Shown: positions 1 to 64,000 of the stretch, piece by piece
Position numbering within the stretch: position 1 is the first letter of the stretch
Layout: every line of letters starts with the position of its first letter
NCBI GenBank assembly: GCA_013138965.1
Contig: WTBT01000048.1
Location: 1 to 64,000 of the forward strand
Origin: Candidatus Aegiribacteria sp.
Lineage (GTDB): Bacteria > Fermentibacterota > Fermentibacteria > Fermentibacterales > JCC-6
Length of the DNA: 64,000 nt
Reading direction: 5' to 3'
Translations under genes and position numbers: made by a program
The notes under the pieces: model-generated
Told to the model about the DNA's origin: nothing
The model's input: the letters and a program-made list of their open reading frames with translations, nothing else
The model's database searches: none

Positions 1-667
1 AGATTATGCCGTTCTTTCGAGGGGCAATCCCGGCTGCCTGACAGATGGTTCAGTGGAAGTATGCTACTCACCATCACATGGAGCTGACGCGGTTGTCATC
101 GATCTCGGTGCGGAATGTACGGTAACATCAATCATGCCTGAGAGAGCGCCGGACATTTCCCTTGAAAGTACATGGACAGATGAATCCGTTCGAACTCTTG
201 AAACCACCCGGATAGTCGAACCTGTTATTTCGATTGAAGTTGCCGGCTCTGACAGAGTATTCCATCCGTTTGCTGCTGAATCACGAATCAATACTGCTGA
301 TTCACGAAACAGTACCGAGGCCGTTCGTTACATTCGGATACGTGGAGCTTCCGGTCTTTCAGAGATCAGTGTTTACGGAGCAAGGGAAAGTGAGAACGCA
401 GTTTCATCTGTTGAGATTACACGCTGTGCTGAAGAGGAGGGCTGGATGTTCTCGATTCCTGTCATGGAATACTCTGAAGAGGCTGAGGTTCATATCTATG
501 ATGTTTCCGGTCGCATGATCTGGAGCGGTCATGCAGAATCGGGTAGTGTTCTTCACTGGAACGGCTTTACCGAGAACGGAACACCTGTTCCCAATGGAGT
601 ATACCTTTATCAGTGCAGCATAGGCTCTGATGTAAGCAATGGCAGTTTTGTTGTGAGGAGGGAATAG
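1..667 (+). CDS. C-terminal part of a secreted protein: discoidin-like domain plus FlgD/T9SS-like tail
   Basis: The reading frame is open to the left edge (frame of base 2), so the N-terminus lies outside the window and the GTG at 53 is not the true start. The first part has the look of an F5/8 type C (discoidin-like) carbohydrate- or ligand-binding domain: LTDGS near the edge, then VVIDLG, and later VRYIRIRG and EISVYG. The last 70 residues form a FlgD Ig-like / type IX secretion tail (VHIYDVSGRMIWSG, then NGVYLYQ and a final FVVRRE). The family logic says surface-exposed or secreted; the substrate is unknown. The same tail type recurs at 30340-30582 and 63899-64000. Confidence 0.75.
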   Translation, partial: DYAVLSRGNPGCLTDGSVEVCYSPSHGADAVVIDLGAECTVTSIMPERAPDISLESTWTDESVRTLETTRIVEPVISIEVAGSDRVFHPFAAESRINTADSRNSTEAVRYIRIRGASGLSEISVYGARESENAVSSVEITRCAEEEGWMFSIPVMEYSEEAEVHIYDVSGRMIWSGHAESGSVLHWNGFTENGTPVPNGVYLYQCSIGSDVSNGSFVVRRE

Positions 668-721
668 AAGAGAACGATCACCAAACCTTGAGAGCTGATT
701 CTTAACGTAGTGTCGTTAAAA

Positions 722-748
722 ACCCCGTCTCCCGGAAGGGGGCGGGGT
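722..748 (+). terminator. GC-rich hairpin between the secreted protein gene and rfbC
   Basis: ACCCCG at 722-727 pairs with CGGGGT at 743-748, and CCC at 731-733 can pair with GGG at 738-740 around a GGAA loop. There is no T-tract after it, so it may be a weak terminator. It could also be a structure just upstream of the rfbC ribosome-binding site at 754-759. Confidence 0.4.
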
Positions 749-767
749 GTGGGAAGGAGAAGTTCTT

Positions 768-1277
768 TTGAGAATAGAAGAATGCGGAATAGAGGGCGTC
801 CGTCTTTACAGATTGACAAAATATCTGGATAAAAGGGGAAGCTTCTTTGAGCTGTTCAGAAAGGAATGGATCCCGGAAGTATTCGGCGAGAGAATCCAGA
901 TCAACTGCTCCAGGTCGGGGGCAGGCGTGCTTCGAGGGCTGCATTATCATAACCATCAGTGGGATTTCTGGATTCCCATCAGTGGCAGGATGACGGCCGG
1001 TCTTGCTGACCTGCGAAAAGGTTCATCCACTTACGGAAGATCGCTTTCCTTGGAGCTGGACGCGGAAGAACCCGCAGGCTTGCTTATTCCACCCGGTGTA
1101 GCACACGGATTTGCTGCCACTGCTGACCTTATTCTGGTTTACGTAGTAAGTAACTATTTCGATAATAGTGATGAGCACGGTATTGCCTGGAACGATCCGG
1201 TTATATCCATCAAATGGGGGATAGAGAATCCTGTTATTTCCGAAAGGGATGTTCTGAACGAACCGTACAACTGGTAG
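768..1277 (+). CDS. rfbC: dTDP-4-dehydrorhamnose 3,5-epimerase
   Basis: Cupin-fold epimerase of the dTDP-L-rhamnose pathway, acting on dTDP-4-keto-6-deoxyglucose. Family motifs seen: KRGSFFELF, VLRGLHYH with the catalytic His region, PPGVAHGF, and the C-terminal HGIAWNDP. The start is taken as TTG 768, because AAGGAG at 754-759 lies 8 bases upstream of it; an in-frame GTG at 747 sits inside the upstream hairpin and overlaps that Shine-Dalgarno. This gives about 169 residues, near the usual length of this family. The other rhamnose genes (rfbA, rfbB, rfbD) are not in the window, so the gene appears isolated. Confidence 0.9.
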   Translation: MRIEECGIEGVRLYRLTKYLDKRGSFFELFRKEWIPEVFGERIQINCSRSGAGVLRGLHYHNHQWDFWIPISGRMTAGLADLRKGSSTYGRSLSLELDAEEPAGLLIPPGVAHGFAATADLILVYVVSNYFDNSDEHGIAWNDPVISIKWGIENPVISERDVLNEPYNW

Positions 1278-1288
1278 CACGATAGAGA

Positions 1289-1381
1289 GGGACGTACCAC
1301 ATTTGTTCAACTTATGCACCATTTTATCTATTCATTAATTTAAAGAACTATCTCATAAGTTGAAGAAATGTGGTACGTCCC
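1289..1381. repeat. 93-bp element with near-perfect 28-bp inverted ends
   Basis: The left arm 1289-1316 begins GGGACGTACCACATTT and ends CAACTTATG. The right arm 1354-1381 is its reverse complement with a single mismatch. The 37-base centre is AT-rich. It sits between the convergent rfbC and tRNA-Leu genes, so the transcript can fold into a long hairpin and may act as a two-way terminator. Size, symmetry and position suggest a REP/MITE-like mobile element. No second copy was noticed in this window. Confidence 0.75.
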
Positions 1382-1390
1382 CCTTGTTTT

Positions 1391-1478
1391 TGGTACCGAA
1401 GGGGGGACTTGAACCCCCACGAGGAAATACCTCACTAGGTCCTGAACCTAGCGCGTCTGCCTATTCCGCCACTTCGGC
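1391..1478 (-). tRNA. tRNA-Leu, anticodon CAG
   Basis: On the minus strand the gene starts GCCGAAGTGGCGGAATAGGC and ends CTTCGGTACCA, with CCA encoded. The acceptor stem pairs over seven positions with a terminal G-U. The anticodon arm is CTAGG, loop TTCAGGA, CCTAG, giving CAG, which reads CUG leucine codons. The long variable arm (GAGGTATTTCCTC) marks a class II tRNA, and the T arm GGGGGTTCAAGTCCCCC is intact. A promoter lies directly upstream. Confidence 0.97.
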
Positions 1479-1491
1479 ATTATGTCCGGCG

Positions 1492-1520
1492 ATTCTAGGG
1501 AAGAAATCGCATTAAGTCAA
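1492..1520 (-). promoter_or_regulatory. sigma70-type promoter of tRNA-Leu(CAG)
   Basis: On the minus strand, TTGACT (1515-1520) is followed after 17 bases by TAGAAT (1492-1497). The tRNA 5' end is at 1478, about 14 bases past the -10 box. Both boxes are one base off consensus with optimal spacing. Confidence 0.75.
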
Positions 1521-1580
1521 TATTCATCTTACCCATTTCAATACTATGCTGTATATTTTCCAACCGGGAAAGGCGAATAT

Positions 1581-2051
1581 ATGAAAGATGATAGAAAAGT
1601 AATTGCGCGGAACCGTAAGGCCCGACATGAATACGAGATACTGGATTCAATGGAAGTGGGGCTTGTACTGAAGGGGTCTGAGATTAAATCCATAAGGGAT
1701 GGAAAAGTCAGTCTCTCAGGGGCTTACGCTTCACTGGACGATAATGGTGAACTCTGGGTCCATCAGATGCATATTGCTGAATATGCCCAGGCAAGGGAAA
1801 ATCATGAACCTTACCGTGACAGAAAACTGCTGGCGCACAGAAGACAATTGAAAAAGATAGGCAGGATAATACGTGAGAAGGGGTATACACTCATTCCACT
1901 GGATGTTCATCTGAGTTCCGGAAGGGCGAAGCTGGAACTGGGGATCTGCAGGGGCAAGAAGCAGTACGACAAGCGTCGTTCTATTGCTGAGCGGGACACT
2001 GAAAGGAAGATAAGAACAGAGATGAAGAGGGCATTAAGAGGGAATGATTAG
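1581..2051 (+). CDS. smpB: SsrA-binding protein (trans-translation)
   Basis: Binds tmRNA and brings it to stalled ribosomes for rescue and protein tagging. The sequence starts IARNRKARHEY, carries the family motif VLKGSEIKSIRDGKVSL, the HRRQLKKI segment, and a basic tail ending KRALRGND, all typical. ATG 1581 gives 156 residues, the normal family length; a longer open frame from 1482 would overlap the tRNA promoter on the other strand. The 3' end overlaps the amidase start by eight bases, so the two are probably cotranscribed. No tmRNA gene was seen in the window. Confidence 0.95.
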   Translation: MKDDRKVIARNRKARHEYEILDSMEVGLVLKGSEIKSIRDGKVSLSGAYASLDDNGELWVHQMHIAEYAQARENHEPYRDRKLLAHRRQLKKIGRIIREKGYTLIPLDVHLSSGRAKLELGICRGKKQYDKRRSIAERDTERKIRTEMKRALRGND

Positions 2052-3198
2052 CCCACACCTTCTTTTTTGTATGGCAGCCCTGGCGGGCGGAACGCTAACC
2101 ACCCGTATCATTCCCAGGTACGATGGACTGCTGATGGAGCTTACCTCTTCAGAAGTTATAAAAGACAGTATAACCATTACAGGATATTCCGTGAATGTAA
2201 GACCAGGCAACAGAGTTATTATGCCCGAAGCCTTTTTACCCTTCTGGGTGTACGGCTGGGAGACTGATGCCGATTCCTGCGGTTTTACCGTTAAGCTTAC
2301 AGATGCGGTTGATTCCCTTGATTATTCACTCCGGGAAGACGGCCGGGTTATGCTGATCTTTTTCAGGGCCGCGGAACCTCTGCTTTTCCCTGAACTTTCA
2401 TGGAACGGCCCTCCGAGGGAACCTGCATATATGGATTCCGACCAGTTCTATTCGGATTCATCGGTTATTGCGGCTCTGGAAATGGGACAGCAGTCACCCT
2501 GGCTTGATGATTTCGACTGCATAGTTATTGATCCCGGGCATGGCGGCAGGGATCCCGGAGCCATAGGTTATGCAGGTACTTTTGAAAAGGACAGGGCACT
2601 TGAGATAGCCCTTCTGGTGCGGGATATCCTTAACATCAGAAGACCCGATCTGGAAGTCGTCATGACAAGAAGCACCGACTGCTACGTATCGCTTGGAGCC
2701 AGAACACGGCTCGCGAACTCCATGAAAGCCGACCTTTTCATCAGCATACACTGCAATGCGGCCGTGAATTCCTCTGCAAACGGTTTCGAGACATTCTTTC
2801 TCTCCAGGGCCAGAACCGATGACAGCAGAGCGGTTGAAATGCTTGAGAACAGCGTGATAGAGTTCGATGAGAGTTACGATACGGCTGCTCATACTTTCCA
2901 GGATGACGCTCTTTCGTTTCTCCTTGCTGATATTGCCCAGAACATATATCTGGAAAGAAGCAGCTCACTTGCCGTTGAGATCCAGGACAGCATGTCGGAT
3001 AGATTCACAGGAAACGCGAGCAGAGGAGTGAAGCAGGCGGGGTTCTACGTACTGCGGGGGGCACTGATGCCTTCGGTTCTTGTTGAGATAGCGTTTATCT
3101 CAAATCCGGAGGAGGAGCGGATGCTTCAATCTCTGGACTTCCGTCTTGCATCCGCAGAAGCTATTGTAGATGCTATTCTGCAGTTTGCTGAACAGTAG
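2044..3198 (+). CDS. N-acetylmuramoyl-L-alanine amidase (Amidase_3)
   Basis: Zinc hydrolase that cleaves the bond between MurNAc and the stem peptide in peptidoglycan. A hydrophobic N-terminus suggests export, followed by about 130 residues of beta-rich sequence without a clear family (AMIN-like position). The catalytic domain runs from about residue 158 to the end: VIDPGHGGRDPGA (first Zn His), LEIALL (Zn Glu), FISIHCNA (second Zn His) and the catalytic Glu in VLVEIAFISNPEE. The ATG at 2044 overlaps smpB by eight bases. Next in line are a membrane protein and murI, so the block is partly devoted to the cell wall. Confidence 0.92.
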   Translation: MISPHLLFCMAALAGGTLTTRIIPRYDGLLMELTSSEVIKDSITITGYSVNVRPGNRVIMPEAFLPFWVYGWETDADSCGFTVKLTDAVDSLDYSLREDGRVMLIFFRAAEPLLFPELSWNGPPREPAYMDSDQFYSDSSVIAALEMGQQSPWLDDFDCIVIDPGHGGRDPGAIGYAGTFEKDRALEIALLVRDILNIRRPDLEVVMTRSTDCYVSLGARTRLANSMKADLFISIHCNAAVNSSANGFETFFLSRARTDDSRAVEMLENSVIEFDESYDTAAHTFQDDALSFLLADIAQNIYLERSSSLAVEIQDSMSDRFTGNASRGVKQAGFYVLRGALMPSVLVEIAFISNPEEERMLQSLDFRLASAEAIVDAILQFAEQ

Positions 3199-3214
3199 TA
3201 ATGGAGGATTTCTG

Positions 3215-3826
3215 ATGTTGAAACTTGAAAGCAGTGATCTCAGGGGAATCCTGATCCGCCTGGGCGCCATCGCTGGTATTGTTATTCTCATTTATTTCGC
3301 CATATCCCTCGGCATGCGAACGGTAAATAAATCCCTGGGAACCGAGGAGAGTCCGGATGAAACTTATGAAGATGTTGAGATTTATACGCCTCAGGAAAGC
3401 CTTTATACATCAGAGGAGAGGATAACTCTTCCCGAAATCGAGGACCTGCCGGAGGGGCCTGAAGCCTCATGGGAAGTTACGCCCTGCTCCATATACGTCT
3501 CGGAATCATCCTCACCGGTTATCGATTCACTCCCAACCGCGCCTGAAATCGAGTATAAGCCCCTTGAGGCTCTGTTCCTGGTTAAACGATGGGCTGCTGA
3601 AACGGGAGTAGAGGTTGAATTCATCGATCAGGTTTACGTATTTGCCAAGCTTGATACTATTTATGTTGACCTTCCTTCGGAAAGAGATTTCCTCGGCTTG
3701 AAACTGACGATTGAGAACCGTTTCATCTGTTTTACACGTCTGTTTCCCCTTGTTGCTGGAAATCTGCTTTCTTCCTATCCTGAAGGTATTCCCCTGAGAG
3801 GTGTTGAAGGAGTATTCCGGCGATGA
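3215..3826 (+). CDS. single-pass membrane protein, possibly GerMN-like
   Basis: The start is set at ATG 3215, with GGAGG at 3203-3207 eight bases upstream; the longer open frame overlaps the amidase. One membrane helix lies at about residues 11-32, then an acidic, Pro/Ser-rich linker (DETYEDVEIY, LPEIEDLPEG), then a folded C-terminal half. The segment IYVDLPSERDFLGLKLTIEN faintly recalls the GerMN domain. GerMN proteins are often found between an amidase and murI/rph, which is the context here, but the match is weak and I do not claim a function. It overlaps murI by four bases. Confidence 0.55.
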   Translation: MLKLESSDLRGILIRLGAIAGIVILIYFAISLGMRTVNKSLGTEESPDETYEDVEIYTPQESLYTSEERITLPEIEDLPEGPEASWEVTPCSIYVSESSSPVIDSLPTAPEIEYKPLEALFLVKRWAAETGVEVEFIDQVYVFAKLDTIYVDLPSERDFLGLKLTIENRFICFTRLFPLVAGNLLSSYPEGIPLRGVEGVFRR

Positions 3827-4629
3827 ACTCAGGAAAAATAGGTATTTTCGATTCGGGAGTGGGAGGCCTTACAGTTGTAAGTGCTGTGAACAATCTGCTT
3901 CCGAATGAATCGGTCGTCTATTTCGGTGACACCGCAAGGTTACCCTACGGTTCAAAATCCCCCGAAACGGTAATCAGGTTTGCCATAGAGGATGCTGAAT
4001 TCCTTCTTGGAAAGGGTCTTAAACTCCTTGTAGTGGCATGCAACACCGCATCATCGGTTAGCCTTCCCGCACTTAGAGAGTTCGCTGACGTACCCGTAAT
4101 CGGCGTTATAGACCCCGGAGCGAAGGCGGCAGCGAGAATTACTGAATCCGGGGTAGTTGGAGTTATAGGAACCCTTGGCACAATTTCAAGCGGAGCATAC
4201 CAGAGGGCTCTGAAATCGTTCGACTCTGTGAACAGGGTGATAGCCCAGCCCGCACCCCTCCTGGTCCCTCTTGTGGAAGAAGGATTGCTTGATCACAGGA
4301 TCACCGAAATGGTTCTGAAGGAATACACCGCACCTCTTGTAAGCGAGGGTATCGATACACTGGTACTGGGATGTACGCATTATCCTCTTCTCAGGAATGC
4401 GCTTTCAAAAATTCTTGGAGGGGGTATCAGGCTTGTTGATTCCGCTGAATCAACGGCAGATGAGGTTGCCTGTATCCTTGACGAAAAGGGTTTAATATCT
4501 GATAACCTGCAGGGGGAGAACAGTTTCTATGTCAGTGACATACCTCTGAAATTCCAGGAAATAGCACAGAGGTTTCTGGGCAAAACCGTACCCCTGGTTA
4601 CACAAATTGAAGTGGGTGATCTACATTGA
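3823..4629 (+). CDS. murI: glutamate racemase
   Basis: Makes D-glutamate for peptidoglycan without a cofactor, using two cysteines as acid/base pair. It opens with IGIFDSGVGGLTV, a signature of the family. The first catalytic Cys is in VACNTASSVSLP and the second in LGCTHYPLL. YFGDTARLPYG, the substrate-binding segment, is present. 268 residues is the standard length. The start codon overlaps the stop of the membrane protein gene by four bases, indicating translational coupling. Confidence 0.96.
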   Translation: MNSGKIGIFDSGVGGLTVVSAVNNLLPNESVVYFGDTARLPYGSKSPETVIRFAIEDAEFLLGKGLKLLVVACNTASSVSLPALREFADVPVIGVIDPGAKAAARITESGVVGVIGTLGTISSGAYQRALKSFDSVNRVIAQPAPLLVPLVEEGLLDHRITEMVLKEYTAPLVSEGIDTLVLGCTHYPLLRNALSKILGGGIRLVDSAESTADEVACILDEKGLISDNLQGENSFYVSDIPLKFQEIAQRFLGKTVPLVTQIEVGDLH

Positions 4630-4668
4630 TCCTCAGTAAACCGCGATTCTGAAAATGACAGGAGCCCG

Positions 4669-5382
4669 ATGAGACTTGACGGACGCCAGAACGACGAACT
4701 CAGAGAGATCGAGATAGAAACCGGTTACCAGCCACTGCCGGATGGCAGCGTATTGATAAGATGGGGAGAAACCAGGGTGCTGTGTTCCGCGTCAGTTGAA
4801 TACAGGGTACCCTTCTTTCTGGCAGGCAGGGGAAGCGGATGGGTCACCGCGGAGTACGGAATGCTTCCCGGGAGCGGAAACCGGAGAGTAAAAAGAGAGC
4901 GCAATGGAGCGAAGGGACGGACCCATGAGATCCAGAGGCTGATAGGAAGAAGCCTGAGACAGGCGGTTAATCTCGATAGAATGGGTGAGCGGACCATAAC
5001 GATAGACTGCGATGTTCTGATAGCAGACGGCGGAACACGTGTTGCCTCAATCGTTGGCGGCGCTGTGGCTTTAAGGCTTGCTATAAAACGTCAGATAGTG
5101 GAGAGGAAGATGAAGGATGACCCGTTCAGGGGTTACGTCAGTGCTTTAAGCCTGGGTGTGGTTGGTGACGATATTCTTCTCGATCTATGTTACGATGAAG
5201 ATTTCAGAGCTCTCATGGACATGAATGTTGTGGTCACCGAATCAGGTGAGCTGGTTGAATTGCAGGCTACGGCTGAGGGTGGAACTGTTCCCCTTGAAAC
5301 GGTCAACACAATGACGGAAAAAGCTATAAGAGCCATAAGGGAGATCATTATTCCACTTCAGAAAGAGGCTTCAGCGGAATGA
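4669..5382 (+). CDS. rph: ribonuclease PH
   Basis: Phosphorolytic 3' exonuclease that trims tRNA precursors; forms a hexameric ring. Family signatures: RLDGRQNDELREIEIETG at the N-terminus, GSVLIRWGETRVLCSASVE, GWVTAEYGMLPGS, RSLRQAVNLD and TIDCDVLIADGGTR. 237 residues is the usual size. The first ATG follows a short gap after murI, and the stop overlaps rdgB by four bases. The rph-rdgB pair is a widely conserved arrangement. Confidence 0.96.
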   Translation: MRLDGRQNDELREIEIETGYQPLPDGSVLIRWGETRVLCSASVEYRVPFFLAGRGSGWVTAEYGMLPGSGNRRVKRERNGAKGRTHEIQRLIGRSLRQAVNLDRMGERTITIDCDVLIADGGTRVASIVGGAVALRLAIKRQIVERKMKDDPFRGYVSALSLGVVGDDILLDLCYDEDFRALMDMNVVVTESGELVELQATAEGGTVPLETVNTMTEKAIRAIREIIIPLQKEASAE

Positions 5383-5969
5383 AGCGCATCGTCCTCGCCT
5401 CGGGAAACCCGGACAAACTCAGGGAGCTTCGATACCTTCTCCGGGACCTGCAGGTTGAAATAATACCGGTTCGCGATCTGATCCCGGACTGGTCCATTGA
5501 GGAGACGGGAATCACCCTTGAGGAGAACGCATTCATCAAAGCGAGGGATGTGGCTGAGAAAACTCACCTGCCGGCAATCGCGGACGATACGGGTCTTTTC
5601 GTCGATGTGCTCGGTGGCGCTCCCGGTATTTACGCTGCAAGGTTCGCAGGCATCGATTGCTCCTATGAAAACAATATCGACAAGCTCCTAAGAACAATGC
5701 TCTGCGAGGAGAACAGGAGAGCCGCATTCAGGACTGCAGCAGTTCTGGTATCACCCGAGATGGAATTAAGCGTAACCGGTGAGATTACGGGTGTGATCAT
5801 AGAGGAACCTGATGGAGAAGAGGGGTTCGGTTACGATCCGGTTTTCCTTCCCGATGATCTTGATCAGACCTTCGCAAGATGCTCAACAGAGGAGAAACAC
5901 CGCATCAGCCACAGAGCCCTGGCTATGCGAAAACTCAGGGAAAAGTTTCTATCGTCCGGTATTCTCTGA
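5379..5969 (+). CDS. rdgB: XTP/dITP (non-canonical purine NTP) pyrophosphatase
   Basis: House-cleaning enzyme that hydrolyses dITP, ITP and XTP to the monophosphates. Motifs: LASGNPDKLREL at the N-terminus, TGITLEENAFIKAR, IADDTGLFVDVLGGAPGIYA, EEGFGYDPVFLP, and HRISHRALAM near the end, all characteristic of the Ham1/RdgB family. Its start overlaps rph, and it ends eight bases from the oppositely oriented fusA, so the two operons converge here. Confidence 0.95.
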   Translation: MKRIVLASGNPDKLRELRYLLRDLQVEIIPVRDLIPDWSIEETGITLEENAFIKARDVAEKTHLPAIADDTGLFVDVLGGAPGIYAARFAGIDCSYENNIDKLLRTMLCEENRRAAFRTAAVLVSPEMELSVTGEITGVIIEEPDGEEGFGYDPVFLPDDLDQTFARCSTEEKHRISHRALAMRKLREKFLSSGIL

Positions 5970-5977
5970 ATAGCAGA

Positions 5978-8056
5978 TCAGCTTTTTTTTAACTCCTCAA
6001 GCACCTTTTCAGCAATCGAGAACGGAACCGCTTTGTAATGCTCAAAGTGCATTGTGAATCCCGCCCTTCCCTGTGTCATGTTTCGAAGATCTGTTGCGTA
6101 CCCGAACATTTCCGACAGGGGAATGAACGCTTTTACTATCTGCGCGTTAGCCTGCTTGTCCATTGATGTAATATTCCCCCGCTTGCCGTAAATATTTCCG
6201 GTAACATTTCCCGAGTAATCTTCAGGCGTTGTAACGGAAACGCTCATAACAGGTTCCAGCAACTGGGGGTTTCCCTTCATGAAAGCTTTTCTGAAAGCTG
6301 CTTCGGCACATTTCCTGAAAGCCATCTCTGAAGAGTCCACTTCATGAAAAGAGCCGTCCTTCAGTGTAACTCTGATATCAACCACGGGGAAATCAAGCAT
6401 TACACCGCGTGACATTGCGTCTACGATTCCCTTTTCAACCGCGGGTATGTATTCACGGGGAATATTACCGCCCTTTACATTGTTCCGGAATTCGAAACCG
6501 TGACCGGCTGGCATGGGATCCAGGATCATGATGACATGTGCATACTGCCCCCTGCCACCGGTCTGTTTGGAGAGCTTTTCATTTATACTGACTGTGGAGG
6601 TAATGGTTTCTCTGTAGGCCACCCTGGGGGGAGAGGTGGTAACTTCAACACCGAACTCCCTTTTCAGTCGGTCAAGGATTATTTCCAGATGGAGTTCACC
6701 CATTCCCGAAATAATTGTTTCCGATGTTTCGGAATCAGTGGAAACTATGAATGTGGGGTCTTCCTCTGAGAGCTTAACCAGGGCACGTGATAGCTTATCC
6801 CTTTCACCCTTCTTCTCAATCATGACCGCCACGCTGAGGACAGGCGCGGGAAATTCAATTGCTTCCAGGATTATAGGGTTATCCTCGCAGCACAGTGTAT
6901 CACCTGTGGAGGTGTTCGGGAGGCCTGTTACGGCACCTATCTCACCCGTGTACAGGGCGTCGACCGCTTCCCTCTTGTCAGCATGCATCCGGAGTATTCT
7001 TCCCGCCCTCTGCATTTTGTTCTCAGATGAATTGTAGACGTATGATCCGGATTCAAGCGTACCGGAATAGACCCTCACATAAACCAGTTTTCCTACATGG
7101 CGGTCAGTAACAACTTTGAACGCCAGCGCTGCAAGTCTTCCATCATCCCTTGGAATACGCTCGATAGGATTGCCTTCAAGGCACTGACCGCTTATGGGCT
7201 TCAGGTCAAGCGGGCTTGGGAGGTAGGATATAACTGCATCCAGAAGCCTCTGAACTCCCAAATTTCTGTATGCGCTGCTGCACAGAACAGGACATACGGT
7301 GCGGGAATGGGTGGCTTTCCTTATGGCAAGACTGAGTTCCTTTGCCGTGATATCTTTTCCTTCGCAGTACTTCTCGAAAAGATCCTCATCCACTTCGCTT
7401 ATCTTCTCGATGAGATGCCTTCTCCATTTCTCCGTTTCGACGAGCATATCATCGGGTACAGGTTCTTCATGCCATGACATTCCACGGTCGGATTTGTCGT
7501 AATAGACCGCGCAGTTGTCCACCAGATCCACAATACCTCGAAAGCTGTCCTCGGAGCCTATCGGTATTATGACAGGTACCGCATTGGCTCCAAGCTGTTT
7601 CTGAATTGATTCCACAACACCGTAAAAATCCGCTCCAAGCCTGTCCATTTTGTTCACTAAAGCTATCCTGGGTACCGAGTATTTATCAGTCTGTCTCCAG
7701 ACCGTTTCAGACTGGGGCTCAACACCGCCGACTGCGCAGAAGAGGGTGATCACTCCGTCAAGTACTCTAAGGCTGCGTTCCACTTCCACTGTAAAGTCAA
7801 CGTGACCGGGGGTATCTATCAGGTTTATCATGTGGTCCCGCCATACGGTCGCTGTTGCGGCGCTTGTTATGGTTATTCCCCGCTCCTGCTCCTGAGCCAT
7901 CCAGTCCATTACGGCTTGCCCGTCATGGACTTCACCCATTCTGTGTAATTTGCCGGTATAGAACAGTATCCTTTCTGATACGGTCGTTTTACCTGCATCA
8001 ATGTGCGCCAATATTCCGATATTCCGGAGATGACTGATTGAGTACTTCCTTGACAA
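5978..8056 (-). CDS. fusA: translation elongation factor G
   Basis: GTPase that drives ribosomal translocation. G1 is AHIDAGKTT, switch I ends [13 protein letters not shown]3 DTPGHVDF, G4 NKMDRLGAD. Domains II to V follow in order over 692 residues, the normal length. The start is TTG at 8054-8056, with GGAAGT on the minus strand about eight bases upstream. It is not next to rpsL, rpsG or tuf, so it stands alone between rdgB and a tRNA-Leu. If the genome has a second copy in the str operon, this could be a specialised EF-G paralogue; the sequence itself looks canonical. Confidence 0.95.
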
Positions 8057-8099
8057 TTCAATACTTCCGTTCCATCTATCTATGATTACTCAACAAAGA

Positions 8100-8118
8100 A
8101 GCCTGGCTGACCCAGGCT
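8100..8118 (-). terminator. hairpin upstream of fusA
   Basis: AGCCTGG (8100-8106) pairs with CCAGGCT (8112-8118) around a five-base loop. Read on the minus strand it is followed by TTCTTTGTTG, a loose T-rich tract. It lies in the fusA leader, so it may be an attenuator or leader structure as well as a terminator. Confidence 0.45.
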
Positions 8119-8182
8119 ATACAATCCTGTAATATACTGAATAACAGAAATATTGCCTTATCCGGGGAGTACCGGTCTCCCT

Positions 8183-8210
8183 TTGTACAGCACCCGGTCT
8201 TTGATATATT
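8183..8210 (+). promoter_or_regulatory. candidate promoter of tRNA-Leu(UAA)/mutL
   Basis: TTGTAC at 8183-8188 and TATATT at 8205-8210 are 16 bases apart. The tRNA begins at 8225, at a suitable distance. There is no other recognisable promoter before mutL, so tRNA and mutL may share this transcript. Confidence 0.5.
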
Positions 8211-8224
8211 CTGCGTTAACATAT

Positions 8225-8313
8225 GCCGGGATGGTGGAATTGGCAGACACAACGGACTTAAAATCCGTTGCTCCTGTTGGGGCGTGAGGGTTCAAGTCCC
8301 TCTCCCGGCACCA
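8225..8313 (+). tRNA. tRNA-Leu, anticodon TAA
   Basis: Starts GCCGGGATGGTGGAATTGGC and ends TCCCGGCACCA with encoded CCA. The anticodon stem is ACGGA/TCCGT around loop CTTAAAA, giving anticodon UAA (reads UUA and UUG). The variable arm CTCCTGTTGGGGCG is long, as expected for class II tRNA. mutL starts only 19 bases after its end. Confidence 0.97.
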
Positions 8314-8331
8314 TTTTCCGAAAGGAATACA

Positions 8332-10008
8332 TTGGCTCAGATTCGTGTTCTTCCTGATACTGTTATCAATATGATCTCAGCAGGTGAAGTGGTGGAGAGG
8401 CCTGCATCTGTTGTAAAGGAACTGATTGAGAACGCCCTTGATGCGGAAGCCACAGAGATCATCGTAGAGCTGGAACAGGGGGGAAGAAAGTCCATAATTG
8501 TACGGGACAACGGTCTGGGCATGAACAGGCATGACCTTCTCCTCTCCGTTCAGAGACATGCGACAAGTAAGATCTCCTCCAGCAGTGATCTTTCATCACT
8601 TTCTACACTGGGATTCAGAGGTGAAGCTCTTCCAAGCATTGCCGCTGTGACTCATTTTACCATTCTTACCTCAGACGGAGTTGACGGCTTTCGAATGCGA
8701 ATGGACGGCGGAATTCTCAGGGATGTTTCTCCCGCTGCCAGAACCAGGGGCACTTCGGTAACCGCAACTGGACTCTTTTACAACCAGCCGGCAAGAAGGC
8801 GTTTTCTCAGGACACAGGCTACCGAGCTTTCCTGGGTGGAGAGATACATTACCGGATCCGCGCTCGCGAGGGAAGAGATTGCCTTCAGATTACTCCATAA
8901 CGGGAATGAACTCTTTCATCTGCCGGCAGGCCAGTCAGTTCCTGAAAGGCTTCGTTCTCGATACGGACTGCCCGGGGACAGCAGGTACGTTAAGTCCGAA
9001 GGACACTCGAGGGGAACATCCGTGAAGCTCATCTGGTTTCCCGACAGTCGATGGAACAGGAAAAGTCATCAATATATTCTGGTCAACGGCAGAATGGTCT
9101 ATACCGGCCTGGTCTCTGGCCCTGTCGATGCGGCTCTGGCCGGGCCGGCGGGTTATCCACTTCTGTACTGCAGTGTATCTGCGCCCCCGGATGAAGTGGA
9201 TGTTAACGTCCATCCTCAGAAGCGTGAAGTAAGATTCAGAAAGCCATCATCGATACGGGAAGCTGTTGAAACTGCCCTTGGCGAACTCCCATCATCCAGA
9301 AAAAGTAAAATGAAGTTGCCGACCGGCATAAGAGAATCCTTCGGTATTCCCCATAATGGAACCGATGGAAGGATGTATTCTGAAGATCTTTTCAACGCTG
9401 CGCTGCAGGTACAGGCTCCTGGTGCAGTCGATACTGCAGGGAAGATGGAGTATGATTTTCCAATGGTTCAGATAGGCAGGTCGTATCTTGTGACATCCAC
9501 CGACAAAGGCATAGTTCTTATCGACCAGCACGCAGCCCATGAAAGGATACTGTTTGAAACGGTACTAAATTCCATGAACAGTGATTCGGAATCCGGGCAG
9601 CAGAAACTCCTCCTTCCCGAGTATATCAGGCTCGATGCCCCCGAAAGGGAGCAACTGGGTGATTACCATGCTGTCCTTAACAGGTCCGGATTCGAGTTTC
9701 ACATAGATGGAGATACTCTTGTTCTTACCGCTGTTCCTCCGGGAACCTTTCACGGAATAAGCGCATTGAGGGAGATACTCAGGTCCCTTCAGGATCCTGA
9801 GAGCAAAGATATGCCCATTCGCGAGAAAGTGGCTGCAGCGGCAGCCTGCGCAGGTGCGGTGAAATTTGGTGACCCACTCTCGCCTCTTGAGACAAGGCAT
9901 CTCGTAGATCAGCTGTTTTCCACATCGGATCCATTTCACTGCCCTCATGGAAGACCTACACTTATCGAGATCTCTTTCGAAGAGCTTGGTGAGAAATTTG
10001 GACGTTAA
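8332..10008 (+). CDS. mutL: DNA mismatch repair protein MutL, endonuclease type
   Basis: Couples MutS mismatch recognition to strand incision. The start is TTG 8332, with AAAGGAA just upstream; an apparent longer frame runs into the tRNA and is not real. GHKL ATPase motifs: ELIENALDA, DNGLGM, TLGFRGEALPSI. The C-terminal dimerisation domain holds the metal-binding motif DQHAAHERILFE, an exact DQHA(X)2E(X)4E, plus ACAGAVKFGD and CPHGRPTL. Such MutL proteins nick DNA themselves, so strand choice would not depend on MutH. miaA overlaps the 3' end, a common mutL-miaA pairing. Confidence 0.96.
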   Translation: MAQIRVLPDTVINMISAGEVVERPASVVKELIENALDAEATEIIVELEQGGRKSIIVRDNGLGMNRHDLLLSVQRHATSKISSSSDLSSLSTLGFRGEALPSIAAVTHFTILTSDGVDGFRMRMDGGILRDVSPAARTRGTSVTATGLFYNQPARRRFLRTQATELSWVERYITGSALAREEIAFRLLHNGNELFHLPAGQSVPERLRSRYGLPGDSRYVKSEGHSRGTSVKLIWFPDSRWNRKSHQYILVNGRMVYTGLVSGPVDAALAGPAGYPLLYCSVSAPPDEVDVNVHPQKREVRFRKPSSIREAVETALGELPSSRKSKMKLPTGIRESFGIPHNGTDGRMYSEDLFNAALQVQAPGAVDTAGKMEYDFPMVQIGRSYLVTSTDKGIVLIDQHAAHERILFETVLNSMNSDSESGQQKLLLPEYIRLDAPEREQLGDYHAVLNRSGFEFHIDGDTLVLTAVPPGTFHGISALREILRSLQDPESKDMPIREKVAAAAACAGAVKFGDPLSPLETRHLVDQLFSTSDPFHCPHGRPTLIEISFEELGEKFGR

Positions 10009-10915
10009 CCCGGCTGTACCTGTGCTTACCGGGTGCACTGCCTCGGGGAAAACCGGAGTACTTCTCAAGCTGAGACAAAAGTATGAAATAGAAGTTGTAA
10101 GTGCGGATTCCAGACAGGTTTACAGAGGGCTGAATATCGGAACAGCGAAACCTTCATCGGAAGATCAGTCCGTACTTGTTCATCATCTTATCGACTTCAT
10201 TAATCTGGATGAAACTTTCTCAGCAGGGATGTTCGCAAGGGAAGCATGGCGGCTGATCTCTGAAATAAGAAACAGGAATTCGATTCCAGTGATAGCCGGC
10301 GGAACAGCCCTTTATCTGATGGCACTTACCGGAGGCCTTGATCCTATGCCTTCTAAGTGCAGCGGTGTAAGGGAAGGCTTGATAGTTCTTGAGCGGGAAG
10401 CTCCTGGAGTTCTATACCGCATGCTTAAGAGGCTTGATCCTCTCACCGCCGCGGCTACGGGAGAAGGAGATATCAGAAGACAGGTCAGAGCGCTTGAACT
10501 TTACGCATTGACAGGTTCAGTACCTTCCGCCCTGCGAAAGGGGGGAGATCCGCTACTGAAGAGTATGTTCAGAATAGTCGGCATTGCCCTGCCCAGGGAG
10601 GAGCATCGCAGGAGAATAAGGGCGAGGGCTTTCAACATGATCAATCAGGGATTGGTAGATGAAGTCAAATCCCTTCTGGGTGCAGGCTGGGGAAGAGAAA
10701 GCGTTCTCGGAAGGACTATAGGATACAGGGAGGTTCTTGATTTCCTGGATGGTACCATTGCCTCTATAGAGGAGACTGTAGAGGCTATTTCCACAAGCAC
10801 GTGGCATCTTGTGAGAAGGCAGAAAAACATGTTCGGGCGGCTTGAAGGTATTGTATGGGTCGAAGACAACCCGGATCTTATAGAGGAATTACTGTTCGGT
10901 GAAAGGGGATTTTAA
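9998..10915 (+). CDS. miaA: tRNA dimethylallyltransferase
   Basis: Adds the dimethylallyl group to A37 of tRNAs reading UNN codons. P-loop TGCTASGKTG, then VVSADSRQVYRGLNIGTAKP and HHLIDFINLDETFSAG, IAGGTALYL, and R-rich RRQVRALELY, all family hallmarks. No ATG fits, so TTG 9998 is preferred because it leaves eight residues before the P-loop, as usual; TTG 9986 is an alternative. The gene overlaps the end of mutL and its stop touches the next start. Confidence 0.93.
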   Translation: MDVNPAVPVLTGCTASGKTGVLLKLRQKYEIEVVSADSRQVYRGLNIGTAKPSSEDQSVLVHHLIDFINLDETFSAGMFAREAWRLISEIRNRNSIPVIAGGTALYLMALTGGLDPMPSKCSGVREGLIVLEREAPGVLYRMLKRLDPLTAAATGEGDIRRQVRALELYALTGSVPSALRKGGDPLLKSMFRIVGIALPREEHRRRIRARAFNMINQGLVDEVKSLLGAGWGRESVLGRTIGYREVLDFLDGTIASIEETVEAISTSTWHLVRRQKNMFGRLEGIVWVEDNPDLIEELLFGERGF

Positions 10916-12069
10916 TGGAGAAGAAGAGGGAATCGGGAGAGATACTCGAGCACATGCTCCTGGAGGAGGTAAAGATAGAGGATATCCATTACATCGATCC
11001 TCCTGATGAATGGAACCCTGTGCTCCATCAGAAGGAACCTAACGTACCTCCGGTGCTTATTGAGGAGAAGTTACAGGAGGATGAAAAAGAGTTCAAGGAG
11101 TACTGTCTTCTGGCTCATCACAGGAGTTTCTGGAAGGCCAATGCGAAGGGGCAGTTCACAATAAGAGCACTGGTTGTGCGAAGTAGTGTACAGATATCCC
11201 TGGCTCACGAATCCATAAGGAACTGTACGGAGGAAGCACTGCTGTTCGATGCTCTTCTTCGTAACGGATTATGCGAAAACAGGAGCAGGCTTTCGGAACT
11301 CCTGGGGTATTCAAGGGCAAGAATAACCCAGATACTCAATCTTCTTAAACTTCCGCCAGAAATGCGGCGGAAACTTCTTCTAACTGATGATATCAGCGAG
11401 TTCCAGCTTCGGCCCATAGTCCGGATCGCGGATAAAAGAGATCGGAAAAATATGTTCAACCACCTTATAAAGGGGAAGCTTACTGGAAGGCAGATGGCTC
11501 TCTTTGTCGATGAGAAGGAGAGGGATGTCGAGTATGATAATGAGCCGTTAGCGGATATAGAAGATCTCATGGACGCGGATGTTCAGGTGGATGAATCGGA
11601 GATGAAGGACTCGGAAGAATCAATTGATGAAGCGGGTTCCAGTGCTGTCGTTCAACCGGCTTACACGGCAGAACTGACGCAGCTTCTGAAACTCAGGAGC
11701 AGTGAGTGGGAAAAGGAGCTTGAGAAAAGGGGTGTCAGCCGGATCGATATGGAATTCCTGAAAGGGATATTCAAACTTCAAACCGGTCTTTACAGAGTGG
11801 CTGTGGATATCCTTGAGGGAGTTATAGAAGCAAACCCGTATTATGCTCCGGCATATTTCTATGTAGGTAAGTGTAAAAACCTCCTGGGAGATCCCGGTTC
11901 AGCTGAAAATGCCCTGAGATCAGCTCTTGAACTGTTGCCCGAAGAACCGGATTATCTGGTGGAACTTGCCATAGTTCTTGAAAAGCTTAAAAGAGATAGT
12001 GAGGCTTCAGCGTTCTACAAGAAAGCCGGCTCAATTCGAAAGAAATCCCAGATGGGAGATGCCAGGTGA
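10915..12069 (+). CDS. ParB/KorB-type HTH protein fused to TPR repeats
   Basis: 384 residues. The N-terminus has a degenerate ParB-like opening (VKIEDIHYIDPPDEW) without the usual GERR box. Around residues 100-165 there is a KorB/ParB-type helix-turn-helix: NRSRLSELLGYSRARITQIL followed by LLKLPPEMRRKLL. An acidic linker follows (residues ~195-245), and then C-terminal TPR repeats (VDILEGVIEANPYYAPAYFY, NALRSALELLPEEPDYLVEL). I infer sequence-specific DNA binding plus a protein-interaction module, not chromosome partitioning: parA is absent. It sits between miaA and a lipoprotein with overlapping ends. Confidence 0.7.
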   Translation: MEKKRESGEILEHMLLEEVKIEDIHYIDPPDEWNPVLHQKEPNVPPVLIEEKLQEDEKEFKEYCLLAHHRSFWKANAKGQFTIRALVVRSSVQISLAHESIRNCTEEALLFDALLRNGLCENRSRLSELLGYSRARITQILNLLKLPPEMRRKLLLTDDISEFQLRPIVRIADKRDRKNMFNHLIKGKLTGRQMALFVDEKERDVEYDNEPLADIEDLMDADVQVDESEMKDSEESIDEAGSSAVVQPAYTAELTQLLKLRSSEWEKELEKRGVSRIDMEFLKGIFKLQTGLYRVAVDILEGVIEANPYYAPAYFYVGKCKNLLGDPGSAENALRSALELLPEEPDYLVELAIVLEKLKRDSEASAFYKKAGSIRKKSQMGDAR

Positions 12070-13655
12070 GATACGGGGCATTTCTGCTTTTTCTTCTTAT
12101 TCTGATCTCATGCGCGAAGATGGCGCCCCCCGGAGGAGGGCCTGAGGATGAGGCGCCTCCTGAGATACTTTCCGTGTTTCCTCCTCCGGGAGCCGGCTAT
12201 ACGGATCTGAGAAGAATAATCGTTGAATGGAGTGAAAGACTGGATGAAGCTTCTTCCGCTGTTTTCATTTATCCGAAAGTCGAATACAGCCTTGAACTAA
12301 GCGGTTCTACTATGAAGATAGAACTTGGGGCAGCCGTCGAAGAGGAACCCCTGGTAATTCACCTGCCGAAGGAGATCAGGGACAGGCGTGGCAATCAGGC
12401 GGGTATTTCGGTTGACCTGGTCTACAGTTCTGCTGATTCGTTGCCAGGGGGACAGCTGATGATCTCCATGGTCAGGCAGGGGGGAGGCAATCTCTCAACG
12501 ATTACGCTGGTGGAACTCTACAGAGACTCGCTTCTTCTTCGGAGGACGATCCCGGATTCAACCGGCACAGCATGGATAAAATGGCTTGATCCCGGAGATT
12601 ACAGTCTTCTCTGTTACGAAGACCCGGACAGGTCGTACCAGTGGAACTCCCAGCAGGAAGCTGGTATCGATACCTCGGTTACGCTTATAGCAAATGACAG
12701 CATGGCAGTTGATTTCACGCTGACCGTTGTGGATACGGCAGGCCCTGTCCTTACCGAGATAACAGCCTTCGACAGTTATCATTTACAGCTCCTTTTCAAC
12801 GAAGAAGTATCCTACGAATCATTCAGCAGGGGAGATGTGGTTCTGAAAGACAGCCTTGGTGATGAGATACCCGTTAACGGTTTCTGGCTGCCGGGAGGGT
12901 TTTCAGGAAATACCGTTGTACTTGAATCCACCAGAATTCCCGATGCGGAGATCACCGTGTTTATTTCCGGTGTCGAAGACCTTATGCTCAATTCCTCTCC
13001 ATCGGATTCACTTGAGTTCTTCGGTGTCGATTCGATACCTGCGGACAGTCTCAGAATCCGCTCCTACTATCCTGCTCCGGGATCGGACAATGCCGACCCT
13101 GCCGGTCCCTACATGATTTCCTTCAGCTACTGGATAGATCCTGATTCACTTGCTGCAAGATTCAGCCTTAGAAGTGTAGCTGACAGCGTGCTGGTTCAGG
13201 GAACTCTAACCGTAGTTGATGGCAGGTCTTTTGAGTTCTATCCTGATCATCAGCTCATTGGCGAACAGCAGTACAGGTTTGAACTGCTTCCGGGTCTTTC
13301 GACAATGTGGGGTGATACCCTCAGAATACCCTTCACATGGGTTTTTTCGCCATATTGGGGAGATGAGCCGGGTTCGATAAGCGGCAGAATCACCGGTTCG
13401 GTATCCCCGGCAGCGACACTCCAGATAAGCAGAACCGGAGGAGGAGGGGATGCCGCGGTAACCTACGCTACGGTTCAGCCGGGGGATTACCGGGTCAACG
13501 ATATACCGGCTGGACGTTATACGGTTGCGGCCTTCATCGACACCGACGCCTCCGGGACCTGGGGCCCCATGGAGCCCTATGGAACGTTTCCCGGTGTGAT
13601 CCTTGTTCAGCCGGGGCTTATCACGGATGAGGTGCATATTGAAATTCTTCCCTGA
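12066..13655 (+). CDS. Ig-like (SbsA/Big_5-type) outer-membrane lipoprotein
   Basis: GTG start overlapping the previous stop by four bases. Signal peptide with lipobox LISC at about residue 16, followed by the AKMAPPGGGPEDEAPP segment typical of this lipoprotein family in Bacteroidota relatives. The body consists of beta domains of the SbsA Ig-like type (EILSVFPPPGAGY, IIVEWSERLDEAS; again near residue 340 with IRSYYPAPGSDNADPAGPYM) and a C-terminal domain like a carboxypeptidase-regulatory fold (YRVNDIPAGRYTVAAFIDTD). Function is unknown, likely an envelope-attached surface protein. Confidence 0.75.
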   Translation: MRYGAFLLFLLILISCAKMAPPGGGPEDEAPPEILSVFPPPGAGYTDLRRIIVEWSERLDEASSAVFIYPKVEYSLELSGSTMKIELGAAVEEEPLVIHLPKEIRDRRGNQAGISVDLVYSSADSLPGGQLMISMVRQGGGNLSTITLVELYRDSLLLRRTIPDSTGTAWIKWLDPGDYSLLCYEDPDRSYQWNSQQEAGIDTSVTLIANDSMAVDFTLTVVDTAGPVLTEITAFDSYHLQLLFNEEVSYESFSRGDVVLKDSLGDEIPVNGFWLPGGFSGNTVVLESTRIPDAEITVFISGVEDLMLNSSPSDSLEFFGVDSIPADSLRIRSYYPAPGSDNADPAGPYMISFSYWIDPDSLAARFSLRSVADSVLVQGTLTVVDGRSFEFYPDHQLIGEQQYRFELLPGLSTMWGDTLRIPFTWVFSPYWGDEPGSISGRITGSVSPAATLQISRTGGGGDAAVTYATVQPGDYRVNDIPAGRYTVAAFIDTDASGTWGPMEPYGTFPGVILVQPGLITDEVHIEILP

Positions 13656-14433
13656 GGAAAGATTCAACAGGAAGGACTGCGTAAGCTGCGGCACCTGCGC
13701 CACTGTCTGTCCTTCGCATGCTATAGAGATTCGCGACGGGTATCCGTTTTTCAATAGCTCTCTATGCATCCTCTGCGGACACTGCGGAATATTCTGTCCG
13801 GTGAACGCGTTCGGAATGGAACCACTTCCCCTGAATGCAGCCACTGAGCAGCAGTACAGGTCACTTCTTGAAACCAGAAGATCCATACGATTCTACTCAG
13901 ATAAAGTCCCATCGGAAGACGAGATAAATACATTGATCTCCGTTTTGTCTCAATCTCCCACAGGTGTGAATCTACAGGGCATCACTATACGCACGGTTAG
14001 AGGAGTTGATGCCGTTGCCAGGCTCCTGAAGCCTGTACGAAAGATGCTTAAGATTCTCGCGTTTACCGGTCTTCTTCATATTATCGGGAAGGTCACCGGT
14101 ATGTCGGACTATATTGGACGATTAAGAGGGGGAGAGGATATGATCTTCAGGGGAGCGCCGGTTGTGCTGTTCTTCCATGTTTCTCGAAAGAATCCTACCG
14201 GCTGCGCGGACGGAGTCATCGCCGCAACAGCAGTTATGTACCATGCGGTATCGATGGGAATGGGTACTCTCTGGAACGGTGTGGCTGAGAAGATCTATCC
14301 TTTTACAGGGGCATGGCACACTCCCCGGACCAGGGGAACAAGGCTTGCCGCCGTCCTGTGTGTTGGTTACACTGCCCTGGAGCCGAAATGGAAGGCTCCA
14401 CCAAGGAGCTACAACGTTCTGAACCCGGACTAA
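13639..14433 (+). CDS. ferredoxin-nitroreductase fusion
   Basis: TTG 13639 is chosen because GATGAGGTG at 13627-13635 precedes it; the gene overlaps the lipoprotein by 17 bases. Residues ~10-60 hold two 4Fe-4S motifs, CVSCGTCATVCP and CILCGHCGIFCP. From about residue 75 a nitroreductase-like FMN domain follows, with the phosphate-binding RRSIRFYSDKVPS and SPTGVNLQ segments. The likely role is ferredoxin-linked, FMN-dependent reduction of an unknown substrate. This is the last gene before the 14.6-29.2 kb region. Confidence 0.85.
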   Translation: MKFFPEERFNRKDCVSCGTCATVCPSHAIEIRDGYPFFNSSLCILCGHCGIFCPVNAFGMEPLPLNAATEQQYRSLLETRRSIRFYSDKVPSEDEINTLISVLSQSPTGVNLQGITIRTVRGVDAVARLLKPVRKMLKILAFTGLLHIIGKVTGMSDYIGRLRGGEDMIFRGAPVVLFFHVSRKNPTGCADGVIAATAVMYHAVSMGMGTLWNGVAEKIYPFTGAWHTPRTRGTRLAAVLCVGYTALEPKWKAPPRSYNVLNPD

Positions 14434-14460
14434 AGAATTGGTAATCAACCCTTCAAGTGC

Positions 14461-14490
14461 TTGACATGGAAGGACTGACCTCTGTATTGT
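14461..14490 (+). promoter_or_regulatory. candidate promoter of the ferritin-like gene
   Basis: A perfect -35 TTGACA at 14461-14466 and a weaker -10 TATTGT at 14485-14490, with an 18-base spacer. The coding start is about 95 bases downstream, after a T-rich stretch, so a moderately long leader is expected. Confidence 0.45.
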
Positions 14491-14585
14491 CTGTTCAGGA
14501 AAGAAATAACGTTTGGATAGGAGATGTCGGGGAGTTCTTCTTTTTTTGGTGTTTTTGTATTATCTGGAGTTGAAGGAGTATGGCA

Positions 14586-15077
14586 ATGAGTATTGTCTTT
14601 AATGCATGGGAAATATTTGAAGTAGCAGAGGAAATTGAACGCAACGGTGCCAAATTTTACCGCAAAGCCGCAGAGAGTATTAAGAATCCGGACACACGAA
14701 GCAGATTACTGGAGCTAGCCGAGTGGGAGGCGCGGCACGAAGTAAGCTTCGCCGATATAAAAAACGGACTTTCCGAGCAGGAGCGCCAGGATACGGTCTG
14801 GGACCCTGAAAACAAAGACGCGTTGTATCTGCAGGCAATGGCCGATGGCCATGTCTTCGACCTGAAAACAGACCCCTATGAAAAGCTCGGTGACAAAGAA
14901 AACCCGGAAGATATCCTGAAAGCAGCTATCGCTCTGGAAAAGGAAGCTATCGCCTATTTTCTTGGCTTGAAGGCGCTTGTGCCGGCACGTATGGGAAAGG
15001 AAAAAGTGGACACAATCATCAGGGAAGAAATGGGCCATATAGGTATCTTGAACCAGGAATTAACGGCTTTGAAATAG
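14586..15077 (+). CDS. rubrerythrin/ferritin-like diiron protein
   Basis: Four-helix diiron fold. Likely ligands: Glu in EEIERNGAKFY, Glu and His in LAEWEARHEVSF, Glu in ALEKEAIAYF, and Glu/His in REEMGHIGILN, i.e. the EXXH pairs of the family. It has no rubredoxin domain. ATG 14586 is preferred over ATG 14580 because GAAGGAG ends at 14577. It is convergent with the hybrid kinase gene, 16 bases away. A peroxide- or oxygen-scavenging role would suit an oxygen-sensitive corrinoid/iron-sulphur system next door, but this link is inference. Confidence 0.8.
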   Translation: MSIVFNAWEIFEVAEEIERNGAKFYRKAAESIKNPDTRSRLLELAEWEARHEVSFADIKNGLSEQERQDTVWDPENKDALYLQAMADGHVFDLKTDPYEKLGDKENPEDILKAAIALEKEAIAYFLGLKALVPARMGKEKVDTIIREEMGHIGILNQELTALK

Positions 15078-15093
15078 ACTGCGCCAGGTAATT

Positions 15094-17388
15094 TCATTGC
15101 TCAATTACCTCGCGTACTTTTTTTGCCAGTTCATCTCTGGTGAAGGGTTTCTGAATGAAATTCATTCCTATGCCCAACACGCCATGATGGGAGATTATAT
15201 CGGCTGTGTAACCGGACATGAAAAGCGTCTTGATTCCCGGTCTTACTGCTTCAATCGCTTTGCTTAACTCATGACCGCTCATTTTGGGCATCACCACATC
15301 GGTTAAAAGAAGCGCGATATTCATATTGCCCTTTTCACACAGCGCAAGCGCGTCGCCCGGAGTTAAAGCCACCAGAACATCATAGCCGATAGTCTCCAGA
15401 ATCTTCGTTGTAAGATTGCGCACCATCTCATCGTCTTCAGCCAGAAGTATCGTTCCGTACTCGAATGATTCCGGCGCTTCAACGGCTGTCTCTGCTTCCT
15501 TCTTCTTTTCTGCGCATCGGGGAAAATACAACTTGAAGGTCGTCCCATGCCCCGGCTCGCTGTAAACATTAATGAATCCGTTGTGCTGTTTGATGATGCC
15601 GTAGACTGTGGCAAGCCCCAATCCAGTTCCCCCCGCTTTATCTTTCGTGGTGAAAAAGGGTTCGAAAACATGGGCCAGGGTTTCCCTGTCCATACCTATA
15701 CCATTATCACTCATCCCCAGCATAACGAAACAGCCGGGAACAAATCCGAGATGTCCCTGACAATATACCTCATCAATTGTGAGATTGGCAGTTTCGATGG
15801 TCAGCTTGCCCCCATCATGCATAGCGTCACGGGCGTTGATTCCAAGGTTGGCCACTATCTGATTGATCTGCCCCTGATCGGCCTTAATGGCCCACAGGTC
15901 TTTCGCGGGTATGAAAGAGATGTCAATGTCTTCACCGAGGAGTCGGGCAAGCATTATCTTCATTTCCTCGATCAGTGGATTCAGATTGACAATTCTGGGT
16001 TCAATGGTCTGTTTGCGGGAAAAGGCCAGCAGTTGTCGGGTGATTTCAGCGGAATGCCGGGCTGCCTTCTGTATCTCACGCAGATCTTTCATCATCGGGT
16101 CGTGCAGGTCGATTGTATCCATGATCAGTTCGGTATATCCAAGTATGACGCCCAGCATGTTGTTAAAATCGTGCGCCACACCCCCGGCGAGCCTTCCGAC
16201 AGTCTCCATTTTCTGCGACTGCATTAATCTTCTTTCGAGAACACGCTGCTTTGTCACATCATGCTTGACTCCGATATAGTTGATTATTTTCCCTTCGCTG
16301 TCTAAAACCGGAGAAATCGTGACTTCCTCGGTAAACAACGTTCCATCTTTGCCCTTGTTGATTATCTCGCCCCGCCATGTCTCGCCTCTTGCGAGGGTGT
16401 TCCACATCTCCCTGTAGAAGGCCTCGTCCTGTCTGCCGCTATGTAAGATGCGGGGATTCCGGCCGATGATCTCCTCCAGCGCATAGCCGGTCAATCTCTC
16501 GAACGCCGGGTTGACGTACTGAATGGTTCCTTCCGTATCCGTGATAACCACCAGATCAGCGGTCTGGTCAATGGCTGAAATTAAACGTTTCTGTTCCGCT
16601 TCAGCATGCCTGCGCCGGGTAATGTCACTGATAATCCCGATTGCGTTCCATTTACCCTTAAGTTTCGTGGCGGACATGGATAGTTCCACGGGAAATTCCG
16701 TTCCATCCTTTTTCAACGCGGTTAATTCCAGTGTTTTGCCTACAGCCGCACCTCTGCCGGTTTTCTGAAAGCCGGCAAATCCTTTACTATATGCGTCATA
16801 GTATCTATTCGGAGCGATATATCTGTGCAATTCTTTCCCTATTGCTTCATCTTCTGTATAGCCGAACATTTTTTCCGCGGCAGGGTTCCATAATGATATA
16901 TTTCCATTGTTATCTATCATAATTATCGCGTTCTGTGCCGCAGAGCAAACACCACGGAACTTTTCTTCACTTTCCTGCAGCTCTCGCAGCGTCCTGCGGC
17001 TTTCCAGTTCAACATTTTTCTTTTCCAAAGCTTTAAGAACCGCCTGGCCTAAGCGTTTGATATGCTGCTTTATCACATAATCATCGGCTCCTTCCCGCAT
17101 ACAATCAACGGCTATGTCCTCATTCATGGAACCGGTTAAAATCACGAAAGGGGTAAGGGGGCATTTTCTCTGTTTTATTCTCAATGCGGATATAGCGTCA
17201 AACAAAGGCAGGGTATAATCGGAAATAATCAGATCGGGTTTGAATGCTTCCAGTGCCCTATGAAACCCCTCTTCTGTATCCACCACCTGAACGGTATAGT
17301 TTTCCAGAACCGTTTTCAATTCCCGTTCAGCCAGTTCGGCGTCGGAAAGAACATCTTCCACGATCAATACACGCAGTATCTTTTTCAT
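15094..17388 (-). CDS. hybrid sensor histidine kinase (REC-PAS-PAS-HisKA-HATPase-REC)
   Basis: About 764 residues, cytoplasmic, no membrane segments. Order: receiver with phospho-Asp in LIISDYTLP (~residue 57); PAS (~145-260); PAS (~270-385); HisKA with phospho-His in GGVAHDFNNML (~406); HATPase with N box NLGINARDAMHDGG, DNGIGMD and GGTGLGLATV; C-terminal receiver with Asp in LLTDVVMP and Lys in FIQKPF. The start is taken as ATG 17388; an in-frame TTG lies two codons earlier. Last gene of the methyltransferase operon, 32 bases after the single receiver. No output domain is present, so phosphoryl groups must be passed on or used for protein contacts. Confidence 0.93.
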   Translation of the reverse strand: MKKILRVLIVEDVLSDAELAERELKTVLENYTVQVVDTEEGFHRALEAFKPDLIISDYTLPLFDAISALRIKQRKCPLTPFVILTGSMNEDIAVDCMREGADDYVIKQHIKRLGQAVLKALEKKNVELESRRTLRELQESEEKFRGVCSAAQNAIIMIDNNGNISLWNPAAEKMFGYTEDEAIGKELHRYIAPNRYYDAYSKGFAGFQKTGRGAAVGKTLELTALKKDGTEFPVELSMSATKLKGKWNAIGIISDITRRRHAEAEQKRLISAIDQTADLVVITDTEGTIQYVNPAFERLTGYALEEIIGRNPRILHSGRQDEAFYREMWNTLARGETWRGEIINKGKDGTLFTEEVTISPVLDSEGKIINYIGVKHDVTKQRVLERRLMQSQKMETVGRLAGGVAHDFNNMLGVILGYTELIMDTIDLHDPMMKDLREIQKAARHSAEITRQLLAFSRKQTIEPRIVNLNPLIEEMKIMLARLLGEDIDISFIPAKDLWAIKADQGQINQIVANLGINARDAMHDGGKLTIETANLTIDEVYCQGHLGFVPGCFVMLGMSDNGIGMDRETLAHVFEPFFTTKDKAGGTGLGLATVYGIIKQHNGFINVYSEPGHGTTFKLYFPRCAEKKKEAETAVEAPESFEYGTILLAEDDEMVRNLTTKILETIGYDVLVALTPGDALALCEKGNMNIALLLTDVVMPKMSGHELSKAIEAVRPGIKTLFMSGYTADIISHHGVLGIGMNFIQKPFTRDELAKKVREVIEQ

Positions 17389-17420
17389 ACTCAATTCACT
17401 TTTTTATATGGTTGCTGTTC

Positions 17421-17858
17421 CTACAATGGTTTTTCATTGATCACCAGCCAATACAATCCCAATTGATTCATCATTCCTACGAAATCATCAAATCCAAGCG
17501 GTTTGACAACGTAGCTGTTGGCCCCCAAATCGTAGGCAGCGGCAATGTCCGGATCTTCTTTTGAGGAAGTGAGAATGATCACCGGTATTTTCCGGGTCTT
17601 CTCATTCGTTTTTAACTGCTTCAATACTTCCAGACCGTTCAGTTTCGGCAGTTTCAAATCCAAAAATATTACTTTGGGCGATCCGGATGAATCTCTTCCT
17701 TTGTATTGTCCCCGGCAAAAAATATATTCAAGCGCCTGTTCGCCATCTTCGAGCACAATCAGACTGTTAGCCAGCCGATTCTTCCTCAAAGAGCGAATCA
17801 TTAATTCGGCATCATCTGGATTGTCTTCAACAATCACTATTTCATATTCATCTTTCAT
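17421..17858 (-). CDS. single-domain response regulator (Rcp1-like)
   Basis: Receiver domain only, 145 residues. Acidic pocket in IVIVEDNPDDAEL, phospho-Asp in VIFLDLKLPKLNG, Thr in VIILTSS and Lys in YVVKPLGFDDF. This is the type usually paired with phytochrome-like kinases (Rcp1 group). The start codon overlaps the end of the giant kinase gene by 11 bases, and the giant protein's C-terminus is a phytochrome-type HisKA/HATPase, so the two are the obvious cognate pair. There is no DNA-binding domain. Confidence 0.93.
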   Translation of the reverse strand: MKDEYEIVIVEDNPDDAELMIRSLRKNRLANSLIVLEDGEQALEYIFCRGQYKGRDSSGSPKVIFLDLKLPKLNGLEVLKQLKTNEKTRKIPVIILTSSKEDPDIAAAYDLGANSYVVKPLGFDDFVGMMNQLGLYWLVINEKPL

Positions 17859-20800
17859 TATCAGTACTCCGATTCCTTGGCATTGAGAAGTAGAATGCCG
17901 CGCCTTTACCTACTTCGCCCTCTCCCCAGACTTCTCCATCATGCCGGTGAATGATGCGCTGAACCAAAGCCAGACCCACACCGGTGCCTTCAAATTCCCG
18001 CTCGCTGTGCAGGCGCTGGAATACACCGAACAGTTTGTCGCTGTATCTCATGTCAAATCCGGCACCGTTATCCTTTACACAATAAATTAATAAATTATCT
18101 TCCTCCCGGCAAGAAACAGAAATAACAGCTTGCTCTCGACGGGAAGAAAACTTGAGAGCATTGGAAATAAGATTTGTCCATACCTGGTGCATCATGCCCG
18201 GATCGCCGATTGTTTTTGGGAGATCGGTTAAGGTGAATTCGATACGTTTCCGATCTTCCGGGGTGGTTGAATCCAGGTAAATGTCGTTGACCAGTTTATT
18301 CATATCAATTTCGGAAAAGCGCATGGCTGCCCGCCCCAAACGGGAAAAGTTGAGCAGGTCATCTATGAGCTGACCCATTTTCATAGCGTTCTGCCGAATA
18401 ACTGATCCCAGCCGTTTTCCCTCAGCATCCAGATTTTCCACATAATCTTCCATTAGAATCCGGGTAAATCCATCAATAGCCCGGAGTGGCGTACGCAGGT
18501 CGTGGGATACGGAATAGGCGAAGGCATCAAGCTCTTTGTTGGCGGTTTGCAGTTCTTTGGTTCGTTCATTTACCAATTCTTCAAGGTGATCTCGGTGTTT
18601 TTTCAGTTCTTCTTCGACGTGTTTGAGTTCTGTTATATCCTGCACTGTCCCTATTGACCGAATCGGATTTCCATTCTTATCGTATTCTGTGCGGCATATT
18701 TCACTTACATGTTTAATCGTTCCGTCTTTGAGGAGTATAGAATGAGTAATGGTATAAGGTTTTTTATTTTTTACAGATTCGCTGTAAGCCTTGATCAAAA
18801 AATCTCTGTCCTCCGGAAGAATCGCATTTTCAAAAGCCTCCATAGAAGGGGTAAATTTATCAGGATCAACTTCCAAAAGAATATATATCCCATCGGACCA
18901 ATAGAGTTGATTGTTCACTAAATCCAATTCCCATTGACCGATGCGCGCTATTTGCTGTGATTCCTTCAGTCTTCTTTCACTCTCTCTTAGTGCATCTTCC
19001 GCCTGCTTACGCTTTGTGATATCACGAACAAATTCAACCACACCAGTTACTTCATCCGAATTCGGATCTTTGATAGGATAACTGAAAAGCTCTAGCCACT
19101 CTACTGGAGAACCTGGAAATCCCTGTACAATATTGAATTCCGTTTTGCCGGATTCCAAACAACGTAAAGTAGGGCAAGGCTTACACGGCTTGTCTGAATT
19201 ATGATAAACCTGGTAGCATTTTTTCCCTTCGAGGGGAACATTTTCATGATACCAATTTTTCATTGTTCCATTTGTATGAAGAACAGTCAGATCAGAATCA
19301 AGTACGCTAATTCCATCTTGAACACTCTCTAATATGCTAAATAGGAAATGTTCATTTTTCTTCAATTCTTCCTCTGCCTTCTTACGATCGGTGATGTCAA
19401 AGACTGCCCCATCCAGCCAGAGAGCCTCCATGACATCTCCAAAAAACCCTTGCCCTCTTTCATAAATCCAATGTACGCTGCCATCGGCGTCGATTATGCG
19501 ATATTCGATGATATAGGGTCCTTTTCGCTTCAGACCCTCATCCACAGTTCTTTCGACCATTTCCCTGTCATCAGGGTGTATGATACTCGCGAATGTGCGA
19601 ACCTTATTCTGCAGAAAGTCGGATGCGGGATATCCTGAGATTTCCTCTATGACATCACTTATGAAGTGCATCGTCCAGTCAGCATCAACGGCACAGCGAT
19701 AGATGGCGCCCGGGATGTTCGTCAGCAGACTTCTGAATCTCTCTTCCTTCTCGCGCATGGTCTGTTCAAATCGTTTGCGTTCAGTGATATCACGGTCTAT
19801 GCCTCTGTATCCTAGCAGCTCACCATTTAGCGAGAAAAAAGGAACACCACTGGTTTCCAGGTACACAAGATGTCCGTCTTTATGGACATTGGTGTTTTCC
19901 AGGTTTGTTATCGGCTTTTGTGACGCCACAATGCTTCCAAAAGAAGCGCCGATGCGTTCGGCTTCCCCGGGCGGCATAAAATCAAACGGCGTCTTACCCA
20001 GAACTTCGTCAACATCGTATCCTAACAATTCGTCCACTATGGGATTGACATAGGTGTAAACACCGTTCTTATCCACTTCCCATACCCAGTCAGAAGTACT
20101 CTCCACAAGGTTACGGAAACGTTCTTCACTCTCCCTCAATGCCTCTTCAGCAATTTCACGCTCCCTGATTCTTTCTTCCAGATTGGTATAAAGACCTGCA
20201 TTTTCCATTGATATAGCTGCCTGTACAGAAAGCGCTTTTAGCAATTCCAGCCGATCCGGCGTAAAGGCGTTTCTTGTCAGATTGTTTTCCAGGTATAGCA
20301 ATCCTGAAAGTTTATTCTGATGGACAATCGGCAGGCACATCAATGATTTTGGCTGATGTTTCAGAATGTATTCATCCCCGCCATACGTGCTGTCTTGAGA
20401 GGCGTCATTCAATACAACCGATGTTTTCGTTCGTGCTGTGTAATTCACTATGGAGAGTGGAATTTCTTTACTCTCTTCAACTGGTATTGCCTGCATTGTT
20501 TCAACTTGTTTTTGATCTATTTCACCTTTTGCCTGAATGACAAGCCTGTTGTCTTTGTTCTGGATCAATATGCCCTTTTGAGCGCCTGCATTTTCAATAA
20601 CAATGTGTATCATCTTATCAAGGAGTCGGTCCAGCCGTATTTCGCGGGAGAGCATTTGTGAGGCTTTTATGATGGTTTCATTATCCAGTGATATTTTTGT
20701 GTCCCGGGTTGACAGATATTTGTACTTCTTTTCCAGATCAGCAACTTTGCGCATGGCGCCCCAGTCGCGATAGGAATTGCAGGCATTGGACATGCAGATT

Positions 20801-23800
20801 CGGGCAAACTCATCTCTTCCCAATCCCAGGTAGTACTCTGCTTCGCGTTCATATGATAACGCATTATCCTGGATATAGTTATATTTCCTGCTTCCCAGAA
20901 TGGCTTTGCTGTAATACTCCATTGCTTTCAGGGGATTCCCCGATATCCTGGCTCTCTCTGCCTCAATCAGGTCGTATTTGTGCTGATAATTCATCGGTGC
21001 ATGGTGTGCCCATTGCCGGAATTTTCCCAGAATCTCGTCCACTTTCTCCAGGTATTCCGTTTTCGTGTCATCATCTACCGATGTATATTCCGCCAATAGC
21101 GCCAGCGCATAGTAGAACAGGTGTTCGGGATAATAGATAAATGCTGTTGCGCCTAATTTATATTCTTCCGCATTGCGGGCTGATTCTATTGCCTCAGCAT
21201 ATTTCCCGAACATATACTGCAGAATCGTTCGACAGCAGTAAGCGCAAAAAACCAGAATACCATTATTCTGCTTTTTCCAAAGCGGCAGCATTTCTGTCTG
21301 ATCAAGTAACTTACCTTTCAACTGGCATGGATCCCATGACTTGTGCATGAGATTTAAAACTGTTTGAGCAAATATTTTCCCATAATCACTATGAAACTTC
21401 AGCCGGTATTTTTCTGTTGTCTCTATAATTATCGCCTGTTTATTCCGAATATCTTTCAGGGAGGCTCCCGTACAAAACATATAACTGCAATGGTTTAAAG
21501 CCCCATAATAGGCGTATTCCAAATCTCCTGTTTCAATTCCGTATTGATGGGCTTCAAGTAAAGGTGTTTTTGCTTCGGCGGCATGTTTTTTCCAGTGTTT
21601 TACAAAAGTGTTGAACATGAAAACAACTTTTGCTTTGAGTTCTGTTGCATGGGATCTCTCCTGCATTTTCACAGACAAGAGTCCTATCCTGTAACCCTTC
21701 TCGATCTCCCCGAAAACACCGATTAAAACTGCGGCATAACTGCCATAAACAAAAGCTGCCGTGGGAGAATTCCCATGTTTCAGGCACATGGCGACCATTT
21801 TGAAGACAATCACCGGTAACAGCTCAAGCCTGGCCTTGTGAGCCGGAACAATCAAATTCATCAGGATCCGCATTGCGGCCAGCTGACCGGCGTCACGCAT
21901 CAGGGGTAAGTCTGCTAAATGTTCAATCGGCTCCATTTTCAAGGAGAGCTCATTATATGATTTCTCTATATAAATCTTGCTCTCTTCCGGCTCCGTAGGG
22001 AGAGAGACTCCCAGAATTTCAAGAGCTTCAAGTCCGGACTCGATTGCTGCTGAGTTCAGGTTTTGTGCTGTGTAAAACAGTATCCTGAGTTCATAGACTT
22101 TTATCTTCTCCGGGAACTCCCCGGCATGCTTCAGTATTTCACCGGAGAGCAGTTCCGCCCTCTCGAAATTCGTACTCAGGTATTCAGCTTCCACAGCTTC
22201 CAGGTAAAGTTTCAGTGTTAATTCGTAATAACGGTCCCATTTGTCCGCTTTCAGGAGCCCTATCCCCATGCTCAGGTACCAGATGGCTGCCTGATATGCC
22301 GCTGCTTTTTTGGCTTTTTGACCGGCGATGAGATTTAATTCAGCCAGTCTGAGTTGTTCTTCCTTATCTTTAATGTATTGAAATCCATCATTTATATGAT
22401 TAACTATTTTATATATAGTTTTCTCTAATTCCACTTCTTTTGTATCTTTTAGAAGCAGCCTTCCTATTGCGAGCTGAACCGATTGTCTGTTTTTTTTTGC
22501 AAGCAGCCCAATGGATGCCTGCCGGATTCTTTCATCACAAAATTCGAAACCGGTGTCTTCCGCGATTATTTGCTCATCATCAAACACCGGCATCATTGTG
22601 CTGTTTTCATCCTGCGGAACAACCAATCCCGCTTTAACCGATTCCAGGAGAGAGTCGGATATGATTTTGTCGGATTTCTGCTCAATCGCAGCAAGTGTTT
22701 TCAGGTCAAAGCTGTTGCCGATACAGGCGGCCGCCGCCAGTATCCTGCGGGTATTCGCAGAAAGCTTCTCGACCTTCTGGATCATTAGATCCGCAACATT
22801 ATCCGTGATGCGCTTTGCGCGTATTCGATCAATATCCCAATGCCACTTCCTCTTGACAAAATTGAAACTGAGCACTCCTTCCTCATACAATGATATTAAA
22901 AAGCGTATGGATACAAAGGGATTGCCGCCAGTTTTTTCATATATCATCTGTGCTAATGTTTTTGAATAATTCGGTGCGCATTGCAGCATTTCTGATATTA
23001 ACTGGTTTAATATTCCTATGCTGATGCTGTTCAGATGAATCGAGTTGATATTAGCCCTGGTCTGTTTCATTTCCGCAACCGCCATGGTCAGGGGATGATC
23101 TGCCCCTGTTTCATCATCGCGGTACGCGCCTATGAATAATATGTATTGATTGTCCGCGCCGGTCATCAGAAATTTCAAAAAATCCATCGACGCGACATCC
23201 ACCCATTGCAGATTATCGATAAATATCACCAGGGGATGTTCTTTTTGAGCAATGGTTTTAACGAATTTCTGAAGCACATCATGAAAGCGATACTGTGCTT
23301 CTGCGGGGCCAAGCTCCCGAACAGGCGGCTGCGGGCCAATAATAAGTTCTATGGCGGGAATCATTTCCACCAGCAGTTGTCCGTTGGAGCCAACAGCCTT
23401 TGTGATCTTCTCTTTCCATCGGGCAAGATGCTGTACACTTTTAGCCAGTATCTGATTAACCAGCATGGTAAATGCATGAATCATAGCTGAAAAGGGAATA
23501 TTGCTTTTGTATCGATCATGGCTGCCTGATATGAAATAGCCTTGCTTATCAACTACATATTTTTGTATTTCGCTGATAAGTAACGTTTTTCCCACACCGG
23601 ATCGACCAAATAGCAGAATGGTTTCATTCGTTCCTTTATTAATCCGGTTATATGCCTCTAATATTGTTTGTATTTCCGCTTCTCTGCCGTACATTTTTTG
23701 AGGCATCTGAAATCTGCCTGAATAATCTTTCTCCGCAAGATCAAATTCCTTAATCGTGCCTGTTTTCAGTAGTTGATCCAGGCAGTTCGCCAGATCTGTT

Positions 23801-24588
23801 TCCAGGCCATAAGCTGACTGATAACGATCTTCGGGATCCTTTGCCATCAACTTCACGACAATATCCGAGACCGCCTGCGGGATACCGGTATTAAGTTCGC
23901 AGACCGGTTCTGGAGGTTTGGCAATGATGGAATGGATGAGTTCAGACGCGTCACTTGTGCCGAACGGCAATTCCCCGGTCAGCATTTCATACATAACCAC
24001 ACCAATCGAATATAGATCGGTACGATAGTCTACGAACCGGTTCATTCTGCCTGTCTGTTCCGGAGATATGTAGTGCAGCGCGCTTTCCGGCACTTCACTG
24101 TGCTGCAAATGCCGTTTACCTGGCGTATCGTCTTTAACGGCCTGTCCAAAATCTATAATTGCAGCCGTCTGCTCCCCGCGGTTGACTACAATGTTATGGC
24201 TGCTGATGTTTTTGTGAATGATGTTGCGGCAATGAATTTCCCCAAGCGCCTTTGCGATTGAGATCACCACAGCCAATATCCAGGAAAGAGTACATGGCGC
24301 CTTTAATGTCTTCCCGATGGTTGCCCCTTCAACATATTGCAGCACCAGAGCCGGCCTGTGATCAATTGTGATTGTTTCGTATGCCCTGCGAACACCGGGG
24401 ATATCCAGATTTTCAGTCAGTTCATATTCTCTGAGAAGTCGAGCGATCAGTCCCGGCTCAGGGATGTCGTCTTTCGGGAGTTTGATGACCACAGGCCCAT
24501 ATTCACTTGTATCTCCACGGTAAATCATGAAATTGGAACCTTGATGGATGCATTGAAGGGATGCCAGTTCTTTTCTTGATACTTTCAT
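17848..24588 (-). CDS. giant sensor: Ser/Thr kinase-like domain, AAA/STAND ATPase, GAF, four PAS, histidine kinase
   Basis: 2246 residues in one frame, matching the trifunctional Ser/Thr kinase / ATP-binding / sensor histidine kinase architecture. Order: kinase-like domain (~10-270) with VVIKLPKD, IIHKNISSHNIVV, IIDFGQA and YISPEQTGRMNR; ATPase (~295-560) with Walker A LLFGRSGVGKTLL and Walker B LVIFIDNLQWVD; a long helical, TPR-like region; GAF (~1370-1520); four PAS, the third carrying CYQVYHNSDKPCKPCP; HisKA with phospho-His in VSHDLRTPL (~2029); HATPase with NLISNALKFS, DNGAGFD, GTGVGLAL. The HRD motif of the kinase-like domain reads HKN, so phosphotransfer there is doubtful. ATG overlaps the DUF1638 gene by four bases. 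No membrane segment is seen, so it should sense a cytoplasmic signal. Confidence 0.92.
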   Translation of the reverse strand: MKVSRKELASLQCIHQGSNFMIYRGDTSEYGPVVIKLPKDDIPEPGLIARLLREYELTENLDIPGVRRAYETITIDHRPALVLQYVEGATIGKTLKAPCTLSWILAVVISIAKALGEIHCRNIIHKNISSHNIVVNRGEQTAAIIDFGQAVKDDTPGKRHLQHSEVPESALHYISPEQTGRMNRFVDYRTDLYSIGVVMYEMLTGELPFGTSDASELIHSIIAKPPEPVCELNTGIPQAVSDIVVKLMAKDPEDRYQSAYGLETDLANCLDQLLKTGTIKEFDLAEKDYSGRFQMPQKMYGREAEIQTILEAYNRINKGTNETILLFGRSGVGKTLLISEIQKYVVDKQGYFISGSHDRYKSNIPFSAMIHAFTMLVNQILAKSVQHLARWKEKITKAVGSNGQLLVEMIPAIELIIGPQPPVRELGPAEAQYRFHDVLQKFVKTIAQKEHPLVIFIDNLQWVDVASMDFLKFLMTGADNQYILFIGAYRDDETGADHPLTMAVAEMKQTRANINSIHLNSISIGILNQLISEMLQCAPNYSKTLAQMIYEKTGGNPFVSIRFLISLYEEGVLSFNFVKRKWHWDIDRIRAKRITDNVADLMIQKVEKLSANTRRILAAAACIGNSFDLKTLAAIEQKSDKIISDSLLESVKAGLVVPQDENSTMMPVFDDEQIIAEDTGFEFCDERIRQASIGLLAKKNRQSVQLAIGRLLLKDTKEVELEKTIYKIVNHINDGFQYIKDKEEQLRLAELNLIAGQKAKKAAAYQAAIWYLSMGIGLLKADKWDRYYELTLKLYLEAVEAEYLSTNFERAELLSGEILKHAGEFPEKIKVYELRILFYTAQNLNSAAIESGLEALEILGVSLPTEPEESKIYIEKSYNELSLKMEPIEHLADLPLMRDAGQLAAMRILMNLIVPAHKARLELLPVIVFKMVAMCLKHGNSPTAAFVYGSYAAVLIGVFGEIEKGYRIGLLSVKMQERSHATELKAKVVFMFNTFVKHWKKHAAEAKTPLLEAHQYGIETGDLEYAYYGALNHCSYMFCTGASLKDIRNKQAIIIETTEKYRLKFHSDYGKIFAQTVLNLMHKSWDPCQLKGKLLDQTEMLPLWKKQNNGILVFCAYCCRTILQYMFGKYAEAIESARNAEEYKLGATAFIYYPEHLFYYALALLAEYTSVDDDTKTEYLEKVDEILGKFRQWAHHAPMNYQHKYDLIEAERARISGNPLKAMEYYSKAILGSRKYNYIQDNALSYEREAEYYLGLGRDEFARICMSNACNSYRDWGAMRKVADLEKKYKYLSTRDTKISLDNETIIKASQMLSREIRLDRLLDKMIHIVIENAGAQKGILIQNKDNRLVIQAKGEIDQKQVETMQAIPVEESKEIPLSIVNYTARTKTSVVLNDASQDSTYGGDEYILKHQPKSLMCLPIVHQNKLSGLLYLENNLTRNAFTPDRLELLKALSVQAAISMENAGLYTNLEERIREREIAEEALRESEERFRNLVESTSDWVWEVDKNGVYTYVNPIVDELLGYDVDEVLGKTPFDFMPPGEAERIGASFGSIVASQKPITNLENTNVHKDGHLVYLETSGVPFFSLNGELLGYRGIDRDITERKRFEQTMREKEERFRSLLTNIPGAIYRCAVDADWTMHFISDVIEEISGYPASDFLQNKVRTFASIIHPDDREMVERTVDEGLKRKGPYIIEYRIIDADGSVHWIYERGQGFFGDVMEALWLDGAVFDITDRKKAEEELKKNEHFLFSILESVQDGISVLDSDLTVLHTNGTMKNWYHENVPLEGKKCYQVYHNSDKPCKPCPTLRCLESGKTEFNIVQGFPGSPVEWLELFSYPIKDPNSDEVTGVVEFVRDITKRKQAEDALRESERRLKESQQIARIGQWELDLVNNQLYWSDGIYILLEVDPDKFTPSMEAFENAILPEDRDFLIKAYSESVKNKKPYTITHSILLKDGTIKHVSEICRTEYDKNGNPIRSIGTVQDITELKHVEEELKKHRDHLEELVNERTKELQTANKELDAFAYSVSHDLRTPLRAIDGFTRILMEDYVENLDAEGKRLGSVIRQNAMKMGQLIDDLLNFSRLGRAAMRFSEIDMNKLVNDIYLDSTTPEDRKRIEFTLTDLPKTIGDPGMMHQVWTNLISNALKFSSRREQAVISVSCREEDNLLIYCVKDNGAGFDMRYSDKLFGVFQRLHSEREFEGTGVGLALVQRIIHRHDGEVWGEGEVGKGAAFYFSMPRNRSTDNER

Positions 24589-25397
24589 AATTTGTTTTCC
24601 TTGATTTTACCGTTTGATGTTGGGCGGTCTTTGTTTTTTAGAAACACTTTGGCCGCTTTCCAGGTTTCATTGAGAATCTCCATCGTTCCCTCACGCTTTT
24701 CGAGCCGGCAGCCGAAAAGCCTGTTGAATTCCTTCACATTCTGTTCCATTTCATCTTCGGGCATCAGTGGCGTTACAATCAGAAGAGATCTTTCGTACCG
24801 GTCAAACAGACGCTTTGCCATTTCAGACTTCAAGCTGCTGCTGTCGGGACCGAATACTCTCTTCCAATGATATGTCCATCCGGGCGTCATAAAATATGTT
24901 CCGGGAATTTTACATTGTTCTGCATAGTAATTATCCCTCCCGCCCATCAGCAAGCCGACACAATCATCCACAGGATGATCTCCATCCATGGGAATAAAGA
25001 CCGGAATGCCCACATCAAGTAATTTCTGCGGGTTTTCGATGGCACCGCCGCACAAACCATACCCAAGAAGCAGTGCGTCCACATGGGGCCTCATCTCCCG
25101 GGCAGCATTGATCAACCCTTTCTGTAAAATGCTTTTTTTTCTGTGAAGCGCCAGTTCCATCACGCGTACCAGCGCCTCCGTCAGCTCTGCGTCATGCTGT
25201 GAATGATCAGAGATATAGCTGTTTATATGAGGTATTCGCCGCAATCTATGGCTTGCCTTTGACTCAAGCATCTCGATCAGGCGAGCTGATCGGATATCTT
25301 CCAGAACCGTAATCCTGGAAAGATCGGGATCTGCGCAAAGCAGGTGGGCAAATTCGAGTTCCAGTACTTCGCAGGTAATAATACCAATCACTCCCAT
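24585..25397 (-). CDS. DUF1638 protein of corrinoid methyltransferase clusters
   Basis: 270 residues, soluble. The pattern matches the DUF1638 family that accompanies methylamine/methanol methyltransferases in methanogens and some bacteria: an opening GIITCEVLELEFAHLL, the central LLLGYGLCGGAIE, DDCVGLLMGGRDNYYAE and TYFMTPGWTYHWKRVF. Conserved Cys, Asp and His residues in these motifs could bind a metal or corrinoid, but no biochemical role is established to my knowledge. The start overlaps the activase gene by ten bases and the end overlaps the giant kinase by four, so expression is tightly coupled to both. Confidence 0.85.
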   Translation of the reverse strand: MGVIGIITCEVLELEFAHLLCADPDLSRITVLEDIRSARLIEMLESKASHRLRRIPHINSYISDHSQHDAELTEALVRVMELALHRKKSILQKGLINAAREMRPHVDALLLGYGLCGGAIENPQKLLDVGIPVFIPMDGDHPVDDCVGLLMGGRDNYYAEQCKIPGTYFMTPGWTYHWKRVFGPDSSSLKSEMAKRLFDRYERSLLIVTPLMPEDEMEQNVKEFNRLFGCRLEKREGTMEILNETWKAAKVFLKNKDRPTSNGKIKENKL

Positions 25398-27046
25398 GGG
25401 GTTGCTAACTCCTCACTTGTTATACAAAAGAAGCGACTGAGATCAAAGCACTTATGGGGGCATACCCGCTCACAGCGTCTGCACGCCACGCCACTGCACA
25501 GGGATTGATCCAGCGTAACTGCAGCAGAATCAGCTTCCTGGATGATGGTTATGGCGTTTTCAGGACATTCCTCCACACAATTCATGCAGGCTGTGCATCC
25601 TTCCATGGTTGCTCGTACCTTGCCGCCTATATCCGGGATGATAGTGAGCCCCATTCGTCCGAGATCATCGATATCCCGCTTTACCGTATGAACGATTTCA
25701 GGTGTGGCGCCCGGAGGCGGGAGATCGGGGAAACCATACTTTTTCAGGAATTTCCGGTACATTGAGATCGGCATGCCTTCCGTCCAGTAGGACAACTCCA
25801 GAATAAAAACTTTCTTGAAAGTATCGGAAGCTGCGAACAAGCAGTGGTGTTCCCGCAGTTTGTCGGCGAGGCTGCTCATCAGATCAAGTTTGCTGAGATC
25901 GAATACAAGATCCCTGGCCATGGAGAGGGAAGTGTTTCCAACCTGAAAGACGGTTTTTACACGGGGAGGGACCATACCCAGTTTCTGTGCCTTCACCGGG
26001 TCTACATAGGTGCCAGAAGCCCCGGACATATATGCTGTGCGAATATCATCCAAGCCTATACCGGCTTCCCGGCAGAGGGTGATATGGCCGGCCCGCACCG
26101 AGCCGATTGCCTTGCCGGCATTCATAAGATCATCTTCCGTAAAAAAGATATCACCAGTCAGGTGGAGTCTGCTGTCCATTGTCCTGATGCACGGCAATAA
26201 AATTAGACCGGACTCCATGGCCTGAAGCACAATAGCAAGGGTTCCCGTGCCGGTAATCCCGATGGGCCGTACCCCTGATCCGGCATCAATAACACTGCCA
26301 TCACTCATATCCACCAGAGGACCTTCAGCGGGAATCATTTCGGAATCCAATACGATCAAACGCTGACAGGAAATATCCGAGTTAAGATCGGAAACTGCCC
26401 CTGGAACAGCCAGCATGCCACAGCTGATCTGCTGGCCCTCAAGGGCCGGTCCCGCGGCAGTGGAGCCTGTAAACACACGCCCCTGATGAAGAAGCGCCAT
26501 TTCCGCATTTGTGCCGTAGTCGGTTGCCAGCGAGGTCTCATCTTTTTCAAGCATTCCGGTCTGGATAATCATGGCAAGGGAATCCGCTCCGATTTCGTGG
26601 CAAACCGAAGGCGGGATGATCACATCGCACCCCGCAGGCAGATTTAATCCGGGAATATTTCGGGTTGCTGTAATAACGGCTTCCCGTTCTGGAGACACCA
26701 CGCCGAGAGATTCCAGTTTTCGTTTTCCGGCAAAGGCCAGATCCCTGATTTCAATTCCCTGAAACAGGGACAACTGGATCGGATTTCCGCAAACCGCCAG
26801 GCGAACCACCTTTTCCGTATTGATATGAAGTTCCAGAATTATCCTGTTGACTGCCTGGATGATTATCCTGTTGGCCGTTTCCAGCCCTATTTCCAGGGCA
26901 AAATGGATATGGTCGATAACATTGGCGCCAGGCAGGGGATGACGTGTTGTAATAACAGTGGAAATAATATCGCGGGAGGAGAGATCAAGAGCCTGGGCGC
27001 GTAAACCGCTGGTACCTATATCCATTGCAATTGCCAGTCGAGACAT
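25388..27046 (-). CDS. RamA/RACo-type corrinoid reductive activase (ASKHA, DUF4445) with C-terminal ferredoxin
   Basis: ATP-dependent enzyme that returns the inactive Co(II) of a corrinoid protein to Co(I). An ASKHA-type ATPase core begins AIAMDIGTSGLRAQALDL; phosphate and adenosine segments include LATDYGTNAEMAL and GITGTGTLA, and YMSGASGTYVDP lies near residue 345. From about residue 480 there are two 4Fe-4S motifs, CTACMNCVEECP and CSGVACRRCERVCP. A C-terminal position of the clusters is the RamA arrangement; RACo carries an N-terminal 2Fe-2S domain instead. GAGGAG precedes the ATG. It follows mtaB by 29 bases and is the expected partner of MtaC. Confidence 0.88.
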   Translation of the reverse strand: MSRLAIAMDIGTSGLRAQALDLSSRDIISTVITTRHPLPGANVIDHIHFALEIGLETANRIIIQAVNRIILELHINTEKVVRLAVCGNPIQLSLFQGIEIRDLAFAGKRKLESLGVVSPEREAVITATRNIPGLNLPAGCDVIIPPSVCHEIGADSLAMIIQTGMLEKDETSLATDYGTNAEMALLHQGRVFTGSTAAGPALEGQQISCGMLAVPGAVSDLNSDISCQRLIVLDSEMIPAEGPLVDMSDGSVIDAGSGVRPIGITGTGTLAIVLQAMESGLILLPCIRTMDSRLHLTGDIFFTEDDLMNAGKAIGSVRAGHITLCREAGIGLDDIRTAYMSGASGTYVDPVKAQKLGMVPPRVKTVFQVGNTSLSMARDLVFDLSKLDLMSSLADKLREHHCLFAASDTFKKVFILELSYWTEGMPISMYRKFLKKYGFPDLPPPGATPEIVHTVKRDIDDLGRMGLTIIPDIGGKVRATMEGCTACMNCVEECPENAITIIQEADSAAVTLDQSLCSGVACRRCERVCPHKCFDLSRFFCITSEELATPWE

Positions 27047-27075
27047 AAATATTATCTCCTCTTATCAGGTAACGA

Positions 27076-28443
27076 TCACAATCCGTAAGATGCTGGTTTA
27101 AAACCTTTTACTTTACCGTATTTGCTCAGGCAAAGGTCGATGAAGTCTTCTTCTTTATCCGGAAGAGACTGCATTTCTTTCATGTAGCTCAGCAGCGATT
27201 CCTTCTCAAAGGCCGTCATTCTGAGAAGGGGATCGCCCAGCATCAGTTTTCCGCACTTATCAGCTGCAGCCCTGGCGCGGGTGTACATACTTTCATTGTT
27301 GTCAACAACGGCTTTGCCGATAAGCCAGGCATTGTCCGGGCAAAGCATGAAACCATGGGGTCCCCGATAGCGGTCGGAATTCACCAGGCATGCCTGATAT
27401 TCTTTTTGATAGCCAAGCGAAATGGCTGAATTCATCGCCGCGGTATCGTATCCGAGCATTTCAGCAAAGACTGCAGATGTGCTTCCTCCAAACATATTAT
27501 TGTATTCAACGGCCTCATTGGACCAGAGGTCACACACTGCTCCCATAACATTACCGCAAAGATCGGGATGGGCACAGGCGCTGGTCTTGCCTTCAGCTGA
27601 GATCGGTACACCGGTAATGGCCTTGATGACAGGATTTTCGTATGCGCAATCCTTGCCTGGTCCGGTTGCGCCACATTCATAGGCCACCAGTGTTCTACCT
27701 GCACTGATGGCTCTGGACAGCGCTGCCAGGGTATGAGGAATATCCTTGGAGAGAAAGCCGCCTGCCATGAACATGGCAGTATTTGCCTGAGCGCAATCGG
27801 TATCCCCACCGGCGATGCAGTCGTGTTTTTTCGCGATTTTCACAATTTGCGACCATAACCACTCCATATCCCTGCCACCAAGCACAGCTTGAGCGAAAAG
27901 AAGGCCGGTGATATCATTCCTAATCAGGGAATAGTCGGATATCTCCTTGCCCCCCAGGGACTCAATTGAGATAATGTCCGAATATTTCGCGCACTCATTG
28001 AATGATTCAAGCACTTTGCTTGTTGGTTCAGAATCTCTTAAATTCACCATGTCCGGCTTGCGTATGTCGGCAATAGTGGATCTATATGCGGACTTAAGCC
28101 CGTATTTATCCTTGAATTCAAGGGTCTGACGGACTGACTGGGCCGCGATTTCACCACCCCATCCAGGATTGGCGGTCATCTGGTATACATGTTCATTTTC
28201 AACCACCAGGTGGGGATGTCCGACCATGACACACCGCTCCAGCGCATCGAAATTTGCACGCTCAAACTCTCTTAAAAGCGTTTTTATTGTCTTTTCACTA
28301 CCCGGTCTGGGGTGGGGAACAATTTCAGGGATCACATAACCGCCGCCAATCGTAAGGCCTTGTTTTGTTTCTACAGGTTTTCTGGCGAATCCGAACATCA
28401 TTTCCGCGGAACTGCCATACGCCATCGAACTGCTCAGTTTCAT
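27076..28443 (-). CDS. mtaB: methanol:corrinoid methyltransferase family protein (MtaB)
   Basis: Zinc enzyme that transfers the methyl group of methanol (or a related methyl donor) to the Co(I) corrinoid on MtaC. 455 residues, family length. Glu161 (SIESLGGKE), Cys217 (GGDTDCAQANTAM) and Cys266 (GATGPGKDCAYENP) sit exactly three residues before the zinc ligands I recall for Methanosarcina barkeri MtaB (Glu164, Cys220, Cys269), so the metal site looks intact and the alignment ungapped over this span. GGAGG precedes the ATG. It is cotranscribed with mtaC, 20 bases away. Substrate identity is inferred from family only. The name clashes with the unrelated tRNA methylthiotransferase at 46179. Confidence 0.9.
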   Translation of the reverse strand: MKLSSSMAYGSSAEMMFGFARKPVETKQGLTIGGGYVIPEIVPHPRPGSEKTIKTLLREFERANFDALERCVMVGHPHLVVENEHVYQMTANPGWGGEIAAQSVRQTLEFKDKYGLKSAYRSTIADIRKPDMVNLRDSEPTSKVLESFNECAKYSDIISIESLGGKEISDYSLIRNDITGLLFAQAVLGGRDMEWLWSQIVKIAKKHDCIAGGDTDCAQANTAMFMAGGFLSKDIPHTLAALSRAISAGRTLVAYECGATGPGKDCAYENPVIKAITGVPISAEGKTSACAHPDLCGNVMGAVCDLWSNEAVEYNNMFGGSTSAVFAEMLGYDTAAMNSAISLGYQKEYQACLVNSDRYRGPHGFMLCPDNAWLIGKAVVDNNESMYTRARAAADKCGKLMLGDPLLRMTAFEKESLLSYMKEMQSLPDKEEDFIDLCLSKYGKVKGFKPASYGL

Positions 28444-28462
28444 TATTCTTCCTCCTCAGGAA

Positions 28463-29212
28463 CTAACCGTTCCACTTTGTCCGCATTTCCCACCAACTGA
28501 GTCCATTCAATGCATCTTCAGCCATGCCAGGTGCCTGGCTCGCCTCTTTACCCCATATCCCCAGGTCAAAACTCGTTACATATTCCTCGCTTACAGCGCC
28601 TCCGCCACATACAAACGGGATATTCAAACCCAACTCTTTCAGCTTTTCCGCAATCTTTGGAAATGCCGTCATAGTAGTTGTCATCAATGCTGTACCGGTG
28701 AGCATCACTGGATTATGAAGCTTGCAGGCCTCAACCACTTCATCAACCGGCACATCAGCGCCGAGATTTATCACATCGAATCCGGCAGCATTCAACAGGG
28801 CATTAACGATCACCTGGCCGATGTCATGGATGTCACCTTCGGCAGTGTGCGTGACCACCTTGGGCTTCTTTTTAACAGCCTTTCCCATCTTATCTTCACA
28901 TAGGTCTATTCCGGCAATCATGGTATCGGATGAAAGAATAACCTGAGGAAGAAAATATATGCCTTCATCCCACAAACGACTGACCTCTTTCATACCCGCG
29001 ATCAGCCCTTCATTGGTGACTTTCAACGGGCTTCTTGTTTTCAGAGCTTCTTTCACTGCACTTTCGATTGCCTCTTCATCACCTTTTACAACACAGTCAG
29101 CAACCTTTTGCAGAAGCTTATCTTCGGAAATATCTCGAATCTTCGGACGCGCGACCTCAATGTTGATGTCGTATCGAGTAAAAATCCTGGAACTATTCGG
29201 TGAATGTTTCAT
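28463..29212 (-). CDS. mtaC: cobalamin-binding methyl-carrier protein (MtaC type)
   Basis: 249 residues. The N-terminal helical cap domain (residues ~30-110; LIAGMKEVSRLWDEGIYFLP, LSSDTMIAGID) precedes a Rossmann-like B12 domain with the cobalt-ligand motif GDIHDIG (His129) and the downstream GTALMTTTMTAFP and FVCGGGAVS loops that hold the nucleotide tail. ATG 29212 has GGAG six bases upstream. First gene of the operon, directly followed by mtaB, the standard mtaCB order. Residues 1-25 are an extension of unknown use. Confidence 0.9.
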   Translation of the reverse strand: MKHSPNSSRIFTRYDINIEVARPKIRDISEDKLLQKVADCVVKGDEEAIESAVKEALKTRSPLKVTNEGLIAGMKEVSRLWDEGIYFLPQVILSSDTMIAGIDLCEDKMGKAVKKKPKVVTHTAEGDIHDIGQVIVNALLNAAGFDVINLGADVPVDEVVEACKLHNPVMLTGTALMTTTMTAFPKIAEKLKELGLNIPFVCGGGAVSEEYVTSFDLGIWGKEASQAPGMAEDALNGLSWWEMRTKWNG

Positions 29213-29240
29213 TGCGTCTCCATGACCTGTTTCCTCATAA

Positions 29241-29390
29241 AACCACTTCTTTGTGCTCCCCGCATTGAACTATCAACCAGCCGAGGTGACATGGCAGGCG
29301 CAGAACCCCGGTCGGGTTGAGAACCCTGGTATTATCCCCATCGAGGTCTTACCCAATGCAAACCGTGCAGTCAGTATGCCGGTGATATAA
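29241..29390 (+). pseudogene. short open remnant upstream of the mta operon
   Basis: 49 codons between two stops with protein-like composition (AEVTWQAQNPGRVENPG, IPIEVLPNANRAVS). No start, no recognisable domain, and further stops follow at once. It looks like decayed coding DNA, perhaps part of the same secreted-protein gene that continues at 29464. Low confidence. Confidence 0.25.
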
Positions 29391-29463
29391 ACCTTCACCG
29401 GAGGGAGAAGACCCGATGAGATCCACAACCTGCATATCAATATTACTCTCTGATAGACCTTAA

Positions 29464-30582
29464 CGCCAGTGTGGAGTATTTTTACTACCTCATCCCAGCG
29501 ATTCCACACATGCCTGCAGCGCGAGTCATATTGTCATAAGTAAAAGTGTGACGAGTTTAGGGCAGAGAAATTGCGTAATAGCGCATGAATTCCAGCATGC
29601 TGTCCAGTTCTCTTACAGCTACCAGGAGCCTACATGGTTCATGGAAAACTGCGCTGTATGGATGGAAGAAATGGTGTATCCCAGTGTAAACGATTACCTG
29701 ATGTACGTTAAGTATGGTGAAAATCCTCTCAGGTATCCGTGGAAGGATATACGATCAGGGTCTATGTACTGGTACGGTGGAGTGATATGGCCCTGGATGA
29801 TGTGGATCAAGTACGATGAGAATGCAGTACGTGAAATCTGGGAGCATTGTGCTGAGAACGCTGGCGCTTATATGATTGAAGCACATGAAGAGATGTTAGC
29901 CGATCATGGAACTGATCTGGAAGCGTTCTTCATGGATTATGGATGCTGGAGATGGTTTACAGCATCCTTTAAACCAGGTGAATATGGCATACACTGGATC
30001 CGCTTGGATCTTGCCGCTTATCAGAATAGATCGGTGAAAATGGATTTCAATGGACATGACGGTTTCGAATGGAATCTTGGTGTCATAAGGTGGGAGACAG
30101 GCAGTGACTTCGATTTCAACTGGTACGAATGCGAATCCAGGCAATATCCTCATATTTATTTCATCGAAGGAAAACGGGGATAAGACCTTGGTCTGTAACC
30201 GTATGTTGAAGAATACCAATCCAAAATATATTGTATACTTCACTCTCACAACGAAAGCTATAGATCATGATACAGTTGGCGCACCGGGCGAGTTTTTCTG
30301 TCTGTTCCTTGAAGAGAACGACCAGGAGAGGTCTCTTGTGCATCACTGAACCCGTTCTACGAAACCGTTACCTTCTCTGCAGCGGGAATCTCAGGTACAG
30401 CGTCAATCGAGATCTACAATGTTACCGGTCACCTGATAATCGAGTCTGACTTCACGGGAAGCTACTGTTGGAGCGGAGTTGAGCTCGACGGCTCGATCGC
30501 ACCTTCAGGAGTTTACCTTGTGAGGGTGGTCGATCAATTCGAAAGGAAGGCAGGGCTCGCGGTAACCAGATTGAGCCATTAG
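29464..30582 (+). pseudogene. decayed secreted zinc metallopeptidase (MXAN_6640-like) with T9SS-type tail
   Basis: Protein-like sequence runs through three frames. The central frame (29464-30183, no internal stop) holds the zinc motif AHEFQHAVQFSY (HEXXH), then WFMENCAVWMEE and a Trp-rich domain. After the stop at 30181-30183 the sequence continues in another frame (NPKYIVYFTLTTKA, APGEFFCLF) and then in a third from about 30343, where NPFYETVTFS and SGVYLVRVVDQFE form a FlgD/T9SS-like sorting tail ending at TAG 30580-30582. The signal peptide and N-terminus are missing. Two or more frameshifts and a truncated start make it non-functional. The family call rests on the HEFQH region and its surroundings. 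Confidence 0.7.
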
Positions 30583-30602
30583 CGGAGAGGTACGCTCTGT
30601 TG

Positions 30603-30663
30603 CAGGGTTACCGCCGTAAATATGCCGGCAATTTGACCTGGATTATTTATGGCGGTAACCCTG
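30603..30663. repeat. 20-bp inverted repeat
   Basis: CAGGGTTACCGCCGTAAATA at 30603-30622 is matched on the other strand by 30644-30663 with one mismatch, with 21 bases between. It can form a long hairpin. No T-tract follows, so it is more likely a REP-like element than a simple terminator. It lies between the metallopeptidase pseudogene and the long MITE copy. Confidence 0.6.
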
Positions 30664-30704
30664 ATTTGAATAAACTAAGAAAAGGGGCGTTCTAAACCTG
30701 GACT

Positions 30705-30868
30705 AGGAGGTTGTCCGACAATGGGCATTGAGCAGAAGAGCCTCATAGCTGAGATAGAATGATTACAGATTTGAGGAGAATACTGAATGTATTTGACGAT
30801 AATATGTGGTCATTATAGCCAGATATGTGGTTCCTTATGCCGATGCTGCATTATCGGACAGCCTCCTA
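30705..30868. mobile_element. MITE-like element, long copy (164 bp)
   Basis: Terminal inverted repeats: AGGAGGTTGTCCGACAATG at the left and the complement of AGGAGGCTGTCCGATAATG at the right (2 mismatches). The flanks read CTAGGAGG and CCTCCTAG, so the target may be TA. The rightmost 40 bases are identical to the short copy at 60304 in the opposite orientation, while about 100 central bases are absent from the short copy. It encodes no transposase. Its right end contains the TAG stop codon of the deacetylase gene. Confidence 0.8.
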
Positions 30869-31786
30869 GGGAATTCGGGATCTGAGAGGATCATGAATAT
30901 CCTCACGTTGACCGGTGGTCATGATGTTTCTCCATCCAAGAAGCTGTCTTACACTGTACTGGCTCATATCGAGCCTTCCAATGCGGAACCAGCCCTCAGC
31001 CGAATCAAGAAGACGTCCGATAGAGGAAACGCTTCCATCGGCAAGAAAGCCGATTCTCACAGCTTCCCTGCCCATGAACTGGAATCCGGCAAGATACTCT
31101 TCGGCTCCCGCACCCTTTGGGAATCTGCCTCCCGGATAAGCCATCGCGAATATCTCGGAGGTTCTTAGCCCCAGCCTTCTGTGAAATTTGACCATAGGCG
31201 TGAGTACGGCATTCTCCCATTTGCTTCGGGGAAGAACCATAAAATCAGAATGCCTGTTCGTGTGGTTTCCAATGGAGTAGCCCATATCAAGAAGGAGGTT
31301 GAACTTCTCCATTACGAATTCTTCCTGGCCGAAGGGGATCTTATCCCAGGAGATGAAGAAGGTTGCGCCACGGCCGAACTCCGGATGCTCATCACTGTAA
31401 TCTTCAAGTATTGCCACCACGCAATGGGGATCGATCTCCACTGTGCTTCCGCTCGGGATGAAATTGAAATTATCCTGCCATCCATCATCGAATGTGAGCA
31501 TCAGCGGTCTGCGGTCAGATGGAACCTGCATCAGTCCGTTCTCGATATCCACCGAAGCTATCAGAAAGAAGCCGGCCTCATCCAGAAGCTGGAGGTCCAT
31601 AAGCAGCCTGCCTGTGGAGATTCCGTAATATCCGTCAACGGGATCGCTGACATGGTGATACATTAGAACAGGTATACCGCTTGGCGCGTTAGCATCGGCT
31701 GGGTCTGGATCTGTGTAGTGGAGGCAGGTTGTTCTGCCCGTTTGGGGTAACCATAGAATCAGGAGGGAGACAATAAGCTGTATCAT
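30866..31786 (-). CDS. polysaccharide deacetylase family protein (secreted)
   Basis: NodB-type metal-dependent deacetylase fold. N-terminal hydrophobic segment LIVSLLILWLP fits a signal peptide. Motifs: IPVLMYHHVS, LTFDDGWQDN (metal/catalytic Asp pair), SIGNHTNRHSD (the two metal His), FAMAYPGGRFPKG. A peptidoglycan or exopolysaccharide substrate is likely. The start overlaps the lipoprotein gene by four bases. The last codon is followed by a TAG that belongs to the MITE end, so the original C-terminus may have been different. Confidence 0.88.
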   Translation of the reverse strand: MIQLIVSLLILWLPQTGRTTCLHYTDPDPADANAPSGIPVLMYHHVSDPVDGYYGISTGRLLMDLQLLDEAGFFLIASVDIENGLMQVPSDRRPLMLTFDDGWQDNFNFIPSGSTVEIDPHCVVAILEDYSDEHPEFGRGATFFISWDKIPFGQEEFVMEKFNLLLDMGYSIGNHTNRHSDFMVLPRSKWENAVLTPMVKFHRRLGLRTSEIFAMAYPGGRFPKGAGAEEYLAGFQFMGREAVRIGFLADGSVSSIGRLLDSAEGWFRIGRLDMSQYSVRQLLGWRNIMTTGQREDIHDPLRSRIP

Positions 31787-32502
31787 TGCGTCGGGACCAC
31801 GGTGATGCGGTCAAGGTTCGTGTTCATGTAACCGTCAACAAATATTCCCACCTGCCCCAGAGCAGGCATAAAGGTCCTCACAACCTGTATCAGCTGTCCG
31901 TTTACCCTTAAGTCAATGTAATTGCCGTGAATCAGCGCTGATACTTCCACTCCGGACTGGCTGTAGGGGAGGAGTCTGCTGGATTCAAAGGTATCCAGCC
32001 CCATTACCGGCAGCCAGAGGCCGTTGATACACCTTTGAATCGTGTACTGACCTCTCGAATTAACTCCAACAAGGAGGAAAGTACTAGTTGATTCAGCTCC
32101 AAGAACCAGCCCTACCACGCAGTGGGAGGGGGCGTTCACAAGATCAAACTGAGCTTCGACAAGCCCGTCATCTACGAGACCTGCTGTGGAAAGAAGTACA
32201 ACCGGTTCTGCAAAAATGGAGTTGTCTATATGCATTGATCCGTTGTAGACTTCGTAATAGCATGAGGAACCGAATGGTTTTGACAGTAGATAGTCAAAAG
32301 TGCAGTTCATCAGCGTATCTTCTGTTTCAGATGATGTTGAGAAAGCTGTTGCGGTATATATGGAAGAAGTGTCAGATGTTGCGGTCCGGGTAGTTGATAG
32401 GCCGGCGTAAAAACCCGATGTTCTGGTTTCACCGCATCCGGAGATAGCCAGCACTGAAGCAAGAAACAGTGCAGTGACAGCAGGATGTAACAGGAATTTC
32501 AT
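31783..32502 (-). CDS. lipoprotein with concanavalin/LamG-like fold
   Basis: ATG 32502 is chosen because GAAAGAAGAAT precedes it and a signal peptide starts right there; the longer open frame overlaps the divergent gene at 32546. Lipobox ISGC at about residue 23, a Ser/Thr-rich linker (TTRTATSDTSS), then about 180 residues of beta sandwich: YEVYNGSMHIDNS, VEAQFDLVNAPSHCVVGLVL, YIDLRVNGQLIQVV, GQVGIFVDGY. This is the pattern of LamG/3-keto-disaccharide-hydrolase-like domains that bind glycans. The substrate is unknown. It is coupled to the deacetylase gene. Confidence 0.7.
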   Translation of the reverse strand: MKFLLHPAVTALFLASVLAISGCGETRTSGFYAGLSTTRTATSDTSSIYTATAFSTSSETEDTLMNCTFDYLLSKPFGSSCYYEVYNGSMHIDNSIFAEPVVLLSTAGLVDDGLVEAQFDLVNAPSHCVVGLVLGAESTSTFLLVGVNSRGQYTIQRCINGLWLPVMGLDTFESSRLLPYSQSGVEVSALIHGNYIDLRVNGQLIQVVRTFMPALGQVGIFVDGYMNTNLDRITVVPTQ

Positions 32503-32545
32503 GATTCTTCTTTCATGATTTGAGTGACAAGGGGTATTGGAACCA

Positions 32546-33406
32546 ATGGAAAGTACTTCCCGCAGCCTGATTTGTCCAGTGCTCTGTAGCATTATTCTTA
32601 CCGGTATGATGTTCATATCAGCCTGCTCCTCCCCTGAGGGAGCTAAAGAAGCGGTATCATTCACCGAACGCGGGGCAGTAACTGCGTATGCCTCTGAAGT
32701 CGCAGGATTCAGGTTCGAGGTCTCGCCGCCGGACACTATATCGTTGAAATGGTCAGGGGAGGGATCGGCAGTGGTTACCGATATACACGTTTCCTCCGGG
32801 CAGGAGATCCAGGAGGGTGATACACTGTTTCAGCTTCTGGAAGACATTCATATTATTGAGATGGAAAGGGTTTCAATGCAACTTGATATGGTTTCCGCCA
32901 TGTTGCCTTCAGATTCACTTCTGCGGCAAAAGGCGGATAGCCTGACACAACTTCTTGATTCCCTGTTCTACAATGAGAAAACTCTTTATCTATCCCCACT
33001 GAACGGTACCGCTACAGAAGTTCTTATCGCGGCTGATCAGCGGATAAGACCCGGGAATGCTGTTGCCGATGTATCCATTGCCAGCACCGAGCTCTTCCAT
33101 GTGTTTCCTCCACCTGATTGCACAGTGAATTCCTGGCCTGCGGGAGGGAGCGATATCCGTTTAGTTGAGGAAAGAACTGGATATGCTGTATATTCAGGGG
33201 AACTGCAGGCCATTGAAGCCCGGTTATCAGAGCTTCTTGCAGTGCCACGTGAGGCAGTATACGAAAGTGAACTTGAGAGTTATGTGGTTACGGTAGATCA
33301 TGATACAATTACAGTATCCCGGGTGGGTGAGAAGGAAAACAATCTTGTGATAATACTGTCACCGGAACCTCTTACTTTGAATCTTCTGACGTGGACTGAG
33401 AAATGA
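32546..33406 (+). CDS. lipoprotein resembling an RND/HlyD periplasmic adaptor
   Basis: Lipobox FISAC near residue 27. The region SGEGSAVVTDIHVSSGQEIQ followed by EGDTLFQL is the first half of a biotinyl-lipoyl-like domain, a short helical hairpin follows (MQLDMVSAMLPSDSLL, LTQLLDSLFY), and the second lipoyl half is LSPLNGTATEVLIAADQRIR and PGNAVADVS. This is the plan of an efflux periplasmic adaptor, but short, and no pump or TolC gene is adjacent. The start could also be TTG 32537. It begins the long plus-strand gene run. Confidence 0.6.
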   Translation: MESTSRSLICPVLCSIILTGMMFISACSSPEGAKEAVSFTERGAVTAYASEVAGFRFEVSPPDTISLKWSGEGSAVVTDIHVSSGQEIQEGDTLFQLLEDIHIIEMERVSMQLDMVSAMLPSDSLLRQKADSLTQLLDSLFYNEKTLYLSPLNGTATEVLIAADQRIRPGNAVADVSIASTELFHVFPPPDCTVNSWPAGGSDIRLVEERTGYAVYSGELQAIEARLSELLAVPREAVYESELESYVVTVDHDTITVSRVGEKENNLVIILSPEPLTLNLLTWTEK

Positions 33407-33419
33407 ATGGAGAATTCTC

Positions 33420-34688
33420 TTGAACGCTGAGTCACCCGAGCTTGTTTTCAGAACTTCCTACAATTATGCACCACTTCCGGGCAGGGTAGTCGATCTCTTC
33501 AACGAATGGAAAAAAGAGGGTAAACTGGGTTTCATGGAGCTTCCGGGAGATTCTGAACTTCTCGCTGAAACGCTGCGGCTTGTGGATACAGTAAGGGGGT
33601 ACGCTGACCGCATGATAGTCTGCGGTATAGGCGGATCGTCCCTGGGGCTCAGAGCTCTTCTGAGCGCTTTCTCTAAAACCCCGGATAAGAAAGAGATCGT
33701 AATGGTGGCGGATTCACCGGATTCGGCTCTTATCCGTGAGCTTACCAGTTGTATGGATCCCGACAGGACATCGGTTACTGTTGTCACCAAATCTGGCGGC
33801 ACTGCTGAAACACTATCCCTATTTCTTTCTCTGTACAGTTGGATCGCCGAATCGGCAAACGGGGAAGAGGGAATAACAGTAATAACTGACCCTGAAAAGG
33901 GAGATCTTCGGCGGCTGGCAAGTGACAGAAAATGGTCATCACTTCCCGTTCCTTCCTCTGTAGGGGGGAGATACAGTGTTCTCAGTCCGGTGGGTCTCTT
34001 TCCCGCTGCTTTTGCGGAAATCAATGTGAAGGCTCTGCTTCAGGGCGCGCGGACAGTGATAACGGATTTTCGGGAGAGAGGCGCCGCAAGCCTGGCTGCG
34101 GAAATCGCCGCGGGATTCGTAAGTAATATCTCCAGTTATCCTGTTCACGCGCTGTTTCCATATAACGACAGGCTATTTGACACGGCGCTATGGTTCTCTC
34201 AACTCTGGGCGGAAAGCCTTGGCAAGAAGATGGATCTCTCGGGAAAGCCAACGGTGACGGGACAGACTCCACTCGCATGCAGGGGACCGGCTGACCAGCA
34301 TTCTCTGCTTCAGCTGTTCATGGAGGGACCGGGGGACAAGACTGTGACCATTCTCACAACGCAGCCGGACAGGAATGCACCGAGAATACCGGCGGGATTC
34401 GAAGAATACCCTTCTATGGCATACCTTGAAGGTTATACCCCCGATGAACTTAGAATAGCTGAAGCCTCAGCCACGGGAAAGGCTCTTGAAGAGAACGGCA
34501 TACCGGTCAGTTACCTCGAAATGAAGAAACTGGATGAAAGAACCCTTGGAGAACTTATAATGTCACTTGAGATAGCAACCGTTCTGACGGGGCTGGCGCT
34601 TGATATCAACCCCCTTGACCAGCCAGGCGTGGAGAGGGGCAAGGTTCTGACCTATGCAGCCCTGAACCGTCCGGGGTATGAAGCTTGA
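33420..34688 (+). CDS. pgi: glucose-6-phosphate isomerase
   Basis: Interconverts glucose-6-P and fructose-6-P. TTG start with GGAG about eight bases upstream. Family motifs: VCGIGGSSLGLRA, VVTKSGGTAETL (phosphate binding), GGRYSVLSPVG, and LWAESLGKK. The C-terminal His/Lys region QHSLLQLFMEGP is present. 422 residues, close to the short bacterial/archaeal-type Pgi. The start of the next gene overlaps its stop by four bases. Confidence 0.93.
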   Translation: MNAESPELVFRTSYNYAPLPGRVVDLFNEWKKEGKLGFMELPGDSELLAETLRLVDTVRGYADRMIVCGIGGSSLGLRALLSAFSKTPDKKEIVMVADSPDSALIRELTSCMDPDRTSVTVVTKSGGTAETLSLFLSLYSWIAESANGEEGITVITDPEKGDLRRLASDRKWSSLPVPSSVGGRYSVLSPVGLFPAAFAEINVKALLQGARTVITDFRERGAASLAAEIAAGFVSNISSYPVHALFPYNDRLFDTALWFSQLWAESLGKKMDLSGKPTVTGQTPLACRGPADQHSLLQLFMEGPGDKTVTILTTQPDRNAPRIPAGFEEYPSMAYLEGYTPDELRIAEASATGKALEENGIPVSYLEMKKLDERTLGELIMSLEIATVLTGLALDINPLDQPGVERGKVLTYAALNRPGYEA

Positions 34689-35926
34689 TAAACTGCCTTA
34701 TCCTTTCCGTTCTGACTGCTGTTATTGTTCTTCAGCCCGATCCGTCTGATGTTCTGGAGACATCACCCATTTACTCATGGACGGTTTCACAGCTGCTTGA
34801 CTGGGAGACAAGATTTGTGAGGGATGGTGTTCCGGTGATAAGCTCCGGGTTTCAGCCGTTTCCCGGATGGGGGTCATTCGAGTCCATGAGCCTTAAATCT
34901 CCACTGGAAGCAGGAGTCTGGGGAAACGGAAGCTGGGAAATTGATTTTGCTTCCTTTGCTGTTCCGGAGAGTTCATTTTCGAGCGGAGTGGGTCTGATCC
35001 AAAACACTTCATTAAACAGCAGATATTCAGCCTATCTAAGAAGACCGCTGATGTCCCGTTTGCTGGTTGATTTTACGATGTCCAGAGAGGATACCCTTAA
35101 TAATCAGAGGTACATCTTCCGTTCCGGCGAATTTGAAACTGGAGGCCGAGGCTGGCAGTCAACTGAAGATGGCTATACCCTGTGGGCCGGATGGAATCAA
35201 GGGGATGCAGCAGCCAGGATTTCATTCGCTCACTTTCATCCGGGGGGCAGGTACTGGGAAGCTCTTGGTTCCTATAGAATGGAGGTCTCCCGGTATGATA
35301 TCCGAACCGCATGTGCAGTAAGCATTTCTGATGATTCGATCCTCCATGCTGAAGCTCATATCCGGCTTGAATTCCCCGTATTTGGAATGAGGACTGTGTT
35401 AAGAAGCGATATTGTTGACCTTGATGGAGATGCTTTCCCCGGGGGCACTGCCGGTATACTCGCAGAATCAGGAATCTTCAACCTTCAGGCCGGGATTGCT
35501 GTCATGCCGGATTCCGATCCACGTTTTGTAGGGGTGGCAGGTATTGATCCTCTTGAGATTACTCTGGAAGCTGATAAGGATGGTTTTGAGGGAGGAATAC
35601 AATCTCTGATAAGCACCAGTTACGGTTTTATGCATCTTGGAACCTCAATTAAGGAAGACACGGTCCGTTTCAGCGGAATCGCCCTGCCCTCTCTCCCCTG
35701 GGGAGCTTCGGGAAGGATACATGGAGGAGTTTCCTGGGAGCTCCTGCGAGCCGACAGCAATACCAGCGGAACCATGGATATCAAGTCCTTGTTTACATTA
35801 GGAGGGTTTGCATTCATTTTTGCACTTGAGGATGTTCTGGACGATTACAGAAGTTATTCATTCGGAATAACATGGACTTTCAGCGATCATCCGCCGCGGA
35901 TTATCGAAGAGGATGACAGAAACTGA
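34685..35926 (+). CDS. predicted exported beta-rich envelope protein
   Basis: 413 residues, TTG start within the pgi stop. Signal peptide CLILSVLTAVIVL, then alternating aromatic/polar beta strands throughout (SWEIDFASFAVP, RLLVDFTMSR, GYTLWAGWN, YSFGITWTFSDH), with a late strand rich in aromatic residues, as in outer-membrane barrels. No family recognised. It sits between pgi and purN with overlaps on both sides, so it is cotranscribed with metabolic genes without an obvious functional link. Confidence 0.5.
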   Translation: MINCLILSVLTAVIVLQPDPSDVLETSPIYSWTVSQLLDWETRFVRDGVPVISSGFQPFPGWGSFESMSLKSPLEAGVWGNGSWEIDFASFAVPESSFSSGVGLIQNTSLNSRYSAYLRRPLMSRLLVDFTMSREDTLNNQRYIFRSGEFETGGRGWQSTEDGYTLWAGWNQGDAAARISFAHFHPGGRYWEALGSYRMEVSRYDIRTACAVSISDDSILHAEAHIRLEFPVFGMRTVLRSDIVDLDGDAFPGGTAGILAESGIFNLQAGIAVMPDSDPRFVGVAGIDPLEITLEADKDGFEGGIQSLISTSYGFMHLGTSIKEDTVRFSGIALPSLPWGASGRIHGGVSWELLRADSNTSGTMDIKSLFTLGGFAFIFALEDVLDDYRSYSFGITWTFSDHPPRIIEEDDRN

Positions 35927-36561
35927 TGATACTTGATAAAAGAGATAAAGACAGCATACTCAGGATAGCAGTTCTTGCCTCAGGCAGGGGATCGAACTTC
36001 GAAGCTCTCTGCAACGGCGACACGGGAAATGGTAGAATTTCCCTGCTGATAACTGACAATGATGAAGCTGATGTTCTTCGAAAGGCATCCGCATTGGGAG
36101 TTGAAGCCCTTTATATGTCGCCGGGCAGGTTCCGTACAAAATTCGGGGAGACGGAGGAGAGTGAATGGACCCGTCTTTTGATGGACAGAGGCATTGAACT
36201 TGTCTGCCTGGCCGGTCTTATGAGAATAATCAAAGGTTCTATGCTGGAGGAGTTCCGGGGCAGAATCATGAACATACATCCATCACTCCTTCCATCCTTC
36301 CCCGGGCTGCACGCTCAGAAGCAGGCACTTGATTATGGCGTCCGAATAACCGGCTGCACGGTCCATTACGTAGATGCCGATGTCGATACCGGTCCGATAA
36401 TTCTTCAGAAAGCGGTCTATGTGAAGGATGATGATACAGTTGAAACACTGTCCGGCAGGATACTGCAGCAGGAGCACATCGCATATTCCGAGGCTGTAAG
36501 GCTTTACTGCAGTGGTGTTTTTACCGATTCTGGAAGATATATATTGAAAACGGAAGAATGA
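35926..36561 (+). CDS. purN: phosphoribosylglycinamide formyltransferase
   Basis: Third step of purine synthesis, formylating GAR with 10-formyl-THF. N-terminal nucleotide loop IAVLASGRGSNFEAL; formyl-folate site MNIHPSLLPSFPGLHAQKQA with the catalytic Asn-His; ITGCTVHYVDADVDTGPII with catalytic Asp. 211 residues, family length. The ATG overlaps the preceding stop. No other pur genes are in the window. Confidence 0.95.
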   Translation: MILDKRDKDSILRIAVLASGRGSNFEALCNGDTGNGRISLLITDNDEADVLRKASALGVEALYMSPGRFRTKFGETEESEWTRLLMDRGIELVCLAGLMRIIKGSMLEEFRGRIMNIHPSLLPSFPGLHAQKQALDYGVRITGCTVHYVDADVDTGPIILQKAVYVKDDDTVETLSGRILQQEHIAYSEAVRLYCSGVFTDSGRYILKTEE

Positions 36562-36605
36562 CGGTTCTCCATTTGATGGAAGAACGTTTGAGAGGATAAT
36601 GTAAA

Positions 36606-37535
36606 ATGTACTGGCTACTGATATGGATGATGCTATTTTCCACTTCGGATGATCCCGTCCCGGCTTTTCCCTCCCTTGAACTTCGCGTCAATGGAAACCC
36701 GCTTCCTGAGAACCGACTGGCATTTGTAGTGATGCCCGGTGATTCTGTAACGCTGTCAGTACATAATGAGAATACCGGATGGAGCGCTACGGAAGGGTAT
36801 CCGTCCACCGGAGCCGGCGGTTCCTTCGGGTGGAGAGCCCCAAGGAGCCATGGTATCTTCCATATTGATGTAAGTTGCGCTGAAATGATTGAAAAGTACA
36901 CCGTCATAGTCCCGGTTGAATCCTGCAGATGGAGGACCACTACTCTTAATTCCTTCCCCATCGGAAGTTATGGAGACGGGAACAACCGTGACCGCATGCC
37001 GGAATATTTCATTGAGCTGGGTTCCAACTCATCCGGGGCAAGGATCTCAACCCATCTCACCCTTGGTCAGTTCCTCTGCCGTGTTGAGGGAGATTATCCA
37101 CAGTACATGGCCTTTGATCTGAGACTGGCCGATAAGCTCGAAGTAATACTGGCCGCGGTGCAGGAGGTTTATCCCCAGGCATCCGATATCCACAACATCA
37201 GCGGTTTCAGAACACCTGCATACAATGCCTCTATAGGCAACGAAACGACTGAGAGCCTTCACCTTTACGGACAGGCCGCCGATATCTGGATTGAAAGCTG
37301 GCCCTCGAACAATCTCATGGACGATATCGATCGGAACAAACGAGTTGATGTATACGATGGCGAATATCTTGTTGAGATCGTCAGGAGGCTGGAAGTTGAG
37401 GGGAAAGTTATTACCGGAGGCGCGTCCGCGTACAGATGGATTCCTACCCACGGCCCCTTTGTTCATATCGATATTCGCGGAAGCATGGCTGTCTGGCCTA
37501 CGACCAGAACTCTTGTAACGGATCCAGTCATTTGA
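36606..37535 (+). CDS. secreted M15-type peptidoglycan peptidase
   Basis: 309 residues with a short hydrophobic N-terminus. The C-terminal third carries the M15/YcbK-type zinc site: ISGFRTPAYNA, ESLHLYGQAADIWI (HxxxxxxAxD) and the final GPFVHIDIRG. The first half is a beta domain (LELRVNGNPLPENR, SWGWRAP-like segment FGWRAP). Likely a D,D- or L,D-carboxypeptidase acting on stem peptides. GAGAGG precedes the ATG. The next gene is an L,D-transpeptidase, so the pair fits wall remodelling. Confidence 0.85.
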   Translation: MYWLLIWMMLFSTSDDPVPAFPSLELRVNGNPLPENRLAFVVMPGDSVTLSVHNENTGWSATEGYPSTGAGGSFGWRAPRSHGIFHIDVSCAEMIEKYTVIVPVESCRWRTTTLNSFPIGSYGDGNNRDRMPEYFIELGSNSSGARISTHLTLGQFLCRVEGDYPQYMAFDLRLADKLEVILAAVQEVYPQASDIHNISGFRTPAYNASIGNETTESLHLYGQAADIWIESWPSNNLMDDIDRNKRVDVYDGEYLVEIVRRLEVEGKVITGGASAYRWIPTHGPFVHIDIRGSMAVWPTTRTLVTDPVI

Positions 37536-37549
37536 AAGGCACAACCTGA

Positions 37550-38356
37550 ATGAATTCACTTAAAACTGCCACTATAGTACTCGCCTGTGTGCTTCTGGCC
37601 GGTCTTATCATCAGTTTGGTGAGTGCGGATGCTCTATCAAGAAAGCTGATAGACCTGCAGCTGGACTACATGTTCGCCATGGATGAATTGCGGATACTCA
37701 GTTCTGAAAGAGATACGCTTGTGGATATACATTCTTTCTACCGTCTGCGGGCCGATTCACTGGATCTGCTGAAATACAGGCTGGATTCCCTCCAGGCTTT
37801 GATGCAGGTGTTTGAACTGAATGAAAACTATGTAGGATACTACCTTCTTATCGATACCTACCAGAACAGATTTCACATCAGAAGGAACATCGGTGACGGT
37901 GACGATATCCTGGTGAGGTCAGGCTACTGTGCTACAGGAAAAGGATGGACAAATAACGATCAGGGCCAGGTGTGGGATTTCTCCACACCCAGAGGTCTCA
38001 GGTACGTAATAGAAAAGAGTGAGAATCCATACTGGTACAGACCGGACTGGTACTGGGAGGAGATGAACATTATACCTCCGGAACCGGATGAGTACATCGT
38101 TATTCCTGATACGATCTCATGGGAGGAGCAGATATCCTTCTACCATGATTCCCTGACTGCGGCCGAGAGGGTTTATGTCAAAAGGGTTCCCGGAGCTCTG
38201 GGTTCGTACAAGATTGACCTCGGTGGCGGGATTCTTATCCATTACGGAGTGGGTAGAGGCAGAAATGTAAGTCACGGATGCATCAGAATGGGAAGCAGCG
38301 ATCTGGAGGCTCTGTACAGTTTACTTCCAGTCGGCGCTCCTGTAATCATATATTGA
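37550..38356 (+). CDS. L,D-transpeptidase (YkuD)
   Basis: Forms 3-3 cross-links in peptidoglycan or attaches proteins to it. An N-terminal membrane anchor (TIVLACVLLAGLIISLV), a helical coiled-coil-like stretch (residues ~30-95, with leucine-rich heptads), then the YkuD domain from about residue 100. Catalytic motif ILIHYGVG followed by NVSHGCIRM, with the active Cys in SHGC. It lies 14 bases after the M15 peptidase gene. Confidence 0.93.
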   Translation: MNSLKTATIVLACVLLAGLIISLVSADALSRKLIDLQLDYMFAMDELRILSSERDTLVDIHSFYRLRADSLDLLKYRLDSLQALMQVFELNENYVGYYLLIDTYQNRFHIRRNIGDGDDILVRSGYCATGKGWTNNDQGQVWDFSTPRGLRYVIEKSENPYWYRPDWYWEEMNIIPPEPDEYIVIPDTISWEEQISFYHDSLTAAERVYVKRVPGALGSYKIDLGGGILIHYGVGRGRNVSHGCIRMGSSDLEALYSLLPVGAPVIIY

Positions 38357-38368
38357 GAGGTTGTTCGG

Positions 38369-39820
38369 TTGCACAAATCACATGTTCATATTGAAGAGAG
38401 CATCAAGATTTCCCGGAACACTGACAGCAGACATATCCTCATTATCGGAATATCTCTGATAGTCGCACTCATACTGCTGTTCCTTATCTCAATGCTCTTC
38501 AATTCACCTGGATCGGACGGAGGACTGGGACAGGTGGTTCCGGCCGATTCATCCGATACTGAGACTTTGACTGTTATTGAAGATGAACTCTTCCTTGAGG
38601 AAATACCGGAGTTCTGGCTTCAGGCAAGAGCCTTATCAACGGGCAATGCCGGGTGGGGGCCGGATATAGTCGCTCCCTTTGATAAACTCTGGTTCATCAG
38701 ATCAAATGCGGGAAGGGAGTTCTTCTCATCTCCGGCCTTTGTTGACGGAGTACTCTATTTTGGCTGCAACGACGGCAATCTGCGTGCTGTGGACGCTGCC
38801 CACGGTTCTGTGAAATGGACATTCGCTACTGTCTGTGGAATTTCTGGAGAGCCGGCAGTGGATTCCACAACAGTATACTTCGGCGGTCAGGACGGCATTA
38901 TCTACGCCCTCGACAGATTCTCCGGAAACAAACGATGGTCAGCCGGTCTCGGTTATCATGTATTCTGTAATACAGCCATTCTTTCCGATACGCTTATCCT
39001 TACAGGCAATTCAATGGGGAAGATCTGCGCTTTGAATGCCCGCACCGGCGAACCGGTATGGGACGATGAGATCGGAGGGATAATCCTGGGTCCTGTTATA
39101 GTTGATTCCATGGCTGTGTTTTCCACTGAGAGCGGGAATATTGTCGCATTCGATCCTGAAGGGAATCGGCTCTGGGCCAGAGACTACAGCAGTCAGGCGT
39201 CACCGCCTTCGGCTGATGACACAGGTGTATATGCCGGTTTTTCAAACGGTGTCGTAAGGAAATTCTCCCTGCATGACGGACATGTCATGTGGGAAACCGA
39301 TATTGTAAGTTCTGCTTCAAGATGCCTCCTGGCACGCCCCGTGATAGTGGGAGACGTGGTTCTCGCAGCCACAAATGATGGGCAGCTCATCTCCCTGGCA
39401 GCCTCTGACGGGACCCTACTCTGGAGACAGAATTTTGATAACTGGATTCAGCTGCCGCCTGCAGTGGGGCAGGAGATGGTCTACGTAGCCTGCGATGATC
39501 AGAGGATGCATATTCTTGACCTTAATACCGGAGCAAAGCTTGATTCTCTTGAAATGGATGGTTATTCCGGAACAGCGCCTCTTCTTGTCAACGGCACACT
39601 CTATTTCGGGAACACTTCCGGTGACTTCATAGCTCTTAGGGGTACTGTACCTGAAGAGGATTCACTTGAGACAGCGGAAGAGCTGCTGGAAGAGCTGTCT
39701 GATGCAGTTATCGAAGAGGCGGTTACCGATGAGGAAACTCCAATGGAAATGATACAGGCGCTTCCAGGGGGCCGGGAGAATGATCCCGAGAGCGCTGCTG
39801 ATTCAACGGAGACGGAGTGA
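38369..39820 (+). CDS. membrane-anchored PQQ-type beta-propeller protein (BamB-like)
   Basis: TTG start with GAGAGG eight bases upstream. One membrane helix at about residues 22-45 (ILIIGISLIVALILLFL), a linker, then repeated propeller blades with the PQQ-like pattern: VDGVLYFGCNDGNLRAVDA, VDSTTVYFGGQDGIIYALD, LILTGNSMGKICALN, VVLAATNDGQLISLAA, LYFGNTSGDFIALR. An acidic tail of about 55 residues follows. Most likely a scaffold in the envelope; no cofactor binding is implied. The stop overlaps the era start. Confidence 0.85.
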   Translation: MHKSHVHIEESIKISRNTDSRHILIIGISLIVALILLFLISMLFNSPGSDGGLGQVVPADSSDTETLTVIEDELFLEEIPEFWLQARALSTGNAGWGPDIVAPFDKLWFIRSNAGREFFSSPAFVDGVLYFGCNDGNLRAVDAAHGSVKWTFATVCGISGEPAVDSTTVYFGGQDGIIYALDRFSGNKRWSAGLGYHVFCNTAILSDTLILTGNSMGKICALNARTGEPVWDDEIGGIILGPVIVDSMAVFSTESGNIVAFDPEGNRLWARDYSSQASPPSADDTGVYAGFSNGVVRKFSLHDGHVMWETDIVSSASRCLLARPVIVGDVVLAATNDGQLISLAASDGTLLWRQNFDNWIQLPPAVGQEMVYVACDDQRMHILDLNTGAKLDSLEMDGYSGTAPLLVNGTLYFGNTSGDFIALRGTVPEEDSLETAEELLEELSDAVIEEAVTDEETPMEMIQALPGGRENDPESAADSTETE

Positions 39821-40692
39821 TGAAGAAACCTGACAGAATACGCTCTGGATACGCAGCAATAGCCGGGGCTGCGAATTCAGGTAAATCAGCCCTGATCAAC
39901 GCTCTTTCATGCAGGAATATATCTCCTTCGTACAACTTTAAAGGTATAACAAGGATTCCCATCTCAAGCATATATATGACTGAAAATGAACAGGTATGCT
40001 TCATTGATACTCCTCCACTGGATTATTATGAAGATGAAGAACTTTTCAGCAGCGTTGACGTCATATGCCTGACTCTTAACTCCACCGAACTATCAACAAA
40101 GCTGAAATCTCCGGTTCTGCGAAGCTTCATAAACAGAAATAGACAACTTCCTATAATATTCGTGCCTACTTTCATCGATTACTTTCCCGCAGAACTCCAT
40201 GGAGCTTTTACAAACCAGATATCAATGTCGGTCAATTATCAGGAGATAGTTCCAGTATGCGCTCCCTGCGGTCAGGGAATTAAAAGGCTTCACAGTGTGA
40301 TATTGAAATACTTGCCTGAAAGGGGCAGGCTGTTTCCTGACGGCTGCACCTCACTGCATTCGGAAAGATTTCTGGTAAGCGAACAGATCAGGATAAGTCT
40401 TTTCAGTGTGCTTCCAGCAGATATAGCAGCTTCAACCGCGGTACAGATCGAGGAATTTTCCATACGCGATGATAAGAGGTACGTCAGGGCCAATCTGCAT
40501 GTTGCCCGTCATTCGAACAAGGGCGTGGTAATCGGCAGGAAGGGAGCAATGCTTCAGAACATAGCGGATATAGCGTCAAAGGGTGCTTCCAGAATTATCG
40601 AAAGACCCCTTTATCTTGATCTATGGGTGAAGGTCAGGGAATCGTGGCCTGAAAACCGTGATGACCTCCTTGAATTCGGGTATCTCTATTGA
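39820..40692 (+). CDS. era: Era-like GTPase with degenerate G motifs and KH domain
   Basis: Era assists 30S assembly by binding the 16S rRNA 3' end. G1 is intact (GAANSGKSALI), G3 reads DTPPL in place of DTPGL/H, and the G4 NKxD position is VPTFID, so Asn and Lys are lost. The C-terminal KH domain is well kept (KGVVIGRKGAMLQNIADIA), with the expected ERPLYLDLWVKVRE ending. Start ATG 39820 (GTG 39817 also possible). Followed by scpA with overlap. The family call is firm; normal GTP specificity is doubtful. Confidence 0.85.
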   Translation: MKKPDRIRSGYAAIAGAANSGKSALINALSCRNISPSYNFKGITRIPISSIYMTENEQVCFIDTPPLDYYEDEELFSSVDVICLTLNSTELSTKLKSPVLRSFINRNRQLPIIFVPTFIDYFPAELHGAFTNQISMSVNYQEIVPVCAPCGQGIKRLHSVILKYLPERGRLFPDGCTSLHSERFLVSEQIRISLFSVLPADIAASTAVQIEEFSIRDDKRYVRANLHVARHSNKGVVIGRKGAMLQNIADIASKGASRIIERPLYLDLWVKVRESWPENRDDLLEFGYLY

Positions 40693-41441
40693 AGGAAAAG
40701 ACCGTTCTCGGCAACAGCTGCAGGATAGAACTGGAGGCTTTTGAAGGTCCCCTTGACCTTCTTCTGTATCTATTGCGGCGGGATGAGATCGATATTTACG
40801 ATATCCCGGTTGCTCATGTAGCCGGCCAGTTCCTGCAATATATCAGAAGAGCCCAAGAGCTTGATCTGGACATAGCCAGTGAGTACCTGGTTATGGCTGC
40901 CACACTTACGAAGATGAAAAGCAAGGCTCTCCTCCCGGCGCACAGGTATGACGGGGAGGAGGAGGTTGATCCGGGAGCTGAACTGAGGCGTCAGCTCATA
41001 CTCTACAGAGCTTTCCGCATGATAGCGGAAGAACTGCAGAGAAGCGAAGAAACCTGGACAGATATCTATACGTCACCCGGCGAACGTGCCAGATGGTCAT
41101 CTGATTTCATTGAGATCGAACCGGGACAGGCATCACTGCTTGACCTTCTGAAAGCTCTCAACAGCCTCTCCGAAGAGGAAGCTGAACTTCCATCTCAGAG
41201 AATTCAGCGAACCCTTCTGACCATCAGCGAATGTATAGGTACACTTGAAAAAAAAATAGTTCCCGGTAAGACCGTTTCCTTCAGAGAAATAATCGGTCCT
41301 CAGCCCGAAAGATCCAGAATTGTATCATATTTCATCACAATTCTTGAGCTTATAAGAAGAGGATGGATATGCTGCCACCAGGCGTATCCGTTCTCTGAAA
41401 TAGGGCTCCAACGTACTGAAAGGTGGAGCGTTGATTCTTGA
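40689..41441 (+). CDS. scpA: segregation and condensation protein A
   Basis: Kleisin subunit of the bacterial SMC condensin. Signature EAFEGPLDLLLYLLRRDEID followed by IPVAHVAGQFLQYI at the N-terminus, and MAATLTKMKSKALLP in the helical part. 250 residues, typical. TTG start overlapping era; the end overlaps scpB by 11 bases. The smc gene is not in the window. Confidence 0.94.
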   Translation: MKEKTVLGNSCRIELEAFEGPLDLLLYLLRRDEIDIYDIPVAHVAGQFLQYIRRAQELDLDIASEYLVMAATLTKMKSKALLPAHRYDGEEEVDPGAELRRQLILYRAFRMIAEELQRSEETWTDIYTSPGERARWSSDFIEIEPGQASLLDLLKALNSLSEEEAELPSQRIQRTLLTISECIGTLEKKIVPGKTVSFREIIGPQPERSRIVSYFITILELIRRGWICCHQAYPFSEIGLQRTERWSVDS

Positions 41442-42009
41442 CAGATTAGCAAGAGAAGTAGAAGCATTGATCTTCGCTTCAGAAAAGCCGCTCAGCATCG
41501 AGCAGCTGTGTGAATACACCGGAAGCGGTGAGGATTCTATTCATCAGGCCCTGGACAGGCTTAACAAGTCATTCCTGGATCAGCAGCATGCCCTGACGAT
41601 AATAGAAGTTGCAGGCGGATTCCGTATCGCAACAGACAGAGAGTTCGGAGATGTTGTCTCGCAGCTTTTCGAGGGGAGGAAACCGGGGAAACTGTCCCGG
41701 GCAGCCCTTGAGACAATGGCTGTGATTGCTTACAGTCAGCCATGTACCAGGATAGCAATAGAATCCATAAGAGGAGTTAACTGCGACAGCGCCATAAGAA
41801 CGCTGCTGGAAAGGGATATGATAAGGATCTCAGGAAGAATGGAAACACCGGGAAGGCCTCTGCTGTATTCGACAACCAGAACTTTCCTGGAGTATTTCGG
41901 GCTTAGCAACCTGGACCACCTTCCAAGGTTCGATGAAATTGAAGAACTCCTCGGCATGAGTTCCTCTGAATTGGAGGAGAGGGATCTGTTTGGCTCAGGA
42001 GAAGAATAG
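41431..42009 (+). CDS. scpB: segregation and condensation protein B
   Basis: Winged-helix partner of ScpA. Motifs: EALIFASEKPLSIEQL, GGFRIATDREF, LSRAALETMAVIAYSQPCTR and the IRGVNCDSAIRTLLERDMI segment, which is the conserved core (IRGVxxxxxIxxLxxxxLI). TTG start with AAAGGTGG upstream. The stop lies inside rluB's 5' end. The scpA-scpB-rluB order is widely conserved. Confidence 0.95.
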   Translation: MILDRLAREVEALIFASEKPLSIEQLCEYTGSGEDSIHQALDRLNKSFLDQQHALTIIEVAGGFRIATDREFGDVVSQLFEGRKPGKLSRAALETMAVIAYSQPCTRIAIESIRGVNCDSAIRTLLERDMIRISGRMETPGRPLLYSTTRTFLEYFGLSNLDHLPRFDEIEELLGMSSSELEERDLFGSGEE

Positions 42010-42718
42010 TTACCGACTGAACAGATACCTCGCGAGGGCAGGGATAGCTTCCAGAAGAAAGAGCGACCTTCTTATCCAGGAAGGTAAAATATCGGTCAAC
42101 GGTGAAATCATCACTATTCCCGGGTTCAGGGTATCCGACACGGACGAGGTAACCTATAAGGGGCATTCGATTAAGCTTCAACCTTTCCGGACGGCTGTCC
42201 TTAACAAACCACATGGTTTCGAGACAACACTGTCGCCTGATTCGAAGAGGTCTATTCTAAGGCTGATACGTGGTCTTCCGCCGGGAACGGTGCCGGTGGG
42301 TCGTCTGGACATTAACACCGGTGGACTGCTCCTGCTCAGTAATGACGGAGAGCTGGTAAACCGTCTTACTCATCCTTCATGGGAAGTTGAAAGGGAATAC
42401 AGAGTTTTCCTGAAGAACCAGCCCGGTCCATCAGCGCTGCGATCTCTCAGAAAAGGGGCTTCGATAGGTCATGGGGAATTCTCAAAACCAATCTCTGTTA
42501 AATCCTCGGGAAAGAATTCGATTAACGTAGTTCTGCGAACCGGAAGGAATCATGAAGTTCGCAGACTGCTTGAAGCATGCGGTATTCACCTTGAAGGCCT
42601 TGAACGTGTTCGATATGGATCCGTTACCTTGAAGGGTTTGCAGCGGGGTAAATGGCGTCTGCTTGACGATGACGAACTTAAGGCTCTGATGAAAACCGTC
42701 AGACTCGATTACAATTGA
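41990..42718 (+). CDS. rluB: 23S rRNA pseudouridine synthase (RluB/RsuA family)
   Basis: N-terminal S4 RNA-binding domain (RLNRYLARAGIASRRKSD) and catalytic domain with the Asp in VGRLDINTGGLLLLSNDGE; the LTHP and EVRRLLEACG segments follow. 242 residues, usual for RluB-type enzymes. TTG start with GGAGGAGAGGG upstream, overlapping scpB by 20 bases. The exact target position cannot be told from sequence alone. Confidence 0.93.
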   Translation: MAQEKNSYRLNRYLARAGIASRRKSDLLIQEGKISVNGEIITIPGFRVSDTDEVTYKGHSIKLQPFRTAVLNKPHGFETTLSPDSKRSILRLIRGLPPGTVPVGRLDINTGGLLLLSNDGELVNRLTHPSWEVEREYRVFLKNQPGPSALRSLRKGASIGHGEFSKPISVKSSGKNSINVVLRTGRNHEVRRLLEACGIHLEGLERVRYGSVTLKGLQRGKWRLLDDDELKALMKTVRLDYN

Positions 42719-42733
42719 CAAAAATCCGCTCTA

Positions 42734-42762
42734 TTGACTTATACTCTGATTATTCCAATATT
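42734..42762 (+). promoter_or_regulatory. candidate promoter of the cmk-plsC-rpsA run
   Basis: TTGACT at 42734-42739 and AATATT at 42757-42762 with 17 bases between. An overlapping alternative is TTGACA (42715-42720) with TTATAC (42739-42744), 18 bases apart. This is the first real gap in the gene run since 38.4 kb, so a promoter here is plausible. Confidence 0.45.
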
Positions 42763-42797
42763 TGCAGCCACTTTGAATAGAAAGGGTGTGACCTTGC

Positions 42798-43463
42798 CTG
42801 ACTCGCCTGACTAGAGTAATAGCCATTGACGGACCCGCCGCTTCCGGAAAGAGCACAACCGCTCGACTGGTTGCAGAACGGCTGGGTTTCTCCTACCTTG
42901 ATACCGGAGCCATGTACCGCGCTTCGGCTCTTTTAGCAATCCGTAATTCAATTGACTTTGATGATTCGATCAGGGTGGCTGAGCTTATTCGCAGCCATTC
43001 AATAGATATCAGGGAAGGTAATATCTTCATCGATGATGAGGATGTTTCTGTTCTTATCAGGACCCCTGAAATAAGCGATGCCGCCAGCAGGATATCGTCT
43101 GGTTCTTCTGTTCGTCGGGAGATGGTGGCTCTTCAGCGCAGGTTCGCTGAAAACCACGATACAGTTGCTGAAGGCAGAGATATGGGGACGGTGGTATTCC
43201 CCTGTGCAGACCTGAAAGTTTACGTTATTGCTGATGTCGCAGTGCGAATTATAAGAAGGTGGAGAGAGCACATTGCAAAGGGCGAAAAAGCTGATTATGA
43301 CATGCTGCTAAGATCACAGCTCGAAAGGGATCGAAGAGACAGAAGCAGGTCTGACAGCCCCCTAAGGCTGGCTCCCGGGGCTTCAATCCTTGATTCAACC
43401 CTTATGAGCATTGATCAGCAGGTTTCAGCTGTTCTGGACCTTTACAGGAAGAGATTGAATTGA
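42798..43463 (+). CDS. cmk: cytidylate kinase with probable CTG start
   Basis: Phosphorylates CMP/dCMP. The first ATG (42912) lies after the P-loop, so the gene must begin upstream: the frame reads VIAIDGPAASGKSTTARLVA with the Walker A motif, then LDTGAMYRASALLA. Upstream of that only CTG 42798 or CTG 42807 is available before an in-frame TGA; ATG, GTG and TTG are missing. AGAAAGGG at 42779-42786 could serve as ribosome-binding site. The downstream AEGRDMGTVVFP and ISRSDSPLRLAPGA-like segment RSRSDSPLRLAPGA are typical of Cmk. 222 residues, normal length. Confidence 0.9.
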   Translation: MTRLTRVIAIDGPAASGKSTTARLVAERLGFSYLDTGAMYRASALLAIRNSIDFDDSIRVAELIRSHSIDIREGNIFIDDEDVSVLIRTPEISDAASRISSGSSVRREMVALQRRFAENHDTVAEGRDMGTVVFPCADLKVYVIADVAVRIIRRWREHIAKGEKADYDMLLRSQLERDRRDRSRSDSPLRLAPGASILDSTLMSIDQQVSAVLDLYRKRLN

Positions 43464-44098
43464 ACCCTATGAAGGAATCTGTCAGAATACGCATACAGTA
43501 CTACGGCGGCTGGCTTGCACGGATTCTGTTCGGGTTCATCGTGCGGGGAGCTGATAAAGTTCCCAGGCATGGTGGATTAATAATAGCCTGCAACCACATT
43601 TCAGAAATGGATCCACCTGTACTGGGATTCTCCATCCCGCGAACTTTTGCGATTATGGCCAAGGTTGAGCTTTTCAAGCACAGATTCGGAGATTTCTTTC
43701 TCAATAAATTGAACGCTTTCCCTGTTAACAGGGCAGGAATTGATACGAAGGCTCTGAGAACGGCAATAGATTTTCTCAAGGATGGGGAGGCTGTTGTTAT
43801 TTTTCCTGAGGGCACAAGAAGTCATGACGGGCGCCTTCTTCCGGCGAAAGCTGGAATAAGCCTCATAGCATCCGCATCAGGAGCCCCTGTGCTGCCAGCT
43901 TTTATATGGGGCACCGATCATGCGGGGAAAGCACTGATAAGACAAGGGAAACCATTCAGCGTCAGCTTCGGAAGACTGATCTCAAGCAGGAAACTGATGG
44001 AAATAAAGAAGAAAGAAGGAAAGAAAGCTGTGGCTGAAGCTATAATTACCGCTATAGCTGAGACAGGTTATGAAACAGGATTATATTCCAATCAATAA
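43460..44098 (+). CDS. plsC: 1-acyl-sn-glycerol-3-phosphate acyltransferase
   Basis: Makes phosphatidic acid from lysophosphatidic acid at the inner membrane. Catalytic HX4D motif in CNHISEMDPP, glycerol-phosphate-binding motif FPEGTRSHDG, and a PLFXXX-like segment FPVNRAGID. 212 residues. TTG start overlapping the cmk stop by four bases. cmk-plsC-rpsA is a conserved gene order in many bacteria. Confidence 0.94.
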   Translation: MNPMKESVRIRIQYYGGWLARILFGFIVRGADKVPRHGGLIIACNHISEMDPPVLGFSIPRTFAIMAKVELFKHRFGDFFLNKLNAFPVNRAGIDTKALRTAIDFLKDGEAVVIFPEGTRSHDGRLLPAKAGISLIASASGAPVLPAFIWGTDHAGKALIRQGKPFSVSFGRLISSRKLMEIKKKEGKKAVAEAIITAIAETGYETGLYSNQ

Positions 44099-44125
44099 TG
44101 AATAGTAAAAAAAGAAAGGAACAAT

Positions 44126-46120
44126 GTGCCTGATAAAGATGAACTCATCGTAGGTCTTACTCTTGAAGAGATTGAGGCTATCGAAGGACAGGATTACTCG
44201 TTGGCCCAGCGGGAAGAGCTGGAAGCCCAGTATCTTGAGAACATTGGATCGAACCAGATAAGACCTGGTGCGATTGTTACCGGTAAACTTCTCAGGAGGG
44301 TCGGTAATGAAGTAATTGTGGATATCAATTACAAGAGCGAGGGCATCATCCCCATGAGCGAGTTCGGAAAGGATGAGGAGATCATTCCCGGTGAACCGGT
44401 GGATGTGCTTATAGAAACCCTTGAAGACCAGGACGGTAGAGTATCAGTATCCAAAGAGAAAGCACACTTCCATAAGGTATGGAAGGACATCAAGGATGCC
44501 TACGATACCGGGTCGGAGATAACTGGAACCATAGTCCGCAGGATAAAGGGCGGGTTGAAGGTTAAAATAATGGGTGTGGAAGCATTTCTTCCCGGCTCAC
44601 AGGTTGCCCTTCGCCAGGTACCCAATCTTGAGCAGTTTCTGGGCAACGATTACAACTTCAGGGTTATCAAGCTTAACAAGCGCCGCCGGAACATAGTCGT
44701 AAGCAGGAGGCAGGTACTCGAGGAAGCAAGAGCCGAACAGAAGGAAACACTCATCAAGGAGCTTGAGGAAGATCAGGTCAGAATCGGCATCGTGAAGAAT
44801 ATCACCGATTTTGGCGCTTTTGTGGATCTGGGTGGAATAGACGGTCTTCTGCATATCACCGACATGAGCTGGGGACGTGTCCGTCATCCGTCATACCTTT
44901 TTAACATCGGAGACGAGATTGAAGTTAAAATCCTCAAGTTCGATAAGGAGCGTGAGAGAATCTCCCTGGGATACAAGCAGCTGCAGCCCTTCCCATGGGA
45001 TGGTGTTAAGGAGAGGTATCCAATCGATTCCCTGGCAAAGGGCAAAGTTGCCAGTATCACCGATTACGGCGCTTTTATCGAACTGGAACCCGGTGTAGAG
45101 GGTCTTGTTCATATCTCCGAGATGTCCTGGACGAAGCATATCCGTCATCCTTCCAGGGTTCTCAACATGGGTGATGATATTGAAGTAATGGTTCTCGGTG
45201 TCGATGAGGAAGAGAAGAAGATATCTCTCGGCCTCAAGCAGACCCTGGACAATCCCTGGGATTCAATTGAAGAGCGGTATCCCGTGGGGACCGAGATCGA
45301 GGGAAAGATCAGAAATCTCACATCGTTCGGTGCTTTTGTCGAGATCGAAGAGGGGATAGACGGCCTGGTCCACATCAGCGACATGAGCTGGACAAGAAGG
45401 ATAAACCATCCATCCGACCTGCTCAAGAAGGGTGATGTTCTGAAGGTTGTCGTTCTCAATATCGATGTGGAGAACAACCGCATATCACTTGGTCTGAAGC
45501 AGACACAGGAGAATCCCTGGAATTCCATGGAAGAGCGCTATCCTGTAGGAAAGGACGCCAAGGGTTGCGTAGTACAGCTTCTGGACAGGGGAGTTGTTGT
45601 CCGTCTTGACGACTACATAGAGGGATTCGTACCTCAGAGCCAGCTGGGCTGGGAAGACCTTGAGGATCCATCGGAGGTTATCCGTCCTGGGGATGAGCTT
45701 CCACTGAGGGTTATTGAGCTTGAACCATCCAGCAGAAGAATTGTACTCAGTGTAAGGAGTTACTTCAACGGCAGGCCCATGGAGGAGCTGAGCGCTTTCA
45801 GGGGGAGCCTTGAGGGACGCGAAAAGCTGGAACCTGAGGTAGAAACGGTTGATCCCATAGAAGAGGACAGTTCCGAGGATATTGAAGATGCAGCGGATGA
45901 GACCGTATTGGAAACACCGGAAGATGAAACCCTGGATGAAGCTGTCGAGGATACCGATTCAACTCCCGAAGAAGAGTCAGCTGAACCATCCGAAGAAACT
46001 GCTCCGGAAAAGGAAGAAGAATCCGTAGAAGTGGTCGAAGAGATTCCTGAGGAGCCTGAAGAGACTCCCGAGGAATCTGAAAAAACTCCGGAAGCAGATG
46101 AAGAAGACGAGAAGAAGTAA
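44126..46120 (+). CDS. rpsA: 30S ribosomal protein S1
   Basis: Delivers mRNA to the 30S subunit. GTG start with AAAGGAAC upstream. Six S1 repeats can be counted: starting at PGAIVTGKLL, SEITGTIVRR, QVRIGIVKNI, AKGKVASITDYG, TEIEGKIRNLTSFG and KDAKGCVVQL; repeats 3-5 carry the DMSW/EMSW signature. After the sixth repeat there is an unusually acidic tail of about 95 residues, nearly all E, D, S, T and P. 664 residues versus about 557 in E. coli, the difference being this tail. Confidence 0.95.
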   Translation: MPDKDELIVGLTLEEIEAIEGQDYSLAQREELEAQYLENIGSNQIRPGAIVTGKLLRRVGNEVIVDINYKSEGIIPMSEFGKDEEIIPGEPVDVLIETLEDQDGRVSVSKEKAHFHKVWKDIKDAYDTGSEITGTIVRRIKGGLKVKIMGVEAFLPGSQVALRQVPNLEQFLGNDYNFRVIKLNKRRRNIVVSRRQVLEEARAEQKETLIKELEEDQVRIGIVKNITDFGAFVDLGGIDGLLHITDMSWGRVRHPSYLFNIGDEIEVKILKFDKERERISLGYKQLQPFPWDGVKERYPIDSLAKGKVASITDYGAFIELEPGVEGLVHISEMSWTKHIRHPSRVLNMGDDIEVMVLGVDEEEKKISLGLKQTLDNPWDSIEERYPVGTEIEGKIRNLTSFGAFVEIEEGIDGLVHISDMSWTRRINHPSDLLKKGDVLKVVVLNIDVENNRISLGLKQTQENPWNSMEERYPVGKDAKGCVVQLLDRGVVVRLDDYIEGFVPQSQLGWEDLEDPSEVIRPGDELPLRVIELEPSSRRIVLSVRSYFNGRPMEELSAFRGSLEGREKLEPEVETVDPIEEDSSEDIEDAADETVLETPEDETLDEAVEDTDSTPEEESAEPSEETAPEKEEESVEVVEEIPEEPEETPEESEKTPEADEEDEKK

Positions 46121-46178
46121 GAGCTCAGTGAAAGAATGCGGGAGGGGGGATGACTCCCTTCCGCAGTTTCAGAAGAGA

Positions 46179-47471
46179 ATGAAACCGCACAGGATCTACG
46201 GCCATACACTTGGCTGCAGATTGAACGCCTTTGAGACCGAGGCAATCCTGGATGAATTCAGACGCAGATGCGGAGTAGACAGGGTTTCTGACCCCGGTGA
46301 CGCTTCTATCATTCTTGTGAACTCCTGTGCTGTGACCGGAAGAAGCACCGCAAGATCCAGAAAATCCGTGCGGAGCTTCTGCAGAAGAACAGATGCTGTG
46401 GTTGTTGTCACAGGATGTGTAGCGGAAGTAATGCCTGAGGAGTTCGATGATCAGGATGTGATTCTCCTGCCCAATACAGCGAAGAAAGATCTTGTTGATA
46501 TTGTTGCCGGCAGAGTCGGGATTCCTCTCTCCAGCAACTCTTGTAAGCACACTGAACCAACCGGAGCTATATTTCCGGTCTGTGCCCCTTTGATCATTTC
46601 AAGGACAAGGGCTTTCCTGAAAATCCAGGATGGTTGCGATAATCACTGCACTTACTGTATTGTTCCAGCAGCTCGAGGCCCATCCAGAAGCCAGCCCAGG
46701 GAGTTGGTTCTTTCCCAGGCCGAGAGTCTTGCTTCTGCAGGATTCATGGAGATACTGCTTACAGGCGTGGACCTTGTAAGATACGGTAAAGACCTTTATG
46801 GCGATGATTACGGTCTTGTTCATCTTGTACGTGACCTGCTTGAAAAAGGTGGATTCAGGATACGCCTGAGTTCCATGGAACCGATCGGTCTTTCCACAGA
46901 CATGCTCGAAGGTATAGCCTATCCGGGTGTTTGCAGGCATCTGCATATTCCCGTTCAGAGCGGATCCGACAGAATCCTTGAGAAAATGGGACGGATGTAC
47001 TCAAGTGATGACATCATTGAGCTGTTCGACAGGAGTATGGAACTGTTTCCCGGTATCGGTATAGGAGCGGATGTGATAGTAGGTTTTCCCGGTGAAACGG
47101 AGAATGATTTCAGGAAGACCGTTGATCTTATCTCGCATCCTGCGGTTGCCTACCTTCACGTCTTTCCGTTTTCCGCGAGGCCCGGCACTCCGGCAGCATC
47201 GATGCACTCCGAGATGATCCATACCGAAACGGTAACGGACAGAGCTGAATTTCTCCGCTCACTATCCCGTGAAAAGAGAAACCGTTTCAGAAGGTCACAG
47301 ATAGGAACCGATGCCCTTGTTCTTGTGGAGTCAAGGACGGAGGGGGATTCCGGCAGACTGATTGGTATGACCGATAACTATATTCCTGTTATCAGCCCTC
47401 CGGGCAGCAGGGAGGGGGAACTGCTGAAAATGACACTGACTGAGAGAGATATCTGCTGGGATATCAGATAA
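46179..47471 (+). CDS. mtaB: tRNA t6A37 methylthiotransferase
   Basis: Radical SAM enzyme that converts t6A37 to ms2t6A37 in tRNA. N-terminal UPF0004 domain with the first cluster Cys residues (TLGCRLNAFET, VNSCAVTGRS, VTGCVAEV); radical SAM motif CDNHCTYCIVP; IHIPVQSGSD-like HLHIPVQSGSDRIL; a C-terminal TRAM-like region. ATG 46179 starts three codons before the first motif; the open frame extends back into rpsA. Not related to methanol MtaB at 27076. Confidence 0.92.
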   Translation: MKPHRIYGHTLGCRLNAFETEAILDEFRRRCGVDRVSDPGDASIILVNSCAVTGRSTARSRKSVRSFCRRTDAVVVVTGCVAEVMPEEFDDQDVILLPNTAKKDLVDIVAGRVGIPLSSNSCKHTEPTGAIFPVCAPLIISRTRAFLKIQDGCDNHCTYCIVPAARGPSRSQPRELVLSQAESLASAGFMEILLTGVDLVRYGKDLYGDDYGLVHLVRDLLEKGGFRIRLSSMEPIGLSTDMLEGIAYPGVCRHLHIPVQSGSDRILEKMGRMYSSDDIIELFDRSMELFPGIGIGADVIVGFPGETENDFRKTVDLISHPAVAYLHVFPFSARPGTPAASMHSEMIHTETVTDRAEFLRSLSREKRNRFRRSQIGTDALVLVESRTEGDSGRLIGMTDNYIPVISPPGSREGELLKMTLTERDICWDIR

Positions 47472-47472
47472 A

Positions 47473-48093
47473 ATGATGAATTTCGATACTGGATATCTGG
47501 TGGGGATTACAGGGAACAGCGGTTGCGGGCAGAGTACTGCTGCAGGCTTCATTACAGAGCAATGTGCCGGTGTATGCTCACTTGACCGGATAGCCCACAG
47601 GCTTCTCAGCAAGGCATACGTTCTCAGGGATCTGGCGGATGGTTTTTCAAGAAGCAGTTTCCTGACGATGAATGAGAATGAGATACGATCTGAACTGAGA
47701 AGCATTGTATTCGATGATCCTGATAAGATGCTTATACTGAATTCGATTCTGCATCCCAGGATGATCCGATGGGCTTCGACTTCCGCTGCGTCTTTGAAAG
47801 GCAGCAGAGGTATGCGGGTTCTTGAAGGCGCTCTTATCTTTGAACTGGGAATAGACAGGTATCTGGATTATACGATCGTTATAGAAGACACTCCCGAAAG
47901 AAGTGCGGAACGGCTCGCAGAAAGAGATGATATTTCTACTGAATACGCGCTGAAAAGATGGAAGCGACAGCTTCCCATTAATGCCAAAGCAAATAGAGCA
48001 GACTATGTAGTACATAATTCGCAGGGTCTGGGTTACATGAAGCAGCAGATTCTTAATATATTCGAGGAACTTGAAAGCAGACTACTCATTTAA
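47473..48093 (+). CDS. coaE: dephospho-CoA kinase, altered Walker A
   Basis: Last step of CoA synthesis. The Walker A site reads GNSGCGQST: the invariant Lys of GKS/T is Gln. Other family features remain: LDRIAHRLL (nucleotide/CoA-binding Asp region), LNSILHPRMI, VLEGALIFELG, RLAERDDIS lid and the NSQG end. 206 residues. It begins directly after the mtaB stop. Either this is a divergent active enzyme or it has lost ATP phosphotransfer; another coaE elsewhere cannot be excluded. Confidence 0.82.
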   Translation: MMNFDTGYLVGITGNSGCGQSTAAGFITEQCAGVCSLDRIAHRLLSKAYVLRDLADGFSRSSFLTMNENEIRSELRSIVFDDPDKMLILNSILHPRMIRWASTSAASLKGSRGMRVLEGALIFELGIDRYLDYTIVIEDTPERSAERLAERDDISTEYALKRWKRQLPINAKANRADYVVHNSQGLGYMKQQILNIFEELESRLLI

Positions 48094-48106
48094 ATCGGGA
48101 GAGAAT

Positions 48107-48838
48107 ATGGCGCACAGAACCAGAAAGAAGCTCACGAAGTCCGAACTGAAGAAGGATCCTGTCAATGAAGCCCTGATGAAGGGAATGTATTTCCTGCAGG
48201 AACATCTCAGGCAATTCATTGTAGGCGGTATTGTTTTGGTTGTAGCCGTTCTTGTTATCCAGTCGCTTTTCAGCAATGCCGATAGACAGGACAACGAATG
48301 CATGGCTCAGTATTACCTGGCCGGTCAGATGTACAATATGGGAATGGAGAATCTCCGATACGGGGATATCGAAACATCTATCGGACAGCTTCAGACCGCA
48401 CAGCAGATAGCAAAAAATAACTACCGGACCTACCCGGGGAAGGAATCTGGCAGAAGGTCGGTTATACTGGCTGCCAAGATAGGGATAATGTTCGGTATGA
48501 ACAACGAGGTTATTACTGATCTGCAGGATTTCATGGCTGCCGATCCCGGGAGGGACCTTGATAATTCGGCCAGTCTCCACCTGGCAATAGCACTTGAGAA
48601 CAGAGGCGGCGCCAACGATCTTATAAACGCACAAAACTTTTACTTGAGAATACTTGCGAACACCCAAGAGCATTCTCAGCTTGCATGGGAATCATATTCA
48701 GGGCTTGCCAGAATCCTTTACACACTTGAGGATTACGAAGCCTCAAGGGCGAACCTTGATGCTGCGCTTGAGATCTCTCAGGATACTACGGATTTCGTAT
48801 CCTACCAGATAGCACGCCTTGAAATGGCAATGAATTAG
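48107..48838 (+). CDS. single-pass membrane protein with TPR-like C-terminal domain
   Basis: ATG 48107 with GGGAGAG seven bases upstream. Basic N-terminus (AHRTRKKLTKSELKKDP), one membrane helix at about residues 38-55 (FIVGGIVLVVAVLVIQSL), then helical repeats of TPR type (MAQYYLAGQMYNMG, GDIETSIGQLQTAQQ, SAQLHLAIALENRG-like segment, LARILYTLEDYEASRANLDA). The layout resembles YfgM/PpiD-type helper proteins at the Sec translocon, but that is only an analogy. Last gene of the long run; a terminator follows. Confidence 0.7.
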   Translation: MAHRTRKKLTKSELKKDPVNEALMKGMYFLQEHLRQFIVGGIVLVVAVLVIQSLFSNADRQDNECMAQYYLAGQMYNMGMENLRYGDIETSIGQLQTAQQIAKNNYRTYPGKESGRRSVILAAKIGIMFGMNNEVITDLQDFMAADPGRDLDNSASLHLAIALENRGGANDLINAQNFYLRILANTQEHSQLAWESYSGLARILYTLEDYEASRANLDAALEISQDTTDFVSYQIARLEMAMN

Positions 48839-48861
48839 AGTTCAAGCCAAATAGAAAATAA

Positions 48862-48895
48862 GAAAGGCCGGGTGAAATATCCCGGCCTATTTCTA
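48862..48895 (+). terminator. Rho-independent terminator
   Basis: AGGCCGGG (48865-48872) pairs perfectly with CCCGGCCT (48881-48888) around an eight-base loop, with A-rich sequence before and ATTTCT after it. It ends the plus-strand run that began at 32.5 kb. Confidence 0.8.
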
Positions 48896-48920
48896 TAATT
48901 ACTAAGAAGCGAAGACCGTT

Positions 48921-49175
48921 TGATATTATGTACAGTCGTCTGATCTATAAGGTGAGCTAGATATTTGATATTATGTACAGTCGTCTGATCTATCTATTAG
49001 GTGAGCTAAAATATATGATATTATGTACAGTCATCTGATCTATAAGGTGAGTTAAAATATTTGATATTATGTACAGTCGTTAAGAACCAGCCAAATAGGT
49101 GAGCTAAAATATATGATATTATGTACAGTCGTTAAGAACCAGCCAAAAAGAATACTAATGACTTTACATAATATC
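48921..49175. repeat. tandem array of a 19-bp core, five copies plus an inverted partial copy
   Basis: The core TGATATTATGTACAGTCGT begins at 48921, 48966, 49016, 49062 and 49114 (third copy TCAT). The intervals are 45, 50, 46 and 52 bases and share AGGTGAGYTA, so the spacers are related, not unique. Copies 4 and 5 are followed by TAAGAACCAGCCAAA, copies 1-3 by CTGATCTAT. Each core contains the palindrome TGTACA. At 49165-49175 TACATAATATC is an 11-base inverted copy of the core. Rest of the gap to 49241: nothing else seen. Confidence 0.85.
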
Positions 49176-49241
49176 CCTTATCGGACATTGTGTATACCAA
49201 CTACAACGCGCAATCCGCTGGCCATGCAACACTACCACTCT

Positions 49242-49580
49242 CTACCTGCCGATCTCTAACTTCAACCTGTTGTATTCTCTGATAGAATCTCTGACCCTCT
49301 CGCTGACCGCCTCCCGATCTTCCTTTGCACAAGCCGCTTCGATATCCTTCATTGATTCCTGCATGGCTTTGGCGCTTATATTCGCGGCTGAGCCCTTTAT
49401 TGAATGGGCTGTCTTTCTGACAGTTTCAAGGTCGCCTTCATATGCGGCCTTTTCAAGGGATTCGATGATATCAGATGTAGTGGTTTGAAACAGCTCCAGA
49501 ATTTCTTCTATAAGCTGCTGGTCATCTCCCAGCGATGATCTGAGAACTGATCTGTCCAGTACAGGCAGTTCACTGCTCAT
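49242..49580 (-). CDS. stand-alone histidine phosphotransfer (HPt) protein
   Basis: 112 residues, all helical. Phospho-His59 in the HPt motif KTAHSIKGSAANISA. GGAG precedes the ATG. It passes phosphoryl groups between receiver domains in a phosphorelay. It follows the symporter gene by 55 bases at the end of the minus-strand cluster. A possible partner in this window is the hybrid histidine kinase at 15094-17388, which has a C-terminal receiver but no HPt; that link is inference. Confidence 0.9.
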   Translation of the reverse strand: MSSELPVLDRSVLRSSLGDDQQLIEEILELFQTTTSDIIESLEKAAYEGDLETVRKTAHSIKGSAANISAKAMQESMKDIEAACAKEDREAVSERVRDSIREYNRLKLEIGR

Positions 49581-49635
49581 TCTATCTCCTCTTCCTTCAC
49601 GTTTCGGATATTCCGACGTACCTGTATTATGCGGG

Positions 49636-51078
49636 TCATACTGTTCGAATCCTGCGGATCAGAACAAAGAAAGCCGGCACCGTAAGGGATACAAGCATTC
49701 CGACTGAAGCCGCCTGAGGCACCTTGCCCGGACCCCATATGAAGAAAAGGGCCATGCATGTTCCAAGCCCCAGGATCGATGAGGCGACAGCCCCCGGCTT
49801 TTCAAGCTTTCCGCAGAAAAGACCCCATATGAACGGCCCAAGAAAAACCGAAGCTATAGCACCCCAGGAAATAGACAGTATAGTCACGATCACTGCTGGT
49901 TTAAGCCAGGCAAGGATCATGGAGAGGATTATGAAGCCCCCGCTGCTCAGCCTTCCAAGCCTTGTGAGAGCGCTGTCCGAAGCGGTTCTGTTGATGAAAC
50001 CGTGATAGAAATCCTTTGTGACCGTGGAGCTTGCAATAAGCACCAGTGCTGCCAGTGTTGACATAGAGGCGGAGAGTACGAGAAGGAGAATAATCACGGT
50101 AAGGGCAGCTGGGATAACAGTTGTGAGGAGCTCAGGTATAAGAGCGTCGAAAATGGGTGCCCCCCCCTCTCCAAACGCGCCCGGAGCGCTGGCGGGTGAC
50201 AGGAATATTCTTGTCAAAGCTCCAGTGAAATAGGCTATACTCGTAACTAGAAGCGCGAATATGGTCGAGGCTATCATACCTATTCTTATAGCCTTTTTGT
50301 CACGCACGGCATAGAATTTCTGGATAAGCTGAGGCATGGCGAAGGGGGCAACACTGGTGAGAAATATCAGAGAAAGCAGGGGCACTATGCCCGGCGGTCC
50401 CACTGGAGCGACCAGCTTTGGTTCGATGGCCTTCAGGCTGGATATGATATCCGGTATGCCTCCACCCTTTTGTATATTGAACCATAGCAGCACGATAACG
50501 CCAAATGTCATTATTATTCCGAAGATAACATCCATCATGGCCATGGATTTGTATCCGCCCATGATCAGGTAGATCCCGGTGAACAGTCCCATGGCGAGAA
50601 GTACCCAGGAATAGGAAAGCTGAAAAGTAGATTCGAACAGGTAACTCAGCCCCATGAATACCGCAGCGGTATATGGCACGAAGAACAGAAAGATGGCAAG
50701 AGCGGTATATCCCTTCAGAAAGGGGCTGTTGAACCTGGCTTCCAGGTATTCAGGCATGGTTTTGACATCGAGGGAATCCGCCATCTTTTTTATTCTGTTT
50801 CCGAGGAGAAGCCACACTCCAAGGACACCGATAATGCTGTTGCCAAGGGCTATCCAGAGGGTGGAAAGGCCGAAACCCCATCCGAGTTTTCCCGCAAATC
50901 CGATGAACAGAACTGCCGAGAAGTAGGCGGTTCCGTAAGAGAATGCCGTCATCCAGGGGCCTACATTACCTCCGCCTAGAAGGAAATCGTTGTATGAACT
51001 TGTCCTTCGCATCCCCTTCAGGCCGATAATGATGATAAGCGCCGCGTAAGCTCCCACTACAAGATAATTGGCTAGCAT
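49636..51078 (-). CDS. sodium:solute symporter (SSS family)
   Basis: 480 residues with about 13 membrane segments. Family features: an N-terminal helix followed by SSYNDFLLGGGNVGPWMTAF, the GWGFGLSTLWIALGN stretch, and LSASMSTLAALVLIASS, a region that forms part of the sodium site in this fold. The substrate cannot be told from sequence; PutP-, PanF- and other-type members share these motifs. Encoded between BatD and the HPt gene, 80 bases after BatD. Confidence 0.9.
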   Translation of the reverse strand: MLANYLVVGAYAALIIIIGLKGMRRTSSYNDFLLGGGNVGPWMTAFSYGTAYFSAVLFIGFAGKLGWGFGLSTLWIALGNSIIGVLGVWLLLGNRIKKMADSLDVKTMPEYLEARFNSPFLKGYTALAIFLFFVPYTAAVFMGLSYLFESTFQLSYSWVLLAMGLFTGIYLIMGGYKSMAMMDVIFGIIMTFGVIVLLWFNIQKGGGIPDIISSLKAIEPKLVAPVGPPGIVPLLSLIFLTSVAPFAMPQLIQKFYAVRDKKAIRIGMIASTIFALLVTSIAYFTGALTRIFLSPASAPGAFGEGGAPIFDALIPELLTTVIPAALTVIILLLVLSASMSTLAALVLIASSTVTKDFYHGFINRTASDSALTRLGRLSSGGFIILSMILAWLKPAVIVTILSISWGAIASVFLGPFIWGLFCGKLEKPGAVASSILGLGTCMALFFIWGPGKVPQAASVGMLVSLTVPAFFVLIRRIRTV

Positions 51079-51158
51079 GATTTATCCCCCCTATGTGCCG
51101 GCGAATGATGTTGACTGGGGAATATAGGTATTGAAATGTTTTGCAGCACCCCCGGTGA

Positions 51159-52718
51159 CTATTCAAGTTCCGCTTCAAGTTCGCGGACAAGTTCCAGGCT
51201 CTTATTTCTTAGCCTGTCAAGGTGTTCTGCTGACACTGTCCTTTCGGAGAGCATTATTTCAAGATCCTTCCAGTGACGCAGGAGTCTTCTTGAAATGATA
51301 ACATCCACTATCTTTTCATCAAGGGCCTCATCGAGTTCCTGGGATCCCATGTAGGATCTGGAACCTGTGAGCATTTCGGAAAGCCGGCACCCCATTGCCG
51401 TGAGAAGTTCCTCAATATCCTTCACCTCGGATATTTCAGGGGCATCGCCGACAATACTGTTCCTATAATGCAGTAATATAAAAATAAATAGTATGAGGAG
51501 CAGGAAAACCGCCAGTATCCAGATCAATGAAGAATCACTGTCGTTATCTTCCTGAAGTTGTAAATCAACAGACTGGGAATAAATTGGAAATACGGAAAGG
51601 GTACACGCCGGTATGATCGCCTGTGTATATTCTTCCCGATCGGTATCAAACCATGCGATACTGTCCGGGCCGATAATAACTGTGCCGCTGTCAGAAGGTT
51701 CAACCAGTATATACCAGGCGTTCGTATCATGAGTGAGAGCGAAACTCCTCCCTGGAAGTAATTCGGCAGGCCCATCTACTGTCAGTTCAGGCGGATCTAC
51801 CAGTTGTGAGTATCCCGGTCCGGAGACCGAAAGCTGTATGCACCTCTCCCCTGATGCGCTGTACCCCCTTATAACCCTCTCTATCTGGAAGGATATCCCG
51901 GCTGTGATTCCATGGAAGTTTTCAGGTTTATCCATTTCAGGAAACGAGTACACGGGTATATTTTTCCCTTCAGTGGAAATGTAATGCTGTGTGGATGGTC
52001 GCATGATTCCTCCGGGTACACCTATTCTGCCTCTCAGAACCGGCAGCGAAAGTGTACAGGTGAACGCGGGTGTAACCTCAAGTGTCGCAAGCCAGGTTCT
52101 GTAAACACCGTTCTTGCATCTTACCCATTGCAGTTCCTCAATGTTCTCAAGAAGGTTTGATGAAGCGTAATTTGAAGGTTCAAGGAAGAGGTCGACTATC
52201 TCTGCCTCACGCCTTGTCTTGCAGATGAAGTAGTCGATATTGAAAGTCTGGCCCGGATAAACCCTTCCTGTAGTATCGATCTCGATTTCCATCCATACTA
52301 TTTCGTCATGTCGGATTTCCTGAGGTGAAGGCGCTGATACGGTTCCGGGAATATCACCATCTGCTGTAACAATTATGACAGGACTCTCATAGAATTTTCT
52401 GCCTGAGGAGGTAAGTATCAGGGGGCCTATCGTATGGATTCCCTCGGTGGATGCACTGAAACTCATTAACAGACGGATTTCGGATGATACCGATGTTCCT
52501 GCGGGAGTAGAAATGCTTGAGAATGAGTGCATGCTGCTAATGCCCATGTACTGCAATCCATCCGAGAAGACAGGTGAGCAGTCTACCGAAGTAAGATCTT
52601 CACTGATTACAGTTACCTCGCATAAGAACACCGCACCGGTCTGAACGGAGTCCGGAACATTCACTGAAACGTCGGGATCAGTCAGAATCAGGGAAATCAG
52701 CAGAAAAATCATTACCAT
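51159..52718 (-). CDS. BatD-like membrane protein
   Basis: 519 residues. Signal peptide (MVMIFLLISLIL), a long periplasmic beta-rich part with BatD-type domains (QTGAVFLCEVTVISEDLTSV, VYPGQTFNIDYFI), one membrane helix near residue 405 (LIWILAVFLLLILFIFILL), and a helical cytoplasmic tail. Position next to BatA-BatB-BatC supports the call. BatD proteins belong to an envelope complex linked with aerotolerance and stress survival in Bacteroides and Leptospira; the biochemical role is unsettled. Confidence 0.8.
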   Translation of the reverse strand: MVMIFLLISLILTDPDVSVNVPDSVQTGAVFLCEVTVISEDLTSVDCSPVFSDGLQYMGISSMHSFSSISTPAGTSVSSEIRLLMSFSASTEGIHTIGPLILTSSGRKFYESPVIIVTADGDIPGTVSAPSPQEIRHDEIVWMEIEIDTTGRVYPGQTFNIDYFICKTRREAEIVDLFLEPSNYASSNLLENIEELQWVRCKNGVYRTWLATLEVTPAFTCTLSLPVLRGRIGVPGGIMRPSTQHYISTEGKNIPVYSFPEMDKPENFHGITAGISFQIERVIRGYSASGERCIQLSVSGPGYSQLVDPPELTVDGPAELLPGRSFALTHDTNAWYILVEPSDSGTVIIGPDSIAWFDTDREEYTQAIIPACTLSVFPIYSQSVDLQLQEDNDSDSSLIWILAVFLLLILFIFILLHYRNSIVGDAPEISEVKDIEELLTAMGCRLSEMLTGSRSYMGSQELDEALDEKIVDVIISRRLLRHWKDLEIMLSERTVSAEHLDRLRNKSLELVRELEAELE

Positions 52719-53380
52719 ACAGGTCCTGATGGGCGCCCGGTCTTTCCGGTGTCGGCTGCATCCTCGGGTTGCCGGCTCTCTTCAACCAGGTCCAGTATCG
52801 CCTGTGCCTGTTCAGGGGTCATTTCATCTATCTGAGGAGGAGGCTGGGGCCGTTCTTCGCTCTGATTCTGATCCTGCTGATCGTCGCTCTGGTCCTGCTG
52901 ATCGTCGCTCTGATCCTGCTGGTTATCGTTCTGGCCCTGCTGATCATCAGAGGGTTCGTGGTTTTTCAGCCAGTTGAGCCCTGCTTCGAGCCCGATTCTT
53001 TCACATTCAGGTGAGACACCATCGGAGATGTTTTCGATCAGAATCCTTACAGTGTTTTCTACTCCGCCGTAATCGTCCATCTGTATTGCCAGTGCAAGGT
53101 CGGTCAGTGCAACTGCAGAGGCGAGAGTATCTTCTTCAACATCTCCGGAAACAAGCGAAAGAATTGAATCAGCAGCGGCAGGAGAATCCATCATGAACCT
53201 GGAGGCTGCAAGGTTGTATGCTATCCGGCTTCTGTGCGGCATTCCTGAAAGAAGCTCATTCCAGATTTCCGAGGCCTCAGCGTAATGCCCGTTTATAAAC
53301 AGCTCTGCCGCCATGTCGGCAAGTTCGGCGGGCGTCGCACTACCCACTGACTGAAGGATAATCAGGAGAAGAAGTATCAC
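52712..53380 (-). CDS. BatC-like TPR protein with Asp/Gln repeats
   Basis: 222 residues: signal peptide, TPR-like helices (AELFINGHYAEASEIWNELL, SRIAYNLAASRFMMDSP), then a low-complexity stretch made of seven-residue units such as DDQQDQS, and a conserved end IDEMTPEQAQAILDLVEESR which is typical for BatC. Overlaps BatB by four bases and BatD by seven. Probably an adaptor between the VWA proteins and BatD. Confidence 0.78.
   Translation of the reverse strand: MILLLLIILQSVGSATPAELADMAAELFINGHYAEASEIWNELLSGMPHRSRIAYNLAASRFMMDSPAAADSILSLVSGDVEEDTLASAVALTDLALAIQMDDYGGVENTVRILIENISDGVSPECERIGLEAGLNWLKNHEPSDDQQGQNDNQQDQSDDQQDQSDDQQDQNQSEERPQPPPQIDEMTPEQAQAILDLVEESRQPEDAADTGKTGRPSGPVW
52871..52950. 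repeat. 21-bp coding tandem repeat inside batC
   Basis: Three full units and a degenerate fourth, the first two (52871-52891, 52892-52912) differing at one position. They encode the DDQQDQS units. Such repeats change copy number easily by slippage and stay in frame, so the length of the linker may vary among strains. Confidence 0.75.
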
Positions 53381-54366
53381 AACCCCCTCCTCTCCAGGAT
53401 TATGGCAGCGGTAAAAAACAGAAGAGCAGATAGAAGGAAATACTGATACCTTCGAGTTCTGGAAGAACCGCCAGTTGCCAGTTCGCTGTTCTCAGCTGAA
53501 ATATGTTCCAGAAAAGTCTTCACAACTGAAATGAGATCATCTGTTCCGGATAGTCGTACGTAAACACCCCCCGTTTTCTCAGCCAGTTCCCGGAGTGATC
53601 CCTCTTCCAGTGAAGTTCTGACGGTATCTTCCTGAGCATCAAGAAGGAGTCCCCCCTCTTCATTGGGGATTGGAACTTCGATGGGGCCGCCGACTCCAAC
53701 GGTTATCAGGTTCATACCATGATGGTTCGCCTCTTCCACTGCGCTTTCAGTGGCATAATCGTGAAAACCTCCATCGCTGAATATTATCCCCAGGCTGGCT
53801 TCAAGATCCATCTTCGGAAGTGTAGAGACCATCAGATTTACCATATCACCGAGCTTGGTGCCTGGAATAATGTCGGTGCTGCTCCATACATTGTCCGGCA
53901 GCCGGTTCATCAGAAATTCCCTGTCAAGAGTAAGGGGTGACGCAAGCCTGGATGAACCGGAAAAAACAACAAGAGCGATGCGTACATCGATAAGTTCTTC
54001 TGCAAGCCTCCTTACCTCGCTGGCAGCTCTGGCTATCCTTGATGGCATTTCATCCATGGAAGCCATGGATTGAGATACATCGAGAGCTATTACAAGGTTC
54101 TTGCTTCCCGTTGATGTAATCGCCGATGACCTGCCCCAGGTGGGGCTGCTGAGAGCTGTTATTGAAAGAGCCAGAGCTGTAATCCAGAGGATTCTGGAGA
54201 GAAGCCTGAGAGGTGGAGGAGTTATTTTAACCCTTTCCCACAGAACAGGCCTTACGAACAGTCTGAGAAGCTTAAGCTCAGTGTTATGCCATTTTACCCG
54301 TAACCACCAGTATATAGGGATGAAAAGCAGCAGAAGCAGGAAGAAAGGATACTGAAAACCCATCAA
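53377..54366 (-). CDS. BatB-like VWA-domain membrane protein
   Basis: 329 residues. Two N-terminal membrane helices (FFLLLLLFIPIYWWL; ILWITALALSITAL), a von Willebrand A domain with MIDAS motif DVSQSMAS, Thr in TSTLP/DIIPGTKLG region and Asp in FSDGGFHD, and one C-terminal helix (YFLLSALLFFTAAIIL). The VWA domain faces the periplasm and binds a divalent ion. Overlaps BatA and BatC genes by four bases each. Confidence 0.88.
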   Translation of the reverse strand: MMGFQYPFFLLLLLFIPIYWWLRVKWHNTELKLLRLFVRPVLWERVKITPPPLRLLSRILWITALALSITALSSPTWGRSSAITSTGSKNLVIALDVSQSMASMDEMPSRIARAASEVRRLAEELIDVRIALVVFSGSSRLASPLTLDREFLMNRLPDNVWSSTDIIPGTKLGDMVNLMVSTLPKMDLEASLGIIFSDGGFHDYATESAVEEANHHGMNLITVGVGGPIEVPIPNEEGGLLLDAQEDTVRTSLEEGSLRELAEKTGGVYVRLSGTDDLISVVKTFLEHISAENSELATGGSSRTRRYQYFLLSALLFFTAAIILERRGL

Positions 54367-55301
54367 TCACCTACTACTTTGAAGAATCTGTATTTCATAA
54401 CGTTCGATATCAGCATGAGAATCATGCCTGAAATAAGGAAAAACATGTAGGAATCCCTGTAAACGAAAAGTCCTTCTGCAGGCAGTGTTGAAGCCTCAAG
54501 GGAGTCAATAGATGAATAAACCTCATCAAGCTGCTCTGGAGATTCGACGTTGAACAGCCTTCCGCCGTTCAGTTCCGCGATATATGAGAGGGTTTCTATG
54601 TCCAGTCCAAGACCGTTTTCCGATAAGGGCTTTCCGATAGCCACGGTGTAAACCCTCAGACTGTCTCCATGTATTGTATTGATCGCCCGGGCAACAGTTA
54701 TTGGATCCACCTGGCTGGAGGTGTCCTCTCCGTCGGAGATGAGCACGACAACTCTTCTTGATGTCTGTGAATAATTGAAGCCCTTCGCGGCAACCGCCAG
54801 ACCGGCTCCTATGCTGGTGCCGTCTGGAAGTGTTCCCAGTTCCGCGTTCTGAATGAATCGCTCCAGTATGGCGTGATCGAAGGTTGGCGGACAGAGCGTT
54901 CTGGGCTGGTCGGCATAGATAACCAGCCCTATTCTGTCGTTGGGCCTGCCATCTATGAAGGTCAGGGCTGCCTTCTTAGCCGCCGCAAGGCGGCTTGGGT
55001 AGTAATCTGTCTGATCCATGCTGCCGGAAACATCAAGTGTTATGATGATATCCAACCCTTCACCGGCTTCCGGAAGACGTTCAAAACCCTGCTGAGGTCT
55101 GGCCAGCGCAATGCAGAGAAGCGCGATCCCGGTCCATTGAAGCAGAACCGCTGTTCCGGAGCCGGGAGACCCGGAAACGGACTGGAATGAGAATGGTCCG
55201 CTGTAAGTTTGTGATGTCACCTTACGTTTGCGAGATAACAGAAAAGTGAGTGTGAGAAATACAGGGAAAGCCAGGAGGGCCGGGAGGAACTGGAAACTCA
55301 T
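54363..55301 (-). CDS. BatA-like VWA-domain membrane protein
   Basis: 312 residues from ATG 55301, chosen because it overlaps the preceding stop (ATGA) and starts right before the first membrane helix (LLAFPVFLTLTFLLS). VWA domain with MIDAS DVSGSMDQ, TDYYPSRLAAAKKAA, GTSIGAG and LISDGEDTSS, then a C-terminal helix (MFFLISGMILMLIS). Full MIDAS residues are present. Together with BatB it forms the core of the Bat complex. Confidence 0.9.
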   Translation of the reverse strand: MSFQFLPALLAFPVFLTLTFLLSRKRKVTSQTYSGPFSFQSVSGSPGSGTAVLLQWTGIALLCIALARPQQGFERLPEAGEGLDIIITLDVSGSMDQTDYYPSRLAAAKKAALTFIDGRPNDRIGLVIYADQPRTLCPPTFDHAILERFIQNAELGTLPDGTSIGAGLAVAAKGFNYSQTSRRVVVLISDGEDTSSQVDPITVARAINTIHGDSLRVYTVAIGKPLSENGLGLDIETLSYIAELNGGRLFNVESPEQLDEVYSSIDSLEASTLPAEGLFVYRDSYMFFLISGMILMLISNVMKYRFFKVVGD

Positions 55302-56161
55302 TGCCTGTGCCACTCCTCTCTGAGGGTAAGGAGCTTTGACGTAAATTTTCTTGCTCTTTCCCGTGATCCGCCCCATGAGGCGTATCTCTGAAGCGTTATC
55401 TCCCTGGTAAGCTCTGCTGCGTTATTGGTGAATTTCCTGCCATTTTTTTCTTTTGCAAGCTGTCTTCTGATCTGGCGCCATGTATAAGCTCTGCTTGAAA
55501 TACCGAACCTGATGGCAACAGTATCCCTGAGAAGCCGGTCAACATCCATGTAATACTCAGGCCACCTGCCCTCGACGAAAGCCTTTGAATTAAGAAGAGC
55601 CTGAACTTCATCAAGAGGAGACAGGGATTTCCTAAATACGGAAGGATCATCAACAGACGGAAGTTTATTGCGCCTTCTATGGATGAACCAGACCAGAAGC
55701 GCAGTAAGAACTGCAGCCACCGATAGAATGAGTGGAAGAAGCAACCCGTTCGACGGGGTTCTTCCCCACCTCTCCCAGAAGCTGTGCCTGTGAAGATAAT
55801 CCTGAGGTAATCCGGGAGGAATAGTGTGAACCAGAGGCGCCGGGAACACCGGAACGATCCATGTTGTATCGGGGATTGTTCTGGTAACTACAACAACAGG
55901 CGGAGGAAATTCTTTTTCCACTTCCAGCGTATCGGAAACAGCGTATACGGGGGGCAGAATAAGCGTGTCCAGTACCATTGGAATTATCGTAATACTGTCA
56001 CCCCGCTGCTCCAGCAGAACGAAATCATCGGTTACTTCAAAGGGCCTGGGTACATAGCCTTCGGGAATGGAATAATCAATTGTAACCGGTACCCCCAGAG
56101 AGCATTGAAGCGTTTCGATCCCTGAAGTCAGAAGGAATATGCTCAGCACTCCCAAAATCAT
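55298..56161 (-). CDS. Bat-operon membrane protein (between DUF58 and BatA)
   Basis: 287 residues: signal peptide or N-terminal helix (ILGVLSIFLLTSG), a periplasmic beta domain with Pro-rich parts (FPPPVVVVTRTIPDTT), one membrane helix near residue 145 (LLLPLILSVAAVLTALLVWF), and a cytoplasmic helical domain (LDEVQALLNSKAFVEG, YMDVDRLLRDTVAIRFG). This matches the plan of the DUF4381-like or BatD-tail proteins found at this place in Bat operons. Both ends overlap neighbours by four bases. Confidence 0.65.
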   Translation of the reverse strand: MILGVLSIFLLTSGIETLQCSLGVPVTIDYSIPEGYVPRPFEVTDDFVLLEQRGDSITIIPMVLDTLILPPVYAVSDTLEVEKEFPPPVVVVTRTIPDTTWIVPVFPAPLVHTIPPGLPQDYLHRHSFWERWGRTPSNGLLLPLILSVAAVLTALLVWFIHRRRNKLPSVDDPSVFRKSLSPLDEVQALLNSKAFVEGRWPEYYMDVDRLLRDTVAIRFGISSRAYTWRQIRRQLAKEKNGRKFTNNAAELTREITLQRYASWGGSRERARKFTSKLLTLREEWHRQ

Positions 56162-57042
56162 CGACGTCTCCGTTTTTTCCTCAATTCAAAGAACCTGCGC
56201 AGAGGAAGAACAAGGTTGTCTGATGTGGAAATGCTCACAAGGTCCAGTCTGTTCTCCCGGCACAGCTCTTCCCTGGCCTTCTGAACCATGCGGACATTAT
56301 CCGCGAACTTCCTTCTCCAACTCCGGGAACTCGTATTTACGACCTTCTCGCTGCCCGTCTCGGGATCTCTGAACCTAACTCTTCCCATCATGGGGAGATG
56401 CAGTTCTCTTGGATCAAATACGTGTATTCCCACAACGTCGTGTTTCTGAACAGCAGCTTTCAGGAGCCTGCTGCCCGAAGGGAAGGCAAAATCGCTTATT
56501 ATGAAAATCAGGGCTCGTCTTTTCATCAGTCTGCCCATGTATTTCAATGCGTTGTCAAGATCTGCATGGGCTTGTATGTCGGGTACCTGGAGTATACTGC
56601 GAACAAGACCCAGGGCATGCTTTCTTCCTTTTTCCGGCGGGATATAGTTATGAACTTTATCGGAGAATGTAAGCATTCCGATCCTGTCATTACTCTCCGA
56701 AGCGGAAAGAGCCAGAACCGCGGCAACTTCGGCAACTCTCTCAGCTTTTGTCAGATTCAGCGAACCAAAACGGAGGCTCCCGGAAAGGTCAACGACCAGA
56801 AGCACCATGAGCTCTCTTTCCTCGGTGAATACTTTAACGAAAGGAGTTCTGGTTCGTGCATATACGTTCCAATCGATCCTTTTGGGGTCATCACCTTCCG
56901 CGTATGGACGAAGATCGGAAAACTCCATTCCATGCCCGTGGAATATGGAAGTGTAATCACCACCTGCCAGCTGCGCCACAAGCTTTCTTGTACGAAGCTC
57001 TATCCTTCTGACACGATTGAACAGCGAGTGTACGTTTTCCAT
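56158..57042 (-). CDS. DUF58 protein of the MoxR/Bat system
   Basis: 294 residues. DUF58 signature: GMEFSDLRPYAEGDDPKRID followed by WNVYARTRTPFVKVF, then a VWA-like fold with DLSGSLRFGS. It has no membrane helix. In many genomes DUF58, MoxR and the Bat proteins form one operon and are thought to cooperate as an AAA+/VWA chaperone-like system. 13 bases after moxR. Confidence 0.92.
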   Translation of the reverse strand: MENVHSLFNRVRRIELRTRKLVAQLAGGDYTSIFHGHGMEFSDLRPYAEGDDPKRIDWNVYARTRTPFVKVFTEERELMVLLVVDLSGSLRFGSLNLTKAERVAEVAAVLALSASESNDRIGMLTFSDKVHNYIPPEKGRKHALGLVRSILQVPDIQAHADLDNALKYMGRLMKRRALIFIISDFAFPSGSRLLKAAVQKHDVVGIHVFDPRELHLPMMGRVRFRDPETGSEKVVNTSSRSWRRKFADNVRMVQKAREELCRENRLDLVSISTSDNLVLPLRRFFELRKKRRRR

Positions 57043-57055
57043 GATTGCAATTCGG

Positions 57056-58048
57056 TTATTTAACCGGGATCCTGTTCATAATTCTGTCCAGTATTTCCTC
57101 AACACCGATTTCTTCAGCTTCCGCCTCAAAGGAAAGGATTATTCGGTGGCGAAGAACGTCGTGCACCACTTCCTTAACAATCGCGGGTTCCACGAATGAC
57201 TGACCGTACAGAAGAGCTCTGGCTCTCGATGCCGCAAGAAGGCCGAGAGAACCCCTCGGGCTGGCTCCCACTGAGATAAGATCCTCCAGATCCTTCAGTC
57301 CTGCCTGCCTGGGATGACGGGTAGCAGCTGTGAGCCTTACCATGTAGTCCATGACCACATCTTCCACCAGTACCTTCGCAGCAAGTTGCTGAAGTTCAAT
57401 AACATCGTCTGTGCTCATGACAGGTTCTACCGATGGAACCGGTTTTCCTCCGATTCTCTTGAGTATCTCAATCTCCTCTTCGGATGTGGGATAATCAACC
57501 TTCAGTTTCATTAAAAACCTGTCCACCTGGGCTTCAGGAAGAGGATATGTGCCTTCCTGCTCTATGGGATTCTGTGTCGCCATTACAAAGAAGGGAGAAG
57601 GAAGATGATGGGTTTCGCCTCCGAAGGTAACCTGACGTTCCTGCATCGCTTCAAGAAGTGCGCTCTGTACCTTCGCGGGTGCCCTGTTGATTTCGTCGGC
57701 AAGGATGAACTGAGCGAAAATCGGTCCTTTTCTGGCTTCGAATGTACTCGTTTGTGGTTTGAATATCATCGTTCCCGTAATATCCGTTGGAAGAAGGTCC
57801 GGGGTGAACTGCAGCCTTGAAAATGTAGCACTGACGCATTTCGAGAGGGTTCTTGCAGCAAGAGTCTTTGCAAGTCCCGGAACACCCTCGATCAGAACGT
57901 GTCCGTCACAGAGCATCGCAGTTATAAGACCGAGACGAAGTTCTTCCTGTCCGACAATAACACTGGAAAACCTTGACTTAAGGCTATCCAGAAGAGGTTT
58001 TGTGGACGAAATGCACTTTTCAAGTTCTTCAACCTGTTCTCTGGGCAT
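57056..58048 (-). CDS. MoxR-type AAA+ ATPase
   Basis: 330 residues. Walker A EGVPGLAKTLAAR, Walker B FILADEINRAPAKVQ, sensor-1 MATQNPIEQEGTYPLPEAQ, arginine-finger region VDRFLMKLKVDYP, sensor-2 SPRGSLGLLAASRA. All are hallmark MoxR features. Its start overlaps the 3' end of the phosphohexomutase gene by 20 bases, so it is part of the same transcript. Confidence 0.95.
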   Translation of the reverse strand: MPREQVEELEKCISSTKPLLDSLKSRFSSVIVGQEELRLGLITAMLCDGHVLIEGVPGLAKTLAARTLSKCVSATFSRLQFTPDLLPTDITGTMIFKPQTSTFEARKGPIFAQFILADEINRAPAKVQSALLEAMQERQVTFGGETHHLPSPFFVMATQNPIEQEGTYPLPEAQVDRFLMKLKVDYPTSEEEIEILKRIGGKPVPSVEPVMSTDDVIELQQLAAKVLVEDVVMDYMVRLTAATRHPRQAGLKDLEDLISVGASPRGSLGLLAASRARALLYGQSFVEPAIVKEVVHDVLRHRIILSFEAEAEEIGVEEILDRIMNRIPVK

Positions 58049-59399
58049 CTATTTCCCTCCTGGCTTTTCTGATGAAATTTCTTGTTGTGTGTTCATAGTC
58101 CTGAAGCCTCTTTTGAGTTCCAGCTTCAAATCTCATAACCAGAACGGGCTGAGTATTGGATGCCCTTACAAGGCCCCAGCCATCAGGGAACGTGATCCTG
58201 GCGCCATCGGTTGTATTTACAGTAAAATTCTCCCTTAAAAGGAGCTCAGTTACCTTCCTTACAAGCGCGAATTTTCTATTGTCATCGCAGTCTTCCCTTA
58301 TCTCAGGAGTAGAGAATACCTCTGGAAGATCCTGAAGGTGACTGTGCAGCGGTGTGCTGCCGGAAGCGATAATCTCGATAAGTCTTAAAGCCGCATAAAG
58401 GGCATCATCGTAACCGTAGTAACGATCTCTGAAAAAGATGTGGCCGCTCATTTCTCCCGCAAGGAGCGCATTTTTCTCAATCATTTCCTTTTTAATGATG
58501 GAATGCCCGGTTGGAGACATGACCGCTTTTCCTCCAGCTTTTTCAATTTCAGAAAAGAAAAGTCTTGAAGCCTTAACTTCTGAAATAACCGTTGCCCCCG
58601 GATTATGCCTCAGCAGCGCTCTCGCAAGGATTATCAGTATCATATCTCCACGGATGACGTCTCCCCTGTCGTCTATTACTCCCAGACGGTCGGCATCTCC
58701 ATCGAAGGCGAAACCTATGTCGGCTCTTTCCCTTATAACTGTCTCTCTGAGGTCCGAGAGGTTTTCCTCTACGGTTGGATCGGGGTGATGATTGGGAAAG
58801 TCGCCGTTCATATCGCAGTAGAGGGGAATTACACGGCAACCCAGATTTCTCAGAATCTCAACGGCTGTATCGCCGCCGGTTCCATTCCCGGCATCAACTA
58901 CAACTTTGAGTGACCTGTCAAGCGAAAATTCCCCCAGAAGCCTTTGCAGGTATGGTTTCCTTACTGAAACCTTGCGAGTAGAGGAATCCTGGGATACATC
59001 AACGGAATCGGGGACGTTTTCCATTTGCCTTGCGAGATTCTGAATGGAATCACCATATATTGTATCATGTCCGAACAATATTTTGAAGCCGTTGTATTCC
59101 GGGGGATTGTGGCTGCCGGTAATCATCACTGTAACATCAGGATTGAGGGTGTACGCGGCAAAATAAGTCATCGGTGTGGTCTGTACTCCAAGATCGATAA
59201 CATCGCATCCTGCCGAATGAATACCATCGGCAAGCCATTCCATCAACATGGATCCGGACTTTCGACAGTCCCTGCCAACAGCGATACGTTTTTGCGCAAT
59301 TGAACCGAGTGCCCTGCCAAGTCTGACAATAGTGCTTCTGTCAAGATCATCAGGGAATATGCCCCTGATGTCATATTTTCTAAAAATGCTGCTTTTCAT
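58029..59399 (-). CDS. phosphomannomutase/phosphoglucomutase
   Basis: Interconverts hexose 6- and 1-phosphates for sugar nucleotides. 456 residues with all four domains: FRKYDIRGIFP at the start, phosphoserine loop ITGSHNPPEYNG, metal loop FAFDGDADRLGV, sugar loop GEMSGHIFF, and phosphate-binding RASNTQPVLVMRFEA at the end. AlgC-type, so it may act on both mannose and glucose phosphates; the product could feed the wall or rhamnose pathways. It overlaps the degenerate kinase gene by four bases. Confidence 0.94.
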   Translation of the reverse strand: MKSSIFRKYDIRGIFPDDLDRSTIVRLGRALGSIAQKRIAVGRDCRKSGSMLMEWLADGIHSAGCDVIDLGVQTTPMTYFAAYTLNPDVTVMITGSHNPPEYNGFKILFGHDTIYGDSIQNLARQMENVPDSVDVSQDSSTRKVSVRKPYLQRLLGEFSLDRSLKVVVDAGNGTGGDTAVEILRNLGCRVIPLYCDMNGDFPNHHPDPTVEENLSDLRETVIRERADIGFAFDGDADRLGVIDDRGDVIRGDMILIILARALLRHNPGATVISEVKASRLFFSEIEKAGGKAVMSPTGHSIIKKEMIEKNALLAGEMSGHIFFRDRYYGYDDALYAALRLIEIIASGSTPLHSHLQDLPEVFSTPEIREDCDDNRKFALVRKVTELLLRENFTVNTTDGARITFPDGWGLVRASNTQPVLVMRFEAGTQKRLQDYEHTTRNFIRKARREIDAQRTG

Positions 59400-60202
59400 T
59401 CATTATTCCTTAGGGTTTTCAACCCGGGAAGTTCAATGGCGTACCGGCCTGTGCCTGTCTCGCCGGTGAGCCATCCTCTGTGGGCACTGACTATCTGGCG
59501 GGCCAGTTCCACCTCGAAGGCGGATTGTTTTGCGTTGCTCTGCGTTTCACCCTTGTGTACGATTGTCAGTCTTACGGAATCGTATCCTCCGGTAAGCGTT
59601 ATGTGAATCATTGAGCCCGAAGTCATGATGCGTGATATCTCTGACAGAATATTATCAAGAGCATGCCTGAGATAATACCTGCTTCCGGAAACGAGAACGT
59701 TTTCATCAACTGATATCGCCAGAGATACTCCATGCGCTGCAAACAGTTCATTCCATTCGTTGAGGGTTTCAAACAGCAGTTCATCAAGGGATACAACGGA
59801 TGATTCGGCGCCATCCGGGAATTGCGATTCATCCGTAAGGTCCATGTTCTCAAGGGTTGCCAGTTCCTTCATCACGTTCAGGAAATTCTCGATCTCCTCG
59901 ATCTCGGCAGTTAGTCTAGCAAGCTGTTCTTTCACAACCGGTGACCTGTCCAGAGGTTTTGAAAGTTCTATGGCTGTTTCCCGCACTGATTCCAGGGGTT
60001 TTCTCAGGGATACTCCGATCCGTGAGAGCATTTCCGATTTCAGCTTCTCCAGTTCATCAAGCTCTTCTTTAAACAAACTGAGTTTATTTCTCAGTTCCCC
60101 GATTTTTTTCTCGTACGTTATTTTGTTTCTTCTGTACATCTCCATGATCATGAGTATTCCCAGGAAGATAAGAAAAACAACATAGACAGGCAGGGTTATC
60201 AT
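59396..60202 (-). CDS. degenerate histidine-kinase-like membrane protein
   Basis: 268 residues. One N-terminal membrane helix (VYVVFLIFLGILMIMEM), a coiled coil (residues ~28-60), then a HisKA-like segment in which SHELRTPL is replaced by GVSLRKPL, so the phospho-accepting His is missing. An N-box-like segment HALDNILSEIS remains, but the D/F/G boxes of the ATPase domain are not recognisable (LTIVHKGETQ, TGTGRYAIELP). It probably acts as a scaffold or a sensor without kinase activity. First gene of the pgm-moxR-Bat run. Confidence 0.65.
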   Translation of the reverse strand: MITLPVYVVFLIFLGILMIMEMYRRNKITYEKKIGELRNKLSLFKEELDELEKLKSEMLSRIGVSLRKPLESVRETAIELSKPLDRSPVVKEQLARLTAEIEEIENFLNVMKELATLENMDLTDESQFPDGAESSVVSLDELLFETLNEWNELFAAHGVSLAISVDENVLVSGSRYYLRHALDNILSEISRIMTSGSMIHITLTGGYDSVRLTIVHKGETQSNAKQSAFEVELARQIVSAHRGWLTGETGTGRYAIELPGLKTLRNNE

Positions 60203-60303
60203 GTCAGATCAGTTCCTCCAGATCCTTTAAATACGAGGATTTCTGAATCCGGCCGCGGAAAAGGGAGAACCCGGGGCTACAGACAGTATCCCGAGCATAT
60301 GCC

Positions 60304-60366
60304 AGGAGGCTGTCCGATAATGCAGCATCGGCATAAGGAACCATGCCCATTATCGGACAACCTCCT
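60304..60366. mobile_element. MITE-like element, short copy (63 bp)
   Basis: Ends AGGAGGCTGTCCGATAATG and the complement of AGGAGGTTGTCCGATAATG. Bases 60304-60343 are the exact reverse complement of 30828-30867 in the long copy. It is a near-perfect palindrome with a short centre and so can form a strong hairpin. Its right end provides the first two bases of the complement of the TAG stop codon of the TPR gene at 60365. Confidence 0.82.
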
Positions 60367-62302
60367 ACTGCAGTAAGTGCTGTACTTTAACCATTTCCGG
60401 ATCAAGCTTAGCGGCAGCCGCGAGTTCCTTTTCCGCTTGAGAATTCCGGCCTGTAGCTCTGTAAACGTCCGCTATGGCCAGATGGAATCCGACGGATGAT
60501 CTCAGATCTCCAGCTGTAGTTGAAAGTCCTTTTCTGAAGTGGTCTTCAGCCTCATCGTAGCGTTCCAGGTTAAGACAGCATCTTCCAAGCATTTCCCTTG
60601 CTTTCATCCTGAAATCGGGGCTTTTGAGAACCTGTTCGAACTCCGATAGAGATTCTCGGTACAGACCCATCTCCATGTATGCTATTCCAAGGTCGTAATG
60701 TGTGTTGAAATCGTCGACGGAGACTGCCGATTCTATACCCTCCTGAAACTCCCTGATAATACCTGCAAGTGCCTTTGCGGAGCTTCTGTCGAATTTTCGG
60801 TCGATATCAGCCAGGATCATGGCTATATCCGCGTAATTATCACTGTCGGCCAGGCCAGGTCTGATACCGTCCATGAGTGTTCTTGCCATCTCGAAGCTGG
60901 AATCCACAGAAACCGATTTCTCAAGCGCTGCCAGCGCTTCATGGGGACTGTCGTTGAGGAGGTAGGCTACAGCGAGCCTGTAGAAAGCTCTGGCCTGACC
61001 GTCTACGTCCATGGCATTTCTTATTCTTACAATCTCTTTTGCGGCGCTGAGGGATTCAGGACAGATGTCGAGCACACCCTCAAGCAGCTCGAATACCATG
61101 TATTCACGTTCATTTGCGCGGTAGATAGTACAGGCCCTGAGATACGAATCGATTGCCCCATAAAAATCACCGACTTCCAGGAGAAGATTACCAAGTTCGA
61201 CATAACCCAGCCCGTCCCCCCTTGATCTATCCAGATTACTCCTCATGTCTTCAACCTGAAGGGAAAGAGCCTCCTGAAGCTGTCCTGTGGAGACCAGGTT
61301 CATGCTTACGAGGATATTGCCTAACTTACGGTCGGGATCTGTATCTTTCTGGATATCAAGGGCTCTTAGAACGTCCGGGGCTTCAAGAAGCCCTTCCGCG
61401 ATGAAGTACTCACCGATCCTTTTTCTTTCAAGGGAGAAGGCCTCCTGCATTTCGTCATCATACCCAAGTGGTTCGATGAAGTCGGATTCATCAAATTCCA
61501 CTTCATCCATGACTGCTGAAGGAGGGGTTTTGTCAAGGGTTTTTACTTTGGCTTTCTTGATGCGCTTTTTCTCTGTTGGAGCTTTTATTTTCTCTTCCGG
61601 CATTTCTTCAGGAGGAGCTTTTATCTTTTCTGCAGGTTTCTCTTCAGGTGGAGTTTCGACCTTCTCGACAGGCTTCTTTTCTGGCGGTGGCGCCGGTGCT
61701 TGCCCGGGTTGGGTTGTGTCTTTTTTAAGCTTCTTATTGAGCTTCGTGAGCATCCGTTCAAGCTGGCCTGTTTCTTTCATGTTTCTGCTACGGGCAGTTT
61801 CAATCGCCTGTTTCAGTAAAACGGCATCCTCGTTCGCCGCGGCTACTTTGGCGAAGCGAATCACCCACTTGTCATCATCAGGGTCAAGTCTTGTCATGGC
61901 ATGGCATGACTGGAGTACAGGTGGTTCCTTGAGTGAAGGTTTTGATTTGAGGTACAGCAGGTATTCTTTCTTTGCTTCTTCGAAATTTTCCTGATTATCG
62001 TAGCTCAGCGCCTTGATGAAATGTGCTTCGGCGAATTCCGCATTCATTCTCAATGCTTTTCTTGCAACTGAAAGCGCAGCCGAATGAAGTCCGTTGATAC
62101 AGTAGAGCTGCCCCGCTTTTCCGAAGAGTTCAAGGGCTTCTTCAGCGCGATCGAGTTTCAGAAGTACGTCACCGAGGGTATTAAGTATTGAGGCTTCTTC
62201 AGGATTTTCGTTGATCATACGGTTCAGGACTTTTTCAGCGCTTTCGTATTTACCCTCCTGAAAAAGGTCCTGAACTTTCCGACGCTGTTCAATATCTATC
62301 AT
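60365..62302 (-). CDS. TPR protein with central GspE-N/MshEN-like domain
   Basis: 645 residues, no signal peptide. N-terminal TPRs (residues ~1-130; AEKVLNRMINENPEEASILN), a Lys/Pro/Glu-rich linker with repeated PPEEKPAEKI-type units (~200-260), a domain RKRIGEYFIAEGLLEAPDVL and LGNILVSMNLVSTGQLQEAL (~295-355) as in the N-terminus of type II secretion/pilus ATPases, then more TPRs. The role may be regulatory or linked to type IV pili or secretion, but no pilus genes are near. The stop codon TAG is formed at the border with the MITE, so the native C-terminus may be truncated. Confidence 0.8.
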   Translation of the reverse strand: MIDIEQRRKVQDLFQEGKYESAEKVLNRMINENPEEASILNTLGDVLLKLDRAEEALELFGKAGQLYCINGLHSAALSVARKALRMNAEFAEAHFIKALSYDNQENFEEAKKEYLLYLKSKPSLKEPPVLQSCHAMTRLDPDDDKWVIRFAKVAAANEDAVLLKQAIETARSRNMKETGQLERMLTKLNKKLKKDTTQPGQAPAPPPEKKPVEKVETPPEEKPAEKIKAPPEEMPEEKIKAPTEKKRIKKAKVKTLDKTPPSAVMDEVEFDESDFIEPLGYDDEMQEAFSLERKRIGEYFIAEGLLEAPDVLRALDIQKDTDPDRKLGNILVSMNLVSTGQLQEALSLQVEDMRSNLDRSRGDGLGYVELGNLLLEVGDFYGAIDSYLRACTIYRANEREYMVFELLEGVLDICPESLSAAKEIVRIRNAMDVDGQARAFYRLAVAYLLNDSPHEALAALEKSVSVDSSFEMARTLMDGIRPGLADSDNYADIAMILADIDRKFDRSSAKALAGIIREFQEGIESAVSVDDFNTHYDLGIAYMEMGLYRESLSEFEQVLKSPDFRMKAREMLGRCCLNLERYDEAEDHFRKGLSTTAGDLRSSVGFHLAIADVYRATGRNSQAEKELAAAAKLDPEMVKVQHLLQ

Positions 62303-62333
62303 TGTTCATCCTCTTGGTTGCACCGCATTGTTG

Positions 62334-63608
62334 TCAATACTGCTCAAACATGCTGGAAACAAGTTGTCCGGCGACAACCACATCCTCAATATCTGGTATT
62401 GCCATGTGATAAGCAATACCACGGTAATCATCAAGGTCCCAGAGTATCATATCCGCATCCATCCCTGGAACAAGAGCGCCTTTGTAATCGTCCATTCCAA
62501 GGGCTGCGGCGCCGTTCACTGTGGCTGCGGTTACCGCTTCTTCTATGGTGAAACCGCACTTGCATACTGCAAGGTTTATCATCAGCGGCATCGATTCACA
62601 GAAACAGCTGCCGGGATTGAAGTCCGTAGCGATCGCGACAGCAGCGCCTGCGTCAAGAAGTTTTCTTCCGGGAGGAAATGGCTTGCCCAGGAAGAGCGCT
62701 GTTCCGGGCAGCAGTGTGGCTACTGTATTGCTTTGGGCTATCTTCCTGATATTACTGTCAGAAATGGAAAGGAGATGGTCTGCGCTCAATGCGCCAGCAT
62801 CCACAGCGACTGAAGCGCCATCCGTATTGTGGAATTCGTCGGCGTGCATCCTGACGCCGAATCCCATATCCTTTGCCGCCTGAAGGTAAAGTCTCGACTG
62901 CTCAGCGGTGAATACACCCTTTTCGCAGAAGATATCCACGAAATCCGCAAGTTCCCTGGATTTTATTTCGGGCAGCACTTCATCTATGAGATACCTGATG
63001 TATTCATTAGGGCGGTTCCTGTATTCCAGAGGAACTTCATGAGCTCCAAGGAACGTTCTGGCGATTGTCTGGGGCCAGTATTCTGACAATCTTGAAGCTG
63101 CTTCAAGGCATCTGATCTCCGTTTCAAAATCAAGACCGTAGCCGCTCTTCACTTCAACAGTCGTTGTTCCATAGAGGAGCATGGTTGTAAGATGCTTCAC
63201 AAGGGTATCTTCAAGGTCTGCAGATGAAGCATGTCGGGTTCTGCTTACGCTGTTGAGTATTCCTCCTCCGGCAGCGGCAATGTCTTCGTAATCCGCCCCC
63301 CCTGCGCGCATGGCGAATTCAACCTGTCTGGTTCCCGCGTAAAGAGGATGAGTATGCGAATCCACGAAACCGGGGGTGATTACTTTACCCGCGACGTCAA
63401 TTTCAAGGCTGTTGTCAAGAAGTTCTACATTGTCAGAGGCGTTCAGGGCTTTTCCTGTCCAGACAATTCTGCCATTGAAGGAAGCGAGCGCACCGTCTGA
63501 TATAATGGAAAGATCATTTGCGGCCTCTCCCCTTCGAAGACCGGGCGAACCGGCCATTGTGACCAGTTCGCCAATATCGGTCAGAAGTAAATCAGCCTGA
63601 ACTTTCAT
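62334..63608 (-). CDS. hutI: imidazolonepropionase
   Basis: Third step of histidine degradation, hydrolysing imidazolone propionate. Amidohydrolase fold: GKVITPGFVDSHTHPLYAG (metal His pair), TTVEVKSGYGLD, FLGAHEVP, GVRMHADEF, ALSADHLLSIS, ATDFNPGSCFCESMP. 424 residues. It starts ten bases after the rpmA stop and no Shine-Dalgarno is visible, so translation may be coupled to rpmA. hutH, hutU and hutG are not in the window. Confidence 0.94.
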   Translation of the reverse strand: MKVQADLLLTDIGELVTMAGSPGLRRGEAANDLSIISDGALASFNGRIVWTGKALNASDNVELLDNSLEIDVAGKVITPGFVDSHTHPLYAGTRQVEFAMRAGGADYEDIAAAGGGILNSVSRTRHASSADLEDTLVKHLTTMLLYGTTTVEVKSGYGLDFETEIRCLEAASRLSEYWPQTIARTFLGAHEVPLEYRNRPNEYIRYLIDEVLPEIKSRELADFVDIFCEKGVFTAEQSRLYLQAAKDMGFGVRMHADEFHNTDGASVAVDAGALSADHLLSISDSNIRKIAQSNTVATLLPGTALFLGKPFPPGRKLLDAGAAVAIATDFNPGSCFCESMPLMINLAVCKCGFTIEEAVTAATVNGAAALGMDDYKGALVPGMDADMILWDLDDYRGIAYHMAIPDIEDVVVAGQLVSSMFEQY

Positions 63609-63617
63609 CGCGGGAGG

Positions 63618-63875
63618 TTAAATCTGCTCTGGGACTACAGATGCAACCTTTCTTCCACCCATTCGGTGGAATCTGATCCTGCCATGCGCTTTTGCGAAGA
63701 GTGTGTCATCGTTTCCTCTTCCCACATTCACTCCCGGATGGATCCTGGTTCCACGCTGCCGCATAATGATGGTGCCGGCGGACACCATCTGTCCGGCTGC
63801 AGCCTTTACTCCAAGCCTTCTGCCGGCGCTGTCGCGGCCGTTTCTGGAGCTGCTTGATGATTTCTTATGTGCCAT
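63618..63875 (-). CDS. rpmA: 50S ribosomal protein L27
   Basis: 85 residues. Signatures: [50 protein letters not shown]. The N-terminus starts directly with AHKK after Met, so no Firmicutes-type leader is cleaved. AAGG precedes the ATG. rplU, its usual upstream partner, is not directly next to it: the sequence upstream codes for the tail of a secreted protein. Confidence 0.96.
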
Positions 63876-63898
63876 GTTTTGAACCTTTCAATAACTTG

Positions 63899-64000
63899 CT
63901 ATCTGTTAACAATTACCATCGCGGTCCAGCTGGAAGCTCCGCTGCAGAATCGTGCGATGTACATTCCGGATGGAACTTCAGAACCGTCCGTTTCCCTCAG
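63899..64000 (-). CDS. C-terminal end of a secreted protein with FlgD/T9SS-like tail
   Basis: The last 33 codons of a minus-strand gene that enters from the right edge, ending at TAG 63899-63901. The residues ETDGSEVPSGMYIARFCSG are the end pattern of FlgD/T9SS-type sorting domains, with the usual SGMY(I/L)AR turn, and the final MVIVNR strand. The main body is outside the window. 23 bases separate it from rpmA. Confidence 0.7.
   Translation of the reverse strand: MRETDGSEVPSGMYIARFCSGASSWTAMVIVNR

Follow-up and report, generated by a model that had tools for sequence, protein, structure and literature searches.

A horizontally mobile cassette of corrinoid methyltransferase and giant kinase genes, possibly a sensory system for small methyl donors

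We analyzed a 64,000-nucleotide stretch of the Candidatus Aegiribacteria sp. genome (hereafter the window) and found genes for a methanol:corrinoid methyltransferase, its corrinoid protein, an activase, a DUF1638 protein and a giant sensor kinase in one cassette that recurs, wholly or in part, in at least five bacterial lineages. We judge the chances to be about even that this cassette, which moves horizontally, serves its hosts as a sensor of methanol or of some other small methyl donor. Because half of an enzyme set, lacking a methyl-using partner, travels among microbes of distant kinship with a distinctive giant kinase, we suggest that the enzymes have been turned into a chemical sensor and are not a food pathway. 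The original prediction had supposed that the arrangement might be undescribed, and no description of the mtaCB-ramA-DUF1638-giant kinase order was found in the literature.

Composition of the gene block

The block spans 15094-29212 and consists of seven minus-strand genes that overlap or are separated by gaps of at most 29 bp. The genes, and the island that carries them, are as follows.

28463-29212, minus strand: MtaC-type corrinoid protein, 249 aa, with the cobalt-ligand motif GDIHDIG at residue 126
27076-28443, minus strand: MtaB-type methanol:corrinoid methyltransferase, 455 aa, with equivalents of the M. barkeri zinc ligands E164, C220 and C269
25388-27046, minus strand: RamA-type ATP-dependent corrinoid reductive activase, 552 aa (TIGR04270), with C-terminal Fe-S Cys motifs
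24585-25397, minus strand: DUF1638 protein, 270 aa (PF07796), overlapping ramA by 10 bp and the kinase gene by 4 bp
17848-24588, minus strand: giant sensor kinase, 2246 aa, identified by domain matches and motif inspection
17421-17858, minus strand: stand-alone receiver, 145 aa, the likely phospho-acceptor of the giant kinase
15094-17394, minus strand: hybrid histidine kinase REC-PAS-PAS-HisKA-HATPase-REC, 766 aa, with a conserved counterpart in the Sabulitectum relative
14424-30865, no strand: cassette-carrying island, the same site being empty in congeners

The gaps measure 19 bp between MtaC and MtaB, 29 bp between MtaB and RamA and 26 bp between the receiver and the hybrid kinase, and the giant kinase and receiver genes overlap by 11 bp. 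Domain matches and spacing bear out the seven identities and the order originally proposed, including the overlap of the DUF1638 gene with both of its neighbors. The block boundary proposed at 14586 had to be moved to 15094, as it falls inside a plus-strand ferritin/rubrerythrin-like gene (14580-15077) that adjoins the block and is unrelated to the cassette. Because of their close spacing, the seven genes may form a single transcript. No Rfam riboswitch match was found upstream of mtaC, and promoter- and terminator-like sites were no more frequent than in shuffled sequences.

MtaB matched PF12176 at 662 bits, and RamA, which has RACo domains, exceeded the TIGR04270 cut-off of 500 with 771 bits. 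MtaB and MtaC scored below the equivalog cut-offs of NCBIfam MtaB_Meth (644.7 bits, cut-off 720) and MtaC_Meth (264.9 bits, cut-off 420). All of the MtaB zinc ligands are kept, and the MtaBs of the same clade, among the matches listed, are 70-95% identical to the window protein with all catalytic ligands retained. The DxHxxG cobalt-ligand motif is likewise present in MtaC and in 8 of 8 aligned homologues. Both proteins are homologous over nearly their full length to those of MtaABC (structure 2I2X), with the same zinc and cobalt ligands; the window genome differs in having no MtaA, and its cassette adds DUF1638, the giant kinase, the receiver and the hybrid kinase. The window MtaC also weakly matches CarH and a GGDEF protein.

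The DUF1638 protein matched PF07796 at 122 bits. Genetic work defines RamA-like and DUF1638 proteins as a pair for corrinoid reactivation (PMC5764234), and the part played by DUF1638 is known from genetics only. The described pairs serve methionine synthesis and glycine betaine demethylation (PMC5764234, PMC12478193); here the two genes are also together, adjacent and overlapping, but they are placed between mtaCB and a kinase. An AlphaFold2 model of the DUF1638 protein was of fair quality (pLDDT 83). Compared with the PDB, it gave no match at E < 0.001 and TM-scores of at most 0.31 among the best 50, and the sequence itself gave no PDB match. In the absence of a significant fold match, no functional hint was obtained.

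The giant kinase clade and the mobility of the cassette

The giant kinase combines a protein-kinase domain, an AAA_16 (AAA/STAND ATPase) domain, a TPR-like region, GAF, several PAS, HisKA and HATPase. Its histidine-kinase core is predicted to be active, since the sequence motifs of the H-, N- and G-boxes are intact (H-box SHDLRTPL at residue 2028). The Ser/Thr-kinase domain is degenerate, with HKN in place of HRD and a C13xH15 motif, and the ATPase has Asn459 in Walker B. The kinase had been called trifunctional; because the catalytic Asp is missing from its Ser/Thr-kinase domain, as it is in all six cassette kinases, it probably is not.

These six kinases form one clade (SH-aLRT 100). The same N-terminal architecture is found in giant Ser/Thr kinase-AAA-GAF-histidine kinases from cyanobacteria, Bacteroidota and other groups, but these keep the catalytic and Walker-B Asp residues, both of which the cassette clade has lost while gaining a CxH motif. 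Loss of the HRD Asp, the Walker-B D-to-N change and the new C13 were each observed in 6/6 cassette kinases and 0/22 other giant kinases. Neither RamA nor DUF1638 was found within the 1.5-kb flanks of the giant kinase at any of 17 other Bacteroidota loci. At two loci (L010 and L011) the receiver is fused to the giant kinase.

The original prediction had been staked beforehand on the kinase staying beside mtaCB in other genomes, and it does. We found the cassette complete in Bacteroidales, Methylococcales and a Ctena symbiont and cut by contig ends in Sabulitectum and Phycisphaerae; the order mtaC-mtaB-ramA-DUF1638-giant kinase occurs, in whole or in part, in at least five bacterial lineages, Fermentibacterota included. 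In a Methanospirillaceae archaeon, mtaCB-ramA-DUF1638 stay together but the accompanying PAS kinases are different ones. Matches above 80 bits to the window kinases were present at 6 of the 8 other loci of this MtaB clade, compared with 2 of 44 other MtaB loci (p = 3.6e-5, a value that ignores kinship among loci), and the association of the kinase with mtaCB is more than chance. No giant kinase was seen with two members of the clade (L007 and L008). The census, a scan of genome contigs, is a lower bound; most loci come from metagenome bins, several on short contigs, and synteny was checked for the window and the Ctena contig.

The window island (14424-30865) is absent from the same site in congeners, where G003 has 119 bp. 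A miniature inverted-repeat element lies at the right edge of the island. In the Ctena symbiont, the mobile unit occupies positions 251-12778 of its contig and runs from mtaC through the giant kinase plus an HD-GYP response regulator; a 98%-identical relative has only about 60 bp at that site. By genome comparison, then, the cassette is horizontally mobile, a discrete insertion with clean empty sites at two places in different phyla. Neither mtaB nor close relatives of DUF1638 were found on plasmids, and the best plasmid matches to the giant kinase were about 34-40% identical over 1466 aa.

We also observed unrelated cassettes of similar make-up, which share a corrinoid protein, a URO-D methyltransferase, an activase and/or DUF1638, and a signalling protein. 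A second Methylococcales cassette reads RACo/corrinoid protein/URO-D/DUF1638/HK/REC-GGDEF-EAL, and one in Thiodictyon reads corrinoid protein/URO-D/RACo/GGDEF. In Azoarcus, corrinoid protein, URO-D and kinase genes lie between the fae-fhc and PQQ methanol dehydrogenase genes, and the kinase carries a DUF1638-like domain that scores 22.5 bits against a Pfam cut-off of 27 (hhalign probability 62%). The Methylococcales URO-D was considered as HemE and rejected, being an MtaA/CmuA-like methyltransferase within the second signalling cassette. The kinase/regulator pair upstream of the Methylococcales mtaC, suggested to be MoxYX by a LapD_MoxY_N domain hint, was dropped as such because NCBIfam places it nearer the UhpB/MctS and GacA/NarL types.

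Methyl acceptors, the sensor reading and its rivals

No homologues of URO-D (MtaA/HemE), MtrH or CdhC were detected in the window genome (94% complete) or in the Sabulitectum relative, and so no methyl acceptor was found there; none of the three occurs among the genes of the mobile unit either. Each of the two genomes has two pterin-binding matches, one DHPS-like and one weak, the weak one of the window genome being MetH. URO-D in the Ctena symbiont is limited to HemE-like fragments, and the Methanospirillaceae genome has no URO-D. Three genomes (G062, G068 and G063) do encode URO-D proteins whose identity with HemE is doubtful, which weighs against a sensor. The proposal that metabolism and sensing are joined here therefore stands in part: the arrangement is real and conserved, but no metabolic half is evident, because MtaA/URO-D, MtrH and acetyl-CoA synthase are missing from the genome and likewise from the mobile unit.

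We consider it more likely that the enzyme set is the input of a sensor than a pathway regulated by the relay, and MtaCB would most likely be a covalent receptor for methanol (C1), with the kinase as its reader. MtaB would move a methyl group reversibly onto the cob(I)amide of MtaC and, with no second methyltransferase, the methylated fraction of MtaC would report the donor concentration. RamA with DUF1638 would spend ATP to hold the corrinoid in the ready Co(I) state. The giant kinase would read the state of MtaC, possibly with its dead kinase/AAA region and DUF1638 as contact surfaces, and its HisKA/HATPase core would phosphorylate the receiver and the hybrid kinase, in that putative relay order, toward a presumed output. 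Resetting counts against this sensor, in that methyl-Co(III), if stable, could be cleared only by running the reaction backwards or by a demethylase that has gone unseen.

MtaB, MtaC and RamA look fully active by their residues and motifs, and this is also what would be expected of a module supplying methyl groups to catabolism or assimilation and placed under, or reporting to, its own kinase relay, with an unrecognised acceptor taking the methyl group. The host genomes of two close clade neighbors (L013 and L014) do hold URO-D, MtrH and CdhC homologues, and the conserved, syntenic mec cassette for dichloromethane degradation pairs a PocR histidine kinase with catabolic corrinoid methyltransferases (PMC9768040). 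We nevertheless regard such a module as unlikely, given the lack of these homologues from the window genome, Sabulitectum and the mobile unit. Unlike the window cassette, mec brings both methyltransferases, I and II, together with a transporter, and its hosts are fermenters with the Wood-Ljungdahl pathway. The original prediction had offered methyl-donor supply or corrinoid redox state as the signal; methyl-donor supply is favored, and redox state is kept as a rival. A signal of corrinoid redox or energy status (Co(II)/Co(I), ATP or ferredoxin potential), taken up through RamA and DUF1638 with methanol incidental, would fit the nature of RamA as a redox/ATP device, the adjacency of the DUF1638 and kinase genes across the cassettes (with the 4-bp overlap in the window), and the weak DUF1638-like domain fused to the Azoarcus kinase. 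RdmS, too, is described as a thiol redox sensor (Fiege and Frankenberg-Dinkel 2019, as cited in PMC11784639). MtaB would then be needless, yet its sequence and ligands are kept across the clade, and we find this account improbable.

It is very improbable that the kinases merely co-reside with the methyltransferase genes with no functional link. In favor of this, the region was acquired as an island and its right edge bears a miniature inverted-repeat element, but the order is the same in at least five bacterial lineages, the kinases form a cassette-specific clade with common active-site losses, and the island in the other phylum is reduced to the cassette genes and one response regulator. Least probable of all is that MtaC is a light- or redox-labile cobalamin photoreceptor. 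Signalling through cobalamin-binding domains coupled to GGDEF and other outputs is known from CarH/photocobilin sensors (PMC11796333), and MtaC has its low-score matches of that kind. Those sensors, however, take a light input, fuse the domain to its output and have no methyltransferase or activase, whereas MtaC is a separate methyltransferase-type protein (258-265 bits to MtaC families versus 45 bits to CarH), and the MtaB and RamA kept with it would be needless.

Known systems and implications

The comparison with MsmS in the original prediction is apt as to a sensor kinase near methyltransferase genes and is otherwise outdated, as MsmS and RdmS of Methanosarcina have no H-box and are no longer accepted as histidine autokinases (PMC11784639). 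The giant kinase, in contrast, has H-, N- and G-boxes and is mobile with mtaCB. Tentatively, and with somewhat less than even confidence, we propose a new kind of receptor that an enzyme loads covalently: half of a corrinoid methyltransferase reaction would charge a B12 protein with the ligand's methyl group, and a histidine kinase would read that charge through a repurposed pseudokinase. Such a receptor may have arisen more than once, with MtaB or URO-D methyltransferases doing the loading, and may have crossed between phyla and reached an archaeon, in places alongside methanol-oxidation genes.

If the sensor reading is true, the methylotrophic label that some genomes owe to mtaB/mtaC or to a stray corrinoid methyltransferase is wrong, with consequences wherever mtaB serves to mark methanol use. 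DUF1638 would gain a link to signalling, and there would be a hint at what maintains giant kinases whose kinase domain is dead. Organisms unable to eat methanol would have gained a means of noticing it.

The corrinoid methyltransferase-kinase cassette and its conservation

The window lies on a contig of 80 kb; the genome, of 2.9 Mb and 94% complete, belongs to the family of Candidatus Sabulitectum (Fermentibacterota). All seven minus-strand genes of the original prediction were present, and Pfam and NCBIfam identified their products as an MtaC-type corrinoid protein, MtaB, RamA, a DUF1638 protein, a kinase of 2246 residues, a receiver and a hybrid kinase. The boundary of the block is at 15094, however, and not at 14586 as first proposed, a position that lies inside a plus-strand ferritin-like gene. 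In gene order from mtaC, we observed gaps of 19 and 29 bp, overlaps of 10, 4 and 11 bp, and a gap of 26 bp; the DUF1638 gene does overlap both ramA (10 bp) and the giant kinase gene (4 bp), as had been claimed. Judged by this spacing, the seven genes likely form one transcript. Five of the proteins were scanned for hydrophobic stretches, and none showed a clear membrane helix.

We scanned one genome per species, followed by tblastn and gene calling, and the loci found are a lower bound. The order mtaC-mtaB-ramA-DUF1638-giant kinase recurred in at least three further loci, from a Bacteroidales (L009), a Methylococcales (L010) and a gammaproteobacterial symbiont of the clam Ctena (L011), each keeping the kinase beside mtaCB, an association that the original prediction proposed to look for in other genomes. 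In Sabulitectum (L006) the contig begins at mtaB. That from Phycisphaerae is short, beginning within mtaB and stopping within the kinase. In a Methanospirillaceae archaeon, mtaC-mtaB-ramA-DUF1638 is flanked by a PAS histidine kinase with a receiver and by a PAS/GAF/PocR protein, and the locus also has archaeal-type Thi4 and ThiN genes. A Desulfobacteraceae locus carries mtaC-mtaB-ramA behind a receiver-domain protein. The Spirochaetales copy (L008, 2570-4185), in which ramA is apparently truncated to about 140 residues and a GTPase-like gene separates mtaB from ramA, seems to be decaying. Ahead of mtaC in the Bacteroidales locus lies a propeller-type (Reg_prop/Y_Y_Y) histidine kinase (4209-8341), its core 51% identical to that of the window giant kinase, together with a receiver that is 69% identical.

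Nine MtaB sequences formed one group (SH-aLRT 96) beside two loci, L013 and L014, whose genomes have URO-D, MtrH and CdhC homologues. Under an identical test, six of eight loci of this MtaB group matched the window kinases, versus 2 of 44 other MtaB loci. Among 60 genomes searched, only the window genome and a Sabulitectum relative (contig JAGLOJ010000079; MtaB 95% identical) carried this MtaB.

A probable insertion in the window genome, and parallel cassettes

The left flank of the window matched congeners at nucleotide identities of up to 88-90% across long stretches. The block was missing at the cassette site in several relatives: window bases 14423 and 30866 lie only 119 bp apart in G003, which G007 resembles; about 0.75 kb of other DNA separates the flanks in G012; and a different stretch of about 8 kb lies between these flanks in G015 (window about 14423-30866; L074 6490-14541). 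In G011 and G016 the sequence ends or similarity is lost. Because these relatives lack it at the site, we regard the 16.4-kb block 14424-30865 as an insertion in the window genome; loss in all of those relatives, rather than gain here, would account for the pattern less simply. With three different contents in G015, G012 and G003, this site may be an insertion hot spot. Further features of the window were as follows.

30705-30867, right edge of the island: small element bounded by inverted 18-mers, AGGAGGYTGTCCGAYAAT
60304-60366: further copy of a short element bounded by AGGAGGYTGTCCGAYAAT
29548-30183, inside the island: reading frame resembling an MXAN_6640-type metalloprotease, GTG start, score under the family cut-off
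1-750: repeat, with copies at about 79-94% identity on several other contigs of its own genome and of congeners

The 18-mer matched four times in the window versus 0.15 expected, and the element it bounds is probably a miniature transposable element. The metalloprotease-like frame is probably a remnant, and the repeated sequence at 1-750 is a multi-copy element or gene family.

The Ctena symbiont cassette is also a discrete block (contig C89, 251-12778), replaced by about 60 bp in a 98%-identical relative. Besides mtaC, mtaB, ramA and DUF1638, it encodes a giant hybrid kinase along with a response regulator of the HD-GYP type; none of the genes called in it is for a second methyltransferase. 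Many relatives are syntenic over the other half of this contig, so its binning is sound there.

Non-orthologous cassettes combine corrinoid methyltransferases with signalling genes in parallel:

Methylococcales L070 (G063:C48, a second operon in the genome of L010, on another contig), 3586-11140: RACo-type activase, corrinoid protein, MtaA/CmuA-like URO-D methyltransferase, DUF1638, histidine kinase, REC-PAS-GGDEF-EAL; all genes overlapping or nearly so
Thiodictyon plasmid NZ_CP020371 (L113), 38703-43694: corrinoid protein, URO-D protein, RACo activase and GAF-GGDEF protein, consecutive
Azoarcus sp. KH32C plasmid NC_020548 (L114), 271288-276437: corrinoid protein, URO-D methyltransferase, kinase with a weak DUF1638-like match at its N-terminus, hybrid kinase

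Their make-up repeats in part, the activase and DUF1638 not both occurring in every case, and the cassettes differ in methyltransferase (MtaB or URO-D) and signalling output. The Azoarcus cassette lies between fae/fhcABCD (formaldehyde oxidation) and a PQQ methanol dehydrogenase cluster; an HD-GYP-like gene lies directly upstream on the opposite strand.

Divergence of the giant kinase

Cyanobacteria, among others, commonly carry giant kinases of this general type. In a comparison with 22 kinases of the type, drawn from plasmids and Bacteroidota, the six cassette kinases formed one clade (SH-aLRT 100). The HRD catalytic Asp of the protein-kinase domain was kept in 22/22 comparison kinases and 0/6 cassette kinases, which have Asn or Ala (HKN in the window). 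The second Walker-B acid (residue 459) is Asn in all six. Cys13 was likewise present in all six and in none of the 22, accompanied by His15, which occurs in two comparison kinases. These changes probably go back to few ancestral events, so we do not treat them as six separate events. The histidine-kinase core of the window protein appears intact by sequence, with H, N and G boxes. Since the kinases of L010 and L011 carry a fused receiver, and the window, L006 and L009 encode it as a separate protein, we tie the window receiver to the giant kinase.

A possible methanol sensor

MtaBC catalyzes a reversible methanol:corrinoid transfer, and all ligands of the M. barkeri enzyme are kept in MtaB and MtaC. 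If there were no second methyltransferase, the fraction of MtaC that is methylated would depend on the methanol concentration, and we propose that the giant kinase reads that state; signal, reading site and output are all inferred. Phaeobacter requires both a RamA-like and a DUF1638 protein to make methionine, and reactivation of the corrinoid has been inferred as their role there (PMC5764234).

Were some acceptor to take the methyl group, the cassette would be a regulated pathway and not a sensor. Neither the window genome nor the Sabulitectum relative encodes a URO-D protein (hence neither MtaA nor HemE), an MtrH-type protein or an acetyl-CoA synthase. Each has one strong, dihydropteroate-synthase-like pterin-binding match and one weak match, the latter in the window genome being methionine synthase, adjoining methylenetetrahydrofolate reductase. 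URO-D in the Ctena symbiont was represented by two fragments, together making up a single HemE-like protein. No URO-D is encoded in the Methanospirillaceae genome, whose MtrH presumably belongs to the core methanogenesis complex. What was found of URO-D in the Bacteroidales, Phycisphaerae and Methylococcales may be compatible with a methyl acceptor. Because an unrecognised acceptor would make the cassette a regulated pathway, our confidence in MtaCB and the giant kinase as a methanol sensor is moderate.

Text searches of open-access PMC articles on DUF1638, on MtaB/MtaC with a histidine kinase and on corrinoid proteins with sensor kinases brought up no such cassette, in agreement with the suggestion that the arrangement may be undescribed. 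Among the nearest described systems are the mec cassette (PMC9768040) and MsmS/RdmS (PMC11784639). The parts are known, and their combination in a mobile enzyme-plus-kinase unit appears to be new.
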